Shown here in pieces: positions 1-60,786 of a stretch of 60,786 bases of DNA; the stretch's first letter is position 1, and each line of letters opens with the position of its first letter. Source of the stretch: a virus; the IMG/VR virus record IMGVR_UViG_3300034062_002901, positions 1-60,786 of that record; one strand, given 5' to 3'. The position numbers were made by a program, and so were the translations under genes. The notes beneath the pieces were generated by a model. The model saw only the letters and a program-made list of their open reading frames with translations, was not told the DNA's origin and did not search any database.

Positions 1-127
1 TTCGCGAGCTGTCAGATGTCTACTTGGCCGTGCAGATCAGGAACAGGAACGCGTTGGATCAGGTTCGCAAGGGTTTGGCCCTGAGGGAAGACATCGACAT
101 GCTGATTGGGGCATTCAACATTACCGA
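1..127. repeat. Terminal direct repeat (left copy)
   Basis: Bases 1-127 are identical to 60660-60786. A perfect repeat of exactly 127 bases at the ends of a contig is what a de Bruijn assembler with k=127 leaves when it closes a circle, so this is most simply an assembly overlap showing that the genome is circular or circularly permuted. The unique length is then 60,659 bp. A gene reads in phase across the join, which supports closure. A true short terminal repeat cannot be excluded from sequence alone. Confidence 0.93.
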
Positions 128-407
128 GGCCTTGGCCATGAGAGGCATGGGCCACGACTGGGTGGAGGAAATCAGGCAGGGACAAGACGCGTTGCTGGAG
201 CTCTCCCGCAGAGGCGTCGCACGGGGCATGCGGTTCATCATGACAGCCGAGCAGTGGGAATCGTTGAAGCTGGTCATGGATTTGCATGAGGAACAGCTGG
301 CGCATGCAACTGTTCACGACATCGAGAAGGCGCACGACTTTGTGCTGGCGGCTCTTCGCCAAGGCAAGGCACGTGCAATTGTTCAAACTAGAAAGGAAGA
401 AGCATGA
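1..407 (+). CDS. Hypothetical early protein, 3' part of gene crossing the join
   Basis: This is the main part of a 161-residue protein whose first codons lie at 60581-60659. Joining the ends keeps the frame: the codon split by the join is bases 60659, 1 and 2. The protein is mostly alpha-helical by composition, with a basic N terminus (MRKRSKYRPR) and no domain I recognise. Its last codons overlap the ATG of the next gene by four bases (ATGA at 404-407), so it heads the early operon. The ribosome site of the downstream gene (TAGAAAGGAAGAAG) lies inside its 3' end. Function unknown. Confidence 0.85.
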   Translation, partial: RELSDVYLAVQIRNRNALDQVRKGLALREDIDMLIGAFNITEALAMRGMGHDWVEEIRQGQDALLELSRRGVARGMRFIMTAEQWESLKLVMDLHEEQLAHATVHDIEKAHDFVLAALRQGKARAIVQTRKEEA

Positions 408-634
408 AAATTGAAGCTACCGCCCTTGAGGTTCAAGTGGCGGGCAACCATTACAAGGACATGGCCATCCAGCCTGTGCAGTTCATCCACGCCAACGGCA
501 TCGGCTACTTTGAGGGCAACGTCATCAAGTACGTCAGCCGCTGGCGCAGCAAGGGTGGCGTCGCTGACCTTGAAAAAGCCAAGCACTACATTGACCTGCT
601 TATAGAGCTGGAGAAAAAGTCTGAAAGTTTTTAA
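404..634 (+). CDS. DUF3310 family protein
   Basis: A 76-residue protein with the full DUF3310 signature: NHYKDMAIQP at residues 15-24, then FEGNVIKYVSRWRSKGG from about 36 and DLEKAKHYIDLL near the C terminus. DUF3310 proteins are common single-domain phage proteins, sometimes labelled nucleotide kinases, but their biochemical role is not established. The start is the ATG overlapping the upstream stop, preceded by GGAAGAAG. It is followed by a 77-base gap with the promoter of the next gene, so it ends one transcription segment. Confidence 0.92.
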   Translation: MKIEATALEVQVAGNHYKDMAIQPVQFIHANGIGYFEGNVIKYVSRWRSKGGVADLEKAKHYIDLLIELEKKSESF

Positions 635-640
635 AAGTAC

Positions 641-671
641 TTGACAAGTACTTCAAGTTATCTGTTAAAAT
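641..671 (+). promoter_or_regulatory. Sigma70-like promoter with TTGACAAGT box
   Basis: TTGACA at 641-646 is followed after 18-19 bases by TTAAAA/TAAAAT (665-671). The 9-mer TTGACAAGT (641-649) is repeated inverted as ACTTGTCAA at 674-682, straddling the likely start site, which resembles an operator. The same TTGACAAGT box heads the cassettes at 6701, 7405, 8187 and 60482. A purine-rich leader (TAGAAAGAGAGAAATAG) and the ATG at 712 follow. Confidence 0.7.
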
Positions 672-711
672 CAACTTGTCAATCCTGACAACATAGAAAG
701 AGAGAAATAGC

Positions 712-912
712 ATGGTCGAAAAAGACATCACGGTTACGGTGTACACAGAGACTGACTTTTGCATTCACCTTGACGAATGGGACAGCGGTGGTCTTTGGCT
801 TTCGCTGCGTAACGGCCGCTCAAGCATTTACACGCCCTTGACGCGCAAAGAGGCCCAGCAGCTGTTAGCGGGGCTGCAATCCATCTTGGCTAGGGACGAG
901 GTGGCAGCATGA
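712..912 (+). CDS. Hypothetical small early protein
   Basis: A 66-residue acidic protein, unrecognised. It has alternating short strands in its first half (VTVYTETDFCIHLDEW) and a C-terminal helix (TRKEAQQLLAGLQSIL), like many small beta-alpha phage proteins. The start is chosen because the conserved leader TAGAAAGAGAGAAATAG ends one base before it and the promoter at 641 lies just upstream. Its stop overlaps the next ATG (ATGA at 909-912). Function unknown. Confidence 0.8.
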   Translation: MVEKDITVTVYTETDFCIHLDEWDSGGLWLSLRNGRSSIYTPLTRKEAQQLLAGLQSILARDEVAA

Positions 913-1229
913 GCATGAACACCCCGTTCCACCTGCGTCAGCGGGAGTTCAATGCGTTCAACGCCGGGAACCCCCAAGTCTGGGAATACTTTGAGCGCTT
1001 CACGCTCGAAGCCGTCAACGCCGGCCGCAGGAAGATCAGCCACTGGCTCATCATCAACCGCATCCGCTGGGAGGTGGCGATGAAGACCACCGGCAGCGAC
1101 TTCAGGATTTGCAACAACCACATTGCGTTCTACGCGCGCTTGTTTGTCAAGGTGCACCCGCAGTACCGGTTCATCTTCAATCTAAAGCGCATGGAAGACG
1201 AGCCATGGCACGGGGACATGCCGCTATGA
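909..1229 (+). CDS. Hypothetical phage protein
   Basis: A 106-residue protein rich in aromatic and basic residues. The pattern FYARLFVKVHPQYRFIFNLKR near the middle-to-end and an RRKISHWLIINRIRW stretch suggest a small helical nucleic-acid-binding fold, but I do not recognise a named family with certainty. It is coupled by ATGA overlaps to the genes on both sides, so it is translated as part of the early operon. The role is unknown; a DNA-binding helper for the modification gene downstream is only a guess from position. Confidence 0.8.
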   Translation: MSMNTPFHLRQREFNAFNAGNPQVWEYFERFTLEAVNAGRRKISHWLIINRIRWEVAMKTTGSDFRICNNHIAFYARLFVKVHPQYRFIFNLKRMEDEPWHGDMPL

Positions 1230-1894
1230 GGGTTGTAAAAATAACAAAAACCATTGCGGATAATTTTGTGACTCAAAAACACTACAGCCGACGCGCCTCT
1301 ATTTTTTGGGCCGGGTTTGGTCTTGAAGAAGAAGGTCAAATCACGGGCGTTGCCGTTTATGGCCAGCCGTCTCCGCCAATCCAAAAGCATGCGTTTAAAG
1401 AGCGTGACTTTAGGCTCTATGAATTATCCCGTGTAGTCGTGCAGTCAAGGACTAAAAATGCAGCCAGTTTTTTGGTAGCCAATAGTCTAAAGCTGTTAGA
1501 GCCAAAGCCCTGTGCGGTCATCAGTTACGCTGACATGGAGCAGAACCATTGCGGGATTATTTATCAGGCGACCAACTGGCTGTATACGGGCGCAACAAAA
1601 AGTCACGACAAGGCTTACATAGTTGATGGAAAACGAGTCCATCCAATGACGCTACGGGACAGGGGGATAACCGACCCTACTCGATGGGCAAAGGAAAACG
1701 GCATTGAGATGGTGCCTCCAGCCCCAAAGCATCGTTACTTTCAGTTTGTTGGGGATAGGCGTCAGCGGAGAACTATGCTGGCTATGTTGAAGTATCCGGT
1801 GTCTGGTTCGTATCCTAAGTGCGATCAGCAGAGGTACGATGACGGCCCTATTCTGCTTGTGAAAACAGGCCCAGTAGAGGGTGTCTTGCTATGA
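1226..1894 (+). CDS. Mom-like DNA modification protein (GNAT-type)
   Basis: A 222-residue protein resembling the phage Mu Mom family, which belongs to the GNAT acetyltransferase fold and hypermodifies adenine in DNA to block host restriction. Visible family-type features are HYS at 19-21, a GVAVYGQP strand-turn at 41-48, YELSRVVV at 65-72, ISYADMEQNHCGIIYQATNW from 99, and a basic segment KHRYFQFVGDRRQRRT in the C-terminal third. The start is the ATG overlapping the upstream stop (1226-1229); a longer frame exists upstream but would overlap the preceding gene by over 100 bases. The assignment rests on motif resemblance, and modification chemistry cannot be read from sequence. Its place among early genes suits a protective role before packaging. 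Confidence 0.78.
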   Translation: MRVVKITKTIADNFVTQKHYSRRASIFWAGFGLEEEGQITGVAVYGQPSPPIQKHAFKERDFRLYELSRVVVQSRTKNAASFLVANSLKLLEPKPCAVISYADMEQNHCGIIYQATNWLYTGATKSHDKAYIVDGKRVHPMTLRDRGITDPTRWAKENGIEMVPPAPKHRYFQFVGDRRQRRTMLAMLKYPVSGSYPKCDQQRYDDGPILLVKTGPVEGVLL

Positions 1895-2562
1895 ATCTCT
1901 TGATCCAACAAATGGCCAGCCTTGAGCCAAAAGAAGCCCTTAACTACCAGTGGTTTGACATGACGCCGGTATATAAGGCGGAGCAGACCGTTGACGGCAG
2001 CATTTTAGAGAGGCCTTTGCCTTATCCACTCACAGCGCTGGTATGTGCTTATGAGGACAAGAAGGTGCTTTTGCTGATCAACCGGGTAAAAGCGGTTACT
2101 GGAGTAGTCGGCGGGCAGCTGGACAAAAAATCCTACAGGCTCATTACAACCTTTACCTACACCGTGGATGAGGAAGGCATTAAGTGCCGTCACTTAGACG
2201 GCACTCATTTTGACTATCGAACCAGCCCTGCAACAGGGGTAATTGCCTTCATTGCCACGTTTCTTGAGTCCATAGACACGCAGCCCGCTGTGGGCTACAT
2301 CCCTGCCAAACGCGCCAACTGGGAAAAGAAAATCCGCCAGGGAAAGGCGCCGACTTACGACTGGACCACGGTGGTAATTGAACCCCGCAAACCACGGTCC
2401 GAGGACCATGGCGGCACGCATGCGAGCCCGCGCTGGCACGAGCGCCGTGGGCATTGGAGAACCTTTAAGTCGGGCAGGCAGGTGTGGGTGAAGAACTGCG
2501 CAGTTGGGGACAAATCCATGGGTGCAGTTTTTCATGATTACCAAATTAAGGAATCTATATGA
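1891..2562 (+). CDS. Hypothetical phage protein with C-terminal HWR motif
   Basis: A 223-residue protein of two parts. Residues 1 to about 150 look like an alpha/beta domain with no recognisable active site. The last ~60 residues carry HASPRWHERRGHWRTFKSG followed by RQVWVKNCAVGD, a His/Arg/Trp-rich ending that I recall from the C termini of many uncharacterised phage proteins. Start ATG overlaps the stop of the Mom-like gene (1891-1894), so the two are translationally coupled and could act together. Function unknown. Confidence 0.82.
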   Translation: MNLLIQQMASLEPKEALNYQWFDMTPVYKAEQTVDGSILERPLPYPLTALVCAYEDKKVLLLINRVKAVTGVVGGQLDKKSYRLITTFTYTVDEEGIKCRHLDGTHFDYRTSPATGVIAFIATFLESIDTQPAVGYIPAKRANWEKKIRQGKAPTYDWTTVVIEPRKPRSEDHGGTHASPRWHERRGHWRTFKSGRQVWVKNCAVGDKSMGAVFHDYQIKESI

Positions 2563-2816
2563 GATCACATCCTATGACTGAGTTTGAATCCACCGTTTGC
2601 GGCATCCCATGCAAAATTTGCATAACGTCATGGGAGCCCTATCAGGCCGCCATCCTGCGCGCCGACCCCGACGACAGCCACCCGCCCGAAGGCGGGCAAG
2701 GGGAGTGGGAAATCTGCGACCTCAAAGGCAGGCCCGCACCATGGCTCGAGGCCAAGCTGACCGACAAAGAGCGTATCCGCATCGATCAAAAAGTTTTTGA
2801 ACACATGGAGAATTAA
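2559..2816 (+). CDS. Hypothetical small protein
   Basis: An 85-residue acidic protein; a second in-frame ATG at 2574 (MTEFESTV) is an equally good start. It contains two cysteines close to the N terminus (GIPCKIC) and a C-terminal helix. The composition E(V/I)CDLKGRPAPWLEAKLT suggests a compact soluble protein. It is coupled to the upstream gene by an ATGA overlap and is followed directly by GGAGAATTAAC, the ribosome site of the next gene. No family recognised. Confidence 0.78.
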   Translation: MRSHPMTEFESTVCGIPCKICITSWEPYQAAILRADPDDSHPPEGGQGEWEICDLKGRPAPWLEAKLTDKERIRIDQKVFEHMEN

Positions 2817-2817
2817 C

Positions 2818-3036
2818 ATGGCCAAACAATACATCCGCCGCACATTCAACGAAGTGGCCGACGAGGCCTACGAACAGGGCTTTTCCAAAGGCGTAATCGT
2901 CGGCACGCACCGCCAAAAGGCAGACCTAGACCGCATGCACGAAGAGCTCGAGGCCCTGAAATCCACCGTGGCCAACATGTCCCTGAGCAAGCTGGCCTGG
3001 TCACGGCTCACGGGCCTGTTCAGGGGGCAGTCATGA
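2818..3036 (+). CDS. Hypothetical small coiled-coil protein
   Basis: A 72-residue protein. The middle part (DRMHEELEALKSTVANMSLSK) has heptad spacing typical of a short coiled coil, and the C terminus is basic. The start at 2818 is preferred over an upstream in-frame ATG at 2797 because GGAG sits nine bases before it and it avoids overlap with the upstream gene. Its stop overlaps the following ATG. Function unknown. Confidence 0.75.
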   Translation: MAKQYIRRTFNEVADEAYEQGFSKGVIVGTHRQKADLDRMHEELEALKSTVANMSLSKLAWSRLTGLFRGQS

Positions 3037-3353
3037 CCTTTAATCACTGGTGGCAACAATTGACCAAAGCAGAACAGAAAATAATCGGCGAAGGAGCCGC
3101 TAGGTTTGTCTGGGAAGAATGCCAAAAGCACACCCTCATGACTATTGAGGATGCGTGCAAGGCCCAAGTGGCCTACGACGAAGGGTTCAGGCAGGGCCAA
3201 GCACGGTACACGGTTCAGATCAGTGGCTGGCGTCTTTCCCCGGGCATTCAGCCGGGCATGATCTGGATTGCTGACGGCGGTGGCGAAGGCGGTGACTTTC
3301 ACATCCACGAGCTGGCCGAGGTCATCGGCAAGTTCTATCAAGAAAAATTCTAA
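3033..3353 (+). CDS. Hypothetical early protein
   Basis: A 106-residue protein with a helical N-terminal half (WWQQLTKAEQKIIGEGAARF) and a C-terminal half that looks like short strands around a glycine-rich turn (IADGGGEGGDFHIHEL). No catalytic motif or known family recognised. It starts at an ATG overlapping the upstream stop. The gap of 15 bases to the next gene carries its ribosome site GAGGG. Confidence 0.78.
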   Translation: MTFNHWWQQLTKAEQKIIGEGAARFVWEECQKHTLMTIEDACKAQVAYDEGFRQGQARYTVQISGWRLSPGIQPGMIWIADGGGEGGDFHIHELAEVIGKFYQEKF

Positions 3354-3368
3354 CGAGGGCTGTTTAAT

Positions 3369-3575
3369 ATGAATATTTACACCGAACTTAAAGCCATGTT
3401 CAAGATGCCTTCCCCCATTGAGGTGGCAGCAGCGCAGCTTGCGACAGCGGAGTTGGAGCTACTCAAAGCCGAGACTGGAGTGGAGTACGCATCGGCGCTG
3501 GTGACGTTCAACAAGGCGCAGATCAAACGCCTGAAGGCATACATTGCAGCGAAGGCTGAAGAGGTGACGGAATGA
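3369..3575 (+). CDS. Hypothetical small helical protein
   Basis: A 68-residue, almost entirely helical protein (AAAQLATAELELLKAETGVEYASALVTFNKAQIKRLKAYI). The spacing of hydrophobic residues suggests a helical hairpin. Similar short Ala/Leu/Glu-rich proteins sit in the early regions of many phages, without known function. Its stop overlaps the next start (3572-3575). Confidence 0.78.
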   Translation: MNIYTELKAMFKMPSPIEVAAAQLATAELELLKAETGVEYASALVTFNKAQIKRLKAYIAAKAEEVTE

Positions 3576-3784
3576 CTAGGATGTGTGACGGAGCTTCAGG
3601 TATCAAGCCATGTCCTCATCCCAACAACTGCACTGTGAACTGCGAGTTCAACGACGCAGAACTACCAGAAGTTCATTGGAGCGGCATCCAGAGGCAGCTT
3701 GTCTGGGCTACATGGGCGTTCGTGGGGGTTGTGCTGTTTGGCCTGATGTTGGGCTTGGCATACGTGATCGGGAGGTTGCTATGA
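3572..3784 (+). CDS. Small Cys-rich, single-span membrane protein
   Basis: A 70-residue protein with two parts. Residues 1-30 hold four or five cysteines (MCDGASGIKPCPHPNNCTVNC), which could bind a metal or form disulfides. Residues 44-67 form one hydrophobic span (WATWAFVGVVLFGLMLGLAYVI) ending just before the stop. The first ten residues (RMCDGASGIKP) closely match the start of the gene at 4277 (RMCDGAAGSKP). This suggests an early membrane-associated protein; the role is unknown. Confidence 0.78.
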   Translation: MTRMCDGASGIKPCPHPNNCTVNCEFNDAELPEVHWSGIQRQLVWATWAFVGVVLFGLMLGLAYVIGRLL

Positions 3785-3927
3785 CTAAAGAACAAATGCT
3801 TCAAATCATCAAACTGCTGGCCGCGCTGGAGTCGTGGGGTTTTGCGGAAAAGAACAGTCTGCCTGAGTACTTGCACGACCAGATTGATGAGTCGATCAAG
3901 GCGCTGACTAAGGAGTTGTTGAAATGA
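3781..3927 (+). CDS. Hypothetical 48-residue protein
   Basis: A short protein, MTKEQMLQIIKLLAALES at the start, mostly helical, ending KALTKELLK. The ATG at 3781 overlaps the stop of the membrane protein gene, giving ATGA coupling as elsewhere in this operon. The longer open frame upstream lies inside the previous gene and is not a separate protein. Function unknown. Confidence 0.72.
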   Translation: MTKEQMLQIIKLLAALESWGFAEKNSLPEYLHDQIDESIKALTKELLK

Positions 3928-4280
3928 CTAAAGACAACAGCACAGGAAAGAACAAAGATTTCTACGACCTGGGCAAGAAGATGTTTGACCGGATACAACC
4001 CATTACCCGAGCCGTTCCTCAGATTCCTCAAAAGCATTCCTCAAAACACATGACGGTATTTGAACTGATTGAGGCCAATGGCCTGACGCTGCATGGTGAC
4101 ATCGAGCACTTTGCCGAGCTTGTACGTGTTGATGAGCGTGAGGCGTGTGCGCAAATGCTAGAAGCGGCTGCAAAAGTTCTTCAGCAATGCCAAGACGAAC
4201 TGACCCACCCACTATCAGAAGCCTTTGCGTTTAAGTTTGCCCGTGCCATCGAAGCCAAGTTAAAGGATAAGAACACATGA
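3924..4280 (+). CDS. Hypothetical early protein
   Basis: A 118-residue protein. The N-terminal 45 residues are polar and probably flexible; residues 45-118 look like a helical domain (FELIEANGLTLHGDIEHF, then REACAQMLEAAAKVLQQCQD). The second half resembles small helical proteins that occur near DUF3310 genes in other phages, but I cannot name a family. ATGA overlaps link it to both neighbours. Confidence 0.78.
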   Translation: MTKDNSTGKNKDFYDLGKKMFDRIQPITRAVPQIPQKHSSKHMTVFELIEANGLTLHGDIEHFAELVRVDEREACAQMLEAAAKVLQQCQDELTHPLSEAFAFKFARAIEAKLKDKNT

Positions 4281-4522
4281 GCAGAATGTGCGACGGCGCT
4301 GCCGGTAGCAAGCCAGCGCTGTTTGATACGCTAATGGTTCAAGTGATTTGCCTGACCATCGACGATAAACAGGTGATTTGCATCGCGCCCGTGGTACACG
4401 CGCCAGACCTCGGCATCCGCGCAGGCAAAGTTCAAGCCATTGAATTCGGAGAGCTCATGCCCGCGTCCCTCGCCGCCAAGCTCTTCCAAGGCCCCACATC
4501 GGACGAGGAAGACAGGCACTGA
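4277..4522 (+). CDS. Hypothetical protein sharing an N terminus with the 3572 gene
   Basis: An 81-residue protein that begins SRMCDGAAGSKPA, almost the same as the start of the membrane protein at 3572, but then diverges into a soluble beta-rich sequence (VQVICLTIDDKQVICIAPVV). It is the last gene of the rightward early operon before the leftward HNH-like gene, and no clear terminator separates them. Function unknown. Confidence 0.75.
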   Translation: MSRMCDGAAGSKPALFDTLMVQVICLTIDDKQVICIAPVVHAPDLGIRAGKVQAIEFGELMPASLAAKLFQGPTSDEEDRH

Positions 4523-4530
4523 AAGAGGGA

Positions 4531-4842
4531 TCAGCGGCCCGGACCGTCCACACGGTCCGTCTCTTCCAGGTTTTCCAAACGAATGTCCGTACGATCCCCG
4601 TTGACAAAGCGCAACCGGTTCTCGGGCCAATACCCCATGCACAAGTACCAAGAGACCTTGGCAGCAAGGTAGGAGACGCCCTCAAAGCGCACGCGCAACT
4701 CCGGATTGGCGGCAGTGGTCTCAGTGCCCGCAAACTCACCCCGCAGCCGGCCATGGCGCCAAATCAACGCGCCGTTGCCCCCGCCATGGTAGTTCAGCAT
4801 CTCACGCATGTAAGTCAACGTGCTAGGATCAGGGGTGCTCAT
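4531..4842 (-). CDS. HNH-like protein with lost catalytic histidines
   Basis: A 103-residue protein on the opposite strand to all its neighbours. The layout matches small phage HNH_3-type endonucleases: a REMLNYHGGGNGALIWR start, then a strand segment, then WYLCMGYWPENRLRFVNGDRTD and IRLENLEE. In active members the segment reads roughly AHR..W and DHINGDRTDNR; here the two histidine positions are AK (or KV) and RF, and the second Asn is Ile. The fold is therefore kept but the beta-beta-alpha metal site appears dead. It may be a decayed homing endonuclease or a repurposed DNA-binding protein. AAGGAACGACGCC precedes its start on the minus strand. Confidence 0.75.
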   Translation of the reverse strand: MSTPDPSTLTYMREMLNYHGGGNGALIWRHGRLRGEFAGTETTAANPELRVRFEGVSYLAAKVSWYLCMGYWPENRLRFVNGDRTDIRLENLEETDRVDGPGR

Positions 4843-5250
4843 GGCGTCGTTCCTTGTTCAACGATGTGGTGGGAAGTGAAGCCTCAGTGTGTCGAGCACT
4901 GGGGCTTTGCGCATTTTAAAGGCAAAAAGGAGGAAGAGGCAAGGATCACGGATCACGGGGCTTACGTTTTAGCTGTTTTATATACCTTTTTCTCAAGATT
5001 TGTTTCGTTTAACAGCTAGTTAAGAATGAGATATTGGTGTAATGGTGTAATAACTTAATGAAATCAATAGGTTACGAGTGATTACAGTGTTTTTAAGAAG
5101 TGTAATGGTGTAATTTACCTAAAATGCGCGCGCGACTTATTTACTGCTGCTGAACGAAATAGATGTTGGAAATAATCCTACTGAAACGATGAATTTGAAC
5201 CGGGAGGGTCTGCGGTTGCGTTGCTTGTGGGTTTGTTGCACAATGTGTCC
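4843..5250. other. AT-rich intergenic region with hairpin and direct repeats
   Basis: About 400 bases without a convincing gene, lying between the start of the leftward HNH-like gene and the rightward terminase block. An 11-bp stem (4879-4889 with 4897-4907, one G-T pair, seven-base loop) is followed by an AT-rich stretch. A 15-base direct repeat GTGTAATGGTGTAAT occurs at 5037-5051 and 5100-5114. The composition contrasts with the GC-rich surroundings. It may hold divergent promoters, an operator pair, or a replication origin; nothing in the sequence decides among these. Confidence 0.6.
5037..5114 (+). repeat. Pair of 15-base direct repeats
   Basis: GTGTAATGGTGTAAT is present at 5037-5051 and again, exactly, at 5100-5114, 63 bases apart (six helical turns). 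Each copy itself contains the half-unit GTGTAAT twice. The spacing on one face of the helix would suit binding of a protein at both sites. Confidence 0.75.
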
Positions 5251-5469
5251 ATGAACATCGAAAAAAATATCCCCCTGCCCGGCGGCGTTGACCCCAGAGA
5301 GCGCTATCCATTTCCCGAAATGGCTGTTGGCGACAGTTTTATGGTCTTGGACGCTACATGGATCAAGAACTTGCGCAGCGCCGCCTACATGTACTCTAGG
5401 CGCCACCTCGGCGTGCGGTTCACCTGCCGTAGGCATGGGGAGGGCTGGCGCCTTTGGAGGGTCTCCTGA
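5251..5469 (+). CDS. Small conserved phage protein (DUF7303-like)
   Basis: A 72-residue protein with the pattern RYPFPEMAVGDSFMV near residue 15, a helix (KNLRSAAYMYSRR), and the closing RFTCRRHGEGWRLWRVS. This order (VGDSF, a helix with Y.RR, then F..R...G.R.WR) is a recurrent small phage family that I recall as DUF7303; the family name is from memory. The start is the ATG at 5251; an upstream TTG adds ten residues without a ribosome site. Its stop overlaps the next start (TGATG). Function unknown. Confidence 0.78.
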   Translation: MNIEKNIPLPGGVDPRERYPFPEMAVGDSFMVLDATWIKNLRSAAYMYSRRHLGVRFTCRRHGEGWRLWRVS

Positions 5470-6143
5470 TGGGCTCGTTCAAAGATGACAGATTTTTGGC
5501 CGGCAAGAAGCTGGGCGGAATAGACTCACGGGTAGAGGCCCGCCTGGCCGTCCAAGTCAAGCCCTACAAACCCAAAGTCCTGACGCCCCAAGAGTGGAAG
5601 TTTGTAGAGGAGTTTTGCGCGGGCGATGGCCATGTCACCCTGAAAGAGGCTGCTCTGCGCGCGGCGTATAGCGAGGCATGGGCAAAGAATCGGGCACGGG
5701 AGCTGACGGACCCAGAAAAAAACCCGCACATTGTGGTCGCAATTCAAGAGCGCCGGCGCGAACTGGGGGAGAAGTACGGCACCACGTTTGAGCGGCATAT
5801 GCGCGATCTCCAAGTCATCCGTGACCAAGCGCTGCAGTCCGGCGCATACGGCGCGGCCGTTCAGGCTGAATATCGGCGCGGGCAAGCCTTGGGCACGATT
5901 TATATTGAGCGCAAGGAAATTCGCCACGGCACGATTGACAGCATGAGCAAAGAAGAAGTGCAGCGCAAGCTCGAAGAGATCAAACGCCTGTATGGAGGCA
6001 GTGCTGGGCCAGTAATTGACGTCACCCCCAGACAGCTTAAAGAAGAACCGGAAGAGGACGAAGACCATGGCGTTGAAACCCGAAGCGAACCTGTACAAAC
6101 GCCTGAAAGAAAATCTCCCAAATTGCCATTTCACCCGAATTGA
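5469..6143 (+). CDS. Terminase small subunit
   Basis: A 224-residue protein of the Terminase_2-like small subunit type, which recognises the packaging site and recruits the large subunit. The typical DNA-binding core lies at about residues 40-95: LTPQEWKFVEEF, then LKEAALRAAYSEAWAKNRARELT and NPHIVVAIQERR. A central helical part (about 95-150) would form the oligomer, and the tail after 165 is acidic and proline-rich. The start at 5469 follows GGAGGGTC. Unusually, the large subunit gene is 4.4 kb downstream, separated by the accessory island. Confidence 0.88.
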   Translation: MGSFKDDRFLAGKKLGGIDSRVEARLAVQVKPYKPKVLTPQEWKFVEEFCAGDGHVTLKEAALRAAYSEAWAKNRARELTDPEKNPHIVVAIQERRRELGEKYGTTFERHMRDLQVIRDQALQSGAYGAAVQAEYRRGQALGTIYIERKEIRHGTIDSMSKEEVQRKLEEIKRLYGGSAGPVIDVTPRQLKEEPEEDEDHGVETRSEPVQTPERKSPKLPFHPN

Positions 6144-6486
6144 GTCTCGGGTTAACCTAGGCATTCCCGACTGCCTGCTGGCATTCCCCCATGGCGAGTT
6201 TGTCATGGTCGAATTGAAGGTCGTCAAACGCGGGCGCAAAATCAATCTGTCACCGCACCAAGTGGCCTTTCACATCAAGCATTCCGATTTGCGCTGCCCG
6301 ACCTACGTCTTGGTTCAGTACCAACCCGCCGGGACCGCTCATGCCAGCAAGTCCGAGCTGCTGCTTTATTGTGGCGAGCAAGCCGTCGACTTGGTGAACC
6401 TGGGCGTCGACACCCCTGCCTTGGCCCGTTGGCCGTGGACGGCCATATCATGGGCCGAGCTGAGAAATAAAATGCTACGTGGTTGA
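6067..6486 (+). CDS. VRR-type PD-(D/E)XK nuclease
   Basis: A 139-residue nuclease of the restriction-endonuclease-like fold. The catalytic set is visible: an N-terminal helix with Glu6, GIPD with Asp35, and VELK with Glu49 and Lys51, followed by LSPHQVAFH. VRR-NUC proteins of this size cut or resolve branched DNA in phages. The ATG at 6067 lies inside the 3' end of the small terminase gene (77-base overlap in another frame); a start at 6016 is possible but overlaps more. A junction-trimming role before packaging fits its position next to the terminase gene. Confidence 0.83.
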   Translation: MALKPEANLYKRLKENLPNCHFTRIESRVNLGIPDCLLAFPHGEFVMVELKVVKRGRKINLSPHQVAFHIKHSDLRCPTYVLVQYQPAGTAHASKSELLLYCGEQAVDLVNLGVDTPALARWPWTAISWAELRNKMLRG

Positions 6487-6511
6487 GTTGTAGATAACGG
6501 TGTGCTAGGAT
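6483..6511 (+). promoter_or_regulatory. Promoter at the left edge of the accessory island
   Basis: TTGAGT (6483-6488), a 17-base spacer and TAGGAT (6506-6511) preceded by TGTGC. It begins at the stop codon of the nuclease gene and precedes the purine-rich leader and ATG of the 48-residue gene at 6558. Confidence 0.55.
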
Positions 6512-6557
6512 TACAAACACCTGGATGTCCCGGGCAACCTTAGAAAGAGAGAAAGCT

Positions 6558-6704
6558 ATGCGAACGAGCGACCGAGAACGGCTGGCCGAAGCCCGGCAGC
6601 GACTGCATAAACACGCCCCACCCAAGACCCCTACCGACCACAAGCCCATGGCGATCAAATTATTTTTTTGGTGGTTGTTGCATAAAATCACCGGGGGTAG
6701 TTGA
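6558..6704 (+). CDS. Hypothetical 48-residue basic protein
   Basis: A very short gene encoding MRTSDRERLAEARQRL and continuing to a hydrophobic segment IKLFFWWLLHKI close to the C terminus. It is supported by its own promoter (6483-6511) and the conserved leader TTAGAAAGAGAGAAAG ending just before the ATG. Its stop codon overlaps the -35 box of the following promoter (6701-6706). The amphipathic basic-plus-aromatic layout could mean membrane contact. No family recognised. Confidence 0.65.
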   Translation: MRTSDRERLAEARQRLHKHAPPKTPTDHKPMAIKLFFWWLLHKITGGS

Positions 6705-6730
6705 CAAGTTGATAAAAGTAGGTTTACAAT
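6701..6730 (+). promoter_or_regulatory. Promoter with TTGACAAGT box
   Basis: TTGACA at 6701-6706, 18-base spacer and TACAAT at 6725-6730, close to the sigma70 ideal. The -35 box extends to TTGACAAGTTGA, shared with the promoters at 641, 7405, 8187 and 60482. It drives the gene at 6783 through the leader CCTAGAAAGAGAGAAAG (6764-6780). Confidence 0.75.
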
Positions 6731-6782
6731 TTAATTAGGCCAAGCGATCCGCGAAGCCCCAACCCTAGAAAGAGAGAAAGAC

Positions 6783-7118
6783 ATGGAACTGAACACACTC
6801 ATGCAGGCCTTGGCCAAAGATTTGGCCGAACAAATGCGCCCCATGGTGCGCGACATGATCCGGGCCGAACTGGTCACCGGTCAAGTGGACCCGGCCGCAA
6901 TTGCCGAAAATATCGACCTGAAAAAACTGGCCGAGCATATTGACATCTCGACGCTGGCGGCCGAGCTGACCGAGGGCCAATTAAATGATATCTCGGGCTA
7001 CATCGACCTGGCCATCTTGGCGGGCGAGCTTGACGCGGAGGGCATCGCGAAAAAATTAGATGTGGCGGACGCTGTTCGGGAATTTTTTCAGGACAATACT
7101 TTTTCAATCCGGGCATAA
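6783..7118 (+). CDS. Hypothetical acidic repeat-helix protein
   Basis: A 111-residue acidic protein. From about residue 40 it has a recurring IDLKKLAEHID / ISTLAAEL / IDLAILAGEL pattern, that is, short helices each starting with I-D and containing (K/T/I)LA, which suggests a small helical repeat. No enzymatic motif is visible. It is the first gene of a cassette with its own near-consensus promoter and leader and is followed closely by the gene at 7129. Confidence 0.8.
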   Translation: MELNTLMQALAKDLAEQMRPMVRDMIRAELVTGQVDPAAIAENIDLKKLAEHIDISTLAAELTEGQLNDISGYIDLAILAGELDAEGIAKKLDVADAVREFFQDNTFSIRA

Positions 7119-7128
7119 GGGGCACGGT

Positions 7129-7350
7129 ATGAAACGAGAAACGAATATTGCACTTGTCGGCCGCTTGATCCATCAAGCCAGCGCCGGCCCGCTGATGCAG
7201 GCGTTCGTGCTTGAAGCCTTGCGCGATTATTCCGCCCGCATGCTGGCCACTGAAACCCCGGCCGACGCTGAATCGGGTTTTATCAGCTGGGCCGCATGGC
7301 AGGCCTGCGCTGTTGAAACCAATCAGGCCATGGCCGACCGCCTGCGGTAA
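7129..7350 (+). CDS. Hypothetical 73-residue protein
   Basis: A small mostly helical protein beginning MKRETNIALVGRLIHQAS and containing MLATETPADAESGFISWAAWQA. The ATG at 7129 follows AAGGGGCACGGT; a longer frame starting at 7060 would overlap the gene before it. It shares the promoter at 6701 with that gene and is followed by a clear terminator at 7368. No family recognised. Confidence 0.75.
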   Translation: MKRETNIALVGRLIHQASAGPLMQAFVLEALRDYSARMLATETPADAESGFISWAAWQACAVETNQAMADRLR

Positions 7351-7367
7351 CCGCACCGGTTTTTTTA

Positions 7368-7393
7368 AGCCCGGCCGCGTGCCGGGTTTTTTT
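7368..7393 (+). terminator. Intrinsic terminator
   Basis: CCCGGC (7370-7375) pairs with GCCGGG (7381-7386) around the loop CGCGT, followed by a run of seven T. Nearly the same CCCGGC/GCCGGG hairpin recurs at 9505 and 9939, as if the terminator belongs to the cassette unit. Confidence 0.85.
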
Positions 7394-7404
7394 CGCCTAG
7401 GGGG

Positions 7405-7432
7405 TTGACAAGTTGACTTGTTGCACTAAAAT
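7405..7432 (+). promoter_or_regulatory. Promoter with TTGACAAGT box and operator-like repeat
   Basis: TTGACA (7405-7410), a 16-base spacer and TAAAAT (7427-7432). ACAAGT and ACTTGT (7408-7421) form an inverted repeat separated by TG inside the spacer, a likely operator. The leader CTAGAAAGAAAGAAAGCGAG follows and ends just before the ATG at 7488. Confidence 0.72.
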
Positions 7433-7487
7433 TATTTGCAGGCCAGCAATCCGCCCGGCCACTAGAAAGAAAGAAAGCGAGAAAATT

Positions 7488-8177
7488 ATGCTTAAGACTG
7501 TAAAACACTCAGGCAACAAAAAAACCGGCCCGATCGCGGTAACCTACCGCGCCGGGGGCCATAATGTTTTTGGCACGTGCCCGAAAACATGCGCATTGAA
7601 CCCCCATGGTGAACATGCAGCCGACTTGATCGACGCCGACTATCTGCAGGCCTTGCGGCATGCCGTGCCGCGTAAAGGCCAGGCCTGGACGTATTCGCAT
7701 TTTCCGGCCGAGCTGCTGCCGGCGCCGGCGCCTGGTGAGACCGTGATTAATGCGAGCTGCGACACGATCCCCCAGGCCTTGGCCGCAGTGGCCGCCGGCC
7801 GCCCGGCCGTGGTGGCCGCTCCGTCCGGGACCGTATGGCCGTACACCCTCGACGGCGTGCGCTTTGTACAGTGCCCGGCCGAGCTGGCCGAAAATTTCAG
7901 CTGCGCCCAATGCGGCAACGGCCGCCCGCTGTGTGCCCGGGGTGACCGGAATTATGTAATTGTGTTTGTCGCGCATGGTAGCGGCGCGCGCCTGGTCGGT
8001 GACGATGCCCCGGGCGGATGCTACGGTAACGGCGGCCCGGTCCGCCTGGCTTGGGAATCTACCAAAAAGACCGGCGCCCAAGATGACGGCGCCGCCCTGG
8101 CGGCTTTCGCCCGCTCGCTCCCGCCGGGTTCCCTGTTGCGGCATCATATTGTCGGTGACCTGGGCCAGGCAGCATAA
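7488..8177 (+). CDS. Cys-rich phage/plasmid protein, possible metal binding (DUF7227-like)
   Basis: A 229-residue protein of an uncharacterised mobile-element family that I recall as DUF7227 (name from memory). Two cysteine groups are visible: TCPKTCALNPHGEH-like CPKTC at about residues 28-32 and CAQCGNGRPLCAR at about residues 138-150. These could ligate zinc or an iron-sulfur cluster. Between them lies a domain with GETVINASCDT and a repeated helix-strand alternation. The start at 7488 is set by the leader; a frame from 7413 would read through the promoter. It occupies its own promoter cassette beside the DUF932 gene. The role is unknown; an accessory function in defence or replication control is inference. 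Confidence 0.72.
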   Translation: MLKTVKHSGNKKTGPIAVTYRAGGHNVFGTCPKTCALNPHGEHAADLIDADYLQALRHAVPRKGQAWTYSHFPAELLPAPAPGETVINASCDTIPQALAAVAAGRPAVVAAPSGTVWPYTLDGVRFVQCPAELAENFSCAQCGNGRPLCARGDRNYVIVFVAHGSGARLVGDDAPGGCYGNGGPVRLAWESTKKTGAQDDGAALAAFARSLPPGSLLRHHIVGDLGQAA

Positions 8178-8186
8178 AATAATTTG

Positions 8187-8216
8187 TTGACAAGTAGATT
8201 TTTATTAGACTAAAAT
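8187..8216 (+). promoter_or_regulatory. Promoter with TTGACAAGT box
   Basis: TTGACA (8187-8192), an 18-base spacer and TAAAAT (8211-8216) within GACTAAAATTAAA, the same -10 context as at 9562. It starts ten bases after the previous stop and leads into CCTAGAAAGAGAGAATTATC and the DUF932 gene. Confidence 0.75.
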
Positions 8217-8268
8217 TAAATCGTCGGGGGCTTTTCCTCGGCGCTAACCCTAGAAAGAGAGAATTATC

Positions 8269-9291
8269 ATGGCTCATATGATTGACGAAACCACCGGCCG
8301 CGCTGCTATTGCTTACGCTGGACAAACCCCCTGGCATGGTTTGGGTCAGGCCCTAACGCCTGGCGCAAGTATTGAGACATGGGCCCGCGAAGCAGGCCTT
8401 GCATATGATGTGCTTGAGAGCCCCGTTAAGTATTCCACGCCGGCCGCGACGGAGCTGCAAACCTGGCCAGCGCGTAAAGTGCTGCACCGGTCCGACACCG
8501 GCGCGCCCTTGGCGGTTGTGTCAAGTGCCTATAACGTGGTGCAGCCCGGCCAGGTAATGGACTTCTTTCGCCAGCTGGTAGACCTGGGCGGGTTTGAGCT
8601 TGAGACCGCCGGCGCCCTCAGTGACGGCCGCCGGGTTTGGGCCCTGGCCCGCGTCGGCGATGCTGCGCCTGTGGTCGACGGCGACCTGGTCAAGCCTTAC
8701 TTGTTGCTGGGCACGTCATATGATGGAACCATGGCGACCGTCGCAAAATTCACGGCAATTCGCGTGGTGTGCAATAACACCATAACGGCCGCCGTCGGCG
8801 GCTACAGTGGCGGCCGCGTGGTCCGTGGCGAGGGCGAGATAAATACCGGTTACCTAAAATCGGCCGTCCGGGTTTTGCATTCTGAACGCTTCGACGCCGA
8901 CGCTGTGCGGCTGCAGCTGGGGATTGTGGCGAATGCCTTTGAGGGTTTTCTAGTGCAGTCCCGGCAGTTGGCCGGCCAGACCATGGACATGGTCCAGGCG
9001 GATGCATTCGTTGCCGAGCTGTTGCGCCCTTATCATTCCAGCGCGCGCCCGGTGACCGAGTCAAAAGCTTATGTGCGGATCATGCAATTATTTAACGGCC
9101 GGGCGATCGGCTCTGACTTGCCTGGCGTGGCCGGCACCCGCTGGGCTATGTTTAACGCGGTAACCGAGCTTGTCGACCACGAGCGCGGCCGCTCGAATAA
9201 CACCAGGATCGAATCGGCATGGTTTGGGACCGGTGCAGCACTTAAGGCCCGGGCCGCCGAGCTGCTCGCCGCCGAGCTGGTAGGGGTTTAA
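8269..9291 (+). CDS. DUF932 phage/plasmid-like protein
   Basis: A 340-residue protein with the family pattern: DETTGRAAIAYAGQTPWHGLG at residues 4-24, RSDTGAPLAVVSSAYNVVQPGQVMDFF around 80-105, and later VVCNNTITAA and WAMFNAVTELVDHERG near the C terminus. DUF932 proteins (TIGR03299 type) are widespread on plasmids and phages and remain functionally undefined. Length is normal and the frame is intact. The start follows the leader TAGAAAGAGAGAATTATC. It is followed three bases later by a small gene, so the two are co-transcribed. Position in the accessory island suggests an accessory rather than a structural role. Confidence 0.9.
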   Translation: MAHMIDETTGRAAIAYAGQTPWHGLGQALTPGASIETWAREAGLAYDVLESPVKYSTPAATELQTWPARKVLHRSDTGAPLAVVSSAYNVVQPGQVMDFFRQLVDLGGFELETAGALSDGRRVWALARVGDAAPVVDGDLVKPYLLLGTSYDGTMATVAKFTAIRVVCNNTITAAVGGYSGGRVVRGEGEINTGYLKSAVRVLHSERFDADAVRLQLGIVANAFEGFLVQSRQLAGQTMDMVQADAFVAELLRPYHSSARPVTESKAYVRIMQLFNGRAIGSDLPGVAGTRWAMFNAVTELVDHERGRSNNTRIESAWFGTGAALKARAAELLAAELVGV

Positions 9292-9293
9292 TC

Positions 9294-9503
9294 ATGGTCC
9301 AAATTGAATACACCAAAAAACCCAGCGGCCCGACGCTACGCGCCGCGATCCGCAAAGCATTGAGCGCTGGTGAAACCTGGCTGCAGCTAACATGGGGAGA
9401 AAATCAAATCACAATCGAGCGCGGCCCTTATGGTTTTACCGGCCATGGCTGGATCGGCCGCCACGGTGGCGACGACCTGGCGAGAGAGTTCAAAATTCGA
9501 TAA
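9294..9503 (+). CDS. Hypothetical 69-residue protein
   Basis: A small basic protein with an N-terminal helix (TLRAAIRKALSAGETWLQLTW) and a strand-rich end (ITIERGPYGFTGHGWIG). It starts two bases after the DUF932 stop and ends just before a strong terminator, so it is the second member of the DUF932 cassette. No family recognised. Confidence 0.75.
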   Translation: MVQIEYTKKPSGPTLRAAIRKALSAGETWLQLTWGENQITIERGPYGFTGHGWIGRHGGDDLAREFKIR

Positions 9504-9504
9504 C

Positions 9505-9532
9505 CCAAACCCGGCCAAGCGCCGGGTTTTTT
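9505..9532 (+). terminator. Intrinsic terminator
   Basis: CCCGGC (9510-9515) and GCCGGG (9521-9526) form the stem with loop CAAGC and a run of six T. It is the same stem as at 7368 and 9939. Confidence 0.85.
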
Positions 9533-9537
9533 GCCTA

Positions 9538-9567
9538 TTGCGTTCAGTTGATTTTTTAGACTAAAAT
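9538..9567 (+). promoter_or_regulatory. Probable promoter of the last cassette
   Basis: TTGCGT (9538-9543), an 18-base spacer and TAAAAT (9562-9567) inside AGACTAAAATTAAA, the same -10 context as the 8187 promoter. The TTGACAAGT box is reduced here to CAGTTGATTT, so operator control may be lost. Leader ACTAGAAAGTGAGAA follows. Confidence 0.5.
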
Positions 9568-9616
9568 TAAACCCCGGCCACGTTGGCCGGGAATAAACTA
9601 GAAAGTGAGAATTTTT

Positions 9617-9916
9617 ATGTCCTGTTTTGTTGTCCCTGATTATCACGTGACCACCGGCCGCGCCCCGGTTCCACTGTTGCTGAATGCTGCCGGCCGCGTC
9701 GGTGGCCGTCTGCGCCTGGTGCAGCTGTTTCGCCTGGCCGGCGCTGGCTTGGTCCGGGTTACATGGTCCGCCACATGGTCCGAGTATCAAGTACGCGCCA
9801 CCGGCCCCGGCGGCCGCCTGGTGGCCGAGTACTTCACCGACGACAGGGCCGACGCCCTAGGCACGGCCGACGCCATGCTGGCCGAGCTGGCCGCAGCTGC
9901 CGGGGTTCCGGCATGA
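9617..9916 (+). CDS. Hypothetical 99-residue protein
   Basis: A protein with YHVTTGRAPVPLLLNAAGRV, several short strands (LVRVTWSATWSEYQVRATG) and an alanine-rich C-terminal helix (ADAMLAELAAAAG). The composition is very GC-rich like its cassette. It has its own promoter, leader (ACTAGAAAGTGAGAA) and terminator. No family recognised; the AALA-rich end may be a helix for self-association. Confidence 0.75.
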   Translation: MSCFVVPDYHVTTGRAPVPLLLNAAGRVGGRLRLVQLFRLAGAGLVRVTWSATWSEYQVRATGPGGRLVAEYFTDDRADALGTADAMLAELAAAAGVPA

Positions 9917-9938
9917 GCTGGCCGCGTTAGTTCGATTC

Positions 9939-9967
9939 AAACCCGGCCAGGCGCCGGGTTTTTTTTT
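9939..9967 (+). terminator. Intrinsic terminator at the end of the island
   Basis: CCCGGC (9942-9947) and GCCGGG (9953-9958) with loop CAGGC and a run of nine T. This closes the accessory island and precedes the repeat region. Confidence 0.87.
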
Positions 9968-10101
9968 CGCCCGGTATCGGCCTGCCGGCCTGGGAATAGC
10001 TTAAACCTATCGCAAACCCCGGGGCCATAGTCCGCGCCATGCCAGGCCGCGATCCAGGCCCGGCCAGCGCGTGATCCGTGGCGCGCGTATCGTGGCTTGG
10101 T

Positions 10102-10295
10102 GGCCGTGGCCATGGGGGCCGCCGGCCGTGGCCATGGGGGCCGCCGGCGCTTGGTCCGGTGTTTGTGTTTGTATGTCCGCCGGCCAGGTGTTTGTATGTG
10201 CGACATACAAACAAGGCCCGGCCAGCTGCGGCCGCCGGCCGTGGCCATGGGGGCCGCCGGCCGTGTCCATGGGGGCCGTGGCCATGGTGGCCGCC
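10102..10295 (+). repeat. 22-bp GGCC-rich repeat array (five copies)
   Basis: The unit reads GGCCGTGGCCATGG followed by GGGCCGCC. Perfect copies lie at 10102-10123 and 10124-10145 (tandem) and 10237-10258; variants lie at 10259-10280 and 10274-10295 (overlapping). About eighteen GGCC tetramers fall between 10100 and 10310. The unit carries two inverted GGCC boxes and the palindrome CCATGG. The copies flank the hairpin at 10189-10213 roughly evenly. Confidence 0.85.
10189..10213. repeat. Perfect 11-bp inverted repeat with 3-base loop
   Basis: TGTTTGTATGT (10189-10199), loop GCG and ACATACAAACA (10203-10213). A related half-site GTTTGTATGT lies about 24 bases upstream (10167-10176). There is no T tract, so it is not a terminator. 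It sits between repeat copies 2 and 3 and is AT-rich inside a GC-rich region, as extruding or nicked origin hairpins often are. Confidence 0.85.
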
Positions 10296-10388
10296 GGCCG
10301 TGGTCGGCGTTCCTGGTAACTTTCGCCCCGGTGCCCGGCGCCCCGGTTCGCGGGCCCTAGCACGTAAGTGAGCACCCACCCGCCCCGG

Positions 10389-10406
10389 GGCCCGAAAAAA
10401 CGGGCC
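10389..10406. repeat. GC stem with A6 loop
   Basis: GGCCCG (10389-10394), six A, and CGGGCC (10401-10406); flanking CC and GG can extend the stem. On the minus strand the loop would be U6. No T run follows on either strand, so a terminator role is weak. Confidence 0.6.
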
Positions 10407-10448
10407 GGGGGGGAAGCGGCGCAGGCTTTAGCCTTGTTTTACACGGTA

Positions 10449-10464
10449 AGTTTCACGTGAAACA
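10449..10464. promoter_or_regulatory. parS-like palindrome (ParB-type binding site)
   Basis: GTTTCACGTGAAAC (10450-10463) is a perfect 14-bp palindrome. Extended to 16 bases it reads AGTTTCACGTGAAACA and differs from the widespread bacterial chromosomal parS consensus TGTTTCACGTGAAACA only in the first base. It lies in gene-free DNA. I see no parA or parB gene in this genome, so a host ParB would be the likely binder. A simple operator for another dimeric regulator remains possible. By chance a given 14-mer is expected far less than once in 60 kb. Confidence 0.7.
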
Positions 10465-10496
10465 CTTTTAGACCCCCAACAATAAAAGGGCCCCCT

Positions 10497-10525
10497 TTGT
10501 GTAACAAGTCAACCTGTGCCAAAAT
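10497..10525 (+). promoter_or_regulatory. Probable promoter of the large terminase gene
   Basis: TTGTGT (10497-10502), a 17-base spacer and CAAAAT (10520-10525). The spacer contains AACAAGTCAAC, the reverse complement of GTTGACTTGTT found in the 7405 promoter, so the same regulator may act here in the other orientation. Confidence 0.45.
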
Positions 10526-10555
10526 TTGTGCAAATTTAAAACGAAACGGACTTTT

Positions 10556-12013
10556 ATGATCCCTGAAGAAATTGACGCCGAACGGCTAAAGCTTGAATAC
10601 CGACTGGCGCAGATTGACACGCAAGACAAGGCCAAGACCGGCTTCCTTGATTTTGCACGCTATGTCTGGCCAAGCGCGATCCTCGGTGAACATCACTCGG
10701 TTATGGGCAAGGCTTTTGACCGGATTGCTGCGGGGTCCTTGAAGCGTTTGATCATTAACATGCCGCCTCGGCACACAAAGTCTGAGTTTGCGAGCTTTCT
10801 TTTGCCGGCCTATCTCATGGGCCGTGATCCGCGAACCAAGGCTATTGAGGCGACGCACAACAGTGAGTTGGCGGTGCGATTCGGCCGGAAAGTCCGTGAT
10901 TTGATGGACACGGATGTGTATAAGGATTTGTTTCCTGATGTTAGTTTGAAGCAGGACAGCAAAGCTGCCGGCCGGTGGGACACGAGCAAGGGCGGGGAGT
11001 ATTTTGCGGTTGGTGTTGGAGGTGCGATGACGGGCCGTGGTGCGGATGTTTTGATCATTGACGACCCGCATTCGGAGCAGGATGCGATGAGTGAGTTGGC
11101 TTTGGACAATGCGTGGGAGTGGTACAGCTCGGGTCCTCGTACGCGATTGCAGCCGGGCGGGGCGGTGGTGATTGTGATGACGAGGTGGGGGACAAAGGAT
11201 TTGACGGCGCGGTTGCTCAAGGCGCAGAAATCACGGAACGCGGATCAGTGGGAGGTGATTGAGTTTCCTGCCATCTTGCCATCGGGTAAACCCTTGTGGC
11301 CGGAGTTTTGGAAGCTGGAGGAGTTGGAAGGCGTGAAGGCTAGTTTGTCGGTACAGAAGTGGAATGCAATGTACCAGCAGCAGCCTACGAATGACGAGGG
11401 TGCGATCTTGAAGAGGGAGTGGTGGAGGGTCTGGCCGCATGATGAGCCGCCGGTGGTGAACTACATTATTCAGTCGATGGACACGGCGTATTCCAAGAAG
11501 GAGACGGCTGACTTTTCTGTTATCACGACGTGGGGTGTGTTTTACGAGAATGAGGATTCTGGGGCGTCGATTATTTTGTTGGATGTTAAGAGGGGGCGTT
11601 GGGATTTTCCGGAGTTAAAGCGCATTGCAAAGGAGCAGTATGACCATTGGCAGCCAGACAACGTGTTGATTGAGGCGAAGGCCACGGGCACGCCTTTGCA
11701 GCAGGAGTTGCGGCGGATGAGTATTCCTGTGACGATGTACTCGCCGGGGGGCAGGAGAACGGGCACGGACAAGGTGGCGCGGGCCAATGCGGTGGCGCCT
11801 GTGTTTGAGGCGGGGATGGTTTGGGCACCTGACACGGAGTGGGCGGAGCTGCTTGTTGAGGAGTGCGCGGCTTTCCCGCACGGGGACAACGACGACATGG
11901 TGGACAGCACGACGATGGCAATGGACAGGTTTCGGCGGGGTAACTTTATTAGCTTGGCCACGGACGACAACGAGGAAAGGGAAACGGGAGACCTTGTGCC
12001 GGAGTACTATTGA
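10556..12013 (+). CDS. terL: Terminase large subunit
   Basis: A 485-residue packaging motor. The ATPase half has a Walker A-like MPPRHTKS (69-76) and a Walker B DVLIIDDPHS at about 162-171. The RNase H-like nuclease half starts near residue 305 with MDTAYSK and TADFSV, continues with LIEAKATGTPLQQEL and ends with NDDMVDSTTMAMDRF, giving the acidic metal ligands. The length fits the family. The ATG at 10556 is preferred; a GTG at 10526 in the same frame adds ten residues. It opens the virion block but is split from its small subunit by 4.4 kb of accessory genes, which is unusual. Confidence 0.93.
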   Translation: MIPEEIDAERLKLEYRLAQIDTQDKAKTGFLDFARYVWPSAILGEHHSVMGKAFDRIAAGSLKRLIINMPPRHTKSEFASFLLPAYLMGRDPRTKAIEATHNSELAVRFGRKVRDLMDTDVYKDLFPDVSLKQDSKAAGRWDTSKGGEYFAVGVGGAMTGRGADVLIIDDPHSEQDAMSELALDNAWEWYSSGPRTRLQPGGAVVIVMTRWGTKDLTARLLKAQKSRNADQWEVIEFPAILPSGKPLWPEFWKLEELEGVKASLSVQKWNAMYQQQPTNDEGAILKREWWRVWPHDEPPVVNYIIQSMDTAYSKKETADFSVITTWGVFYENEDSGASIILLDVKRGRWDFPELKRIAKEQYDHWQPDNVLIEAKATGTPLQQELRRMSIPVTMYSPGGRRTGTDKVARANAVAPVFEAGMVWAPDTEWAELLVEECAAFPHGDNDDMVDSTTMAMDRFRRGNFISLATDDNEERETGDLVPEYY

Positions 12014-12052
12014 CGTTTAAAATGGGCTAACCAATACCTTGGCCAAGGCGCT

Positions 12053-15000
12053 ATGAAATACACTACTTTGTCAGATGACGACATGGACAATGTCCAAAAG
12101 TTTGCCTTTGGTGGCATTGCCAATCCTGCTCAAAGGGCGTTTCTGCGCGCATCGGATCGTGAGTATTTGGCCGAGCGCCAAGCGGAGCTGGACGCGTTTG
12201 AGGAGCAGCGCCAATCGTACAACACGGGTTTGGCCAAGTACCAAGAAGAGGTGTACAACCCTTACCAGCAGCAGTCCCAAGCGTACAACGCAGCGGCCCA
12301 GCAGTACAACACCGATGTGTACAACCCTTACCAGCAGCAGTACGGCGCGTATGAAAAAGCTGTGGCGGATTTTAACGCGGGGGATCGCACCTCTGACTAT
12401 GCGGGCCCGGCAGAGCCGACACTGGCAAGGCAGTTTGACATGCAAGCGCCCACGGCCCCGGGGTCCTTTGACATGGCAGCGCCTGTCCTGCCGTTCAAGG
12501 AAGAGGAGATTGTGGCCCGTCAGCAGCAAGCCGCAGAAACAGCGCGCAGGGATGCGGGCAACCGCGCCACTGCCCTTAACGTGGTCAGCAACCCGGATCA
12601 GTTTAACTTTGGATCAATGTCCATTGCCAATCGGTTTATGGCCGAAGGGGGCGAAGTGAAAAGAAAATCAGCCAAGGAAATGCTGATGGAGATGGCCGAG
12701 GGCGGGGAGGTTGGCATTGACAAGAACGAGCAAGCAAGGCGCGAGCAAACAGCGCGCGAGCAGGCAAGGTTTTTGGAGAGCGGACTATCCGCTGAGAAGT
12801 ACGCCAAGCAAGAGGAGGAGCGGGAGGAGAGCGTAAGGCTTGGCATTGCCGCGCGCGAGCAGGCAGCGGCTTGGGCGAGCGGAAAATCAGCCAAGGAAAT
12901 GTTGGCCCAGCTGCGAGAGGCCCAGCTTGCCAGTTTTCTTTCGCGAACAAAAGGAGGTGTAACAGTCCCTCTAAGCGAAAGCGAAGCGCACAAGGACAGT
13001 GCAAAGCGGGCTCAGTACGGCAGACAGGCCCGAAAGGAAGAGCTGGCAAGGCGCGAGCAAGGAAAAACAAATCCTGTAGCCCCGCCGGTAGCTCCACCGC
13101 CGGTAGCTCCACCGCCGGTAGCTCCACCGCCCGTAGCTCCGCCTGTAGCTCCACCGCTCGTAGCTCCGCCGGTAGCTCCACCGCCGGTAGCTCCACCGCC
13201 CGTAGCTCCGCCCGTAGCCCCGCCGGTAGCTCCACCGCCGGTAGCTCCGCCTCCTGAGGCCCCGATCTTTGCGCAGCCCGGCATCAGCCCTGGAACCACG
13301 GCCATCGGATCACCTGACATGCCGCTTGCCGGCGCGTTGAATACTTTGAACGCAATTGGCGCCAACCCTAACTTGTCGCCTACTATGCTGGGTGGTCAGC
13401 AAAACGCGGGGGTAATGACAGACCGTTTGGGCAACCTTATTTATTCTCCCGGAGCACCCCAAGCGGTACCGGCGGCATCGCCTATGCCCGACCCAATCTT
13501 TGCACGGCCCGTAATTAGCGCTCCCGGTGTAATAGGCTCTCAAGCGGAAATGTTGCCCGTGTCTGGCGGCACCGCTTCTGAAGACTTTTCCCAGTTAAAT
13601 GCGGTACCGGCGGCATCGCCTATGCCAGTGCTAAACCTAGCCAGCAACGTTAGCTCTCCTATTGCAGGGGCTCCCACTCCCTTGGGCAGCGCCCCAAGCA
13701 CCGCGCCTCGTGAACAAGGGGGCATGGCCAACGGCCCTGCGGCCCTTGGCATTAATGCCCAAGGCCCGGTTATTAATACCCAAGGCTTGGCCATGCCGAT
13801 GTTTAACAACTCGGGCTTGGGCGGTGCAGCGACAAATCCTCAGAGCTACTTTTCAATGTTCAACCCCGGCCCGCCCGGCATTAGCTTGGGAGCCACGGCC
13901 ATTGGATCGCCTGACATGCCTATGTACGGCGCGATGAACACGATGAACGCAATGGGCTCTAGCCCCAACTTGTCGCCCACTATGCTGGGCGGCCAGCAAA
14001 ACGCGGGCTTTATGACCGACCGTTTGGGCAACCGCATTTACTCTCCCGGTGCGCCTCTTTTGTACGGCTTTGCCAAGGGCGGCCTTGCTGACGCCACGGC
14101 CACGGCCAACGCCTACACCATGGAAGACGAGGAAGACGTGCCGGTTGACACAGACCCCGTAGGTTCGGCCAAAAAGATGCTGGCTGCAATAAAACCTTCA
14201 AAAAAGTCTGCTCCCTCGCCCATTGCCAAGAGCATTAAGAAGTCGGGCGGCGCAAGTGCCAGCAAGGAAATGGACATGGCCTACCAGCCCTTGTCCTCGG
14301 CCAAAGAACAAGTGCCCGAGCTTAGGGACTCGCGCTCTGCTAGGGCGCAGATGGAAGCCATGGCCGAGGCCTACAAGCTGCGTGCCCAAGCGGCGACGCA
14401 GCAGTCTAAGGGGTTTATACGCGACACGATGAACGCGCCTACTTTGGACAGACCCAACTTGGGCAAAAACACTTTGACAGCCAAGCGGTTTAACGAAGGG
14501 GGTGAAGTGGAGCTGACGCAAGAAGAGATTGACGCGGCGAGCAAGCCTGCGTTTGTGACGCCGAAGTCTGGCATAGGCCGCAAGGAAGGCCCGATCAGCC
14601 AAGCGTTGAAGTCGGGCGAGGCGTATGTGAACGTGGCCAAGGGCTTGACGGAAATGCCGTACAACTTGGCAGGCGCGCCTATGGATTTGGCGATGTTGGC
14701 AAGGCAGGGCTTAACGGGCCAGGCCCCGGCCGGCCAAGTAGGCACCAGCGACTACATCAAAAACAAGATGACTGAACTTGGCATTCGCCAAGCGCCACCT
14801 ACCGATCCGACGGCCAAGGGCTTTTACACTGCCGGCGATCTGTTGTCTAACTTGGTCAACCCCGCATCTGTGCCGCGCAAGGTGGGCCCGGCAATTGAAA
14901 AGGGTGTCAAGGCTGGCGCCACTGAGGTGGGCCGTCAGTTAGACCGTGCCATTATGGACAGCGCCGGTCCGTTGGCCGGTGTAGTGCCCGACGCCGCGCG

Positions 15001-16543
15001 CCCCATGTACGCGGTCCGCCCAACGGGCAGCACCATGCTTACGGGCCCCGTGGGTTTAAACAAAAACGTGAGTGAAGTTGACCAGCTGTTGCAAAGCGGT
15101 GTGAGCAATGCCAAAAGCGCTGCGGGTCAAAACGAGGGCCAGCAAAAACTCCTTGAAGATTTTTGGGGCAAGAAAGCCCGCAATTACTTTGAACGCCAAT
15201 TTGGCACGCCGGACGACCCAATTATGGAAGGCATCAAAGCAGGGACGCTCAAGGGCACAGCATTGTCTTCCGACTTAAAGGCAGGGTTCCCCGAGCACCT
15301 TATTGAGTCCATGTCACTTGGGAAAACGCGGTCAAAGGAGGGCGCTCGTTCAACCCCTGAGTTTGTGGGACCTGGCAAAGCTGAAACTCGGTTTTTTCCA
15401 AAACACCCCAGAGCAATCGAGGACTTTACACAGCGGTATGACACGGCCACGGGGCTTAGAGGCAACCTAATCACCACCAACCCTGCCGCAGCTGACCCAG
15501 ACTACAATTTAATTACCTCCGAAGGCCGGGCCATGGGCCGTGCAGCTTCGGAAGCTGCGGCAGACAAGATGCTCAACCAAGGCATGCGCCCTGAACTGAT
15601 CAACCCTGAGGTCGGTGTCACAACCCGTTCTGTTAAGGACCCTGAGCGCATCGTGAGTGACAACAGCACCCGTTCGGCCAAGGACCTGTACGAAGCCTTT
15701 GAGGAGTCCTCCGCTTACAACAAGCTGACGCCAGAGCAACAACTTGAGTGGGCTAACACTCAATATGGCAGTGGCCGTAGCGCGTTGAGGGGCATGCAAC
15801 CGCCGGAAATTGGGCCAAACTTGCTGGGCGAGAACGTGCGCACCGCCATTGAAAAGGGCGAGCCTGTGTACGACATCAATTACATGGGCAAAACCTTGCA
15901 GTCTTTGTTTAAGCCTGACAACATTAACGAGTACTTGGCCGGCCTGCCTCCCCGCGAGCTTGCCAACATTCGCTTTGAAGATGCAGTACGCGGCGGATTA
16001 AAGATTGGTGAAAAGCAGTTCAAAATGCAGGGATACGTTGACCGTATCAAATCGGGCAAACCTGTGGCAGACAACGTGTTTTCTGAGGGCGTAGGCAAGC
16101 CTCTAATACAATTTGGCGAGGGCTCAGGACTTGATGGGTTCGCTTGGAAGCGTATTGAAAAACGCGAGGCCACCATACCAGAAGGGGCGTATGTAGGCCA
16201 CTCCGTAGGCGGATATGAGACGGGTGGAGTAGGGTATACAACCGACAAGCGCAATGGCTTTAACACAGGCAAGTGGCAGGTATATACTCTACGTGACAAC
16301 AGAAATAGACCTGTCAACACAATTGAGGCAAAAATGCTTGATGAGGATACGCTTGTTGTAACGCAGATTAAGGGCAATGGCCGGGCTACGGGCAACACCG
16401 CTCCGGAAAAGTATGACGGAGCCGTTTTGAAGTTTCTTCAAGACTACTTAAAACCAGTAGCCATTGAAGAGTCGGACAGCCTCCTGACTCCTTTGTTGCA
16501 AAACTACAAAATAGAGCTTGGCGCATCGCCACGTGCTCGATAA
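12053..16543 (+). CDS. Giant repetitive virion protein between terminase and portal
   Basis: A 1496-residue protein. Residues 1-150 have a YNPYQQQ-rich region repeated twice. Residues 200-300 are charged helices with two MAEGGEV segments. About residues 341-400 consist of some thirteen VAPP/VAPPP units. A module of about 60 residues is duplicated (from about 410 and 609; each contains NLSPTMLGGQQNAG). The C-terminal third (about 1000-1496) is non-repetitive and globular, with a VVTQIKGNGRATGN element near the end. No catalytic motif is clear. Its position between terminase and portal and its modular make-up suggest an ejected or head-internal protein; the function is unproven. Confidence 0.8.
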   Translation: MKYTTLSDDDMDNVQKFAFGGIANPAQRAFLRASDREYLAERQAELDAFEEQRQSYNTGLAKYQEEVYNPYQQQSQAYNAAAQQYNTDVYNPYQQQYGAYEKAVADFNAGDRTSDYAGPAEPTLARQFDMQAPTAPGSFDMAAPVLPFKEEEIVARQQQAAETARRDAGNRATALNVVSNPDQFNFGSMSIANRFMAEGGEVKRKSAKEMLMEMAEGGEVGIDKNEQARREQTAREQARFLESGLSAEKYAKQEEEREESVRLGIAAREQAAAWASGKSAKEMLAQLREAQLASFLSRTKGGVTVPLSESEAHKDSAKRAQYGRQARKEELARREQGKTNPVAPPVAPPPVAPPPVAPPPVAPPVAPPLVAPPVAPPPVAPPPVAPPVAPPVAPPPVAPPPEAPIFAQPGISPGTTAIGSPDMPLAGALNTLNAIGANPNLSPTMLGGQQNAGVMTDRLGNLIYSPGAPQAVPAASPMPDPIFARPVISAPGVIGSQAEMLPVSGGTASEDFSQLNAVPAASPMPVLNLASNVSSPIAGAPTPLGSAPSTAPREQGGMANGPAALGINAQGPVINTQGLAMPMFNNSGLGGAATNPQSYFSMFNPGPPGISLGATAIGSPDMPMYGAMNTMNAMGSSPNLSPTMLGGQQNAGFMTDRLGNRIYSPGAPLLYGFAKGGLADATATANAYTMEDEEDVPVDTDPVGSAKKMLAAIKPSKKSAPSPIAKSIKKSGGASASKEMDMAYQPLSSAKEQVPELRDSRSARAQMEAMAEAYKLRAQAATQQSKGFIRDTMNAPTLDRPNLGKNTLTAKRFNEGGEVELTQEEIDAASKPAFVTPKSGIGRKEGPISQALKSGEAYVNVAKGLTEMPYNLAGAPMDLAMLARQGLTGQAPAGQVGTSDYIKNKMTELGIRQAPPTDPTAKGFYTAGDLLSNLVNPASVPRKVGPAIEKGVKAGATEVGRQLDRAIMDSAGPLAGVVPDAARPMYAVRPTGSTMLTGPVGLNKNVSEVDQLLQSGVSNAKSAAGQNEGQQKLLEDFWGKKARNYFERQFGTPDDPIMEGIKAGTLKGTALSSDLKAGFPEHLIESMSLGKTRSKEGARSTPEFVGPGKAETRFFPKHPRAIEDFTQRYDTATGLRGNLITTNPAAADPDYNLITSEGRAMGRAASEAAADKMLNQGMRPELINPEVGVTTRSVKDPERIVSDNSTRSAKDLYEAFEESSAYNKLTPEQQLEWANTQYGSGRSALRGMQPPEIGPNLLGENVRTAIEKGEPVYDINYMGKTLQSLFKPDNINEYLAGLPPRELANIRFEDAVRGGLKIGEKQFKMQGYVDRIKSGKPVADNVFSEGVGKPLIQFGEGSGLDGFAWKRIEKREATIPEGAYVGHSVGGYETGGVGYTTDKRNGFNTGKWQVYTLRDNRNRPVNTIEAKMLDEDTLVVTQIKGNGRATGNTAPEKYDGAVLKFLQDYLKPVAIEESDSLLTPLLQNYKIELGASPRAR
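13076..13257 (+). repeat. Proline-rich tandem repeat (VAPP/VAPPP)
   Basis: About thirteen units of 15 bases (GTAGCTCCACCGCCG) or 12 bases lie in frame in the giant protein gene and encode VAPPP and VAPP. Mixed unit lengths keep the frame, so copy number can vary without frameshift. It forms a rigid polyproline spacer between a helical part and the repeated modules. Confidence 0.85.
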
Positions 16544-16552
16544 GGAACACAC

Positions 16553-18883
16553 ATGGCAATCGAAAAAGCAATGAACCGGATGCCCACCCTTGAGGTGGTA
16601 ATAGGCGGCGGCATCCCAGGACCCCAGTCAGACATTGAAATTATTATTGAAGAGGACGGTGGGGCCGTCGTGGAGATGGGTGAACAAGACGCCGAGGAGG
16701 TGGACTTTTACGCCAACTTAGCAGAGGTCATTGACCCAGATGACACGGCCATAATGGGCTTGGACGTTGCCGCTTTGTTTGAGGCCGATAAGGGCTCACG
16801 CTCCGATTGGGAGCAGATGTACGCTAAAGGCCTTGATCTGCTCGGCTTGCGCATTGAAGAGCGCACCAAGCCCTTTCGTGGAGCCTCTGGCGCTACGCAT
16901 CCAATGCTCACTGAGGCCATCATTCAGTTCCAAGCACAGGCTTTCAAAGAACTAATGCCGGCTGGGGGCCCTGTCCGCACGCAGATTATGGGCAAAGAGA
17001 CGGTGGAAAAGTTCCAGCAGGCCGGCCGTGTGCAGGATTTTATGAACTACCAGATCACCACGGTGATGGAAGAGTACACGCCTGAGTTTGACCAGCAGCT
17101 TTTTTACACGGGCTACGGCGGTTCGACCTTTAAAAAGGTCTACTACGACTTTCAACTAGGCCGCATGGTGTCCAAATTGTGCCTAGCCGACGATGTTTAC
17201 ATCCCCTACAACGGCTCAAGCGTCGTGTCCCAGTGCCCACGGCTCACGCACCGTATTGCGATGGACTCAAACGAGTACCGCAAGCGTGCTTTGGCGGGCG
17301 AATACCTTGACCTTCCGGTTGAAACGTATGCCGCGCCGTCAGACCCGGGCCACATCCAGTCTGCAATTGACAAAATTACCGGGATTCAACCCACAACCAA
17401 CGAAGGCGAAGTGTTTTTGTTGGAGCAAATGGTTGATTTAGACCTTCCAGGCTTTGAAGACAAAGACGAAAAGGGTGCCCCAACCGGGATCAAGCTGCCA
17501 TACGTAGTGACTTTGGTCGAAGACAGCCTAAAAGTGGTTGGAATTCGCCGAAATTGGAAAGAAGACGACAAAAAGAAGAACCGTCGCAACTACTACATTC
17601 ACTATGTGTTGGTTGAGGGCCCGGGGGCATATGGTTTGGGTTTTGTGCACTTAATTGGGGGCCTTAGCAGGGCTGCAACCAGCGCTTTGCGTCAGTTAAT
17701 CGACGCTGGTACGCTTGCAAACCTGCCCGCAGGCTTTAAAGCCAAAGGAGCACGGATCGCGGACGACTCTACGCCGATCCAACCGGGTGAATGGCGCGAC
17801 ATTGACGCCGGTGGAGCCGAGCTGGCCGGGTCCTTGATGCCTTTGCCGTACAAAGAGCCAAGCCAGACCTTGTTCGGCCTGCTAGGCTTTCTTGTAGACG
17901 CCGGAAAACGGTTGTCGAGCACTGCCGACATGCAGATTGGCGACGGCAACCAGTACGCGCAGGTCGGAACGACTTTGGCGCTGTTGGAGCGGGGCTCCAT
18001 GGTCATGTCTTCCATCCACAAGCGCTTGCACTACGCCCAGACTTTGGAGTTCCGCCTCCTGTTTGAAGGCTTTGGCGAATACTTGGACGACGAGTACCCC
18101 TATGAGGTCCCTGGCGCGAGCCGCAAGATCAAGAAGGCTGACTTCAACACCATGGTGTCGGTGCAGCCTGTGGCTGACCCCAACATCTTTAGCTCCGCGC
18201 AACGCATTCAGTTGGCCCAAATGCAATTGCAGCTGGCCCAAAGCGCTCCGCAGATGCACAACATGTATGAGGCCTACTACCGCATGTATGCGGCCTTAAA
18301 TGTGCGGGACATTGACGGCGTGCTGCTGCCTCAAAACACCAACATGCCTCGCGACCCTGCGTCCGAGAACAGTGACGTGCTTAACAGCATGAAGCTCAAG
18401 GCCTTTGCTGGCCAGCAGCACGACGCCCACATTGCAACCCACCTGATGATGGGCATGTCGCCCCTCGTCCAATCCCTTCCTGCTGCTGCGGGAGAGCTGC
18501 AAAAACACATCTTAGACCACGTTCGTCTTAAGGCGGAAGAAGACGTCGAAGCCGACCTGTTCAAGTCCTACGGTACCGATCCGGATAGGCTGATTTCGCT
18601 GATCCAAAAGGAGGGCATGATTGCCTTGCGCATTGCAAACAACCTGCAGGAAGTTCGCGACCTGCAGGACAGTTTGGCGGGAGGGGAAGAAGGCCCTGAC
18701 CCCTTGATTAAACTTAAGGAAGCTGAAATCCAACAACGAGCCAAGAACGACGAGGCTAAGATTGCCTTAGACCAGCAGAAGCTGGCCTTGGATCAGCAAA
18801 AGCAACAGTCGACCCTTCAATTCAACCAGCAAAAGTTGCAACTGCAACAGGCCAAACAAACAGGAGGCCGCGATGCCGCGTAA
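16553..18883 (+). CDS. Portal protein (P22-type head-tail connector)
   Basis: A 776-residue portal, the dodecameric ring at the capsid vertex for DNA entry and exit. The length and order fit large podovirus portals: an acidic N terminus, a conserved FRGASGATHPMLTEAI region around residue 110, a FKELMPAGGPVRTQI segment, long central domains, and a long Gln-rich helix at the C terminus (about 720-770: QQKLALDQQKQQSTLQFNQQ), which would be the barrel reaching into the capsid. The start is nine bases after the upstream stop with AAGGA. The 57-residue gene that follows overlaps its 3' end by 11 bases. Confidence 0.92.
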   Translation: MAIEKAMNRMPTLEVVIGGGIPGPQSDIEIIIEEDGGAVVEMGEQDAEEVDFYANLAEVIDPDDTAIMGLDVAALFEADKGSRSDWEQMYAKGLDLLGLRIEERTKPFRGASGATHPMLTEAIIQFQAQAFKELMPAGGPVRTQIMGKETVEKFQQAGRVQDFMNYQITTVMEEYTPEFDQQLFYTGYGGSTFKKVYYDFQLGRMVSKLCLADDVYIPYNGSSVVSQCPRLTHRIAMDSNEYRKRALAGEYLDLPVETYAAPSDPGHIQSAIDKITGIQPTTNEGEVFLLEQMVDLDLPGFEDKDEKGAPTGIKLPYVVTLVEDSLKVVGIRRNWKEDDKKKNRRNYYIHYVLVEGPGAYGLGFVHLIGGLSRAATSALRQLIDAGTLANLPAGFKAKGARIADDSTPIQPGEWRDIDAGGAELAGSLMPLPYKEPSQTLFGLLGFLVDAGKRLSSTADMQIGDGNQYAQVGTTLALLERGSMVMSSIHKRLHYAQTLEFRLLFEGFGEYLDDEYPYEVPGASRKIKKADFNTMVSVQPVADPNIFSSAQRIQLAQMQLQLAQSAPQMHNMYEAYYRMYAALNVRDIDGVLLPQNTNMPRDPASENSDVLNSMKLKAFAGQQHDAHIATHLMMGMSPLVQSLPAAAGELQKHILDHVRLKAEEDVEADLFKSYGTDPDRLISLIQKEGMIALRIANNLQEVRDLQDSLAGGEEGPDPLIKLKEAEIQQRAKNDEAKIALDQQKLALDQQKQQSTLQFNQQKLQLQQAKQTGGRDAA

Positions 18884-19046
18884 GAAAGGTTCTAGTAAGC
18901 CAAAAACCGTGTCCTTTGCTTCTTCCAAAAAGAGCAAGACTAAAGAAACAACCGGCAAAGGGGTTTTAAAACCTTCGAAAGGGGTTCAGGGCCCTTTTAT
19001 GGAAATAAAAAAACGCGATGCCAACCAGTTAACTAAGATATACTAA
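18873..19046 (+). CDS. Small lysine-rich protein
   Basis: A 57-residue, very basic protein (MPRKKGSSKPK, then SSKKSKTKETTGKG, ending RDANQLTKIY). It overlaps the 3' end of the portal gene by 11 bases and has a clear GGAGG eight bases before the ATG. It is too short for usual gene calling. The composition suits DNA or RNA contact. It may belong with the other small basic proteins of this genome (24121, 24621, 24847, 37262, 37450). Confidence 0.7.
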   Translation: MPRKKGSSKPKTVSFASSKKSKTKETTGKGVLKPSKGVQGPFMEIKKRDANQLTKIY

Positions 19047-19093
19047 ACTGTCAGTGAGTGCTATCAGACGGAGCCTTGTACCGTCTGCTTTTC

Positions 19094-19309
19094 ATGGAAA
19101 CCACCATGCTTGAATTTGCAGAAGCAGTTCTGAGGGAAATCAGGAAACTTCAGGATCAATCCAGACAGATTGTCCTGAACGGAACCATTACAGATATGGA
19201 GCGTTATCGCTACATGATGGGTCGCCTTGAGGGTTTGAGGATGGTTGAAGACTCCGTGAAAGATTTGCTTAAAAAAGTCACGGACGATGCCGACGATTTT
19301 CTCAAATGA
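19094..19309 (+). CDS. Hypothetical small helical protein
   Basis: A 71-residue acidic helical protein if started at ATG 19094 (METTMLEFAEAVLREI); a GTG at 19058 would add twelve residues, and ATG 19106 is also possible. None has a good ribosome site. The ending RLEGLRMVEDSVKDLLKKV is the kind of helix common in small proteins next to phage portals. The function is unknown; it may be a head-completion or assembly factor by position. Confidence 0.7.
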   Translation: METTMLEFAEAVLREIRKLQDQSRQIVLNGTITDMERYRYMMGRLEGLRMVEDSVKDLLKKVTDDADDFLK

Positions 19310-19319
19310 AAGGTAACTA

Positions 19320-19793
19320 ATGGAAACCGTAGCTATCCCTGAAATTAACATGACCGCCTTAGAGCGTAAATGGGCCGAGGAGGCAGCCAACAAACCGCCG
19401 GCCTTGGACGACGCTTATACAGAGCTGGGTTTTGACCCAGAAAAACTTGACCAAGCGGTCATTGACACCATTCCCCAGCCCAGTGGGTGGCGCATTGCCA
19501 TCCTTCCCTACCGTGGCGCCGAGAAAAGCAAGGGCGGCATCGTCTTGGCTGAAGAAACTCAGCGCAGAAGTCAGCTTGGCACAGTGTGCGGCTACGTCTT
19601 AAAGGTAGGGTCCTTGGCCTACGCCGATCAATCCAAATTTCCCGCCGGCGCTTGGTGCAAGCAGGGTGATTGGGTTATCTTTGGCCGTTACGCTGGAGCA
19701 CGCATCCCAATCGACGGAGGTGAGATTCGTCTCATTAACGACGACGAGGTACTTGGAGTGGTGAATAGCCCAGAAGACATTCTGCACATGTAA
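19320..19793 (+). CDS. GroES-like co-chaperonin
   Basis: A 157-residue protein with a Cpn10-like core at about residues 55-150: PQPSGWRIAILPY, then KSKGGIVLAEET (the mobile-loop position is the RRSQLG stretch), VLKVGSLAY, GDWVIFGRYAGARI, and INDDEVLGVV. Like phage T4 gp31 it would partner host GroEL to fold the capsid protein, though this is inferred. It lies directly between portal and scaffold genes, consistent with a head-assembly role. It is longer than bacterial GroES by an N-terminal extension of about 50 residues. Confidence 0.85.
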   Translation: METVAIPEINMTALERKWAEEAANKPPALDDAYTELGFDPEKLDQAVIDTIPQPSGWRIAILPYRGAEKSKGGIVLAEETQRRSQLGTVCGYVLKVGSLAYADQSKFPAGAWCKQGDWVIFGRYAGARIPIDGGEIRLINDDEVLGVVNSPEDILHM

Positions 19794-19805
19794 AGGAGCA
19801 ATGAC

Positions 19806-20732
19806 ATGAATGAGCAACTTGAATTTAAGGTAGGGGAGGACGAGAGTCCGGCCACCGTATCAATTGGGGAGGACGGCGCTGCTGAAGTGCTGGACAAGCC
19901 CCAAGACCCGCAGGTAGAGACGTCTTCACAGTCGCCTTCTACCAGTGAGTTGGATCAGTACAGCGATGGCGTCAAAAAACGCATTGACAAGCTGACCGCT
20001 CGCCTGCGCGAGACCCAGCGCCGCGAGCAAGCCGCCTTAGAGTACGCCAAGAGCGTGCAGGCCCGGTCAAACCAGCTTGAGCAGCAGTTTATGAGCGCAG
20101 ACTCTGCCCGCTTAGGCGAGGCCAACGGCCGCGTGCAGACGCAAGTTGTAGCGCTAAAACAGATTATTCGCAAGGCACGTGAAGAAGGCGACATTGACAC
20201 AGAGACAGAAGCGCAGCAGCGCCTGACTTCGTTGGCCATGGAGCAGAACCAAATTAGTCAAGCTTCGCAGCAACGCGAACAACAAGCGCAGCAGTGGGCA
20301 TACCAGCAGCAAGTCAACGCGCAGCAAGCTGCAGCCCAGCCACAGGCACAAGTACAGCAGGAAATTGACCCACGGGCTGAGGATTGGGCCGAACAAAATT
20401 CTTGGTATGGACGAGACACTGCAATGACGCACGCTGCGTGGGGAATTCATCGCCAGTTAATTCAAGTCGAGGGATTTGACCCAAACAGCGAAGCGTACTA
20501 TGATGAGCTTAATAATCGTCTGAAACAGACTTTCCCTCAGAAACTGGGTGGCAGTTCGTATCAGGCGCAAACTAACAGGTCCACCAGGCCCGTGCAGACG
20601 GTGGCACCTGCATCCCGATCTTCGGGTATTAACAATGCACGCCGCACTGTCAGGTTGACCCCAAGTCAAGTTGCAATTGCCAAAAAGCTAGGCGTTCCTA
20701 TTGAGGAATACGCTAAATACGTGAAGGATTAA
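19806..20732 (+). CDS. Scaffold protein
   Basis: A 308-residue, highly polar protein: acidic N terminus (residues 1-60), long helical Arg/Gln/Glu region (about 55-170) with runs such as QREQQAQQWAYQQQ, and a basic C-terminal segment (RRTVRLTPSQVAIAKKL). Capsid scaffolds of podoviruses have this acidic-to-helical-to-basic layout, with the basic end binding the capsid shell. It is placed just before the capsid genes. The assignment is by composition and position rather than by a motif. Confidence 0.78.
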   Translation: MNEQLEFKVGEDESPATVSIGEDGAAEVLDKPQDPQVETSSQSPSTSELDQYSDGVKKRIDKLTARLRETQRREQAALEYAKSVQARSNQLEQQFMSADSARLGEANGRVQTQVVALKQIIRKAREEGDIDTETEAQQRLTSLAMEQNQISQASQQREQQAQQWAYQQQVNAQQAAAQPQAQVQQEIDPRAEDWAEQNSWYGRDTAMTHAAWGIHRQLIQVEGFDPNSEAYYDELNNRLKQTFPQKLGGSSYQAQTNRSTRPVQTVAPASRSSGINNARRTVRLTPSQVAIAKKLGVPIEEYAKYVKD

Positions 20733-20735
20733 GCC

Positions 20736-21215
20736 ATGACTGACGTTAAGATTCCAACTCTCAATCGCTCCACCCGTGGGTCCGAATCCCGCGACACGGA
20801 TGCGCGACGTAAGCCTTGGGCTCCACCTTCGCGTCTGGACGCGCCACCCGCGCCTCCGGGATACAAACACCGTTGGATTCGGGCTGAAGCTGGGGGTATT
20901 GATGACCGCACGAACATTGCAGGCAAGCTCCGTGAGGGGTATGAGCTGGTTCGTGGGGACGAGTACCCCGACTATCACGTCCCAACAATAGACGATGGCC
21001 GACATGCTGGCGTTATCAGCGTGGGAGGTCTTCTTCTAGCACGTATTCCGGAAGAAACGGTTGAAGAGCGCAAGGCGTATTACCAACGTAGAGCAAGCGA
21101 CCAATTGCAGGCTGCGGATAACGAACTAATGAAGGCCAATGCTCACAACAGCATGACCATTCAGCGTCCGACTCGTCAGTCCCGCGTATCCTTCGGCGGC
21201 TCTAACAAGGGCTAA
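20736..21215 (+). CDS. Conserved head-region protein, function unknown
   Basis: A 159-residue protein with an Arg/Pro-rich, probably flexible N terminus (DTDARRKPWAPPSRL), a central GYKHRWIRAEAGGIDDRTN and a helix at the C-terminal half (EERKAYYQRRASDQLQAADN). Similar proteins occur between scaffold and capsid genes in related environmental phages. No enzymatic motif is visible. The start is four bases after the scaffold stop. Confidence 0.8.
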   Translation: MTDVKIPTLNRSTRGSESRDTDARRKPWAPPSRLDAPPAPPGYKHRWIRAEAGGIDDRTNIAGKLREGYELVRGDEYPDYHVPTIDDGRHAGVISVGGLLLARIPEETVEERKAYYQRRASDQLQAADNELMKANAHNSMTIQRPTRQSRVSFGGSNKG

Positions 21216-21243
21216 CGAATCCCTCTTTTTTAAGGAATAACAA

Positions 21244-21822
21244 ATGGCGAACATCGATAAAGCCTTTGGTCTGCGCCCTATCGGTAACCTTTCTGCTACT
21301 GGTGCCCAGAAGCAGTACGGCTACGAGATTGAGGACAACCAAAATGGCGCAATTTTTCAAGGTGACCTAGTTACCATCGTAGGAGGCTATGTTGTTAAAT
21401 TTGCTCCGGGCACGCATGCTGCAGCCTTGGGCGTTTTTAACGGCTGCCAGTACATCGACCCTACCAGTGGCAAGCCCACGTTCAAGAACTTCTACCCAGG
21501 TTCTGTCAACATCACTTCGGGCAAAATTCAAGCCGATGTGCTCGACGACCCTAGTCAGTTGTTTCTTATCCAAGCAGACGAGGACATTGTGCAAGCTGAC
21601 ATTGGCAAAAACGCCGATGTCGTTGGCTCAGGCGGTAGCACCGTAACAGGTGTTTCCTCGATGGAACTCGACTCCTCCACCATCGCAGATACAGCAGCGC
21701 TGAACCTGAAGATTGTGGGCTTGTATAACGTCCCGGGCAACGCGTTAGGCAACTTTGCAGTTGTCGTTGTGAAAATCAACGAGCATCTGTACGGCAGCAC
21801 TGGCGTCAAGGCCGTGACCTAA
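21244..21822 (+). CDS. Probable capsid decoration/head protein
   Basis: A 192-residue, beta-rich protein (ANIDKAFGLRPIGN at the start, then repeated strands and Gly turns). This N terminus and the location directly before the major capsid gene are typical of head decoration or minor capsid proteins in this phage type. No motif identifies a partner. It has a ribosome site (AAGGAATAAC) and a spacing of 18 bases to the capsid gene. Confidence 0.78.
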   Translation: MANIDKAFGLRPIGNLSATGAQKQYGYEIEDNQNGAIFQGDLVTIVGGYVVKFAPGTHAAALGVFNGCQYIDPTSGKPTFKNFYPGSVNITSGKIQADVLDDPSQLFLIQADEDIVQADIGKNADVVGSGGSTVTGVSSMELDSSTIADTAALNLKIVGLYNVPGNALGNFAVVVVKINEHLYGSTGVKAVT

Positions 21823-21839
21823 TTTAAAGGAACTAAAAA

Positions 21840-22748
21840 ATGGCAATCTCACGTGCACAACTGGTGAAAGAGCTTGAGCCGGGTCTCAACGCTTTGTTCG
21901 GTATGGAGTATAGAAACTACGAGAACCAACACACCCAGATTTACACCATCGAATCTTCAGACCGCGCGTTTGAAGAAGAGGTGATGGAATCTGGCTTTGG
22001 TGAAGCCCCTGTGAAGACCGAAGGCGCTGGCGTTTCGTACGACCAAGCGCAAGAAGTTTACACAGCGCGCTACACCCACGAGACCATCGCTTTGGCGTTC
22101 TCGCTGACCGAAGAAGCCGTTGAGGACAACCTCTACGACCGTCTGTCGGCCCGCTACACCAAGGCATTGGCCCGCTCAATGGCTCAAACCAAGCAGATTA
22201 AGGCTGCGGCTGTGCTAAATGGCGCCTTTACCACCTCTATTGGTGGCGACGGTGTTGTTCTGTGCGCAACCAACCACCCGACTCTGTCTGGCCCTAACTT
22301 GGCCAACACCTTGGCAACCCCTGCCGACTTGTCCGAGACCGCCTTGGAACAAGCTCTGATCGACATTGCTGCGTTTACCGACGAACGCGGCTTGAAGATC
22401 GCGGTTCAGGGCCTGAAGCTCATCATCCCGAAAGAGTTGATGTTCACGGCTGACCGTATCCTAAAGTCCACTCTGCGTGTGGGCACTGCTGACAACGACA
22501 TCAACGCTGTTCGCAACATGGGCATGGTGCCTCAGGGTTACGTGGTCAACAACTTCCTGACCGATCCAGAAGCGTTCTTTATTAAGACTGACGCTCCTAA
22601 CGGCATGAAGATGTTTGAGCGCGTGTCGTTGAAAACCGGTTTTGAAGGCGACTTTGATACTGGCAACGTTCGCTACAAGGCTCGTGAGCGCTACAGCTTT
22701 GGCTTCAGCGATCCACGCGGCTTGTTCGGTTCGCCCGGCGCGGCCTAA
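21840..22748 (+). CDS. Major capsid protein
   Basis: A 302-residue HK97-fold-type capsid protein. Typical features are an N-terminal AQLVKELEPGLNALFG, an E-loop region with EEVMESGFGEAP, a spine helix region with IALAFSLTEEAVEDN, then CATNHPTLSG and a P-domain ending AVRNMGMVPQGYVVNNFLTD. The C-terminal ARERYSFGFSDPRGLFG is typical of the group. A 10-bp terminator follows, so this gene closes the head operon and should be strongly expressed. Confidence 0.92.
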   Translation: MAISRAQLVKELEPGLNALFGMEYRNYENQHTQIYTIESSDRAFEEEVMESGFGEAPVKTEGAGVSYDQAQEVYTARYTHETIALAFSLTEEAVEDNLYDRLSARYTKALARSMAQTKQIKAAAVLNGAFTTSIGGDGVVLCATNHPTLSGPNLANTLATPADLSETALEQALIDIAAFTDERGLKIAVQGLKLIIPKELMFTADRILKSTLRVGTADNDINAVRNMGMVPQGYVVNNFLTDPEAFFIKTDAPNGMKMFERVSLKTGFEGDFDTGNVRYKARERYSFGFSDPRGLFGSPGAA

Positions 22749-22763
22749 TGGTCGAGTAAATGG

Positions 22764-22795
22764 AAAAAGGGGCCTTGTGCCCCTTTTTCTTTTGG
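22764..22795 (+). terminator. Intrinsic terminator after the capsid gene
   Basis: AAAAAGGGGC (22764-22773) and GCCCCTTTTT (22779-22788) form a perfect 10-bp stem with loop CTTGT, and the 3' arm ends in T-rich sequence. The symmetric A/T tracts could stop transcription from both sides. Confidence 0.9.
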
Positions 22796-22803
22796 TGTAT
22801 ATT
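22775..22803 (+). promoter_or_regulatory. Possible promoter overlapping the capsid terminator
   Basis: TTGTGC (22775-22780), a 17-base spacer and TATATT (22798-22803). The -35 lies in the terminator loop. It could restart transcription for the neck and tail genes. The -35 match is only moderate. Confidence 0.4.
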
Positions 22804-22892
22804 GAGCGCATTCCGGGCCTTCCGGTGTATCAAACAGTCCCGGCTGACGACATGCAGATTGATACGCCTAACTTGCATGTAAGGAAACAATC

Positions 22893-23456
22893 ATGGCATT
22901 GACCACATTCTCCGGCCCAGTCTCTTCCCTCAACGGCTTCATCACCACAATTTCCAACTCTTCCACAGGTGCCTCCGCCTTTAACGCGAATACCACTGCC
23001 GTTACGATGACGGGTGTTGGCGGCACGGGTGGGCGCACCTTGTTTGAGATGGATACTAACGTCGCTCTGGGTTCGTTCTCTAATGCCCTGAAAGCCGAAG
23101 TCACTTACGGTGCTACTGGTCGCACGACCGGTCTGGGTTCAGCCTTTGTTGCTGAGTTGAGCCTGTCTGCCGGTACATCTTCTGGTAATTACGCTCCTCT
23201 TGAGATCGAGTTGAATGCTCCTACTGGGGCTTCGACAGGAACTTTAACGAGCTTTATCCACGCCTCAACTCAAGGAGCGGGCGTTGCAGCGGTTGACGAC
23301 AATGCTGTGTTCTTTAACCTTCAAGGCGTAACGGCAGGCTCTGGGCACATTTTTCAAACTGGTACAACGCTTGGAAGTGCAGGAGCCACCATCAAGGTTC
23401 GGGTTGGAAATACGAATTTCTTCCTGCCACTGTACGCCACTCAAATCACCACCTAA
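22893..23456 (+). CDS. Probable structural protein (beta-rich)
   Basis: A 187-residue protein rich in Thr, Ser, Gly and Ala with alternating strands (AEVTYGATGRTTGLGSAFVAEL and VRVGNTNFFLPLYATQI). This composition is typical of virion surface or neck proteins in this genome. No family recognised. Its start follows AAGGAAACAATC, about 100 bases after the capsid terminator. Confidence 0.8.
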   Translation: MALTTFSGPVSSLNGFITTISNSSTGASAFNANTTAVTMTGVGGTGGRTLFEMDTNVALGSFSNALKAEVTYGATGRTTGLGSAFVAELSLSAGTSSGNYAPLEIELNAPTGASTGTLTSFIHASTQGAGVAAVDDNAVFFNLQGVTAGSGHIFQTGTTLGSAGATIKVRVGNTNFFLPLYATQITT

Positions 23457-23623
23457 TGGCTGCGCTGGATGAGGGCTACCTGTTGGGTTTGAGAAATCAG
23501 GCACTTGAGCAAAGGCAAAAGTATCTGGACCTCATCCAGCAGGCTAACGGGGCAATTGCAATGGTTGATGTTTTAATAACAGAACTCAACCGAGAAGAAC
23601 CGGAGCAAGAAAATGGCGACTAA
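23456..23623 (+). CDS. Hypothetical 55-residue helical protein
   Basis: A short gene found between two virion genes: ATG at 23456 overlaps the preceding stop (TAATG) and its own stop overlaps the next start (23613) by 11 bases. The protein (MAALDEGYLLGLRNQALEQR and onward, with ITELNREEPEQENGD at the end) is one long amphipathic helix. Overlaps at both ends support that it is real. Function unknown. Confidence 0.7.
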   Translation: MAALDEGYLLGLRNQALEQRQKYLDLIQQANGAIAMVDVLITELNREEPEQENGD

Positions 23624-24128
23624 TGTAAAACAAGCGCATATAAACACCAGTGGTTTTCTGGTGATGGGCCGTAACCGTATCAGGGGGCTCTCCTATGTGG
23701 GCACCGCCGACGCAGGCGAACTGGCAATGTTTGATACGACTTCTGCTCCTGTAACTTCTAGTGTCACTTATGGACGTACTGGAACAACTGTAACAGTCAG
23801 TAAAACATCCCATGGCTTAGTAACTGGGGACGTTGTAGGAATTCACTTTTCGGATTCGTCAGGCGCATCTGCTACAGATGGCAACTATTCCATTACTCGA
23901 ATAGATGCTAATTCTTTTTCGCTTACAGACATTAACACAGGCGATATTAGTGGCAGCCCAGCAGCTGCTTATGTCAGTGGAAACAATCGTTGGTTGTTGA
24001 CCTATGAGGTATCTGCTACGGACATTTTTAACAATGCTCCTGATGTTCCTGATCAAGGCGTTTTGGCCGTTAACGCCATCTATGCCTACATGATCAACAT
24101 AGCTGCGGTAAATATTTACTATGGCTAA
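23613..24128 (+). CDS. Probable structural protein
   Basis: A 171-residue protein with a central domain of the type VTVSKTSHGLVTGDVVGIHF ... ATDGNYSITRIDANSFSL. This 'GD-V-x-I ... DG-Y-I-V ... NTF' pattern is a beta-sandwich module often seen in phage baseplate, neck and fibre proteins; a similar stretch appears in the protein at 37684. It overlaps its neighbours at both ends (ATGGC at 24121). A neck or tail accessory role is inferred. Confidence 0.8.
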   Translation: MATNVKQAHINTSGFLVMGRNRIRGLSYVGTADAGELAMFDTTSAPVTSSVTYGRTGTTVTVSKTSHGLVTGDVVGIHFSDSSGASATDGNYSITRIDANSFSLTDINTGDISGSPAAAYVSGNNRWLLTYEVSATDIFNNAPDVPDQGVLAVNAIYAYMINIAAVNIYYG

Positions 24129-24375
24129 GAAGACCCCTTCCCTTTCGGTTGGTCGTGGCGAGAAATTGCCCGTCTCCAAGGGGGCGGGCTTGACTGCCAA
24201 AGGCCGTGCCAAGTACAACGCGGCCACAGGAAGTAATTTGAAGGCCCCCCAGCCCAAAGGCGGTAAGCGCAAGGACTCGTTCTGCGCGCGCATGGGCGGT
24301 ATGCCGGGGCCCATGAAGGATGAAAAAGGCAAGCCTACCCGCAAGGCAGCGGCCTTAGCGCGATGGAAATGCTGA
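24121..24375 (+). CDS. DUF6321-like small basic protein
   Basis: An 84-residue basic protein with the pattern LSVGRGEKLPVSKGAGLTAK, then GRAKYNAATGSNLKAPQPKG and GKRKDSFCARMGGMPGPMKD, and an end rich in Lys/Arg/Ala. I recall this as DUF6321, found in tailed phages and some large DNA viruses; the name is from memory. The conserved Lys/Gly core and the packing beside virion genes suggest a DNA- or virion-associated protein, but the function is unknown. Confidence 0.82.
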   Translation: MAKKTPSLSVGRGEKLPVSKGAGLTAKGRAKYNAATGSNLKAPQPKGGKRKDSFCARMGGMPGPMKDEKGKPTRKAAALARWKC

Positions 24376-24614
24376 TGGACATCAACTTAGTCTGGTCTGC
24401 CGTTTTATCTGCCGCAGTTGGCGGATTGTGGTTTTTTATCCGTGAAAAATTTGACGAGCTCAAGCGCATCGACATTTTGTTGAACAAAACACGCGAGGAG
24501 ATTGCCCGTGATTACGCAACTAACACAGAAGTGCAAAGAGTCACTGATCACATTGATCAGCGTTTTAACCGGCTTGAAGCAAAAATTGATCAACTTATTC
24601 AACAGGCAAACTAA
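24375..24614 (+). CDS. Membrane-anchored coiled-coil protein (XhlA-like)
   Basis: A 79-residue protein with an N-terminal membrane span (LVWSAVLSAAVGGLWFFI) followed by a charged coiled coil (REEIARDYATNTEVQRVTDH and QRFNRLEAKIDQLIQQ). This resembles small haemolysin XhlA-type proteins that help phage lysis, but here it lies in the virion block, so a tail or ejection role is equally possible. The start at 24375 overlaps the upstream stop; a start at 24363 adds four residues. Confidence 0.75.
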   Translation: MDINLVWSAVLSAAVGGLWFFIREKFDELKRIDILLNKTREEIARDYATNTEVQRVTDHIDQRFNRLEAKIDQLIQQAN

Positions 24615-24620
24615 GGAGCA

Positions 24621-24845
24621 ATGATGGCAACCTCGAAACTAAAGATGGTCAAAAAAGGCGGTAAATCCGTTCCTGCCTTTGCGGCCGATGGCGTTGGCAA
24701 GATGAAAAAAGGCGGAATTGCCGGCATGCACAAGATGCCTGACGGTAAGATGATGAAAAATTCTGACATGGGCGACAAAATGGGTCGCGCTGTTAAACGT
24801 AAAACGGCCGACGTTAAGGGCCGTGCAATGAAAAAAGGAGTTTAA
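24621..24845 (+). CDS. Small Lys/Met-rich protein
   Basis: A 74-residue, strongly basic protein (LKMVKKGGKSVPAFAADG, GKMKKGGIAGMHKM, AVKRKTADVKGRAMKKG). The K-K-G-G pattern recurs about three times. It is followed directly by another low-complexity Met/Gly/Lys gene. A DNA-condensing or capsid-associated role is possible from composition; this is inference. The ribosome site AAGGAGC precedes it. Confidence 0.78.
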   Translation: MMATSKLKMVKKGGKSVPAFAADGVGKMKKGGIAGMHKMPDGKMMKNSDMGDKMGRAVKRKTADVKGRAMKKGV

Positions 24846-24846
24846 T

Positions 24847-25080
24847 ATGGCTGGACGTGGAATGGGAGCCGCTACGCGCGGTGGTGGTGCTGTTGAAAGT
24901 GGCCCCGCAAACAAAATGATTTCTGAGCCAAGCAAGACCACTGGTCCTGTGAGAATGGCCAAAGGCGGCATGGCCAAGGGCATGATGGCCGGTGGCATGA
25001 TGTCTAAGGGCTACGCTGCAGGCGGCGCGGCCAAGAAGATGTCTAAGGGCATGATGGCGGGCGGTAAGCGCGCTAAGTAA
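24847..25080 (+). CDS. Met/Gly/Lys low-complexity protein
   Basis: A 77-residue protein whose second half is built from MAKGGMAKGMMAGGMM, SKGYAAGGAAKKM and SKGMMAGG repeats. It is basic and lacks aromatic core residues, so it is probably unstructured or collagen-like in flexibility. The same region also encodes the related basic genes at 24121 and 24621. Function unknown; its stop overlaps the next start (TAATG). Confidence 0.75.
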   Translation: MAGRGMGAATRGGGAVESGPANKMISEPSKTTGPVRMAKGGMAKGMMAGGMMSKGYAAGGAAKKMSKGMMAGGKRAK

Positions 25081-25748
25081 TGTCATACCTCATCAGCAAC
25101 ATTCCGTACTTTAAGTGCTGGGTTAGACGCGAGTTTACCCACATGCACCAAAAGTACCACGGCGAGTATTTGCACGCAAACGTAATTGCGGTCAATGTCA
25201 TGCCCGATCGTTGCTTGAGTTTTCAGCTTGTGTTTACCGGGTGTGAAAGCCACGTAGACGGCTCTGAAAACGTGCATGGGGGAGCCATGTGGGCGCGCAT
25301 GCCGATCACAGCGCTGGTGGGGGATATCCCACTGGAGGAGTGGCCGGAGCGCATGCCTACGCACTTGGTGCAGCCTTGGGATTGTCCGTCGCATCATCAC
25401 ACTGTGATCAAGTTTGCGAGGACCAGTCCCAGCCCTTGGATATGCAAGATTGATGGCGAGTTTTACACTGGCCGGTACTTGTTCACCGTGGATTACGCGG
25501 AGAGCGAAGTAGCCGACTGCCCTGCGCAGCACAAGCAAAGTCATGTTTTGATTTTGACCGACGCAGGCAAGTGGACGGGTAACATCGTGGCGTTGCCAAA
25601 CAACCGCGTTCGGGTTACAAGCCCCGCGTTTTGGCAAACAGGCGAGGGTGCCCCTGACTTTAGGCCAAGCCAGTGGACGCATTGTGCGGAGCAGGACGAC
25701 TCGTACATGGACGCACAAGCAACATTTGACAACCTGTACAGCAAATGA
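25080..25748 (+). CDS. Conserved virion-region protein
   Basis: A 222-residue protein (YLISNIPYFKCWVRREFTH at the start) with several histidines and cysteines: HQKYHGEY, CESHVDG, CPSHHHTV, CPAQHKQSH. These could bind metal. Similar proteins appear at this place, just before the adaptor genes, in related environmental phages. No enzymatic family identified. It overlaps the following gene by four bases. Confidence 0.8.
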   Translation: MSYLISNIPYFKCWVRREFTHMHQKYHGEYLHANVIAVNVMPDRCLSFQLVFTGCESHVDGSENVHGGAMWARMPITALVGDIPLEEWPERMPTHLVQPWDCPSHHHTVIKFARTSPSPWICKIDGEFYTGRYLFTVDYAESEVADCPAQHKQSHVLILTDAGKWTGNIVALPNNRVRVTSPAFWQTGEGAPDFRPSQWTHCAEQDDSYMDAQATFDNLYSK

Positions 25749-26410
25749 CCACTTCTGGCACCACCACATTCAACCTGTCGATTGACGACTTGGTTGAGGA
25801 GGCGTTTGAACGCTGCGGCATGCGCCCGACCAGCGGGTACCAACTTGCCTCGGCGCGTCGCTCGCTCAACCTGCTGTTCCTTGATTGGGCCAATCGTGGG
25901 CTGAACCTGTGGACCATTGAAGAGGCCACGTTTGCGCTGACCGCAGGGGTCAACGAGATTTCGCTGCCAACAGATGTGGTGAACGTGCTTGAGGCGGTCA
26001 TTCGTCAAAACAACCAAGGCATCAACACGGACGTCTACATTGAGCGAATCAGTCGAGAGGACTGGCTCAACGTGCCGGACAAGACCACGCAGGCCCGTCC
26101 TGCGCAGTTTTATGTTGAGCGGACCAATGTCCCCAAGGTATATTTCTATCCCGCAGCAGACCAGAACTACACCTTCGTGTATTACCGCATTCGCCGCATC
26201 CAAGACGCTGGGGACTACACCAACACCTCGGACGTGAATTTCCGCTTTCTACCGTGCTTGGCCTCGGGCTTGGCATATCACTTGTCGTTAAAGTTTGCCG
26301 CTGACCGTGCAAGCGCGTTGAAAGCGCTTTACGAAGAGGATTTCCAGCGCGCGGCGCTTGAAGACCGCGACACGGCTAGCGTGCAATTCGTACCGGACTT
26401 GGGGGTATGA
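25745..26410 (+). CDS. Neck adaptor-like protein 1
   Basis: A 221-residue protein with the pattern LVEEAFERCGMRPTSGYQL, then LNLLFLDWANRGLNLWTIE, NEISLPTDVVNVLEAVI and YYPAADQNYTFVYYRIRRI-like strands, ending in a helical ADRASALKALYEEDF. This arrangement (two N-terminal helices, a beta domain, then C-terminal helices) is that of podovirus head-tail adaptor proteins (P22 gp4-like / phage_adaptor). A second related protein is at 26759. The two would connect portal to tail; the division of labour is unclear. Confidence 0.78.
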   Translation: MTTSGTTTFNLSIDDLVEEAFERCGMRPTSGYQLASARRSLNLLFLDWANRGLNLWTIEEATFALTAGVNEISLPTDVVNVLEAVIRQNNQGINTDVYIERISREDWLNVPDKTTQARPAQFYVERTNVPKVYFYPAADQNYTFVYYRIRRIQDAGDYTNTSDVNFRFLPCLASGLAYHLSLKFAADRASALKALYEEDFQRAALEDRDTASVQFVPDLGV

Positions 26411-26411
26411 C

Positions 26412-26762
26412 ATGGCCTTCGCATCCGGCAAGTTCTCCAACGCGTTGTGCGACTACTGTGGCCAGCGGTACAAGTACAACACCCTGCGCAAAAACTGGCG
26501 GGGGTTTATGGTGTGCCCGGATGACTACGAGCCTAAAGAGCCTCAGCTTGAGCCGCTTCGCTACCGGGGTGATGCGATCGCGCTGCGCGATCCGCGTCCC
26601 GACCGAATTGAGCCGGTGTCGGTCTTCGTGGGCGCCCCAGGCTTCACGGCGTTTCAAAGCTACGGCAGCGTCCAAGGCGGCACTAACATGCAGCCATATC
26701 TGCAGGGCCAAGCGCTCATCGCGCAGGGCGCTATCGGAACAGTGACAGTGAGCACCTCATGA
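26412..26762 (+). CDS. Conserved zinc-ribbon-like virion-region protein
   Basis: A 116-residue protein with an N-terminal CDYCGQRYKYNTLRKNWRGF followed by a third cysteine in MVCPDDYEPK, suggesting a small metal-binding knot (C-x2-C ... C). The rest is Pro/Gly-rich with RDPRPDRIEP and a Gln/Gly-rich end. It lies between two adaptor-like genes and overlaps the second by four bases. The role is unknown; a neck component by position. Confidence 0.8.
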   Translation: MAFASGKFSNALCDYCGQRYKYNTLRKNWRGFMVCPDDYEPKEPQLEPLRYRGDAIALRDPRPDRIEPVSVFVGAPGFTAFQSYGSVQGGTNMQPYLQGQALIAQGAIGTVTVSTS

Positions 26763-27418
26763 CCTACGACGAACTTGTCACCAACATCCGCAACTACACC
26801 GAGGTGGGCAACAACGTCTTCACCGAGCCGGTGATCAACACCTTCATTACGTTGGCAGAGAACCAGATTCTTCGCGAGATTGACTTGGACGTGTTCAAGC
26901 TTGAGGCCACGGGCACGATGACTCAAGGCAACAAGTTTTTGGCCGCACCGACCGATCTGCTCACGCACCGTTACATGATCCTAACCCCGGTCAGTGGTGA
27001 CCAGTTGTTCTTGGACTTCCGGGACACCTCCTTCATGAAGGAGTATTGGGACAACGGGTCGGTGCAGGGCACCCCAAAATACTATTCGGTATGGAACCAG
27101 AACACGTTCTACATTGCGCCCACACCAAACCAAAACTACAGCGTAGAGCTGGGCTACATTTACCGCCCAGCGCAGCTGTCTTCGACCAATACGACGACTT
27201 GGATTAGCAACAATGCACCTGAGGCGCTGTTGTATGCATGCCTGATCCAAGCTTACAGCTACACCAAGGGACCTACTGAGATGATGCAGTATTTCCGTTC
27301 AGCATACAAAGAAGCTATTCAAGGCTTGGGTACTGAGCAGCAGGGCCGCCGTCGCCGTGACGAGTACCGTGACGGTATGCTTCGTATTCCCCTTAAATCG
27401 GATTCACCAGGCCCATGA
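26759..27418 (+). CDS. Neck adaptor-like protein 2 (DUF6682-like)
   Basis: A 219-residue protein with the order TYDELVTNIRNYTEVGN, FITLAENQILREIDLDVFKL, FLAAPTDLLTHRYMILTP, then FYIAPTPNQNYSVELGYIYRP and a C-terminal helical region (ALLYACLIQAYSYTKGPTEM). This is the phage_adaptor (DUF6682) type pattern and resembles P22 gp4 in layout. It is likely the head-tail connector layer. The relationship to the gene at 25745 is visible in layout but weak in sequence. Confidence 0.83.
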   Translation: MTYDELVTNIRNYTEVGNNVFTEPVINTFITLAENQILREIDLDVFKLEATGTMTQGNKFLAAPTDLLTHRYMILTPVSGDQLFLDFRDTSFMKEYWDNGSVQGTPKYYSVWNQNTFYIAPTPNQNYSVELGYIYRPAQLSSTNTTTWISNNAPEALLYACLIQAYSYTKGPTEMMQYFRSAYKEAIQGLGTEQQGRRRRDEYRDGMLRIPLKSDSPGP

Positions 27419-27702
27419 TTACCGTATCCGCCCCTGTTTTGGTTGGCAGCGTCTTTGTCGAGACCACGCATGCGCGTGGTTGGAACGTCGAAGAGCTGGC
27501 CGCACGCGCCGCTGACAAGATTATTTTTGTCGGCGACCAGTCCCATCCCGCTGTGCAGGCGCAAGCCCGTGCATTTAAGGAAAGCGTCAAGCATGTGGTG
27601 GCGTTTTATTTGAAGGAGGCGGTCGAACAGGACCGTTCCACGATCGCCATGCGCTTGCGCGAGGCGGGACACCCTGATTTGGTTTATTTGTTAGGAGATT
27701 AA
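27415..27702 (+). CDS. Conserved small virion-region protein
   Basis: A 95-residue protein with FVETTHARGWNVEELAARAADKI at about 14-36 and a helical C-terminal half (KHVVAFYLKEAVEQDRST, RLREAGHPDLVYLLG). Similar short proteins follow adaptor genes in related phages. No motif identifies an activity. The start overlaps the preceding stop (ATGA). Confidence 0.78.
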   Translation: MITVSAPVLVGSVFVETTHARGWNVEELAARAADKIIFVGDQSHPAVQAQARAFKESVKHVVAFYLKEAVEQDRSTIAMRLREAGHPDLVYLLGD

Positions 27703-27704
27703 AA

Positions 27705-28142
27705 ATGGCGTTTACAGGAAACTTCATGAGCACCAGCTTTAAGGTTGAGCTGATGCAAGCCGTGCACAACTTTACCACTGGCACGGGTAATACCTTTAAG
27801 CTGGCCTTGTACGACAACAGCGCGTCCTTTACCGCCGCGACCACGGCGTACACGGTCACCAACGAGGTAGCGAACTCCGGTTCGTACGCGGCTGGCGGCG
27901 GCACGTTAACCAACGTCACACCCACGTCTACGGGCACGACCGCGTTCACAGACTTTGCGGACTTGTCGTTTACCAGTGCGACCATCACCGCCTTTGGCGC
28001 CTTGATTTACAACGACACGGCGGCCGGTAATCCAGCGGTTTGCGTTTTGGACTTTGGCGGTGCAAAGACCTCGACCAGCGGTACTTTTACCATCATCTTT
28101 CCAACTGCCGACGCAAGCAATGCCATCATTCGCATTGCTTGA
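27705..28142 (+). CDS. Probable structural protein
   Basis: A 145-residue beta-rich protein: FKVELMQAVHNFTTGTG, TFKLALYDNSASF, then repeated short Thr/Gly strands and the end FTIIFPTADASNAIIRI. This is a recurring small phage protein, probably a tail or fibre-base component. It overlaps no gene; the spacing before and after is short, so it belongs to the virion operon. Confidence 0.8.
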   Translation: MAFTGNFMSTSFKVELMQAVHNFTTGTGNTFKLALYDNSASFTAATTAYTVTNEVANSGSYAAGGGTLTNVTPTSTGTTAFTDFADLSFTSATITAFGALIYNDTAAGNPAVCVLDFGGAKTSTSGTFTIIFPTADASNAIIRIA

Positions 28143-28154
28143 TAAGGGGCGCGC

Positions 28155-28925
28155 GTGGCTGATGTCGTTGTTGCCTTTGAAGGCTGGAATGCCTCTGGCG
28201 TAGGCTGGGGCGAACAGCCTTGGGGAGAGGGCGTTCTCGACATCAAAGCCACGGGAAATGTAGGCTCTGTGCAGGTGACCGCTGATGCGGTCGTTTTACT
28301 TTCCGGGGTAGGCGCAACGGCCTTTTTGGGTGCGGTTACCGTCACGGCCAATGCTAATGCCAGCGTTACGGGAGTAAGCGCCACGGGCCAAGTTGGCCAA
28401 ATCACCATGACAGGTGATGCCAGTGTCACGCTTACGGGCGTAGAGGGCACGATGGCCGTGGGCCTTGTGACGGTAGCCGCCAACGCGGATGTGTTTGTTA
28501 CGGGCGTGCAGGCGACGGGCCAAGTAGGTCAGGTAACGCATACCGGCGACGCCAATGTAACGCCGATTGGGGTCCAAGGCACGATGGCCTTAGGCACGGT
28601 TACAGTCAGCGGCACTAGCACGGTAGTCGTTTCGGGCCTACAGGCCACGTCCAGCGTGGGTAGTGTAATTGCGGCGGCGAATGCTGACGTGTTTGTTACG
28701 GGCGTGCAGGCAGTGGGCCAGGTTGGAAACACACTGGTCTGGAGTGTAATAGATGACAACCAGACCCCTAACTGGCAGAATGTGGATGATTCACAGTCAG
28801 GTAATTGGGTCGTTGTCAATGACAACCAGACGCCGAACTGGCAAAATGTGGATGATTTACAGTCAGGTAGTTGGGTCGTTGTCAATGACGGAAATACAGT
28901 GACTTGGACTCAAGTCCTAACGTAA
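28155..28925 (+). CDS. Repeat-rich tail/fibre-type protein
   Basis: A 256-residue protein. Residues about 25-195 consist of a loose repeat of about 20-25 residues (VTGVQATGQVGQVTHTGDANV, GVQGTMALGTVTVSG), alternating strands and turns as in beta-solenoids. The C terminus has a 22-residue tandem repeat (DDNQTPNWQNVDDSQSG then NWVVVND) present twice plus a partial third, encoded by a 66-base DNA repeat (28755-28885). It precedes the long fibre gene and may be its base or a minor fibre. Confidence 0.8.
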   Translation: MADVVVAFEGWNASGVGWGEQPWGEGVLDIKATGNVGSVQVTADAVVLLSGVGATAFLGAVTVTANANASVTGVSATGQVGQITMTGDASVTLTGVEGTMAVGLVTVAANADVFVTGVQATGQVGQVTHTGDANVTPIGVQGTMALGTVTVSGTSTVVVSGLQATSSVGSVIAAANADVFVTGVQAVGQVGNTLVWSVIDDNQTPNWQNVDDSQSGNWVVVNDNQTPNWQNVDDLQSGSWVVVNDGNTVTWTQVLT

Positions 28926-28935
28926 AGGAAATAAC

Positions 28936-30723
28936 ATGGCAAGCACCTATTCAAGTAACCTCAAGATTGAGTTGATGGGCACGGGGGAGAACTCGGGAAC
29001 TTGGGGCACCATCACAAATACCAACTTAGGTACAGCCTTTGAGCAGGCCGTCATTGGTCTGGGCAATCCCGATTACCCGTCTGATGCCAACCTGACCATT
29101 ACCCTCACCAACAGCAACGGGGCCCAAGCTGCTCGTGCTTTGGTTCTAAATGTAACTTCCGCGTTTGGTAGCTTAACGGTCACTCGCGAGCTGATAGTTC
29201 CTACCATCCAGAAGCAGTACATCGTACAGAACAACACGACGGGGGGTCAGAGCATTACGGTGAAGACCTCGGGCGGCACGGGCATCACGGTGCCTAACGG
29301 CCGCAAAGCGCACTTGTACGCCGACGGCACGAATGTCATTCAAATGTTCGACTTCGTGGACATCAACGGTGGCGCGATTGATGGCACTATTATTGGCGGA
29401 AGTACTGCGGCAGCAGGAACATTTACGACTGCAACGGCTACGACGGGCAACATCACAACCGTAAACGCAACAACGGTTGACGCCACAAACGTGGAAGTCA
29501 CTAACATCAAAGCCAAGGACGGCACAGCGTCTATTGCTCTTGCCGATAGCACGGGCGTAGCAACTATTGCTGCTGCACCAATTCTGACTGCATTGACTGC
29601 CAGCCAAGCAGTTTTTACCAATGGCTCTAAAGCGCTGGTCAGCAACGCCATCACGGGTACGGGTAGCGTGGTGATGTCCGCAAGTGCAACACTGACCACC
29701 CCCATACTTGGTACGCCACAATCAGGTACTTTGACCAACGCTACGGGGCTGCCAATTACTACCGGCGTGTCTGGTTTAGGCGCGGGAGTGGCATCCTTTT
29801 TGGCCACACCCACATCTGCTACTTTAAAAACTGCGGTCACGGATGAAACGGGCGCTGGTGCTCTTGTGTTTGCCACAAGCCCTACGCTGGTTACCCCCAT
29901 ACTTGGCACCCCACAATCAGGCACGCTAACCAACGTCTCTGGGCTTCCAATTACTACTGGCGTATCTGGTTTAGGCGCTAATGTTTCCACGTTCCTTGCT
30001 ACACCCACTTCTGCTACTTTGGCTGCTGCGGTAACTGACGAAACAGGTACGGGTGCGCTAGTGTTTGCTGCAAGTCCTACACTGACTACACCCATACTCG
30101 GCACCCCACAATCAGGTACTTTGACCAACGCTACGGGGCTGCCAATATTAAGTGGAACTACCGGAACACTAACGGTAGCCAGAGGCGGCACTGGGGTTAC
30201 AACGTCCACCGGCTCGACTAATGTTGTCTTGTCAAACAGCCCGACTCTGGTAACCCCCGCTTTAGGCACTCCCTCCAGTGGTGTTGTAACCAATTTAACG
30301 GGTACGGCCTCAATTAACATCAATGGCACAGTAGGAGCTACAACAGCTAACACAGGTGCTTTCACCACACTTACAGCCAGTACAAACCTGTCTTCAACGC
30401 GGATCAACCCGCGTGTCTCAAGTGCTGCATCGGCGTCAACACTTACACCAGATATTAGCTCGTTCGATCAGTTTGCTTTTACAGCACTTGCTGCGGGTCT
30501 AACAATCAATGCGCCTACAGGAACGCCGGTTGACGGAAACAAACTGATATTTCGCTTCTTAGACAATGGCACAACACGTACATTGACATGGAATGCTACG
30601 TTCACTGTCATTGGAACAACTCTCCCAACAGCCACCACCGCAAATAAAATGGTTTACGTCGGCTGTATCTACAACGCTGCCAACACCCGCTGGGATGTTG
30701 TGGCTGTCGCAACTCAAGCATAA
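28936..30723 (+). CDS. Tail fibre-like protein with 65-residue repeats
   Basis: A 595-residue protein. The N-terminal part (residues 1-140; MGTGENSGTWGTITN, ITLTNSNGAQAARAL) is the attachment-type domain commonly seen in environmental phage fibres. The middle has a 65-residue repeat (195 bases, starting at 29701, 29896 and 30091) containing TPILGTPQSGTLTN and TDETGAGALVF. The C-terminal 120 residues (SSFDQFAFTALAAGLTINAP) form a distinct tip. It probably is a fibre shaft with a receptor tip. Confidence 0.83.
   Translation: MASTYSSNLKIELMGTGENSGTWGTITNTNLGTAFEQAVIGLGNPDYPSDANLTITLTNSNGAQAARALVLNVTSAFGSLTVTRELIVPTIQKQYIVQNNTTGGQSITVKTSGGTGITVPNGRKAHLYADGTNVIQMFDFVDINGGAIDGTIIGGSTAAAGTFTTATATTGNITTVNATTVDATNVEVTNIKAKDGTASIALADSTGVATIAAAPILTALTASQAVFTNGSKALVSNAITGTGSVVMSASATLTTPILGTPQSGTLTNATGLPITTGVSGLGAGVASFLATPTSATLKTAVTDETGAGALVFATSPTLVTPILGTPQSGTLTNVSGLPITTGVSGLGANVSTFLATPTSATLAAAVTDETGTGALVFAASPTLTTPILGTPQSGTLTNATGLPILSGTTGTLTVARGGTGVTTSTGSTNVVLSNSPTLVTPALGTPSSGVVTNLTGTASININGTVGATTANTGAFTTLTASTNLSSTRINPRVSSAASASTLTPDISSFDQFAFTALAAGLTINAPTGTPVDGNKLIFRFLDNGTTRTLTWNATFTVIGTTLPTATTANKMVYVGCIYNAANTRWDVVAVATQA
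29701..30160 (+). repeat. 195-base in-frame repeats in the fibre gene
   Basis: The segment CCCATACTTGG(T/C)AC(G/C)CCACAA and what follows recurs at 29701, 29896 and 30091, exactly 195 bases apart, with the last copy partial. The period is a multiple of three, so recombination between copies changes shaft length by 65 residues without frameshift. Confidence 0.88.
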
Positions 30724-30732
30724 GGAACCACC

Positions 30733-30972
30733 ATGAAAATAGATTTTGACTTCACCACCGCCCACGGTATTTTCCGCGATGCTTTGCATCTACCTGATGA
30801 CCACACACTAACTGATGACGAAATCCAAGCCATGAAGCAACAGCGTGTGGACAACTGGATTGCTGTAGTAACTGCACCTCCTGTAGAGCCTGATACGGTA
30901 GTTATTGATGGCGTAACGTATGAAAAAATTCAGATTGATGGACAGACAGTTCTAAAGCCTGTGGAGGCGTAA
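30733..30972 (+). CDS. Hypothetical 79-residue protein between fibre genes
   Basis: A small acidic protein: HGIFRDALHLPDDHTLTDD, then QAMKQQRVDNWIAVVTAPP and VVIDGVTYEKIQIDGQTVL. Small genes between fibre and adhesin genes often encode fibre chaperones or tip proteins; that is inference. The start follows AAGGAACCACC and it ends one base before the next ribosome site and start. Confidence 0.75.
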   Translation: MKIDFDFTTAHGIFRDALHLPDDHTLTDDEIQAMKQQRVDNWIAVVTAPPVEPDTVVIDGVTYEKIQIDGQTVLKPVEA

Positions 30973-30973
30973 T

Positions 30974-33900
30974 ATGGCTGATCGCTATTGGGTAGGCGGG
31001 GCCGGGAACTGGAGTTCTACAACGAAATGGAGTACCTCGTCAGGCGGTGCGTCTGGTGCTTCTGTTCCCACGGCGGCTGACAACGCAATCTTCGACGCTA
31101 GTTCAAACACCACGGCTACGCACTACACGGTCACTGTCACTGCTGACTCGACCTGCGCTAACTTGACGTTTACACCAGTTGCTGCTAATGGGGTTACTGA
31201 GTTTGCTTTTGCCACAGGCTTTGTTATTGCTGGAACATTCTCGACTAGCGGTACTGCTGGCAACCGCCGTGCATGGTTTCGTTCTATTACCTACGGCATA
31301 CTGCGTGATATGCAGATTGCCACTATTGGCACTGTAACTGACGTAGATTTTCGCGATGTTCGGGTTACTGGCGCTGGCGGAACTTTGACTGGCACACGCA
31401 TCGGCGACTTGCGGGGCATCAGCGGGATAACTGCGTCTACACCTAAGACGGTGTTTTGGAACCTTGCAGGAGCGCAGAACTGGTCAGCAGATGCTTGGGC
31501 GACCACATCCACAGGATCGCCATCAACAGACAACTTCCCGTTAGCGCAAGACACAGCAACATTTACCAATGCGGGTAGTGTTACTGGAAATATTACCTTT
31601 GATGCGGCTATTCCCTACACGGGAACGGTAGATATGTCTGCTCGAACGACTGCGGCTCAGTTACTTACAAATACAACACAAATTATTTACGGAAACTGGT
31701 CTAATGGTTCGGGTACTACCTTTGCTGCGGGAAGTGGCACTTTCACCTTTTCAGGGCGTAACACGCAAACAATTACTAGTGCGGGTAAAACTTTTCCCAG
31801 TGCAATTGCTTTTGACTCCTACGGTGGCTCAGTTGAACTTGCTGACGCGTTTAATATTAGTTCAAGTGACATAACGATTACCAACGGCACATTTGACACC
31901 AAGAATTACAACATCACTGCTTCGCAGTTTTCATCTAGCAACTCAAACGTGCGGGTGATTAAGTTGGGTTCTAGCACAGTAACACTATCTAATACCGTTA
32001 CTTTTACCACATCCACAAACTTGACGTTCAATGCGGGAACTTCGTCTATTGTTCTCACTGCAACTTCACCGACATTTAATGGTGGTAGCCAAACTTTCTA
32101 CAATTTTTCATTTACGTCAACCTCCGCTTCCGCAGGTTCAGATATAAACGGAACAAATACGTTTCAAAATTTGTCGTTTCTTTCACCAAGCACAGGTAGG
32201 TCAAGATACACTTTTTCGGATAACCAAACAGTTACGGGGACGTTAACCTGTGCAGGCTCCTCAGTTATTGGCCGCATCATGTTAAGGAGCGACACGGTCG
32301 GCACTACCCGTACCCTGACTGTCGGAACCCTATCCGCTGACGACTGCGATTTCCGTGACATCACCATTGCGGGTACAGCCGCTGGTGGCTCTCCAACCCG
32401 TGCCGGTGATTGTGGTGGCAACACGGGCATCACTTTCCCTGTTGCTAAAACTGTTTACTGGAACTTGGCTGGGGCGCAAAACTGGTCTGCTACGGCTTGG
32501 GCTCCGGGCTCCGGCGGCGTTCCAGCGGTCAACAACTTCCCGTTAGCTCAGGACACTGCGGTGTTTGATGAAGCAGCAAGCAGCGTGACAGGAACGATTA
32601 CTATCAACGCCGGCTGGAATATCGGTACGTTTGATGCGTCACTACGAACCAGCGCAATGACGCTGACAACCAGTGTTAACACTACTATAGCAAGTTATGG
32701 TAATTGGACGTTTGGTACGGGCATTACGCAAACAAGCTCTACAGGCACAATTACTTTTGCTGGTCAAGTAACTCAAACTATTACCAGCAACGGCGTGACG
32801 TTTGGTTGCCCTGTAACTATTGATTGCGGCGCGGGAACTGTTCAACTTGCTGATGCTTTAGCGCTTAACTCTGCTCGGCAATTGAACCTTGCAAGCGGCA
32901 CGTTTGATGCTGTGACGTACAACGTGACGGCTGGAACATTTCAAAGTACCGCTTCATCAGCTACTCTAAAAATGGGTTCTGGTACATGGACGTTATCGGG
33001 AACTGGAGCGGTTTGGTCAATAGCAACAACATTATTGACTTTGTACAAAGGCACAGCCGACATTGTTTTATCTGACACTAGCACAACAGCAAGAACATTT
33101 TCTGGTAATACTTATTCTTACAATAAACTTACCATTGGGGGTGCAACGGGAACGTCTACGCTCACAATCACAGGTAATAGTCAGTTTACCGAATTTGCCA
33201 GTACAAAAACCGTAGCGCATACCATTGCCCTCGCAACAAGTACACAGACGTTTGGCGCGTGGACAGTGACTGGTACTGTCGGCAACGTGGTCACGGTTAC
33301 AGGCACAGGGGTAAGCCATGTCATCGCTGGTGCTCGTGTATCAAGTGTTGACTACCTTGCAATGGGAACGATTGGTTTTATAGCCACAAGCCCCGGCGAG
33401 TTCTACGCTGGAGCTAACAGTACCGGAACCGGAACAGGCGTTATCCTGACCGCTGCTCCTGCTGCTACAACCCGTTACTGGGTTGGCGGTACAGGCACAT
33501 GGGATGCAGCAACCACAACCAACTGGTCTACGTCTTCTGGCGGTGGTGGGGGTGCTTCTGTACCCACTTCTGCCGACGCGGTGATATTTGACACGCTGTC
33601 CAATGCAACAGCCTACACCGTCACCTGCACAGCTACTCAGCTTCGTTGTGCTGCATTGACCTTTGCTGGCCCGTTATCAGGCAATGTGACATGGGCAGGT
33701 ACTGCGCCATTAGCAATCCACGGCAACTTTACCTTGCCTGCTACTGGGTTGACTCGTTCCTATTCGGGCGCAATTGTTTATTCCGGTTCGTCTACAGGAA
33801 GAACCATTACCACAAACGGTATAGCTCTTTCTTCAACCACCACTATCAATGGTGTTGGATGTGGGTGGACTTTAGCAAGCGCTTTGAATACTGGAAGCGG

Positions 33901-35578
33901 CTCACTTACTGTAACAAACGGGTCGTTTGCTACTTCAACTTTTAACTTTACAACCACTTCGGGGATTGGTTCAACTACGTCTAACTCTCGCACAATAGAT
34001 TTTGGGTCTTCAACAATATCGGTTGCTGGAAATTTTGCACTTGGTACAACTGAAAATGCACGCGCAAACTTGACGTTTACTGCGGGAACATCTCAGATTA
34101 ATCTGCCAGTTTCTGGCTCAACGCTTGATGGTAATAATCAAACTTTTTACAACGTCAGTGAAACCCTTGCAGACTTTACTTCCATTACGTTAACTGGCGT
34201 AAACACTTTTAATAACCTGTCTTTTGCAGGCAGGACATCTGCTGGCATTTCTGCTGTAACCATCAGCGGCAACCAAACCATCAGCGGCACTTTGACGCTC
34301 TCGGCAGGCACAGACGCCACCATGCGTAACTTTGTGCGATCCAATACCATTGGCACGACACGGACACTGACCTGTGCTGCGTTTGCTGGAACTGACGCTG
34401 ACTTTCGAGACATCACAATTGCCGGTGCTGCGGCTCCCGTGTCTGGTACTCGGCTTGGTGACGGCAAAGGCAACAGTGGCATCACGTTCGGCGCAGGGGT
34501 TACAAAGTATTGGAACTTAGCGGGTGGCGGAAATTGGGGAGGGGCAATAGGCTGGGCTACGTCAAGCGGCGGATCACCAGCAATCAACAACTTCCCACTG
34601 GCACAAGACACCTGTCTTTTTGAGGCAACGGGATTGACCAGCGGCAGCACGGTCACAGTCAACGCTGCCTACAACATTGGCACGATAGATATGTCTGCCC
34701 GTACCAGCAACACGATGACGCTGGCAACAGGAACAACTACACCAGCTATCTACGGTAACTGGGCCAACGGTACAGGCACTACAATATCTGGCACAGGTGA
34801 TTTGACATTTTCTGGACGGGGAAGTCAGACACTTACCAGTGCTGGCCGTACGTTTACACAGCCGTTTGCAATAAGTACACCGGGCGGGTCTGTAACATTG
34901 CAAGATGCTTTTGAAACAACTACGACTTTAGAAATAGATATTGTAAACGGGACATTTGATGCCAATAACTATAACGTCACGTTATCAAACGGGGGTGGGG
35001 TAGATTCAAACAACTCTAATACACGCACAATCGCTATTGGTTCTGGGACTTGGATAAGTTCAGCACCCGGCACTGGCGCTTGGAATGCTGCCACCGCAAC
35101 TAACCTAACCGTCACAGGTACAGGCACAATTAGCCTAACCTCTGCATCTGCTAAAAGTTTCCGAGGCGGCAGTCTTTCCTACGCAGGCATTACCCTTAAC
35201 CACGGGGGTGTAGGTACGCTAACATTCACAGGTAATCACACCTTTGCCAACATTAGCAGCAGTGTAGGTGTTGCTACGATCATCAACTTTGGCACAAGCA
35301 CCCAAACAGTAGGAGAGTTCACCGCATCTGGTGGGGCAGGGCGGGTTTTAACAATTCAAGGTACAGCAGCAACCAACCCTTGCACGTTGATTTACACAGG
35401 CGTTGGTCTGGCTACACCGGATACAACTGACTACCTAACCCTCACAGGCGTTCGTGCCTACCCTCTGGTAGACACTTGGAATGCTGGGTCAAACACAACC
35501 AATAACGGCTCACTCGGTTGGACATTTAACGAAGCTGTTGTTATTGCTGGCACTAGCACTTTCTTTCTTATGTTTTAA
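30974..35578 (+). CDS. Giant repetitive adhesin/tailspike-like protein
   Basis: A 1534-residue Ser/Thr/Gly-rich protein. A motif with RYWVGGAGNWSSTTKWSTSSGG occurs near residue 4 and again near 833. A second one, YWNLAGAQNWSA(D/T)AW ... NNFPLAQDT, occurs near residues 157, 494 and 1177. Between these are many strand-turn repeats (GTFDTKNYNITASQF, TLTFTAGTSQINL-like), typical of a beta-solenoid. No signal peptide is present. It likely forms a long host-binding fibre or spike; no depolymerase active site can be identified. Confidence 0.82.
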   Translation: MADRYWVGGAGNWSSTTKWSTSSGGASGASVPTAADNAIFDASSNTTATHYTVTVTADSTCANLTFTPVAANGVTEFAFATGFVIAGTFSTSGTAGNRRAWFRSITYGILRDMQIATIGTVTDVDFRDVRVTGAGGTLTGTRIGDLRGISGITASTPKTVFWNLAGAQNWSADAWATTSTGSPSTDNFPLAQDTATFTNAGSVTGNITFDAAIPYTGTVDMSARTTAAQLLTNTTQIIYGNWSNGSGTTFAAGSGTFTFSGRNTQTITSAGKTFPSAIAFDSYGGSVELADAFNISSSDITITNGTFDTKNYNITASQFSSSNSNVRVIKLGSSTVTLSNTVTFTTSTNLTFNAGTSSIVLTATSPTFNGGSQTFYNFSFTSTSASAGSDINGTNTFQNLSFLSPSTGRSRYTFSDNQTVTGTLTCAGSSVIGRIMLRSDTVGTTRTLTVGTLSADDCDFRDITIAGTAAGGSPTRAGDCGGNTGITFPVAKTVYWNLAGAQNWSATAWAPGSGGVPAVNNFPLAQDTAVFDEAASSVTGTITINAGWNIGTFDASLRTSAMTLTTSVNTTIASYGNWTFGTGITQTSSTGTITFAGQVTQTITSNGVTFGCPVTIDCGAGTVQLADALALNSARQLNLASGTFDAVTYNVTAGTFQSTASSATLKMGSGTWTLSGTGAVWSIATTLLTLYKGTADIVLSDTSTTARTFSGNTYSYNKLTIGGATGTSTLTITGNSQFTEFASTKTVAHTIALATSTQTFGAWTVTGTVGNVVTVTGTGVSHVIAGARVSSVDYLAMGTIGFIATSPGEFYAGANSTGTGTGVILTAAPAATTRYWVGGTGTWDAATTTNWSTSSGGGGGASVPTSADAVIFDTLSNATAYTVTCTATQLRCAALTFAGPLSGNVTWAGTAPLAIHGNFTLPATGLTRSYSGAIVYSGSSTGRTITTNGIALSSTTTINGVGCGWTLASALNTGSGSLTVTNGSFATSTFNFTTTSGIGSTTSNSRTIDFGSSTISVAGNFALGTTENARANLTFTAGTSQINLPVSGSTLDGNNQTFYNVSETLADFTSITLTGVNTFNNLSFAGRTSAGISAVTISGNQTISGTLTLSAGTDATMRNFVRSNTIGTTRTLTCAAFAGTDADFRDITIAGAAAPVSGTRLGDGKGNSGITFGAGVTKYWNLAGGGNWGGAIGWATSSGGSPAINNFPLAQDTCLFEATGLTSGSTVTVNAAYNIGTIDMSARTSNTMTLATGTTTPAIYGNWANGTGTTISGTGDLTFSGRGSQTLTSAGRTFTQPFAISTPGGSVTLQDAFETTTTLEIDIVNGTFDANNYNVTLSNGGGVDSNNSNTRTIAIGSGTWISSAPGTGAWNAATATNLTVTGTGTISLTSASAKSFRGGSLSYAGITLNHGGVGTLTFTGNHTFANISSSVGVATIINFGTSTQTVGEFTASGGAGRVLTIQGTAATNPCTLIYTGVGLATPDTTDYLTLTGVRAYPLVDTWNAGSNTTNNGSLGWTFNEAVVIAGTSTFFLMF

Positions 35579-35596
35579 GATGTAGACGGACAAAAA

Positions 35597-35809
35597 ATGA
35601 AAAATCAAGTACCCTCAAGAACATTGCCAGATGGCACTGTAGAAGCTGCCCATAACACGGAAACTGTGTGTCTCCACTGCGGGTACGACTTAGATGAGGC
35701 GGAGCTTGTTGCCGACGCATGCGCGGATTGTGGTAAACCGTTAAACCTCAAACGGTCAGTTGCCATCCAAGTAACAACCTTACCTTCTATTTTTGGTGGT
35801 GTAATGTGA
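35597..35809 (+). CDS. Small zinc-ribbon protein
   Basis: A 70-residue protein with two CxxC pairs: CLHC at about residues 25-28 and CADC at about 43-46, spaced as in a zinc ribbon. The protein ends in a hydrophobic tail TTLPSIFGGVM. Zinc ribbons of this sort are common in phage genomes and can bind nucleic acid or proteins. It lies between the adhesin and lysis genes and has no clear partner. Confidence 0.78.
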   Translation: MKNQVPSRTLPDGTVEAAHNTETVCLHCGYDLDEAELVADACADCGKPLNLKRSVAIQVTTLPSIFGGVM

Positions 35810-35833
35810 TTCTTTACAGCAAGCGCGTTAACC

Positions 35834-36325
35834 ATGATAGACCCATTCACCGCCCTAGCTGCTGTAAACACAGCAATCAAGCTCGTCAAGGCTACGGTTA
35901 AGACCGTCCAGAACCTTGAGAGTCTAGGGCCGTGTCTGGGTCAGTTCTTTGGCGCTAAAGCTGAAGCAATTAAGGTAGTCAAGGCCGGTGGATTCAAAGG
36001 CTCTGCAATGGGTCAGGCGCTTGAGTTAGAAATGGCGATTGAGTCTGCCAGAGCGTTTGAAGAAGAAGTGAAGATGCTGTTCTTTCAGTCCAACAAAATG
36101 GACGTATGGCAAAAGATCGTTGCCCGTGCTTCTACCATTACAAGCGCCCAGATTCAAGCGGAGCGCCGTGAACGAGAAGCCAAGAAACGCCGTGCTGCTG
36201 AGATTGATGAGTTGCTAACTATTATCTTGATACTGTTTGTCACTGCTGTAGTAATAGGAATTGTTGGTTGGTTTATATGGGAAGCTGTTCGGCAATGCGC
36301 TCCTAATTGTGGTTATAACCGTTGA
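35834..36325 (+). CDS. Membrane protein beside the lysis genes
   Basis: A 163-residue protein: an N-terminal helical domain (TALAAVNTAIKLVKATVKTV), a middle helix rich in charged residues (AQIQAERREREAKKRRAAE) and one C-terminal membrane span (LTIILILFVTAVVIGIVGWF). Similar proteins with this layout occur just before holins in environmental podoviruses and may be internal or lysis-related. It is not a recognisable spanin (no lipobox). It is followed nine bases later by the holin start. Confidence 0.75.
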   Translation: MIDPFTALAAVNTAIKLVKATVKTVQNLESLGPCLGQFFGAKAEAIKVVKAGGFKGSAMGQALELEMAIESARAFEEEVKMLFFQSNKMDVWQKIVARASTITSAQIQAERREREAKKRRAAEIDELLTIILILFVTAVVIGIVGWFIWEAVRQCAPNCGYNR

Positions 36326-36333
36326 GGACTGAC

Positions 36334-36789
36334 ATGGACACACTACTTAGCATCTTAAAGAACGTGGCTCCGGGTATCGCTACTCTAGTAGCTGGGCCTG
36401 CTGGAGGTGCAGTTGTTTCTGCACTAGCGGCTAAGTTCGGGGTATCTGATACCGTTGAGGAAGTTGCCAAAGCTATTGCAGGTGATCCCGCTGCGGCGCA
36501 GAAGCTGGCTGAGATGGACTTGGAAAAGTTTCGCATTGAAGAAGCCGCTGTAACCTCACGCTGGGAAGCTGACATGGGTTCAGACTCATGGCTGTCCAAG
36601 AACATCCGCCCAATGGCGCTGATTGCTATCTTTGTAGCGTTCTTCTTGTTTACGATGATGTCAGCGTTTGGCTACAACGCACAAGAATCCTACGTGCAAC
36701 TGCTAGGCCAGTGGGGTCAGATCATCTTCCTCGCCTATTTTGGTGGTCGCACAATTGAAAAGTTGGCTGACATGAAGGCTAAGAAATGA
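36334..36789 (+). CDS. Holin of the 3-TM type
   Basis: A 151-residue protein of the 'holin of 3TMs' type. An amphipathic alanine/glycine-rich first segment (IATLVAGPAGGAVVSALAA), a charged middle helix with DLEKFRIEEAAVTSRWE, then two hydrophobic spans (MALIAIFVAFFLFTMMSAFG and WGQIIFLAYFGGRTIEKL). It would permeabilise the inner membrane to release or activate the endolysin. The ATG at 36334 is chosen because it directly follows GAGG; an upstream TTG adds four residues. Its stop overlaps the endolysin start. Confidence 0.82.
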   Translation: MDTLLSILKNVAPGIATLVAGPAGGAVVSALAAKFGVSDTVEEVAKAIAGDPAAAQKLAEMDLEKFRIEEAAVTSRWEADMGSDSWLSKNIRPMALIAIFVAFFLFTMMSAFGYNAQESYVQLLGQWGQIIFLAYFGGRTIEKLADMKAKK

Positions 36790-37250
36790 ACCTCACAACC
36801 AATTTTTCCTTGCACGAGTTAACCAAGAGCGAGGCCGCGCTACGCCATGACATGGACAACACGCCGTCGCCAAGGGCCTTGGCTAATCTACAGGCTTTGG
36901 CCACCGCCGTCCTGCAGCCCGTGCGCGATCACTTTGCGCGGGGCGTGAAGGTCAACTCGGGCTACCGCAGCCCTGATGTAAACGCCAAGGTCGGCGGCTC
37001 GCGGACCTCGGACCACTGCCAAGGCATGGCCGCTGACATCGAAATACCGGGCGTTCCCAACCACCAACTGGCCGAGTGGATTCAAGGCAATCTCCCCTAT
37101 ACACAACTGATCTTAGAGTTTTATACTCGTGGGGTGCCCGATTCCGGTTGGGTGCATGTTTCGTACAACCCCGACAATTTAAAAAAACAAGACCTTACCG
37201 CCGTGAAAGAGAACGGCAAAACCGTCTACTTAAACGGCCTGTCGGCCTAA
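36786..37250 (+). CDS. Endolysin, peptidase M15 family
   Basis: A 154-residue M15A-type peptidase that cleaves peptide bonds in peptidoglycan. Zinc ligands are visible: His77 and Asp84 in SDHCQGMAADI and His124 in WVHVSY. The upstream VNSGYRSPDVNAKVGG (56-71) is also typical. The length is normal for a single-domain enzyme and no signal peptide is present, so it needs the holin. It overlaps the holin stop (ATGA), giving a holin-endolysin lysis pair. Confidence 0.92.
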   Translation: MNLTTNFSLHELTKSEAALRHDMDNTPSPRALANLQALATAVLQPVRDHFARGVKVNSGYRSPDVNAKVGGSRTSDHCQGMAADIEIPGVPNHQLAEWIQGNLPYTQLILEFYTRGVPDSGWVHVSYNPDNLKKQDLTAVKENGKTVYLNGLSA

Positions 37251-37261
37251 AGGAGCCCTTT

Positions 37262-37453
37262 GTGCCTGTAACTAAACCAAAGCCAAAATCCACGGTCAAT
37301 GCCGCAGGCAACTACACCAAGCCGAGCATGCGCAAGGCGTTGTTTGGCAAAATCAAAGCCGGCACGGCGGGCGGAGACCCTGGGGAATGGTCCGCGAGAA
37401 AAGCCCAGCTGTTGGCCAAGCAATACAAGGCCAAAGGCGGGGGCTACAAGTGA
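37262..37453 (+). CDS. Small basic conserved phage protein, GTG start
   Basis: A 63-residue basic protein starting at GTG 37262 after AAAGGAGCC. The pattern is NAAGNYTKPSMRKALFGKIK, then GEWSARKAQLLAKQYK and a GGGYK end. Similar proteins occur in many phages and some giant viruses and are uncharacterised. Its last codons overlap the start of the next gene (GTGA at 37450-37453). Together with the next gene it looks like a pair. Confidence 0.78.
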   Translation: MPVTKPKPKSTVNAAGNYTKPSMRKALFGKIKAGTAGGDPGEWSARKAQLLAKQYKAKGGGYK

Positions 37454-37680
37454 AAGACCCCCAAAAATCCCTGAAGGACTGGGGCGATCAGAAGTGGCGT
37501 ACCTCCGACGGCAAGCCCAGCAAGGGCAAAAAGCGTTACCTGCCTGACGCGGCATGGGGCGCTTTGTCGCCTGGCGAGAAGGCGGCCACCAACCGAGCTA
37601 AATCCAAGGGCAACGCCAAAGGCAAGCAGTTTGTAAAACAGCCAAAAACCGTTGCCAAAAAAACAGCAGGGTACAGATAA
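37450..37680 (+). CDS. DUF5872-like small basic protein, GTG start
   Basis: A 76-residue basic protein starting at GTG 37450, which overlaps the preceding stop. The pattern SLKDWGDQKWRTSDGKPSKG, RYLPDAAWGALSPGEKAATN and KGNAKGKQFVKQP matches what I recall as DUF5872, a family shared by phages and large DNA viruses (name from memory). The function is unknown; the basic character and recurrence beside virion genes suggest nucleic-acid contact. Confidence 0.8.
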   Translation: MKDPQKSLKDWGDQKWRTSDGKPSKGKKRYLPDAAWGALSPGEKAATNRAKSKGNAKGKQFVKQPKTVAKKTAGYR

Positions 37681-37683
37681 GTT

Positions 37684-39534
37684 ATGGCACTTCTTCGACT
37701 TGCTCTCAAACCAGGTATTGACAAGCAGAACACCGAGTACGGCGCTGAGGGCGGCTGGGTGGACGCAGACTACGTGCGCTTTCGTTATGGCTTGCCTGAA
37801 AAGCTGGGCGGCTGGACAAGGTTTGGTGGCAGCCTTATAGACTTTGTGGGTTCCACAAGCGACATCTTTACTTGGAATGACTTGAAGGGTGCGCCTTATG
37901 CCGCCTTGGGCACCAACCGCAAGGTCTATGCCTTTTACGGGGGTGCGTGGGCGGACATTACTCCCATCCGTGCTACTGGTGCGTGCACCTTTACCACCAC
38001 CAATGGCAGCACTACGGTGACTGTCAACGACGCGCTACACGGGGCGGTTGTGGGCGACTTTGTCACTTTTGACACGGTCACAGGCAACCCGGGCGGCATT
38101 CCCAATGCAAGCCTAGAAAACGAATTTGAAATCCAACTGGTACCGAGTGACGGCACCTACACCATTTTGTCCCCCACCGCCGCCACCGGCACCGCTTCTA
38201 CGGTTGGAACGGCCACTGCCACTTACCAGATCAACGTCGGAAGCGACGTCAGCTTTGTCGATTTTGGTTGGGGCGTCGGCACTTGGGGCTTAAGCACTTG
38301 GGGCACGCCGCGCCCCGCTACTTCGTCCATTACCCTGTTAGCACGGACATGGCAGTTTGACAACTACGGCCAAGACTTGGTGATGCAGTTGGTGGACGGC
38401 GGTATATACGAGTGGGACCCAAGCACGGGCCTTAACACGCGGGCCACGGCTATCGCTGGTGCCCCCACAAAAAGCAAGTTTGCGATCATCTCCACGCCTG
38501 ACCGGCACTTAGTCTGCTTTGGCACGGAGTCCACGCTTGGCGATCCGACAAGCCAAGACCCAATGTTTGTGCGCTTTTCTAGCCAAGAAAGCATTGGCGA
38601 GTTTGTGGCCACAGCAACGAACACGGCCGGCGGACAACGGCTCACGGACGGCAATGAAATCGTTTCGGCGCTGCGTTCGCGCGGCCAGATTTTAATTTGG
38701 ACAGACACTTCCCTGCACGGCCAGCAATTCCTTGGCCCGCCATTTACCTTCGGCTTTCAACAGCTGGGCGCCAATTGCGGCATTATTGGCCCGCACGCAT
38801 CGGCCGACGTCAACGGCGTGGCATATTGGATGAGCAAGGACGCGTTTTTTGTCTTTGACGGTACGGTCAAGAAAATTCCTTGCACCGTGCAGGACTACGT
38901 TTTTGAGGACCTAAATATTGCGCAGGCCCCCTCTGTGAACGTAGGCATTAACACCCAGTTCAATGAAGTCACCTGGTTCTATGCAACGCTTAACAGCGAC
39001 TATGTCAACCGCTTTGTAACGTACAACTACATGGAAAATGTGTGGTCGATTGGCTCTATGGCGCGCACGGCATGGACGGATATCGGGACGTTTGATAATC
39101 CCTTGGCCACAAAGTACGAGCCGCTGAACAACGAGCCCACCCTCACCACAATTTATGGTCTCACGGCAGGCCGGAGCTATCTGTACAACCAAGAAGAGGG
39201 GGTAGACGACGATGGCCAGCCCATAGACGCTTTCCTGTACTCGGGCTACTTTGACATCGGGGACGGAGACCAAGTGCTGTTTATGAAACGCTTCATTCCT
39301 GACTTCAAGCGCCAAACGGGGGACCTAACAGTCCGGCTGCTCTTGCGCCTTTATCCACAAACGAGCGCCACCCCAAGCTCGCTGGACCCGTACATCATCA
39401 CGCCCACCACAGACAAGGTGGATACGCGCGCGCGCGGCCGGCAGATTCAGCTTCGTATTGAGAGCGACGAGCTTAACGGCTGGTGGCGCTATGGCACGAT
39501 GCGTGTCGACATCGTTCCTGATGGGTTGAGATGA
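37684..39534 (+). CDS. Tail hub/stabilisation-like virion protein
   Basis: A 616-residue protein. The N terminus (RLALKPGIDKQNTEYGAEGG, then VRFRYGLPEKLGGWTRF) and a propeller-like series of repeated strands with GxxW turns are typical of a large class of podovirus neck/tail proteins similar in layout to P22 gp10 (packaged-DNA stabilisation). Inserted at about residues 100-180 is a beta module (GAVVGDFVTFDTVTGN). The C-terminal part (RFIPDFKRQTGDLTVRLL) closes the structure. It likely sits under the adaptor ring; this is inference from layout and position. Confidence 0.78.
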   Translation: MALLRLALKPGIDKQNTEYGAEGGWVDADYVRFRYGLPEKLGGWTRFGGSLIDFVGSTSDIFTWNDLKGAPYAALGTNRKVYAFYGGAWADITPIRATGACTFTTTNGSTTVTVNDALHGAVVGDFVTFDTVTGNPGGIPNASLENEFEIQLVPSDGTYTILSPTAATGTASTVGTATATYQINVGSDVSFVDFGWGVGTWGLSTWGTPRPATSSITLLARTWQFDNYGQDLVMQLVDGGIYEWDPSTGLNTRATAIAGAPTKSKFAIISTPDRHLVCFGTESTLGDPTSQDPMFVRFSSQESIGEFVATATNTAGGQRLTDGNEIVSALRSRGQILIWTDTSLHGQQFLGPPFTFGFQQLGANCGIIGPHASADVNGVAYWMSKDAFFVFDGTVKKIPCTVQDYVFEDLNIAQAPSVNVGINTQFNEVTWFYATLNSDYVNRFVTYNYMENVWSIGSMARTAWTDIGTFDNPLATKYEPLNNEPTLTTIYGLTAGRSYLYNQEEGVDDDGQPIDAFLYSGYFDIGDGDQVLFMKRFIPDFKRQTGDLTVRLLLRLYPQTSATPSSLDPYIITPTTDKVDTRARGRQIQLRIESDELNGWWRYGTMRVDIVPDGLR

Positions 39535-39707
39535 GCAAGATTACCAACGTCCGGCTGCCTAACGCCTCCCCGTCAGGCTACGACCCTTCCCAGTTCAACC
39601 AACTGGTACGCTCGCTTGAGCAGATTATTCTTCAGCTTAACAGCACTTACACCCCTGTTGTCACGGAGGACAAGGACCAAGCGCAAACTTGGTTTTTTGG
39701 AAAATAA
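39531..39707 (+). CDS. Hypothetical 58-residue virion-region protein
   Basis: A short gene with ATG at 39531 overlapping the preceding stop (ATGA) and its own stop overlapping the next start (TAATG at 39705-39709). The protein begins MSKITNVRLPNASPSGYDPS and continues with a helix QLVRSLEQIILQLNSTY. Tight overlaps at both ends support it as a real gene. Small proteins like this occur next to tail hub genes; the function is unknown. Confidence 0.78.
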   Translation: MSKITNVRLPNASPSGYDPSQFNQLVRSLEQIILQLNSTYTPVVTEDKDQAQTWFFGK

Positions 39708-40045
39708 TGGGAAACGCATACAAACGCTATAACGAGACACTGGTAACAGCAACGCCAAAGGTGGTGTTGACGGTTCCTGCGGCTACAACGGCTATCGTCA
39801 AATCTATTTGGATAGCAAACGCAAACGCGGCAAGCACCAATATAACCGTCACCTTTTCCCCTGGCGGAAGCGGAACACACTATTTAGTGCCTTCGGAAGC
39901 AGTAGCCTCTAACGTGTATGTAGACCTCTTGGCCGGTTGGAACGCGGGCCCTCTAGTACTTGAGCAACTTGACGCGTTGACGGTCACATCTTCGCAGAGC
40001 ACTGTTTACGTTGTAGTAAGCGCTCTTTTAGTGGACAGAAGTTAA
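39707..40045 (+). CDS. Small beta-rich structural protein
   Basis: A 112-residue protein (MGNAYKRYNETLVTATPKVV; then AAATTAIVKSIWIANANAAS, TNITVTFSPGGSGTHYLVP, and DALTVTSSQSTVYVVVSALL). It has the look of a compact beta-sandwich virion protein of the type often placed near tail genes. The ATG at 39707 overlaps the stop of the small gene before it. Function inferred only. Confidence 0.78.
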   Translation: MGNAYKRYNETLVTATPKVVLTVPAATTAIVKSIWIANANAASTNITVTFSPGGSGTHYLVPSEAVASNVYVDLLAGWNAGPLVLEQLDALTVTSSQSTVYVVVSALLVDRS

Positions 40046-40061
40046 AAATTTAATGGATAAT
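40032..40061 (+). promoter_or_regulatory. Possible promoter for the internal virion protein genes
   Basis: TGGACA (40032-40037), an 18-base spacer and GATAAT (40056-40061) lie in the 86-base gap before the run of four large genes. The -10 is followed by CTTGTCAA, related to the ACTTGTCAA box at 674. The match is moderate and the -35 lies in the preceding gene's end. Confidence 0.45.
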
Positions 40062-40131
40062 CTTGTCAATCTCGCGTCCTTCCCCAGCGCGCGGCCCATG
40101 AGGCCTTTGGCAAAAACTAAAAAGGACCATC

Positions 40132-42141
40132 ATGGCAAATGAAGGAATCATGGCGCTACCCCAAGGGGAAGCCATGCCGAGCGAAGAAGCTCAAGATCAA
40201 CGGCCCACTGTCACGAGTGCGCAATCGTACGACGCCGCCCAAACAGCCTTGGGCATGACCCGCCCCGACGACCTTGCAATGCTCAAGGAGTCGTTGCGCC
40301 AAAACATGGCGGAAGTGGACTTAAAACCCGCTGAATTGGCCGCTTTTATTAACTTGTTGGAATACATCTCTCAGCGCCCTGCCGAGTACAGCCAAATCCG
40401 TCAAAAGCTTATTGACGACGACCTTGTCGACCCTGAGGACATGCCGGAGGAGTACGACGTTGAATTTATCGGCACGATGCTGGCCGTACTGAACGAAGTA
40501 CAGATGAGCCAAGCACAGGGCGCGCAAGCCCCCATGATGGACATGCCTCCCGTTGAAGGGGCGGATGCCATGCAAGGCATGGGCCCCATGCAGCCGATGG
40601 CCATGGCCGAGGGCGGGTTGGCCGACGTGGCCTCTTACTTGGCCGCACAGGGTCGCCATGGTGACACCATGCTGGCGCACATCACACCCGAGGAAGCACA
40701 GCTCCTCAAAGACCGTGGCGGCTCTGGCACGATCAACCCGGTTACCGGCTTGCCTGAGTTCTTTAAATTTTTGAAGAAGATATGGAAGGGCGTGACCTCC
40801 GTTGCAAGGAAAGTGCTTAAAAGCCCAATTGGCCGCATCTTGGCGACCGTTGCGTTGGCCATGGTCCTCGGGCCAGGGGCAGCGGGCTTTTCAGGCTTTG
40901 GCTTGTCTGCCGGAACGGCAGCGGGCCTAGCCTCTGGCGCGGTGACCCTAGCAGGCGGCGGCTCCATTAAGGACGCGCTCGTCTCTGGCGCGATGGGCTA
41001 CATTGGGGGCGGCGGAACGGTCATGGGTGCCAATCCCTTGGCATCGGTTGGCCAATACCTTCCCGGTGCGGCAGGTAGCGCGCTAAATACAGGTTTGACC
41101 ACCGGCGCCATCGGCGCAGGTATTGGCAAGCTGAGTGGCATGAGCACCCAAGACGCCTTACGCATGGGCCTGACTTCTGGCGCATCGGCCGCAGCACTGA
41201 CTGGCCTGCAGAACACGAGCCAAGCGGCGCTTGGGGGAGGGACAGCTCAAGACCTCTTGAATGCGCAAGCTGCCAGCGGCGATGGAACAGGTTTGCAACT
41301 GCCACCGGGCGCTGCCCCGGAGCCGGGATATACCGTAGCAGGAAACACTGTTCCTCCTGCCGGCGCCCCCGTACAGGCGCCCGTTGACGCCTCTTCTGCC
41401 CTGCAGCTGCCGCCGGGCGCTGCCCCGGAGCCGGGGTATACCGTAGCGGGTGCCAAGCCCGGCTTTTTTGATGAAATGACCACCGGGGCCAAGAACTTGT
41501 ACTCAGAATACTTGTCTCCTAGCCGCCCGGGAATGGCGGCAGATGCGGGCATGTTCACCAAGTACGCTCCATTGGCAGCAGCCGGAACAGCTGCCATCGG
41601 TCTGGCGGGGGGCATGAAGAGCGAGCCGGTAAACCAAAACCCGGCATTTAACCGCGCCTACACGGGCTCGGACTACATGCGGGATAACCCTGCCCAATTT
41701 GCAGGTGGCCTAAGTACTTACACGCGCCCGGACATCCCTGCAAATCCGATCGTCCCGACGCCGTCTTATGCCAGCATTCCAGTTGGCCCGCCGGGCATGA
41801 TCACTCCTGGCGGCATCACCCAGCAGCCGAGCGGGATAGCCCAGCCGTACAACATGGCAGGTCTGTACGGCGTGCCGTTGATCTATGGCCCGGATGGCCA
41901 GCCCCAGCGTATGGCTAAGGGCGGAGACGCAAAGCCCACAAACTTTCCCCGCAAAAACGGCCCTGTCAACGGCCCCGGCACGGGAACCTCGGATGAAATT
42001 CCCGCCATGCTGTCGGACGGTGAATTTGTGTTCACGGCCAAGGCAGTGCGCAATGCCGGCAGCGGAAGTCGTCGCAAGGGTGCGGCGCGCATGTACAAGC
42101 TCATGAAAATGCTTGAGGGCGGCCCGGTCAAGGGGAAATAA
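40132..42141 (+). CDS. Internal virion protein A, Gly/Ala-rich
   Basis: A 669-residue protein. Residues 1-150 are acidic helices (DPEDMPEEYDVEFIGTMLAV). About 160-210 carry MAEGGLADVASYLAAQGRHG and MLAHITPEEAQLLKDRGG, a motif common in phage internal proteins. Residues 230-390 are Gly/Ala-rich hydrophobic stretches (ATVALAMVLGPGAAGFSGFG) that could insert into membrane. LQLPPGAAPEPGYTVAG is repeated twice at about 385-440. The end has SDEIPAMLSDGEFVFTAKAV. This is probably an ejected protein of the DNA-delivery channel. Confidence 0.8.
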   Translation: MANEGIMALPQGEAMPSEEAQDQRPTVTSAQSYDAAQTALGMTRPDDLAMLKESLRQNMAEVDLKPAELAAFINLLEYISQRPAEYSQIRQKLIDDDLVDPEDMPEEYDVEFIGTMLAVLNEVQMSQAQGAQAPMMDMPPVEGADAMQGMGPMQPMAMAEGGLADVASYLAAQGRHGDTMLAHITPEEAQLLKDRGGSGTINPVTGLPEFFKFLKKIWKGVTSVARKVLKSPIGRILATVALAMVLGPGAAGFSGFGLSAGTAAGLASGAVTLAGGGSIKDALVSGAMGYIGGGGTVMGANPLASVGQYLPGAAGSALNTGLTTGAIGAGIGKLSGMSTQDALRMGLTSGASAAALTGLQNTSQAALGGGTAQDLLNAQAASGDGTGLQLPPGAAPEPGYTVAGNTVPPAGAPVQAPVDASSALQLPPGAAPEPGYTVAGAKPGFFDEMTTGAKNLYSEYLSPSRPGMAADAGMFTKYAPLAAAGTAAIGLAGGMKSEPVNQNPAFNRAYTGSDYMRDNPAQFAGGLSTYTRPDIPANPIVPTPSYASIPVGPPGMITPGGITQQPSGIAQPYNMAGLYGVPLIYGPDGQPQRMAKGGDAKPTNFPRKNGPVNGPGTGTSDEIPAMLSDGEFVFTAKAVRNAGSGSRRKGAARMYKLMKMLEGGPVKGK

Positions 42142-44994
42142 ATGGCAGAAGAAACAGTCACACAACAGATCGTCCGGGAAGCCCCGGAGATTGAGGCGTA
42201 CAAGCTAAAGCTGCTGCAGGAAGCCCAGAAACTGGCCTTCAACCAAAGCGGCGGACAGACGCTTGCCCAGCAACTCCCCGGCTACCAAGTAGCAGGGTTT
42301 TCCCCTGCACAACAGGCTGCCCTGCGATCTGCCGAAACGCAAGGCGTTGGAGCTTTTACACCGTACATGACCGCAGCCAATCAGGCACTTGGTGGGGCTT
42401 ACCAGACCACGGGTGAAGCGGCAGACATCCTGCGCGGAGCAGACACGCGCCAGCAGTTCACCGACGCACAGCGGGCCATAGGCCAAGCTGGAGGCGCCAC
42501 TGCCGGCATCACCTCTGGCATCGGCCAAATCGGCCAAGGTCTGGGTTACTTGGACGTTGCCGCGCAGCGCGCAGCAGCATCCGACACCACCGGTCAGTTT
42601 GGTGCTGCTCGCCAAGATATTGGAGCGGGCCTCGGAGCGCTGGCCACGGGCCAGAATATGGCCGCTTTGTCCAGCCAAGCCAACCTCCAGCCTGCAACGT
42701 CAGCCATTGCCCAAGGCATTGGGGGCCTGACTCAAGCGCAGCAGTTGGCGCTTGGCGCAGGCGGCGCAGACTTTAGCGGCTCTCAGGCCTTGCTTGGCCA
42801 AGCGGCCGGTCAGCTTCAAAGTGCGCAGCCTCAGTTTGGCCAAGCGCAACAGACCATGCAACAAGGCCTTGGCCAAGGCCAGCAGGCTATTGGCATGGCC
42901 GCGCAAGCTGCCCGGCAGCCGGGCTTCTTGGCGCAAAACGTGGCCCTTGGCCAAGCCATGGGGGCAGCCCGACAGGCCGGTCCATCTGATTTCAGTGGCG
43001 CTTTCCAAGGCTTGCAGGGCGCAGGCGACGATGCCATGATGGCTTCCATCATGGCGCAGCAGGCAGCGCAGCAGCCCGGGTTTGGCCAAGCCGTTGGCCA
43101 AGGCCAGCAGGCCATTCAGATGGCGCAGCAGGCAGCGCAGCAGCCCGGGATGCAGCAAGGTGTCAGCGCAGCCTTTGATGCAGCGCAGCAGGCCCGCATG
43201 GCAGCAGCGCAGCCCGGTTTTGACCGCGCCCAGCAGACCGGAATGCAGGCCGCGCAAGCGGCCATGGCCGCAGCGGCCCAGCCCGGGTTTGGTCAAGCGG
43301 AGTCCGCGCTCCAGCAGGGACTCGGTCAGCTTGGCGGTGCCACGCAGCGCTTTGACCCTGCTTCTGCGCAGAACTTTATGGACCCGTATCGCCAACAGGT
43401 GATTGACGAGGCCATGCGTCAAATGGATCGTCAGGGGCAGATTGCGCAGCAGGGCCTGTCGGCTCAAGCGGTGCGCTCGGGTGCCTTTGGTGGTGAGCGT
43501 GAAGGGGTGCAACGTGCAGAGATGCAACGCAACCTGATGGATCAAAAGTCCAGCACCATTGCCAACCTTTTGTCGCAAGGTTTTAGCCAGTCTCAGGCAC
43601 AGGCCATGCAGGCGTTTGAACAGCAACAGGGCCGTCAGATGCAGGCGGGGCAGGGCATTGGTCAACTGGGCGCACAGCAGGCACAAGTAGCTGCTCAACA
43701 AGCAGGACTGCAGCAAGCAGGTGCCCAAGCCTTGGCCGGGCAAGCGGGACTGCAGTCGGGCATTGCCGCTCAACAAGCAGGCTTTGGCCAGCAAGCGGCC
43801 CAGCAATTGGCCCAAGCAGGACAGCTCCAAACCAGCACGGCCGCTCAACAGGCAGGCTTTGGCCAGCAAGCTGCTCAATTAGCCGCTCAACAAGCGGGCC
43901 TGCAGGGCCAGCTCGCCGGTCAACAAGGCCAGCTCGGCCTTCAAGCCGCGCAGCAGCGCTTTCAAGAGGCCGGGTTTGACGCTCAAACCGCCATGCAAAT
44001 GGCTCAACTGCAACAGACACAGGCAAGCCAAGCGGGCCAACAGTCTCAATTGATGCAAGGCATCGGGGGCCTGTATGGTCAAAGCGCTCAAGCACAGGGC
44101 GGGCTGCAACAGCAAGCTGCTCAGTTGGCGGCGCAGCAGGCAGGACTTGGCGTGCAAGCAGGTAGCCAGATGGGTAACTTGGAAGCACAGCGCGCTCAGT
44201 TTGGCCAAGCCGCCGCAGGGCAGTTGGCCAACATCGGCCAGACCGTAGGTTCGCAAGCTGCGCAGCAGGCTCAACTTGGCCAAGCAGCGGCGGGTCTTTA
44301 CGGCAACCTAGCACAAAACCAAATTGGCGCAGGGCAGGGCCTCGGACAGCTCGGCGTGCAGCAGGCTCAACTTGGCCAAGGCGCAGCAGGGCAGTTTCTG
44401 CAGGCAGGGCAGCAGTACGGCAACTTGGCCTCCCAAGGCGGCGCACTGGCGGGCCAAGAGGCTTCAATCAACCAGAACATCGCCAACTTGATGATGCAGC
44501 AGTCACAGGCGCGCAACCAAGCGGCTCAGGCAGCGGCAGGTATTTACGGTCAGCAGGCGGGCCAGTTCCAGCAGCTTGGCCAAGGCATCGGCCAGTTGGC
44601 ATCGCAACAGTTTGGCATTGGGCAGCAGCAAGCGCAGGGCTTGGGCGCTCTTGCCGGCCAGTTAGGCCAGCTTGGCGTGCAGCAAGGTGCACTGGGCCAG
44701 ACCGCTCAAGCGCTGCAGCAAGGGGACGTTAACTTTTTGTACAACGTCGGCCAGTCCCAGCAGGCCTTCAATCAGCAGTCGATCGACGCGCAACGTGCTA
44801 CGGAGCTGCAGAAGGTTTACGCCCCATATCAGCAAGCAGGCTTCCTGTCGGACATCTACAAGGGCGCTCCGTCCACGCAGATGTCCACGGCCGTGGCCAG
44901 CCAGCCTTCGGCAAGTCCCTTCCAGCAAGCGGTCGGTATTGGTCTGGGTGCCGTGGCAACTGCGGCAGCCGCCTCAAAGGCAAAACTTTTCTAA
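42142..44994 (+). CDS. Internal virion protein B, Gln/Ala-rich repetitive
   Basis: A 950-residue protein made mostly of Gln, Ala and Gly. From about residue 150 to 860 it is built from short variable repeats such as QAAQQPGFGQA, QAGLQQAGAQAL and GQAAAGLYGNLAQNQ with roughly 7-11-residue periodicity, predicting very long helices or a coiled fibre. A short unique block near residues 405-460 (RQQVIDEAMRQMDRQGQI) breaks the repeat. The C terminus ends in a hydrophobic alanine-rich stretch (IGLGAVATAAAASK). It starts directly after the previous stop. An ejection-tube role by position is likely but unproven. Confidence 0.8.
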   Translation: MAEETVTQQIVREAPEIEAYKLKLLQEAQKLAFNQSGGQTLAQQLPGYQVAGFSPAQQAALRSAETQGVGAFTPYMTAANQALGGAYQTTGEAADILRGADTRQQFTDAQRAIGQAGGATAGITSGIGQIGQGLGYLDVAAQRAAASDTTGQFGAARQDIGAGLGALATGQNMAALSSQANLQPATSAIAQGIGGLTQAQQLALGAGGADFSGSQALLGQAAGQLQSAQPQFGQAQQTMQQGLGQGQQAIGMAAQAARQPGFLAQNVALGQAMGAARQAGPSDFSGAFQGLQGAGDDAMMASIMAQQAAQQPGFGQAVGQGQQAIQMAQQAAQQPGMQQGVSAAFDAAQQARMAAAQPGFDRAQQTGMQAAQAAMAAAAQPGFGQAESALQQGLGQLGGATQRFDPASAQNFMDPYRQQVIDEAMRQMDRQGQIAQQGLSAQAVRSGAFGGEREGVQRAEMQRNLMDQKSSTIANLLSQGFSQSQAQAMQAFEQQQGRQMQAGQGIGQLGAQQAQVAAQQAGLQQAGAQALAGQAGLQSGIAAQQAGFGQQAAQQLAQAGQLQTSTAAQQAGFGQQAAQLAAQQAGLQGQLAGQQGQLGLQAAQQRFQEAGFDAQTAMQMAQLQQTQASQAGQQSQLMQGIGGLYGQSAQAQGGLQQQAAQLAAQQAGLGVQAGSQMGNLEAQRAQFGQAAAGQLANIGQTVGSQAAQQAQLGQAAAGLYGNLAQNQIGAGQGLGQLGVQQAQLGQGAAGQFLQAGQQYGNLASQGGALAGQEASINQNIANLMMQQSQARNQAAQAAAGIYGQQAGQFQQLGQGIGQLASQQFGIGQQQAQGLGALAGQLGQLGVQQGALGQTAQALQQGDVNFLYNVGQSQQAFNQQSIDAQRATELQKVYAPYQQAGFLSDIYKGAPSTQMSTAVASQPSASPFQQAVGIGLGAVATAAAASKAKLF

Positions 44995-45003
44995 GAGGTT
45001 GAC

Positions 45004-47067
45004 ATGAACAAGAATATGATGAAACAGGGCGACGGAATTGAAAACGTCGGAATCATGCAGGGCTTCATGAACTCCATGTCTGACGAGGGCGACGGAGAAG
45101 ACGAGGGCGAAGACGGCTACGGCACTGAAATGACGATGGAGCGCCGACCTGATTCCCCTGAAATACTGATGAACAACCTACGGGGCGACATGCGCTCTAT
45201 CGACGCTCGTCGTGACGAGTTAGCCGACCTCGTAGGTTACCAAGCTGCTACTGAGACGCCTGAGCAGGTGCTTGCAATGCTGCAGCCTATTCTTGCGCAG
45301 CAAGGTGGTGGCGGTATTGGCGCGCTGCCCCAATCACAAGACATGGCCCAAGGGCCACAGCCCCCGATGATGGGTGGCGCTCCTAATATGCCTCCTCCCG
45401 GCATGCCCCCGATGCCTCCTCCCGGCATGCCCCCGATGCCTCCTGACGCCGGTATGGCGCCACCTCCCGACCAAGGCGGCATTGCCGCGCTGATGGCGGG
45501 CATGGGTGCTGCCGGCAGCGCACCCCCTGCCGAGCAGGGTATGGCGCCACCTCAGGGCCAGCCAATGGCCATGGCAAGAGGAGGCTACGTCCAAAATTTT
45601 CAAACAGGGTCTAACGAAGAAGGCGTGACCCCTGTTGGACAAAGCCCTTCCGAAGACTTGATGATGTACCCCCCTGACATGGTGGCTGCGGCAAAGAAAG
45701 CTTCCTTGGACTTGTTCCAGCAGCAGCCTGCTGCCACGCAGACCTTGGGGCAGGCCACTGCATCACGCCTGCCAGAGTACACCAAGCTGCTGGGTGCTGA
45801 CCGGGGCGCGTCTGAGGCGCAGATGCTGTTTGATCTCGGACAACGGGCCTTTGGCTTTGCTGGCAATGTGGACGACTCAGGTCGCCCACTGCGCGGCAGC
45901 TTCATGGCGCGCTTGGCCGGGGCCGCCCGCACATTGCCCGCTGCCATGGGCAAACGCATTGACGAGATTAGCAAGATTGACCGGCAGATCAAAATACTGG
46001 CTCTCCAGCAGGGCGAGAAAAGCATCGAGCAAGTTACCGCTCAGAATAACGAGCTGCAAAAGCGCAAAGGCAGCCTGATCAACGAAGTACTGCGCGCCCA
46101 AGCAAAAGTCGACGCCAAGAAGGCCGGGGAAAAGCCCACAGGCCCCCTCGGCAAAGGCAGCAAGGGCGACATCTTGAACAACATCATTGAGTTTGCTCCG
46201 CTGTTTCAAGCAGGCTCTTTGACGCCAAGCCAAGAGAACGCCTTTATGACGGCTGTCACGGACTACACGCAGCCGACGACGATTGAGACCACAGACCCTG
46301 AGACAGGTCTCAAGTCCCTGCGCACGCAGCGCAATCAGCTGCCTAAGTTTGTCACAGACGCATTGAATGCCCGACGCCCCGGCAGCGCGCCTGCTCCGCT
46401 TTCCGTCACGGGCGCCGTCGGTGGTGCGGCGCGTCCAGCGCTTAGTACGGCCCCAGCAGTGGCTCCCCTTATGGGGGCGACTTCGGACAATGTGGCACCT
46501 GAGGTTTTCCAAGCGGCTGCTGCGGCTCCCAAGTCGAGCTTTTTTGACTTGGCCGCCACAGGTACGGGCTTTGTCCCCGTGCTGGTTGCAGGCGCTGCGC
46601 GCAACGTGCCTTTGGACGTGGCGGGCAGGATGGCCCCTGACTTCCAGCAGAGCACTGCCATGCTGGAAAGCATGACCAATCGGGTGGTTAACGTCTTGCA
46701 AGAGAACCCCCGTTTTGCTGATGCCGAGCGTAAACAGATTTTGGGCGAGCTCAACATCGCTCCTCGATTGTTTGCTAACAAGAACGGCTACATCAACCAA
46801 ATCATCGCTTTGGACAACGTGGTTGAAGGGCTTCAGGGCAGGGCGGAAAGAGTCCGGGACGAGCCAAAGACCGGCATCACAGCGCGTAACGACGCTATCA
46901 AGAAGCTTGAGGACATCGCCTCTATCCGCGATCTTTTTGGTATCCAGCAGCGCACGATCACTGACCCCAAAGTGTGGGCAACATTGCCCCCGGGTGAGTA
47001 CGTCGTGATCAATCCCCAAACAGGGTTTAAAGAAGTGCGCCCTAAATACCAAGGTCCTGCAAGGTAA
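45004..47067 (+). CDS. Internal virion protein C
   Basis: A 687-residue protein. The first 60 residues are Met-rich and acidic (SDEGDGEDEGEDGYG), then a helical segment, then a proline/methionine-rich low-complexity part (residues about 115-185) with two copies of GMPPMPPP. From about 230 it becomes helical and charged, with IDEISKIDRQIKILALQQGE; later parts are less repetitive. The mix of flexible proline-rich and helical parts fits a protein that unfolds for ejection. No enzymatic motif is visible. Its start is nine bases after the previous stop. Confidence 0.8.
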   Translation: MNKNMMKQGDGIENVGIMQGFMNSMSDEGDGEDEGEDGYGTEMTMERRPDSPEILMNNLRGDMRSIDARRDELADLVGYQAATETPEQVLAMLQPILAQQGGGGIGALPQSQDMAQGPQPPMMGGAPNMPPPGMPPMPPPGMPPMPPDAGMAPPPDQGGIAALMAGMGAAGSAPPAEQGMAPPQGQPMAMARGGYVQNFQTGSNEEGVTPVGQSPSEDLMMYPPDMVAAAKKASLDLFQQQPAATQTLGQATASRLPEYTKLLGADRGASEAQMLFDLGQRAFGFAGNVDDSGRPLRGSFMARLAGAARTLPAAMGKRIDEISKIDRQIKILALQQGEKSIEQVTAQNNELQKRKGSLINEVLRAQAKVDAKKAGEKPTGPLGKGSKGDILNNIIEFAPLFQAGSLTPSQENAFMTAVTDYTQPTTIETTDPETGLKSLRTQRNQLPKFVTDALNARRPGSAPAPLSVTGAVGGAARPALSTAPAVAPLMGATSDNVAPEVFQAAAAAPKSSFFDLAATGTGFVPVLVAGAARNVPLDVAGRMAPDFQQSTAMLESMTNRVVNVLQENPRFADAERKQILGELNIAPRLFANKNGYINQIIALDNVVEGLQGRAERVRDEPKTGITARNDAIKKLEDIASIRDLFGIQQRTITDPKVWATLPPGEYVVINPQTGFKEVRPKYQGPAR

Positions 47068-47073
47068 CAAGAC

Positions 47074-50000
47074 ATGGCAAAAGCTCCTACCATTGACGAT
47101 CTGTTCCCCACTGGAACACGGCCCGAGGCTGGCCCAAGCCCCGCAGAGATCGAGGCAGCGAGCAGGCCTGCGTTTTACCCTAAGGCAGGGCAAAGCACCG
47201 CGCCAACGGGACAAGCGCCTCAAGCGGGCTCTTTGGATGAGCTGTTCCCCACAGGCGGGTTACCTGAGCCAGGCCTTGGCGACTACGCCGGAACGGTGGC
47301 CAAGGGTGCTGCCGCCGGCGCACTCCGTGATTCGCCAGTCGTGGCCGGTGCCCTGTCGGGCTTTAAGCTGGGCATGCCCTTGGCCGCAAAAGCAGCCCCC
47401 TTTATCGGGGGCGTTGCCGCAGGCATTCCGCTGGTCACCACCGCAGTTGGCGGCTACTTGGGCTACCAAGCTGGTCAAGCGGCTGAGGGCTTCATTCCCG
47501 AGGAGACCGACCCACGGCTCGTGCCTTACCGAGAAGGAGGAAAAACCTTTGGCTCGTCTATTGCCACTGCTCCCGCTGCGTTCTTCTTGCCCACTGCTGG
47601 CCCCACCGCTGGACGTGTGGCCAAGTTTGTTTCGGGTATTGGAGAGACAGCGCGCCGCAGCCCCGGCGTGTTCATGGCCACTGAAGGCCTGACCGCCGCC
47701 AGCATGGGCTTGGCCGGTGGCGCAGCAGAAACCTACCGTCCTGGCCAAGAAGGCGTGCGCTTTGGTGCGGAGCTGGGCGCAGGCTTGCTGACTCCAACCA
47801 AATTGCTGCTTAGTGGCGTTGATTTGGCCAAGACAGGCTTGTCGTCTATCAAAGGCGCTGCGGGCGGCCGCAGTGCTGCTACGGAACGAAAGGCTGTCGG
47901 CCTTTTGCTCGACGCCCTGAACAAGAGCGGCGAGGACTCAGACGCGCTGATTAAGGCGCTGCGCACGCAGCTGCCCGGCACCGTTCCGTCCCCCACGGCT
48001 GGCCAAAAGACTGGCAGCCAAGCGCTCATGGACTTGGAAGCATCCCTTGGCAACCACCGCGCCCAGTTTGGCGGCGAGACTGCCAAGCAAGGTCGCACTG
48101 CGTTTTTAGCCTACCAAGAACTGGTGGGTAAGCTGCAAGAACTCGGCGACCCACAGGCTTTGCGAATCGCGGCCGAGCTGCAGCAAAAGCGCTTTGACAA
48201 CATGATCGAGACGCGTCTGTCGTTGGCCGACGCCAACGCAGCCGCCAAGATTGCTAGGATCACCAAGGACACCCCCGAGGCTCGCAAGCAAATTGGCCAG
48301 TTGGTCAAAAACGAGACCGAACTGGCCTTGGCTGAGACACGTGATGTAGAGGGTCAACTGTGGACCTCTGCGCTGGAAAGCTTGACCAAGCCTGTGACAA
48401 CCATGCAGGTGTCCAAGGTGCCGATGGAAGGCATTGAGGCGCAGCGCATCTTTGACCGCACTGGCAAGCGTCCGATGATAAGCCTTCCTGCCATGCCGAT
48501 CAGAAAAGCCCCAACACTGGTGCCCACTGCAACGGCGGACTCTTTCTTGGCACGTGCGTCCGAAATGGGTCCTGCCCTGTTCGACGAGATTCCTCCGCAG
48601 GTACGCAAGATCATGGGGACTTTCGGCATTGACGAGTCCTCAGTGGCCCAGTTCCGTAACGGCAAGCTCTCCGATGACTATCTGCAGACCGGTCGAGTGC
48701 CCTCGAACTTCATGCCAAAGATCAAGGAACAGCCCGTTCAAGACATGGTGAACTACCGGTCTACTTTGCTGAAGATGGCACGTGATTCGGCAGGAGCGGG
48801 CGACGCCAACAAGGCTAGCTTCTTCAGCAACATGGCCGACGGCATGATGCGGGACCTGGACACGCTCCAAGACCCGATGTATGACCAAGCGCGCCAGTTC
48901 TCGCGCTCGCTCAACGACGTCTTTACCCGCACTTACGCCAACACAGTCGGCGCTGTGGCCAAGACAGGCAGGGATCGTGTGCCGCCAGAGACGCTGGTGC
49001 TCAACGCCTTTAGTGGCAACGCCGACCAGACCGCTCTGCGGATGAAGGAAATCGAAGACGCTGTCGGCTTCATGCGCACGCAGTACCGCGAGGTTGTCAA
49101 ACAGTTCGGCATCGACAGCCCGCAAGCCCAACAGCTCCTGCCCCTAGCCCGCGCTGCAACCACCAACGTCGCGTCCGTTCGTGACGCGCATAACCGTGTG
49201 CTGCGTTTGGCTGCTGCAAATTCCATAGAGGTCGTTCCAGGACGTGATCCGGGGACTTTTGTCCAGAAGGTCAACTTGGGCAAGCTCACCAAGTTTGCGC
49301 AGCAAAATGCCCCTCTGTTGGAAAAGATGGGCATCATGGGAGACTTGCGGGACGCGGCCCACGCGTCTAACTTGCTCACCCAAGTGACCAACGAGAACAG
49401 CGCGCTGTCCAAAGTAGCCAAGAATCAATCCGCCTTTGCCCAGATGTTGACCGCCGAGAGCCCTACCGTCGTGATTGCGGACAGCTTAAATGGCCGCTTC
49501 CCAGTTAAAAGCATCAACGGCTTGGTGGACTTGGCCAAGAAGGGCGGCCCTGACGCGCTGGACGGTTTGAAATCCTCGCTGTTTGACTACGCCTACACAA
49601 AGGCCAACGGCTACAGCGGCAAGTTCAGCCCTGACGCCTATTCAACAGCCATGTTTGAGCCGCTCGGCCGCAACCAGCCGTCGCTTGTAAACATCATGCG
49701 CAGCAACGGGCTGATGACCTTGACAGAGATGTCAAACCTCAAAAAGCTCCTTACGCCAATGCAGCGCATTGAGACTGCCATCAAGAACAACATTCCCTAC
49801 GAGGACGTGATTCAAGGGGCGGATGCGGTGACCGAGCTGGCGCTGCGTGTTGCGGGTGCTCAGATTGGCACAGCCGCTGCACCCAGCGGCCCCGGTAGTC
49901 TGATTGCAGCCTCCGCAGGCTCCAAGGCGGTGCGCCAAATCTTTGACGCGTTGCCCAATGCCACCGTGCGCACCATTTTGGAGAACGCGGCCAAGGACCC

Positions 50001-50406
50001 TCAGGCCATGGCCCTACTCCTGCAAAAAGGGCGCACGGAAAAAGAGCAGATCGACATCGCCAACAAGCTGATTAACTACGTGGGCTCATTGGGTGTGTCG
50101 ATTGGCAAGAGCGCTGTCACTCCTGCGTTGAACTACCTGTCCGCAGATAGCGACCGCCCCGCTCCGACTGCTCAAACGTCACCGTTCACGCAACAAGGCC
50201 AAGCGGCGCGCCAGTTACGCCAACTACCCACAGCTCCGGGAACACGTGGTGTGCCGGGGCTCAATAAAGCGGACGAAAAGAAGCCCCCAAGCGGCCCGCA
50301 GTCCAGTGGCCCGCCAACTAAAGCCAACGCTCGCAGCATGTACGCCTCGCTGTTCCCGTTTGACACAGTCAGCCCTATGGCGGCTGCTCAACCGGCGCCG
50401 CAGTAA
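47074..50406 (+). CDS. Internal virion protein D, 1110 residues
   Basis: A very long protein. The N terminus repeats DLFPTG/ELFPTG (residues about 8 and 53), followed by a Gly/Ala-rich hydrophobic region (about 85-160; PLAAKAAPFIGGVAAGIPLV). The main part (200-1000) is helical with long charged stretches, and the C terminus is proline-rich. This is the arrangement of large podovirus ejection proteins (hydrophobic N-terminal part, long helical body). No lytic transglycosylase motif is recognised. Its 3' end overlaps the convergent exonuclease gene by 32 bases (50375-50406). Confidence 0.8.
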   Translation: MAKAPTIDDLFPTGTRPEAGPSPAEIEAASRPAFYPKAGQSTAPTGQAPQAGSLDELFPTGGLPEPGLGDYAGTVAKGAAAGALRDSPVVAGALSGFKLGMPLAAKAAPFIGGVAAGIPLVTTAVGGYLGYQAGQAAEGFIPEETDPRLVPYREGGKTFGSSIATAPAAFFLPTAGPTAGRVAKFVSGIGETARRSPGVFMATEGLTAASMGLAGGAAETYRPGQEGVRFGAELGAGLLTPTKLLLSGVDLAKTGLSSIKGAAGGRSAATERKAVGLLLDALNKSGEDSDALIKALRTQLPGTVPSPTAGQKTGSQALMDLEASLGNHRAQFGGETAKQGRTAFLAYQELVGKLQELGDPQALRIAAELQQKRFDNMIETRLSLADANAAAKIARITKDTPEARKQIGQLVKNETELALAETRDVEGQLWTSALESLTKPVTTMQVSKVPMEGIEAQRIFDRTGKRPMISLPAMPIRKAPTLVPTATADSFLARASEMGPALFDEIPPQVRKIMGTFGIDESSVAQFRNGKLSDDYLQTGRVPSNFMPKIKEQPVQDMVNYRSTLLKMARDSAGAGDANKASFFSNMADGMMRDLDTLQDPMYDQARQFSRSLNDVFTRTYANTVGAVAKTGRDRVPPETLVLNAFSGNADQTALRMKEIEDAVGFMRTQYREVVKQFGIDSPQAQQLLPLARAATTNVASVRDAHNRVLRLAAANSIEVVPGRDPGTFVQKVNLGKLTKFAQQNAPLLEKMGIMGDLRDAAHASNLLTQVTNENSALSKVAKNQSAFAQMLTAESPTVVIADSLNGRFPVKSINGLVDLAKKGGPDALDGLKSSLFDYAYTKANGYSGKFSPDAYSTAMFEPLGRNQPSLVNIMRSNGLMTLTEMSNLKKLLTPMQRIETAIKNNIPYEDVIQGADAVTELALRVAGAQIGTAAAPSGPGSLIAASAGSKAVRQIFDALPNATVRTILENAAKDPQAMALLLQKGRTEKEQIDIANKLINYVGSLGVSIGKSAVTPALNYLSADSDRPAPTAQTSPFTQQGQAARQLRQLPTAPGTRGVPGLNKADEKKPPSGPQSSGPPTKANARSMYASLFPFDTVSPMAAAQPAPQ

Positions 50407-51088
50407 TGCGTGACGTCTCGTAGGCTTGTACCCGCTCCATCCACTGGGCCTTGAAGGTCTGCCATTCTCGGCCCGTGATGGTGAACTCTTGGGTCGTTCC
50501 ATCCTGCACGGAAACCAGCACGGCGGCAAAATCAATGTCGGTCCCGTACATTGCGTCGTGGGCCATGGCATATGCTGCGAGCTGGTGAAAATAATCGGTA
50601 ATGTACTCGTAGCGCTTGGACTTGACCGACTGCTTAAAGTCGATAATGGCCAGCTTGCCTCGGTACGTGGCCACCATGTCCGTCGTGCCGGCGTACCGGT
50701 GCCCGTAGTGCAGTGACACCTCCGAACCGTGAATCTTGGAGATCGCACCGAAGTACTTGTTGGCCAAGGTAAACGCCATCTGGTGGCCCTTCATGGCCAG
50801 CCAATCACGGCCAACGGCCAACGGCTTGCCCTCCAAGATGCATTCTAAGGTGTAGTGCATGGTGGTGCCGATGTAGGAGGCCTGCTCTTTTTGCCTGTCA
50901 GCTTCTGCTTGGCCAATGCGCTCGGCCCATGCTATGAGCGCGGTCTTGTCCTTGGTGCTGTCCAAGATTGTTGTGACGGAGGGGACGTGTTCATTATTTG
51001 GCAAAACGTATACACGTCCCGTAGACGCGTCGATTCTTTCGAGTTTTTTATACACAAACTCGTTTGACCAAGGAATCAGATCAGCCAT
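50375..51088 (-). CDS. RecB/Cas4-like PD-(D/E)XK exonuclease
   Basis: A 237-residue nuclease of the RecB/AddB-C-like fold. The expected catalytic order is visible: GTTMHYTLE (His and Glu near residues 77-81), a TTDMVATYRG strand with Asp near 136, IIDFKQS (Asp and Lys near 149-151), and a QLAAYAMAH motif (the Q-A-x-Y helix). It resembles phage exonucleases that process DNA ends. It overlaps the SNF2 gene at its start by 13 bases and the convergent virion gene at its end. Confidence 0.87.
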   Translation of the reverse strand: MADLIPWSNEFVYKKLERIDASTGRVYVLPNNEHVPSVTTILDSTKDKTALIAWAERIGQAEADRQKEQASYIGTTMHYTLECILEGKPLAVGRDWLAMKGHQMAFTLANKYFGAISKIHGSEVSLHYGHRYAGTTDMVATYRGKLAIIDFKQSVKSKRYEYITDYFHQLAAYAMAHDAMYGTDIDFAAVLVSVQDGTTQEFTITGREWQTFKAQWMERVQAYETSRITAAPVEQPP

Positions 51089-52527
51089 GTTTTCATTTCC
51101 TCTCCAAGCACTTGGGTTGCAATGTCGATCTTTGCGCGCAAGGCTTTGACGATCTTTTCGTCAATGGTGCCCACGGCGATCAGGTCAATGTACGTCACGT
51201 TTTTGGTCTGGCCAATACGGTGGGCGCGGTCCTCAGATTGAAGGCGCTTTTCCAAATCGAAGCTGTTGCTGTAGTAGACCATGGTGTTGGCGGCCGTCAG
51301 GGTCAAGCCGTAGCCGCCGGTGCTGGGATTGCCAACGAAAAAGCGCATCTCACTGTCAGGCTTTTGGAACTCCTCCAGCACGCGCTTGCGCTCGTCCATG
51401 TCCGTGTCTCCGTAGTACATGCCCACGGCGTTCATCCCGTACTCCTTTGAAAGCGCCATCTTGATGGCCTCAATGTCGTGCCGATAGTTGGCCCAAATGA
51501 TGAGTTTGCCGTCTGTTTCTTCAACGATGGCCATCAGCTCGTCAATGCGCTTATTGGGCAATTCAATGATAGTGCCGTCGTCGAGCTTAACGTGTCCACA
51601 GACGATCTGGTGCAGGCGCATGAGCTGCGTGAGCGCATTGACGGTGCTCACCAAGCCGCCATCAATCTGGGCCATGGCGTAGGCCTTCATCTCGTTGTAG
51701 TATTTGAGCTGCTCAGGCGTCAGGTCCACCTCCCGCTTGACGTACAACTTGTCTGGCAGGTCTAAGCACTCCTCCTTTTTGACGCGATAAGCAAAGCGAT
51801 CGAGCTTTTCCTTTAGCTCGTCCAAGCGCCTGTAGCCTACCACCTGCTTGAAAGTGTGGGTGTTGAGCTGGCGCTCCACTGTCACGGCGTAGCGCGCTTG
51901 GAAGACGTAGTAGCTACTAACATTCAGGCAGCCGTCAGACAGGAATGCGCACTGCTGGTACAGGTCCATGGGGCTCTTGGTGACCGGGGAGCCCGTGAGG
52001 ATGCGCCTGAACCGCGCGCCACGGCCCACCTTCTCAGTGTTCTTGCTACGCGCCGAGCCTGGCGTCTTAATGGTGGTGCTCTCGTCGATCGCCATCAAGG
52101 CGTTGTGCACAAGCAAAAAGCGCTTGGCGTATGCAGTGCCTTTGGCGGTGCTGAAAGCCTCGACGTTCATCACCAAAATCTTGAGGTCTTCAGTGACGGT
52201 GAACAGCTCGTCCAAAGCCTTTTGTTCCGCCTTGCGGGGCGACGGAGACCAGATAGCCATGCGGTGAACGACGTGCTCGGGTAAGTGCTTAGGGATTTCT
52301 GTGTCGTACCAGTTGCGGTAGACCCCCTTTGGGGCTACGATCAAAAATCCATTGATCTTCCCCTTATCGTAGAGCATGGCCACGTTGTTGATCAGCATGA
52401 AACTTTTGCCTGTGCCCATGTCAGCAAAGAGCGCTGCTACTGGGTATTCCCAGAAGCGCTGAAGGTAAGCCTGTTGATGAACAAAGGGCTTGTTCTTGAA
52501 GGGGTAGGTCGATAAAAAGTGGTCCAT
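51076..52527 (-). CDS. SNF2-family helicase
   Basis: A 483-residue superfamily 2 SNF2-type DNA translocase. Walker A ADMGTGKSF (35-43), motif II IDESTTIK, motif III LTGSPVTKSP, and in the second domain a GYGLTLTAANTMVYYSNS element (motif V) and RAHRIGQTKNVT (motif VI). Phage members are thought to act in DNA recombination or replication. Start codon: the leftward frame begins with ATG at 52527, downstream of GGAG-poor TGCCAGAAAGAGATACATC. It is co-transcribed with the exonuclease. Confidence 0.92.
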   Translation of the reverse strand: MDHFLSTYPFKNKPFVHQQAYLQRFWEYPVAALFADMGTGKSFMLINNVAMLYDKGKINGFLIVAPKGVYRNWYDTEIPKHLPEHVVHRMAIWSPSPRKAEQKALDELFTVTEDLKILVMNVEAFSTAKGTAYAKRFLLVHNALMAIDESTTIKTPGSARSKNTEKVGRGARFRRILTGSPVTKSPMDLYQQCAFLSDGCLNVSSYYVFQARYAVTVERQLNTHTFKQVVGYRRLDELKEKLDRFAYRVKKEECLDLPDKLYVKREVDLTPEQLKYYNEMKAYAMAQIDGGLVSTVNALTQLMRLHQIVCGHVKLDDGTIIELPNKRIDELMAIVEETDGKLIIWANYRHDIEAIKMALSKEYGMNAVGMYYGDTDMDERKRVLEEFQKPDSEMRFFVGNPSTGGYGLTLTAANTMVYYSNSFDLEKRLQSEDRAHRIGQTKNVTYIDLIAVGTIDEKIVKALRAKIDIATQVLGEEMKTWLI

Positions 52528-52550
52528 GATGTATCTCTTTCTGGCAGGGG

Positions 52551-52580
52551 TTGCAGACTCCTGAAAAGGCAGTGTACACT
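52551..52580 (+). promoter_or_regulatory. Promoter for the rightward replication genes
   Basis: TTGCAG (52551-52556), an 18-base spacer and TACACT (52575-52580) in the divergent gap. The same -10 TACACT recurs at 59669 before the AT-hook gene. The leader AATTTAAGAAAGGAGAAATTT and ATG 52613 follow. Confidence 0.55.
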
Positions 52581-52612
52581 GGGTGCTCGAATTTAAGAAA
52601 GGAGAAATTTAG

Positions 52613-52957
52613 ATGCCAACCGTTTACGTTGTCTCAGAGACTACGACACACAACATTGCAAGCGCTCTGGACTATGGCCAGATTGAAACAATTTTGCCTC
52701 CCAATGCGCAGATAGCTTTCTCCGTTGTGCCGACAGTCCGCCGCATCCAGCGTAAGTTGGATAAATTTTCCGATGAGGACTTCTTGCTCCTCATTGGAGA
52801 CCCCTCTGCCATAGGCATTGCCTGTGCAGTAGCTGCCAGTAAAAACAATGGCCGCTTTAAGTGCCTCAAGTGGGATAAGCGCGAGCGTCGCTACATCCCA
52901 TTGGAGGTTGATCTTTTTAAGAAAGGAGAAATCGATGAGTCTTACGACTACTTTTGA
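52613..52957 (+). CDS. Hypothetical 114-residue protein
   Basis: A mixed alpha/beta protein: TVYVVSETTTHNIASALDYG at the start, then ARR-type positive residues (TVRRIQRKLDKFSDEDFLLL), then a C-terminal KWDKRERRYIPLEVDLF. It is the first gene of the rightward replication block. No family recognised. Its ribosome site AAGAAAGGAGAAATTTAG is nearly the same as the one before the next gene (TTTAAGAAAGGAGAAATCG). Confidence 0.8.
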   Translation: MPTVYVVSETTTHNIASALDYGQIETILPPNAQIAFSVVPTVRRIQRKLDKFSDEDFLLLIGDPSAIGIACAVAASKNNGRFKCLKWDKRERRYIPLEVDLFKKGEIDESYDYF

Positions 52958-53489
52958 AGATGACGCAGGTGCCTACAAGGTAGCTGACACTCAAATTGCC
53001 GGTATCGCGGGCCTTGCTAGGCGCGCAAAGATGCTGGAAAAAGAGATTACCGATATGGAGGAAACCCTCAAGGAGCGAAGCGAGCAGTTCCGAAAGCTCA
53101 CCGAGCAAACGATACCTGAGGCCATGGCCGAAGTTGGCATGAAGAAGTTCGTGATGGAAGACGGCAGCACTATTGATGTCAAGCCGTTCTACAGTGCGAG
53201 CATTCCTAAGGCCCGGCAGTCAGAAGCCCATCAATGGCTTAGAGACCACGGCTTTGATGACATTATTAAAAATACCATCAGCGTCCGTTTCGGTCGCGGT
53301 GAGGACGAGCTGTCAGCTCGTTTACTAAATCTCTTGGGCACGCAAGGCTACCCGGCCGAGCAGGCGCAGAAGATAGAGCCCCAAACCCTTAAGGCTTGGG
53401 TTAAAGAGCGTGTTGAGAAGGGACAGATTGTCGACACAAAACTTTTTGGCGTATTTATTGGCCAAAAAGCTACCATTAAATCAAACTGA
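52935..53489 (+). CDS. Conserved phage replication-region protein
   Basis: A 184-residue protein. An N-terminal coiled coil (about 25-60; RAKMLEKEITDMEETLKERS) is followed by a globular domain with FVMEDGSTIDVKPFYSASIP at about 75-95, then HQWLRDHGFDDIIKN and a C-terminal LKAWVKERVEKGQIVDTKLF. I recall this layout from many phages without a defined function. The ATG at 52935 follows GGAGAAATCG and overlaps the previous gene by 23 bases. A frame starting at 52848 is not supported by a ribosome site. Confidence 0.8.
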   Translation: MSLTTTFEDDAGAYKVADTQIAGIAGLARRAKMLEKEITDMEETLKERSEQFRKLTEQTIPEAMAEVGMKKFVMEDGSTIDVKPFYSASIPKARQSEAHQWLRDHGFDDIIKNTISVRFGRGEDELSARLLNLLGTQGYPAEQAQKIEPQTLKAWVKERVEKGQIVDTKLFGVFIGQKATIKSN

Positions 53490-53506
53490 AAAAAGGAAAA
53501 TGAATC

Positions 53507-54280
53507 ATGGCTAAAAACGAAGTTGCAGCACAAACCGCCAATACTGCACTGGCAATCGTGGGGGACTTGGAGCAAGATGCCGGAGCCGGCTTTGACGGCA
53601 TGACGCAAGACGATTACGCGCTGCCGTTCCTGCGTTTGCTGACCAGCACGAGCCCCGAAGTTGGCGACATGGATGGCGCACTGCCCGGCATGATGCTCAA
53701 TTCGGTTACCGGCGAGCTGTTTGACGGCAAGAAGGGTATTTTTGTTGTGCCTTGCGCCTACGTGCGCCAGTACATCGAGTGGATGCCGCGCGGCCAAGGC
53801 AGCGGAGCGCCTGTGCACATCTATCCGGCTACCAGCGACATCCTGTCCCAGACTCACAAGGAGCCTGGCGACAACAAGGATTACTTGGACAACGGGAATT
53901 ACATTGAGAACACCGCGAATTACTACGTCATGTTGGTTAATGAGGCAGGTTTTCCAGAGCCAGCGCTCATTACCATGAAGTCCACGCAGCTCAAAAAGAG
54001 CCGCAAGTGGAATTCGATGATGCAGTCAGTCAAGATGGCCGGCAAAAACGGCATGTTCACGCCCCCGATGTACAGTCAAACATACCGTCTGACCACAGTG
54101 GCCGAGTCCAACGACAAGGGCAAATGGTACGGCTGGGAAATTGAGCGTGTGGGCGCCGTTGACAAGGCAGACATCTACAATGTTGCCAAGACTTTTGCGC
54201 AGTCCGTGGGCTCTGGTGACGTGAAAGTTAAGCACGAGAGCGAAACGGGAGCAGCAGCAGGTTCGGCACCGCCGTTCTAA
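53507..54280 (+). CDS. Possible ssDNA-associated protein
   Basis: A 257-residue protein: PFLRLLTSTSPEVGDM near 42-57, an FVVPCAYVRQYIEW segment, a central YYVMLVNEAGFPEPALITMK, and a TYRLTTVAESNDKGKWYGWE strand pair. The C terminus ends AAAGSAPPF, like the aromatic/acidic tails of single-stranded DNA-binding proteins though not acidic here. It lies directly before the primase. Similar proteins in other phages have been treated as ssDNA-binding or recombination proteins; I cannot confirm this from sequence. Confidence 0.7.
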   Translation: MAKNEVAAQTANTALAIVGDLEQDAGAGFDGMTQDDYALPFLRLLTSTSPEVGDMDGALPGMMLNSVTGELFDGKKGIFVVPCAYVRQYIEWMPRGQGSGAPVHIYPATSDILSQTHKEPGDNKDYLDNGNYIENTANYYVMLVNEAGFPEPALITMKSTQLKKSRKWNSMMQSVKMAGKNGMFTPPMYSQTYRLTTVAESNDKGKWYGWEIERVGAVDKADIYNVAKTFAQSVGSGDVKVKHESETGAAAGSAPPF

Positions 54281-54285
54281 GTTTT

Positions 54286-54411
54286 GGGGGACACATGTGG
54301 CTCGTTGGACCACCCGGGTTAAGCATGTGTTCAACCTTGCCCGAAGCGCAGAGTCGAGGGACTTGCAATTACCTCGACAGCCAGAAGGCAGTAAACCGTA
54401 GCGTGTCCCCC
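54286..54411 (+). ncRNA. Candidate structured RNA (or structured 5' leader) before the primase
   Basis: A 126-base gene-free element bounded by a perfect 9-bp helix: GGGGGACAC (54286-54294) with GTGTCCCCC (54403-54411). Inside are a 7-bp hairpin GTCGAGG/CCTCGAC (54353-54359 with 54372-54378), a GGTT/AACC helix (54317-54336) and a short GCC-AGAA-GGC hairpin (54380-54389). ACACATG (54291-54297) can instead pair with CATGTGT (54324-54330), which excludes the outer helix, so two alternative folds exist. It is followed at once by TAGAAAGAAGAA and the primase ATG. I cannot match it to a known RNA family; it is not a tRNA. Confidence 0.6.
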
Positions 54412-54431
54412 ACCCTCACTAGAAAGAAGAA

Positions 54432-55964
54432 ATGACTGATATCACCAGGTTCAAGGCTATCTTTACCGGCTTGGACATTGCCTATGGAACATACAAAATT
54501 GAATCATCTCGAGGAGACGGGAAGCAGGCAGGCAAGGCCGTTGTGGTGCGCAAGCCACCGATTGACGACTTGTGGACCAAACACCTTGAAGGCGTTGAAC
54601 CGAGTCTGGGCATTATCCCGATCCGGGCGGATAACTCCTGTATCTGGGGCTGTATTGACATTGACCAGTATCCACTGGACCACGCAGGGCTGATCAAGAA
54701 GGTTCGCAGCTTAGAGCTGCCGATGGTGGTGTGCCGCAGCAAGTCCGGTGGCGCCCACGTTTTTCTCTTCACCAAGGAGCCGATCCCTGCTGCGGAGATG
54801 CAGCGCTTCCTTAAGTCCTGTGCGGCCCTGCTGGGCGAGGCAGGTCGAGAGATATTCCCAAAGCAGTCCCAAATTTTGGTGGACCGTGGCGACACGGGCA
54901 ACTTCCTGAACCTGCCGTACTTTGGCGGGGATCAGACGATGCGCTATGCCATCAACGACGACGGCAGCGCCGCAACCCTTGAAGAGTTTTACGAGCTGTA
55001 CGAGCAGTGGGTACAGCCCGCAGAACTTAAGTTCCCTGAAGAGGCCAAGGAGCCTGCTCATCCGATCAAGGATGGCCCTCCGTGCCTGCAAGCGCTGTGT
55101 TCACAGGGCGTGCCTGAAGGCACCCGCAACAATGCGTTGTTCAACATTGGCATCTACCTCAAAAAGGTCATCCCTGTGCACTGGGATGACGCCATGGTTG
55201 AGCACAACCTCAAGTACGTTTCTCCACCGCTGCCCAACAACGAGGTCCAAGTTTTGGTTAAGCAGCTGCACAAGAAAGAGTACCGCTACAAGTGCAAGGA
55301 TTCCCCGCTCAACAGCTTTTGCAACAGCGGCCTTTGCAGGACACGCAAATACGGGATCGGGGGCAACGGGCCGGATGCGCCACAGATGTCCTCCTTGTCT
55401 AAGTACAACTCTGAGCCACCGCTGTGGTTCTTAGACATCAACGGCAAGCGCGTTGAGCTGGACACCGAAAGCCTGTTTACTCAAGCGGCGTTTCAAAAGG
55501 CCTGTGTTGAAAAGATCAACCTGTTGCCACCCACACTGCGCAAGCAGGACTGGGAGCTGATGCTCAACGCGCTGCTTAAAGAAATGGTCGAGACGGAGCA
55601 GATTACAGAAGCCAGCGAAGACACCAGCATCACGGGCCGCTTCAACGACTTGTTGGAAGAGTTTTGCACGCACTTGCAGCAAGCGATTGACCGCGAAGAA
55701 ATCCTCATGGGCCGCCCATGGACAGACGAGAACGAGGCACGCACTTACTTCCGCATGAAAGACCTTGAAGCGCACTTGGTGCGCAACAACTTCAAGGGCA
55801 TGACCGCGCCCAAGATGGCCCAACGCCTGCGAGACTTGGGCGGCGAGCCGATCAGCCTGTTCCTCAAGAACCGCGCTGCGCGGTGCTGGCGCATTCCAGG
55901 CTTTGGCCGCCAAGACGCGCCATTTGACACCCCCGAGCAACGCCAAACCCGGAGCCCTTTCTGA
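54432..55964 (+). CDS. Archaeo-eukaryotic-type primase (AEP/PrimPol-like)
   Basis: A 510-residue primase of the AEP superfamily. The catalytic pair is GCIDID with Asp76 and Asp78, and the matching histidine His109 in SGGAHVFLF. A FPKQSQILVDRGDTGNFLNLPYFG stretch near 140-165 is typical of TOTE-type primases. The C-terminal half has a Cys-containing KDSPLNSFCNSGLCRTRKYG segment (near 300-320), a possible metal site, and long helices. It would lay primers for the DNA polymerase downstream. It uses the purine-rich leader TAGAAAGAAGAA immediately after the structured element. Confidence 0.85.
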   Translation: MTDITRFKAIFTGLDIAYGTYKIESSRGDGKQAGKAVVVRKPPIDDLWTKHLEGVEPSLGIIPIRADNSCIWGCIDIDQYPLDHAGLIKKVRSLELPMVVCRSKSGGAHVFLFTKEPIPAAEMQRFLKSCAALLGEAGREIFPKQSQILVDRGDTGNFLNLPYFGGDQTMRYAINDDGSAATLEEFYELYEQWVQPAELKFPEEAKEPAHPIKDGPPCLQALCSQGVPEGTRNNALFNIGIYLKKVIPVHWDDAMVEHNLKYVSPPLPNNEVQVLVKQLHKKEYRYKCKDSPLNSFCNSGLCRTRKYGIGGNGPDAPQMSSLSKYNSEPPLWFLDINGKRVELDTESLFTQAAFQKACVEKINLLPPTLRKQDWELMLNALLKEMVETEQITEASEDTSITGRFNDLLEEFCTHLQQAIDREEILMGRPWTDENEARTYFRMKDLEAHLVRNNFKGMTAPKMAQRLRDLGGEPISLFLKNRAARCWRIPGFGRQDAPFDTPEQRQTRSPF

Positions 55965-56215
55965 TGCTAAAAATTGACGGACATGACGACGCGATCATTG
56001 GGCCCGCATGCATATGGCGCAACAACACCCAGGTGAACGTGCTGGTCTACGACGGTGAGGTTATGCGAGAACGCCTTATGAACGACGGCATGAGCAGCGA
56101 GGAAGCGCGCGAGTACATTGAATTTAACGTAGAGGGCGCGTATGTGGGAGTGCACACCCCCGTCATCGTCTGGCCAGAAGACCTGTGGGACGAGTTGGAA
56201 GGGGACGAAGAATGA
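55964..56215 (+). CDS. Conserved small phage protein
   Basis: An 83-residue acidic protein (MLKIDGHDDAIIGPACIWRN; VLVYDGEVMRERLMNDGMSS; EAREYIEFNVEGAYVGVHTP). The pattern G(H/F)D-x-A-I-I-G and IEFNVEGAY is common in small phage proteins of unknown function. It is coupled to the primase (TGATG) and to the helicase (ATGA), so it is part of the replication operon. Confidence 0.82.
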   Translation: MLKIDGHDDAIIGPACIWRNNTQVNVLVYDGEVMRERLMNDGMSSEEAREYIEFNVEGAYVGVHTPVIVWPEDLWDELEGDEE

Positions 56216-57711
56216 ACATCACCAAAGTTTTCGGCCCACCCGGCTCTGGCAAGACGACGTTCCTATTGAGCATTGTTGAGCAAGAGCTGGCAGGCGGCGT
56301 GCACCCGACCAAGGTCGGCTACTTTGCTTTCACTAAGAAAGCCGCCACTGAGGCGCGCGATCGGGCTATCCAAAAGTTTCCGAACCTGAACCCTGACACG
56401 GACTTTCCGTTTTTTCGCACAATGCACAGCCTGGCCTACCGCTGCTTGGGCATTAGCAACAAGGACATGATGTCCACGGAGAACTACCGCGAGTTTGCGC
56501 TAGAAGCGGGCATTGAGCTGGCCATTGAAACCGGTGACGAAGAGTTTGCGGTAAAGGCCGATAACCCAATCCTTAACGAAATCAACATTGCCCGCATTCG
56601 CGGCATTGACCTGCGCACCCACTACAACCGCTCAGAGATGCAAATCGAGTGGTATCACTTTGAGTACGTCGAGCGAGCCTACCGCCATTACAAGACGGCC
56701 CGTAACTTACTGGACTTTACCGACTTGCTAGAGCAGATTTTGCAAGCGCCTGATCGGTTGCCCACGCTGGAAGCCTTGATCATTGACGAGGCGCAAGACT
56801 TGTCACGTTTGCAGTGGAGGCTGGTCGAACAACTCGCGTTGCGAGCCCAGCGTTGCTTTTTGGCGGGGGATGATGACCAGGCGGTTTACAACTGGGCAGG
56901 AGCGGACGTCGCCAGCTTTTTAGGTTTTTCAGGCACCGTCAAGGTCTTAGACCAGTCCTATAGAGTGCCGGCCAAGATTCACGCCTTGGCCAACTCGGTG
57001 GTAAACCGCATTCGCCAGCGTCAGCCTAAGGTCTGGAAGGCGCGAGAGGAAGAAGGCTCAATCAGTTATTACAACGATTTCCAGCAGGTGGACATCAGCA
57101 AGGGCAACTGGCTTATCTTGGCCAGCGCCAACTACATGCTCACCGACATGCACGATTGGATTAAGAGCCAAGGACTGTTGTTTGAGCGCCACGGCCAACG
57201 CAGCGTCAGCGAAACCACTTTGATTGCGGTGTTGGGCTGGGAAAAACTACGCAAAGGCGGCGAAGTGCCGTTTCACGTCGTTAAGATGGTTTACAAGTAT
57301 TTGGACAGCAGCATGGTCAAGCATGGCCACAAGATGCTGCGCACAGCCGACACCTCCGCCAGCTACACGCTCGATCTCCTGAAAGAAAAGCACGGACTTC
57401 TTTCATCAGAAATCTGGAGCAAGGCGCTGACCAAGATCAGCGAGGACCGCCGAGACTACTTGGTCTCGCTACTGCGCCGCAATACACGGCTCACGGGCCA
57501 CATTCCGATCAAGCTCTCCACGATCCACGGCGCCAAAGGTGGCGAGGCGGACAACGTCCTGCTGCTCTCGGACCTGTCCACGCGCTTTGCCAAGGACTAC
57601 GACAAGAACTCCGACGACATCAACCGACTGCTGTACGTAGGCATCACTCGGGCTAAACAAACACTGCACATCGTTCTTCCCAAGAACGAACAGAAAGGCT
57701 TTCGGTTATGA
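56212..57711 (+). CDS. UvrD/Rep-family (SF1) DNA helicase
   Basis: A 499-residue superfamily 1 helicase. Motifs are in order: GPPGSGKTT (8-16), FPFFRTMHSLAYRCLG-type motif Ia, LIIDEAQDLSRLQ (motif II), LAGDDDQAVYNWAGA (motif III), LDQSYRVP (motif IV), STIHGAKGGEADNVLL (motif V) and LLYVGITRAKQTLHIV (motif VI). The compact length lacks large accessory domains. With no DnaB-type helicase visible it may be the replicative or a recombination helicase. The ATG at 56212 overlaps the preceding stop. Confidence 0.93.
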   Translation: MNITKVFGPPGSGKTTFLLSIVEQELAGGVHPTKVGYFAFTKKAATEARDRAIQKFPNLNPDTDFPFFRTMHSLAYRCLGISNKDMMSTENYREFALEAGIELAIETGDEEFAVKADNPILNEINIARIRGIDLRTHYNRSEMQIEWYHFEYVERAYRHYKTARNLLDFTDLLEQILQAPDRLPTLEALIIDEAQDLSRLQWRLVEQLALRAQRCFLAGDDDQAVYNWAGADVASFLGFSGTVKVLDQSYRVPAKIHALANSVVNRIRQRQPKVWKAREEEGSISYYNDFQQVDISKGNWLILASANYMLTDMHDWIKSQGLLFERHGQRSVSETTLIAVLGWEKLRKGGEVPFHVVKMVYKYLDSSMVKHGHKMLRTADTSASYTLDLLKEKHGLLSSEIWSKALTKISEDRRDYLVSLLRRNTRLTGHIPIKLSTIHGAKGGEADNVLLLSDLSTRFAKDYDKNSDDINRLLYVGITRAKQTLHIVLPKNEQKGFRL

Positions 57712-59585
57712 AGCGCGATATTAAAACGCTGTCCATGTTCCCCCGCATTTCCGAGTGGCTCCCGCCTCAGAATTTTCCCAACCTGAGTGAAGCCAAGGAG
57801 ATTGCAATTGACCTTGAAACCTGCGACCCGAACATGGAGAGCCTTGGCCCCGGTTGGCCTCGCAATGATGGTTTCATTGTGGGCTATGCCGTTGCCGTTG
57901 ATGGCTGGGCGGGTTACTTTCCTGTCGCTCACGCAGGCGGCGGAAATCTGGACAAGCGCATTGTGGAGCGCTGGGTCAAGGATGTTGTGGCCACGCCGGC
58001 CGACAAAGTCATGCACAACGCTGCCTATGATTTGGGATGGCTACGCGCCTCGGGCTTTGAGGTCAATGGCAACATCTACGACACCATGTTGGCTGCGCCC
58101 GTGTTAGACGAAAACCGCTACGCTTATAGCTTGAACGCTTTGGGTTTTGATTACCTCAAGGAAGTCAAGTCCGAGCAGGGCCTAAAAGAGTCGGCCTCCG
58201 ACTTTGGCGTGCACCCCAAGAAGGAGTTGTGGAAGCTGCCTGCCATGCACGTGGGGGAGTACGCCGAGCAGGATGCAGCGCTGACCCTAAAGTTGTGGCA
58301 CCACTTTCAAGCACTCATGCGCAACGAAGAGGTTGAGTCCATCTTTAAGCTTGAGACAGAGGTGCTGCCGGTGCTGGTCGACATCACTCTAAAGGGCATC
58401 AGCTTTGACCGTGTTAAGTGCGAGAAGCACATCATTGACATGCGCCGCAAAGAAGCCGAAATCCTGAAGTATCTAAAGAGCCAAGCCGGCATGCAGGTGG
58501 ACATCTGGGCCGCGCAGTCCATTGCCGCCGCGTTTGACCGTTTGGGCGTGCAGTACCCTAAGACAGCGGCCGGCGCGCCCAGTTTCACTAAGAGCTTCTT
58601 GGACACGCATGAGCACCCCATGGCTAAGATGATCTTGGAGGCTAGGGAGCTGAACAAGACCCACGGCACGTTCTTGGAGCCCTATCTGAAGCACAGCGCC
58701 AAGGACGGGCGCATTCACACGCACTTCAACCAGATGCGCAACGAGGAAGGCGGCACAGTAACCGGGCGTCTGTCTGCGTCCAACCCCAACCTCCAGCAAG
58801 TGCCCGCGCGCCACGAAATTATTGGCCCCATGGTGCGAGGCCTGTTCCTGCCAGAGGAAGGCCAGCTTTGGGCAGCTAACGATTTCTCCTCGCAGGAGCC
58901 GCGCTTATTGGTGCACTATGCCACACTGCTGGGATTGCCCGGCGCCGAGAAGATGGCGCAAGCCTACCGCGACAACCCCGACACGGACTTTCACCAAATG
59001 GTGGCTGACATGGCCGGAATTAAACGCAAGGCTGCCAAGACGATCGGCTTGGGCCTGATGTACGGCATGGGCAAAGCCAAGCTGGCCCACAGCCTGGACT
59101 TGCCCCTGGACGAGGCCAGCGAGCTGATCGCCACGTTTCACAGCAAAGTCCCCTTCCTCAAAGGAACAGTGGACGCGGTCATGAAGCGCATTGAGCACCC
59201 CGCCTCGGGCGGCTGCATCCGAACTCTGCTGGGCCGCAAGTGCCGGTTTCCGCTGTGGGAGCCTGTGGAGTGGGGCGTGAACAAGGCGCTGCCGCGCGAG
59301 CAGGCAGTCATTGCCTACGGCTCACGGATCAAGCGCGCGGGCACCTACAAGGGCCTAAACCGTTTGATCCAAGGCTCTGCCGCAGACCAGACCAAATCAG
59401 GCATGGTGGCCCTTTACAAGGCGGGCTTTAACCTGCTGTTGCAAGTACACGACGAGGTGGCCCTTTCCGTGCGCAACATTGAAGAGGCCCGCGAGGCCGC
59501 CGACATCATGGCCAAGGCAGTAACCCTAGAAGTGCCCTCCCGCGTGGACGTGGAGACTGGACGAAACTGGGGCTCTGCCGCATAA
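57708..59585 (+). CDS. Family A DNA polymerase with proofreading domain
   Basis: A 625-residue PolA-type replicase. The 3'-5' exonuclease domain is intact: Asp35 and Glu37 in IDLET (exo I), Asp108 in NAAYD (exo II), Tyr185 and Asp189 in EYAEQDAAL (exo III). The polymerase domain has VTGRLSASNPNLQQVP, motif A ANDFSSQEPRLL with Asp392, motif B KRKAAKTIGLGLMYGMG at about 440-457, and motif C QVHDEVAL with His581 and Asp582. There is no 5' nuclease. The overlap with the helicase stop (ATGA) shows coupling. Confidence 0.95.
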   Translation: MKRDIKTLSMFPRISEWLPPQNFPNLSEAKEIAIDLETCDPNMESLGPGWPRNDGFIVGYAVAVDGWAGYFPVAHAGGGNLDKRIVERWVKDVVATPADKVMHNAAYDLGWLRASGFEVNGNIYDTMLAAPVLDENRYAYSLNALGFDYLKEVKSEQGLKESASDFGVHPKKELWKLPAMHVGEYAEQDAALTLKLWHHFQALMRNEEVESIFKLETEVLPVLVDITLKGISFDRVKCEKHIIDMRRKEAEILKYLKSQAGMQVDIWAAQSIAAAFDRLGVQYPKTAAGAPSFTKSFLDTHEHPMAKMILEARELNKTHGTFLEPYLKHSAKDGRIHTHFNQMRNEEGGTVTGRLSASNPNLQQVPARHEIIGPMVRGLFLPEEGQLWAANDFSSQEPRLLVHYATLLGLPGAEKMAQAYRDNPDTDFHQMVADMAGIKRKAAKTIGLGLMYGMGKAKLAHSLDLPLDEASELIATFHSKVPFLKGTVDAVMKRIEHPASGGCIRTLLGRKCRFPLWEPVEWGVNKALPREQAVIAYGSRIKRAGTYKGLNRLIQGSAADQTKSGMVALYKAGFNLLLQVHDEVALSVRNIEEAREAADIMAKAVTLEVPSRVDVETGRNWGSAA

Positions 59586-59633
59586 TTGAGCCGGGGTAAA
59601 TGCAGTTGCTCCGACTTTGTTAAGTGAAACTTC

Positions 59634-59665
59634 GGGCTGGGGGCTTGCCTCCAGCCCATTTTTTC
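59634..59665 (+). terminator. Intrinsic terminator after the polymerase gene
   Basis: GGGCTGGGGG (59634-59643) and CCTCCAGCCC (59648-59657) form a 10-bp stem (one G-T pair) with loop CTTG, followed by ATTTTTT. It ends the replication operon. Confidence 0.88.
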
Positions 59666-59674
59666 CGATACACT
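59645..59674 (+). promoter_or_regulatory. Promoter of the early operon, overlapping the terminator
   Basis: TTGCCT (59645-59650), an 18-base spacer and TACACT (59669-59674). The -10 matches that of the replication promoter at 52575. The -35 lies in the terminator loop, as at 22775. The leader GTCTAAAAGAAAGGAGAAATAC and ATG 59702 follow. Confidence 0.5.
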
Positions 59675-59701
59675 AATAAGTCTAAAAGAAAGGAGAAATA
59701 C

Positions 59702-60112
59702 ATGGGTCGATTACCAAACGCACGAACACAGGTTGTTCCGGCTTATCCAGAGCCATACGTCCGTCAGCCAGCAAAGCTGGCGCAGCCTCGCGTTAAGAAA
59801 AAGCGGGGTCGTCCGCGCAAAAACGGGCGACCAAAAGAAGACACCTATGACTCGGTGCGCTCATCCCCCTCAAAACGTGCCGGCAAACGTTGGATCACCG
59901 TCTCCGTGCCTGAAGAAGCTTACCTCATGCTCAAGGAAGTTGCGGCGTTTTACAAAAGCGGCATGGGGGCGTTTATTCAATCCTTGGTTCAGACTGCGTT
60001 TGACAAGGCATACCAAGAGTCGCTCACCTTGCAGCGCATTGACAACACCCGTAAGAAAGCCAAAAATGAAATACAAGACCGAGATGACGTTCCCCGTCGA
60101 ACTCACTTTTGA
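59702..60112 (+). CDS. AT-hook and ribbon-helix-helix type DNA-binding protein
   Basis: A 136-residue basic protein. Residues 32-45 contain an AT-hook KKKRGRPRKNGRPK, which binds the minor groove. From about 63 a ribbon-helix-helix-like unit begins with a strand (RWITVSVPEEA) followed by two helices (YLMLKEVAAFYKSGMGAFI; SLVQTAFDKAY). Such a protein is a good candidate for an early transcriptional regulator of the promoters with the TTGACAAGT box, though this is inference. The ATG at 59702 follows AAAGGAGAAATAC; an in-frame start at 59624 would read through the terminator. Confidence 0.82.
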   Translation: MGRLPNARTQVVPAYPEPYVRQPAKLAQPRVKKKRGRPRKNGRPKEDTYDSVRSSPSKRAGKRWITVSVPEEAYLMLKEVAAFYKSGMGAFIQSLVQTAFDKAYQESLTLQRIDNTRKKAKNEIQDRDDVPRRTHF

Positions 60113-60305
60113 GGTGCTGCCTGCAATGGACGTAGAAGGCACCGAATTGCCTGCCCAGCTGGACATTACCAAGGTCTTGCTCACCATTGTCGGCCCGAGC
60201 GGAAAGCCCCGCCAAGTAGACATCACCAATACGCTCACCGAAGACCAAACCATGCTGTTTGAGGACGAGATTGTTGAGAACTACGATGAAGATAATCGGG
60301 TTTGA
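60066..60305 (+). CDS. Hypothetical 79-residue protein
   Basis: A small protein (MKYKTEMTFPVELTFEVLPA; then VDITNTLTEDQTMLFEDEIV) of mostly beta strands with an acidic C terminus (ENYDEDNRV). It overlaps the end of the AT-hook gene by 47 bases in another frame. The longer open frame from 59733 is not used, since it runs inside the AT-hook gene. Function unknown. Confidence 0.72.
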   Translation: MKYKTEMTFPVELTFEVLPAMDVEGTELPAQLDITKVLLTIVGPSGKPRQVDITNTLTEDQTMLFEDEIVENYDEDNRV

Positions 60306-60337
60306 ACGCCCGGCCGAAGGGCATCCATGGAGGGAAC

Positions 60338-60550
60338 ATGAAACTGATCGACGAACTTTTGAGACTGGCGCAGACAACGCAGCAAGAGAACCGGCCCTTG
60401 TTAAAGGCCGTGGCACAGAAACTTGAAGACCAACGCCGGTGGCGTGAAGCATGGTTAAATGCAGAGAGTAAAGTTGAGTTGTTGACAAGTGAATTGAAGG
60501 TGATAAAGTCAAAGCTTCAGCATAGAAAGAAGAAAGAAGACAATGATTAA
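60338..60550 (+). CDS. Hypothetical small coiled-coil protein
   Basis: A 70-residue protein (MKLIDELLRLAQTTQQENRP; then ESKVELLTSELKVIKSKLQH) with heptad spacing throughout and a Lys-rich end. The ATG at 60338 follows GGAGGGAAC; an upstream TTG at 60302 would add twelve residues. Its 3' half contains the TTGACAAGT promoter (60482) and leader for the next gene. Function unknown. Confidence 0.75.
   Translation: MKLIDELLRLAQTTQQENRPLLKAVAQKLEDQRRWREAWLNAESKVELLTSELKVIKSKLQHRKKKEDND
60482..60509 (+). promoter_or_regulatory. Weak promoter with TTGACAAGT box
   Basis: TTGACA (60482-60487), with TAAAGT at 60504-60509 after 16 bases. The -35 is the shared TTGACAAGT box. It lies inside the end of the coiled-coil gene and precedes the leader CATAGAAAGAAGAAAGAAGAC. 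The -10 is poor, so confidence is moderate. Confidence 0.45.
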
Positions 60551-60584
60551 AAAGCCCGCTCAACGTGGGATTGAGGGGCCATGA
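60543..60584 (+). CDS. Putative 13-residue leader peptide
   Basis: ATG at 60543 lies directly after the purine-rich leader TAGAAAGAAGAAAGAAGAC and encodes MIKKPAQRGIEGP before a stop that overlaps the ATG of the next gene (ATGA at 60581-60584). The leader element is placed for this short frame, not for the gene behind it, which has its own GAGGGG. It would couple translation of the next gene to the peptide. Very short, so only a possibility. Confidence 0.4.
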   Translation: MIKKPAQRGIEGP

Positions 60585-60786
60585 GAAAACGTAGCAAGTA
60601 CCGCCCTCGCACAGTCCTGCAAAGCCCCCTAAACTATGTGCTGTCAGGCCTCAAGCCTGTTCGCGAGCTGTCAGATGTCTACTTGGCCGTGCAGATCAGG
60701 AACAGGAACGCGTTGGATCAGGTTCGCAAGGGTTTGGCCCTGAGGGAAGACATCGACATGCTGATTGGGGCATTCAACATTACCGA
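60581..60786 (+). CDS. 5' part of the gene crossing the join
   Basis: The first codons (ATG 60581, preceded by GAGGGG) of the 161-residue protein that continues in bases 1-407 when the genome is closed. Bases 60660-60786 duplicate 1-127, so they are counted twice in this linear window. The start MRKRSKYRPRTVLQSPLNYV is basic. Without closing the circle the gene would appear truncated at both ends. Confidence 0.82.
   Translation, partial: MRKRSKYRPRTVLQSPLNYVLSGLKPVRELSDVYLAVQIRNRNALDQVRKGLALREDIDMLIGAFNIT
60660..60786. repeat. Terminal direct repeat (right copy)
   Basis: Identical to bases 1-127. See the left copy: this is most simply the assembly overlap that closes a circle, and the true genome length would be 60,659 bp. 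Confidence 0.93.

What the first reader, a model, noticed from the sequence alone, without database searches (positions are those of the whole stretch)
42142..44994. 950-residue Gln/Ala/Gly repeat protein
Seen: nearly the whole protein is built of short degenerate QA-rich repeats with 7-11-residue periodicity. Inference: a very long helical fibre or tube inside the virion. It sits in a run of four giant genes that together would make an ejection machine without T7-type motifs.
Basis: partly seen in the sequence, partly recalled or inferred. Interest (0 to 1): 0.5.

Follow-up and report, generated by a model that had tools for sequence, protein, structure and literature searches.

The report
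Length-tunable hairpin phage ejection protein
A phage protein, probably injected into the host ahead of the viral DNA, appears to be a long helical hairpin whose two arms gain and lose repeat modules in step among related viruses, which suggests a DNA-entry part of evolvable length.

Summary
The ORF is real: 950 aa, 60% Q+A+G. It is not one uniform repeat but two arrays, ~23-residue modules with Pro-Gly turns (arm A) and proline-free ~25-residue modules with a 3.56-residue helical period (arm B), on either side of a GAFGG.REGV tip. Relatives are compact (264-390 aa) or expanded (548-1405 aa). The two array lengths are locked: 58 of 61 anchored expanded proteins fit armA = 0.909 x armB - 188.9 (residual SD 0.94 aa; the fit leaves out three exceptions); in 59 of 62 anchored compact relatives the pairs form a ladder, mostly of 7:7 steps. 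In 195 of 201 close pairs both arms changed by matched amounts, at sites equally far from the tip. N-terminal and neighbouring-gene lengths do not follow. This is the signature of an antiparallel helical hairpin. PHROG matches, gene order and a fused relative point to the first ejection-protein slot, that of T7 gp14, itself an antiparallel hairpin that extends the tail channel. Best reading: such a hairpin stretched to ~60 nm here, if straight. Hairpin: strongly supported. Ejection role: likely. Channel and host-tuned length: inferred. No sequence homology to gp14/gp7 was found; AlphaFold confidence was low.

The parts
42142..44994 (+). hairpin ejection-type protein, 950 aa
   Evidence: family
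42142..42342 (+). conserved N-terminal block (aa 1-67)
   Evidence: shared with the 294-aa DSL-LC04 homolog
42343..43374 (+). arm A (aa 68-411); length-variable ~23-residue modules from about aa 186, with PG[FM] turns at aa 260, 312, 335, 358, 381
   Evidence: AF2 shows helices of roughly 14-24 residues with breaks, low confidence
43375..43509 (+). hairpin tip, FMDPY ... GAFGGEREGV (aa 412-456); 35 residues from FMDPY to GAFG in 61 of 61 anchored proteins
   Evidence: confident helix-turn-helix in the compact L047 model
43510..44730 (+). arm B (aa 457-863), no proline in this protein's arm B, ~25-residue modules, 3.56-residue period
44731..44991 (+). conserved C-terminal block (aa 864-950)
   Evidence: weak phrog_4287 match lies at aa 820-943
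40132..42141 (+). upstream partner, 669 aa, ~40 C-terminal residues resemble tape-measure proteins
   Evidence: named tape measure in DSL-LC04
45004..47067 (+). downstream partner, 687 aa, second-slot ejection candidate by position
   Evidence: no PHROG or Pfam match
47074..50406 (+). downstream partner, 1110 aa, third-slot ejection candidate; homolog named 'DNA transfer protein' in DSL-LC04

Best explanation
The protein is an internal virion (ejection) protein in the first slot of an ejection block. It folds as a long antiparallel alpha-helical hairpin: arm A runs to a tip at GAFGG.REGV and arm B runs back. Modules are gained and lost in matched pairs, one in each arm at the same distance from the tip, so the arms keep equal axial length (about 25 residues of continuous helix, ~37 A, in arm B against about 23 residues of helix plus Pro-Gly turn in arm A). 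By analogy with T7 gp14, several hairpins would line up after ejection as a helical channel that prolongs the short tail towards or through the outer membrane; arms here would be about six times longer than in compact relatives. Shown: architecture, quantised lengths, paired indels, gene order, family matches. Inferred: that the pairing is within one chain, ejection, the channel, and that something at the host surface selects length.
For: Length lock: 58 of 61 anchored expanded proteins on one line, residual SD 0.94, maximum 3.0 aa, arm B 250-535 aa, 20 distinct pairs; independent contrasts r 0.986 with all 61, 0.9999 without the three exceptions; 0 of 1000 permutations. Control: N-terminal length against arm B r -0.07, C-tail 44-46 aa, tip 35 aa in 61 of 61. 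Compact relatives: 59 of 62 anchored (of 79) on the ladder (23,112)(30,119)(37,126)(44,133)(51,140)(72,165); contrasts r 0.998, n 58. Close pairs: 195 of 201 coordinated. Gap sites: d2 = 0.98 d1 + 48.6, r 0.954 over 34 events; r 0.90 on proximal edges of 20 collapsed events, 0 of 20000 in the null. Arm-B lengths are whole turns at 3.565 residues (R 0.963; 0 of 5000), matching the period found from composition. No proline in 15,975 arm-B residues of 61 proteins. Compact L047 model: confident helix, turn at GAFGGG, helix. Role: phrog_4287 matches; SLT or hydrolase gene downstream in CV-1-33, DB2 and MJing1; one ORF in MW202675 joins the homolog, an S74 domain and an SLT internal-virion domain. 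T7 gp14 after ejection: six copies of two antiparallel helices extending the channel (PMC11784390, section 8 read).
Against: No sequence similarity to T7 gp14, P22 gp7/gp20 or Sf6 gp11 by hhalign, and those fall in other PHROGs. The window protein itself matches phrog_4287 only weakly (E 0.0082). AF2 confidence is low (53.7 and 67.8) and no solved fold matched. Four expanded proteins break the length rule: L182 +26, L200 -72, L028 -156 and L210 -44; none of L200, L028, L210 entered the close-pair count with a partner of 85% identity. Some relatives carry a C-terminal Peptidase_S74 domain, typical of tail fibres and spikes (recalled), and BFVD lists fibre-like names. First-slot ejection proteins are described as nearly constant in size, 181-240 aa (PMC8954989, passages). 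No proteomics.
Confidence: 0.55

Rival explanations
1. It is a helical fibre or needle of the tail, perhaps a trimer of hairpins, exposed on the particle; its length sets how far it reaches.
For: S74 intramolecular-chaperone domains at the C-terminus of relatives in Ochrobactrum phage OH, Octadecabacter DB virus 2, L133 (and, below cut-off, L056); fibre or spike names in some records.
Against: Window and expanded proteins lack S74 in the scans made (P0001; L028, L200); gene order and the SLT-fused relative point to internal virion proteins; phrog_4287 is labelled DNA ejection.
Confidence: 0.15
2. It stays in the head as a core or DNA-organising rod and is not part of the conduit; paired arms only keep the rod straight.
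For: Long helical hairpin and virion gene block; ejection proteins of T7 form a core stack before release (PMC8954989, passages).
Against: Arms of 60-110 nm if straight exceed the likely inner width of a head for ~60 kb (inference); contigs of similar size (about 54-65 kb) carry proteins of 585-950 aa, so length does not obviously follow head size.
Confidence: 0.17
3. The two arrays pair between subunits, or both pack on a third partner, so lengths co-vary without an intramolecular hairpin.
For: Length data cannot tell intra- from intermolecular antiparallel pairing; no structure is known.
Against: Three tested neighbours show no length relation (Spearman 0.06, -0.01, -0.00; a fourth 0.18, p 0.43); constant 35-residue tip and the confident helix-turn-helix of L047 favour a hairpin.
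Confidence: 0.1
4. Neutral repeat expansion or assembly collapse of repeats; no selected structure.
For: Expanded members were found only in metagenomic contigs and MAGs, apart from none in the named phage collection; repeats invite copy-number change.
Against: Matched change in two arrays separated by a constant tip, same length pairs recurring in distinct proteins, e.g. (183,410) in 9 and (39,250) in 8, whole-turn lengths, diverged copies.
Confidence: 0.03

Closest known systems
PHROG phrog_4287 'DNA ejection protein' (compact members in Phage DSL-LC04, pelagiphages HTVC023P and HTVC027P, Chlorobiaceae phage CV-1-33, Ochrobactrum phage vB_OspP_OH, Octadecabacter DB virus 2, Microcystis phage MJing1)
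   Same: Same N-terminal, tip and C-terminal blocks; compact relatives match over most of the profile and obey the same arm-length line where both arms could be anchored.
   Different: Window protein is three times longer, with two repeat arrays; the profile's last part (S74 in OH and DB2) is missing.
Bacteriophage T7 gp14 (and P22 gp7 by slot)
   Same: First of three ejection genes; two antiparallel helices joined by a short loop after ejection (PMC11784390, section 8).
   Different: No detectable sequence similarity; gp14-like proteins are 181-240 aa (PMC8954989, passages).
Bacterial chemoreceptor cytoplasmic hairpin
   Same: Hairpin length varies by symmetric heptad insertions or deletions in both arms (PMC5907407, passage).
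   Different: Unrelated sequence and function; modules here are mostly 25/23 residues.
Tail tape measure proteins
   Same: Long helical repeat proteins whose length matters (recalled).
   Different: No tape-measure family matches this protein; the neighbour with a tape-measure-like end does not vary with it.

Membership tests
phrog_4287 DNA ejection protein | Profile match over most of the family length | tested here: inconclusive
   Window protein only E 0.0082 over profile 188-315 of 392; compact relatives, aligned to it in A1/A3 or sharing its blocks, match at 7e-9 to 3e-10 over most of the profile.
phrog_4287 DNA ejection protein | C-terminal Peptidase_S74 as in OH and DB2 members (not known to be required) | tested here: not met
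   No Pfam match in P0001; L028 and L200 none; also absent from the compact members of A3.
T7 gp14-like first-slot ejection protein | First gene of a three-gene block before two larger ejection genes | tested here: met
   950, 687, 1110 aa in order; relatives have SLT or hydrolase downstream.
T7 gp14-like first-slot ejection protein | Antiparallel two-helix hairpin | tested here: inconclusive
   Inferred strongly from paired indels; no confident full-length model.
T7 gp14-like first-slot ejection protein | Sequence homology to T7 gp14 or P22 gp7 | tested here: not met
   hhalign probability 0.1-0.3%, with single-sequence templates; PHROGs differ.
T7 gp14-like first-slot ejection protein | About 200 aa | tested here: not met
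   950 aa against 181-240 aa (PMC8954989, passages).
T7 gp14-like first-slot ejection protein | In virion, then in host outer membrane | not testable with these tools
   No proteomics or imaging.
P22 gp20 / Sf6 gp12 | Sequence family | tested here: not met
   gp20 and gp12 are phrog_917/2534; hhalign to gp20 nothing.
Tail tape measure protein | Match to tape-measure families | tested here: not met
   None for P0001 in PHROGs or Pfam.

The most novel reading that the evidence does not exclude
These phages carry, packed in the head, a tail extension of genetically adjustable length: hairpins assemble on ejection into a helical DNA conduit of up to ~60 nm in this phage, and lineages retune its length module by module, in both arms at once, to the distance they must cross at the host surface.
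Probability: 0.28. Interest if true: 0.85.

Novelty: new variant of a known kind. Interest (0 to 1): 0.63.

Why it matters
What sets the reach of a short-tailed phage's transient DNA channel is, as far as I know, open. This family is a natural length series, from 23/112 to 298/535 residues (two anchor systems), with neighbours of nearly constant size, so conduit length could be related directly to host envelope, capsule or S-layer thickness. It also shows a fold being read from indel bookkeeping alone where AlphaFold struggles with low-complexity sequence, and, if the protein belongs to the first ejection slot, it departs from the size constancy stated for that class.

Tried and rejected
PDB sequence searches gave nothing useful. 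The AF2 model of P0001 (pLDDT 53.7) was not used for a fold search; the compact L047 model gave only generic helical PDB hits (none at E 0.001 or better; best VIA Z 8.3, below the level the tool advises for helical models). In BFVD 16 matches reached E 0.001, mostly unnamed phage proteins, some labelled chaperone auto-processing. hhalign to P22 gp7, gp20, Sf6 gp11 and T7 gp14 found nothing. First-pass anchoring went wrong twice: one search used only 24 tips, and mis-anchored arm A in the expanded set (contrast r 0.74, slope 0.78); both expanded results are superseded, while the compact result stands. One search, anchored at GVGAF, gave r 0.9988 for 56 proteins (four exceptions and four unanchored left out) with residuals up to 19 aa;'s anchors I read the larger ones as N-terminal indels or a bad anchor (L035).

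Rows dropped: the cut proteins, L002 (same as the window), L031 (start not resolved) and L047 (compact) were left out of the expanded set; 91 complete, 65 unique (64 expanded and DSL-LC04). One search used 61; L191, L203 and L210 could not be anchored and DSL-LC04 was left out on purpose. DSL-LC04 has 37 against 33 predicted, L203 321 against 309, L210 is off by -44. The line was fitted without its three exceptions. L028, L200 and L210 form one clade (support 1.000) with a different tip sequence; L182 stands apart. Compact set: 62 of 79 anchored on both sides; (23,124), (29,112) and (25,111) are off the ladder, and L061 (23,124) was left out of the tree. Of nine tip-tip compact pairs with a difference, seven are exactly 7/7, one 49/53, one 8/14. 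Gap-site events are not independent, gap placement inside repeats is uncertain by several residues, only pairs with one size-matched gap per arm were taken, and one of 34 (L144/L022) is discordant; the distance from the C-terminal base also correlates, more weakly (r 0.58). With exceptions included, arm-B length quantisation is R 0.80.

Arm A shows no clean helical period. Host inference from MAG contigs (7 hits) was not drawn. In the library searched, searches listed no paper on paired length change in phage ejection proteins by title or abstract start; that covers those words only. PMC9599517, PMC10611076, PMC10386132 and PMC11440229 were seen as passages only.

Full report
What is there. 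The ORF at 42142-44994 (+) encodes 950 residues, 60% Gln+Ala+Gly. The window is a 60,786-bp virus record. Megablast of 36000-52000 finds one named phage, DSL-LC04, which has the same order of genes around it. The gene starts on the base after a 669-aa gene and is followed by 687-aa and 1110-aa genes and then a convergent exonuclease/helicase pair.

Anatomy. Conserved blocks stand at the N-terminus, in the middle (FMDPY ... GAFGGEREGV, aa 412-456) and at the C-terminus. Arm A lies before the middle block, with ~23-residue modules and Pro-Gly-Phe/Met turns at aa 260, 312, 335, 358, 381. Arm B lies after it, with ~25-residue modules, a 3.56-residue hydrophobic period and no proline. In 31 of 32 proteins scanned the arm-B period is 3.56-3.57; L028 has 3.68. 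Some arm-B copies sit exactly 75 nt apart in the DNA, though TRF lists no array in the gene.

Family. The first IMG/VR scan gave 46 loci, a profile scan 79 (partly the same contigs), and a scan with compact relatives 80, the best of 460 among the first 600 stretches. Expanded complete proteins are 548-1405 aa with similar ends; compact ones 264-390 aa (76 complete of 80). Neighbouring genes vary far less: coefficient of variation 0.08 (n 22), 0.10 (n 59), 0.04 (n 51), 0.02 (n 16) against 0.23-0.29 for this protein, Spearman 0.18, 0.06, -0.01, -0.00.

The length rule. Between fixed motifs, arms A and B change together: 58 of 61 expanded proteins lie on one line, residual SD 0.94 residues over a 285-residue range, fitted without the exceptions L028, L182 and L200. 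Contrasts on a tree keep the relation (r 0.986 with all 61, 0.9999 without the three) and 0 of 1000 permutations reach it. Arm-B lengths are whole helical turns at 3.565 residues per turn (R 0.963, 15 distinct lengths, 0 of 5000 random sets; with exceptions R 0.80, also 0 of 5000), a value obtained from lengths alone and equal to that from composition. The N-terminal region varies from 179 to 229 residues without relation to arm B (r -0.07) and the tip is 35 residues in 61 of 61. In 59 of 62 anchored compact relatives the pairs are (23,112), (30,119), (37,126), (44,133), (51,140) or (72,165), close to the line fitted to the expanded proteins (25.7 predicted at 112). Loci not used for the fit: L213 has 44 against 44.2 predicted, L214 and L215 23 against 25.7, L212 356 against 347.6. 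L203 groups with compact DSL-LC04 (support 0.909), carries its own 25-residue repeats in both arms and lies 12 aa from the line, which suggests a second, separate expansion.

Where changes occur. Of 201 pairs at 85% identity or more with different lengths, 195 changed both arms by the matched amount; the other six all involve L182. Examples: L022/L026 44 and 50 residues, L017/L020 23 and 25, L151/L206 73 and 82. In pairs with one size-matched gap per arm, the gap in arm B lies as far from the tip as that in arm A plus a constant (d2 = 0.98 d1 + 48.6; r 0.954, 34 events; r 0.90 on proximal edges of 20 collapsed events). That is what an antiparallel hairpin turning at GAFGG requires. Chemoreceptor hairpins show the same bookkeeping in heptads (PMC5907407, passage). 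The AF2 model of compact L047, poor overall (67.8), is confident just here: helix, turn at GAFGGG, helix.

Role. Compact relatives match phrog_4287, 'DNA ejection protein'. In CV-1-33 the homolog is followed by an unknown gene and an SLT protein that shares phrog_26400 with Sf6 gp13; in DB virus 2 a cell-wall hydrolase follows directly and in MJing1 after one small gene; in MW202675 (deposited as 'Myoviridae sp.') homolog, S74 domain and SLT internal-virion domain are one 1185-aa ORF. The protein therefore sits where T7 gp14 and P22 gp7 sit. T7 gp14 after ejection is six copies of two antiparallel helices that lengthen the tail channel to the LPS (PMC11784390, section 8 read). A hairpin is thus a fitting shape for this slot, although no sequence homology was found.

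How it may work (inference). From tip to NFLYN arm B has 417 residues, 63 nm as one straight helix at 1.5 A per residue; the same count for compact relatives is about 70 residues, ~10 nm, close to T7 gp14's arms (residues 25-143 for the pair). 25 arm-B residues span ~37 A; 23 arm-A residues including a Pro-Gly turn can span the same, which would explain the 0.91 slope, while compact relatives step 7:7. The nearly uncharged Gln/Ala/Gly surface would suit a water-filled path for DNA, but that is speculation.

What is not settled. Oligomeric state (six as gp14, or trimers as S74 would suggest), location before ejection, intra- or intermolecular pairing, and what selects length. L028, L200 and L210 form a clade with another tip sequence and L182 stands alone; in these the rule is broken by 26-156 residues. 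Expanded members were seen only in metagenomic contigs and MAGs.

Noticed in passing
12053-16543 (+): 1496-aa ORF between terminase and portal without PHROG or Pfam match, with 15/27/69-nt tandem repeats at 13076-13251; DSL-LC04 has an 826-aa 'PcfJ-like protein' at that place.
   Followed up: no
30974-35578 (+): 1534-aa ORF without PHROG or Pfam match; DSL-LC04 has a concanavalin A-like lectin/glucanase protein in a comparable place.
   Followed up: no
28753-28889 and 29689-30146: Tandem repeats of 66 nt (2.1 copies) and 195 nt (2.3 copies), the second inside a 595-aa ORF.
   Followed up: no
10102-10293: Short repeats of GGCCGTGGCCATGGG type just upstream of the terminase gene.
   Followed up: no
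26759-27418 (+); 53507-54280 (+): SU10_adaptor and Pam3_Gp34 Pfam matches (E 8.8e-29 and 3.1e-65).
   Followed up: no
42700-43878 (-) and 43583-44467 (-): Long antisense ORFs (392 and 294 aa) opposite the gene, probably by-products of its Gln/Ala/Gly codons (inference).
   Followed up: no
L203:3580-6207: 876-aa protein grouping with the compact DSL-LC04 homolog yet carrying 25-residue repeats in both arms: looks like a separate expansion.
   Followed up: partly
L223:7962-11519 (MW202675): One 1185-aa ORF holds the homolog, a Peptidase_S74 domain and an SLT internal-virion domain; self-cleavage at S74 (recalled activity) could release two ejection proteins.
   Followed up: partly
window 39689-40045 (+): The 118-aa neighbour occurs as two types in relatives, about 70-86% or 35-42% identical to the window's, as if exchanged as a cassette.
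   Followed up: no
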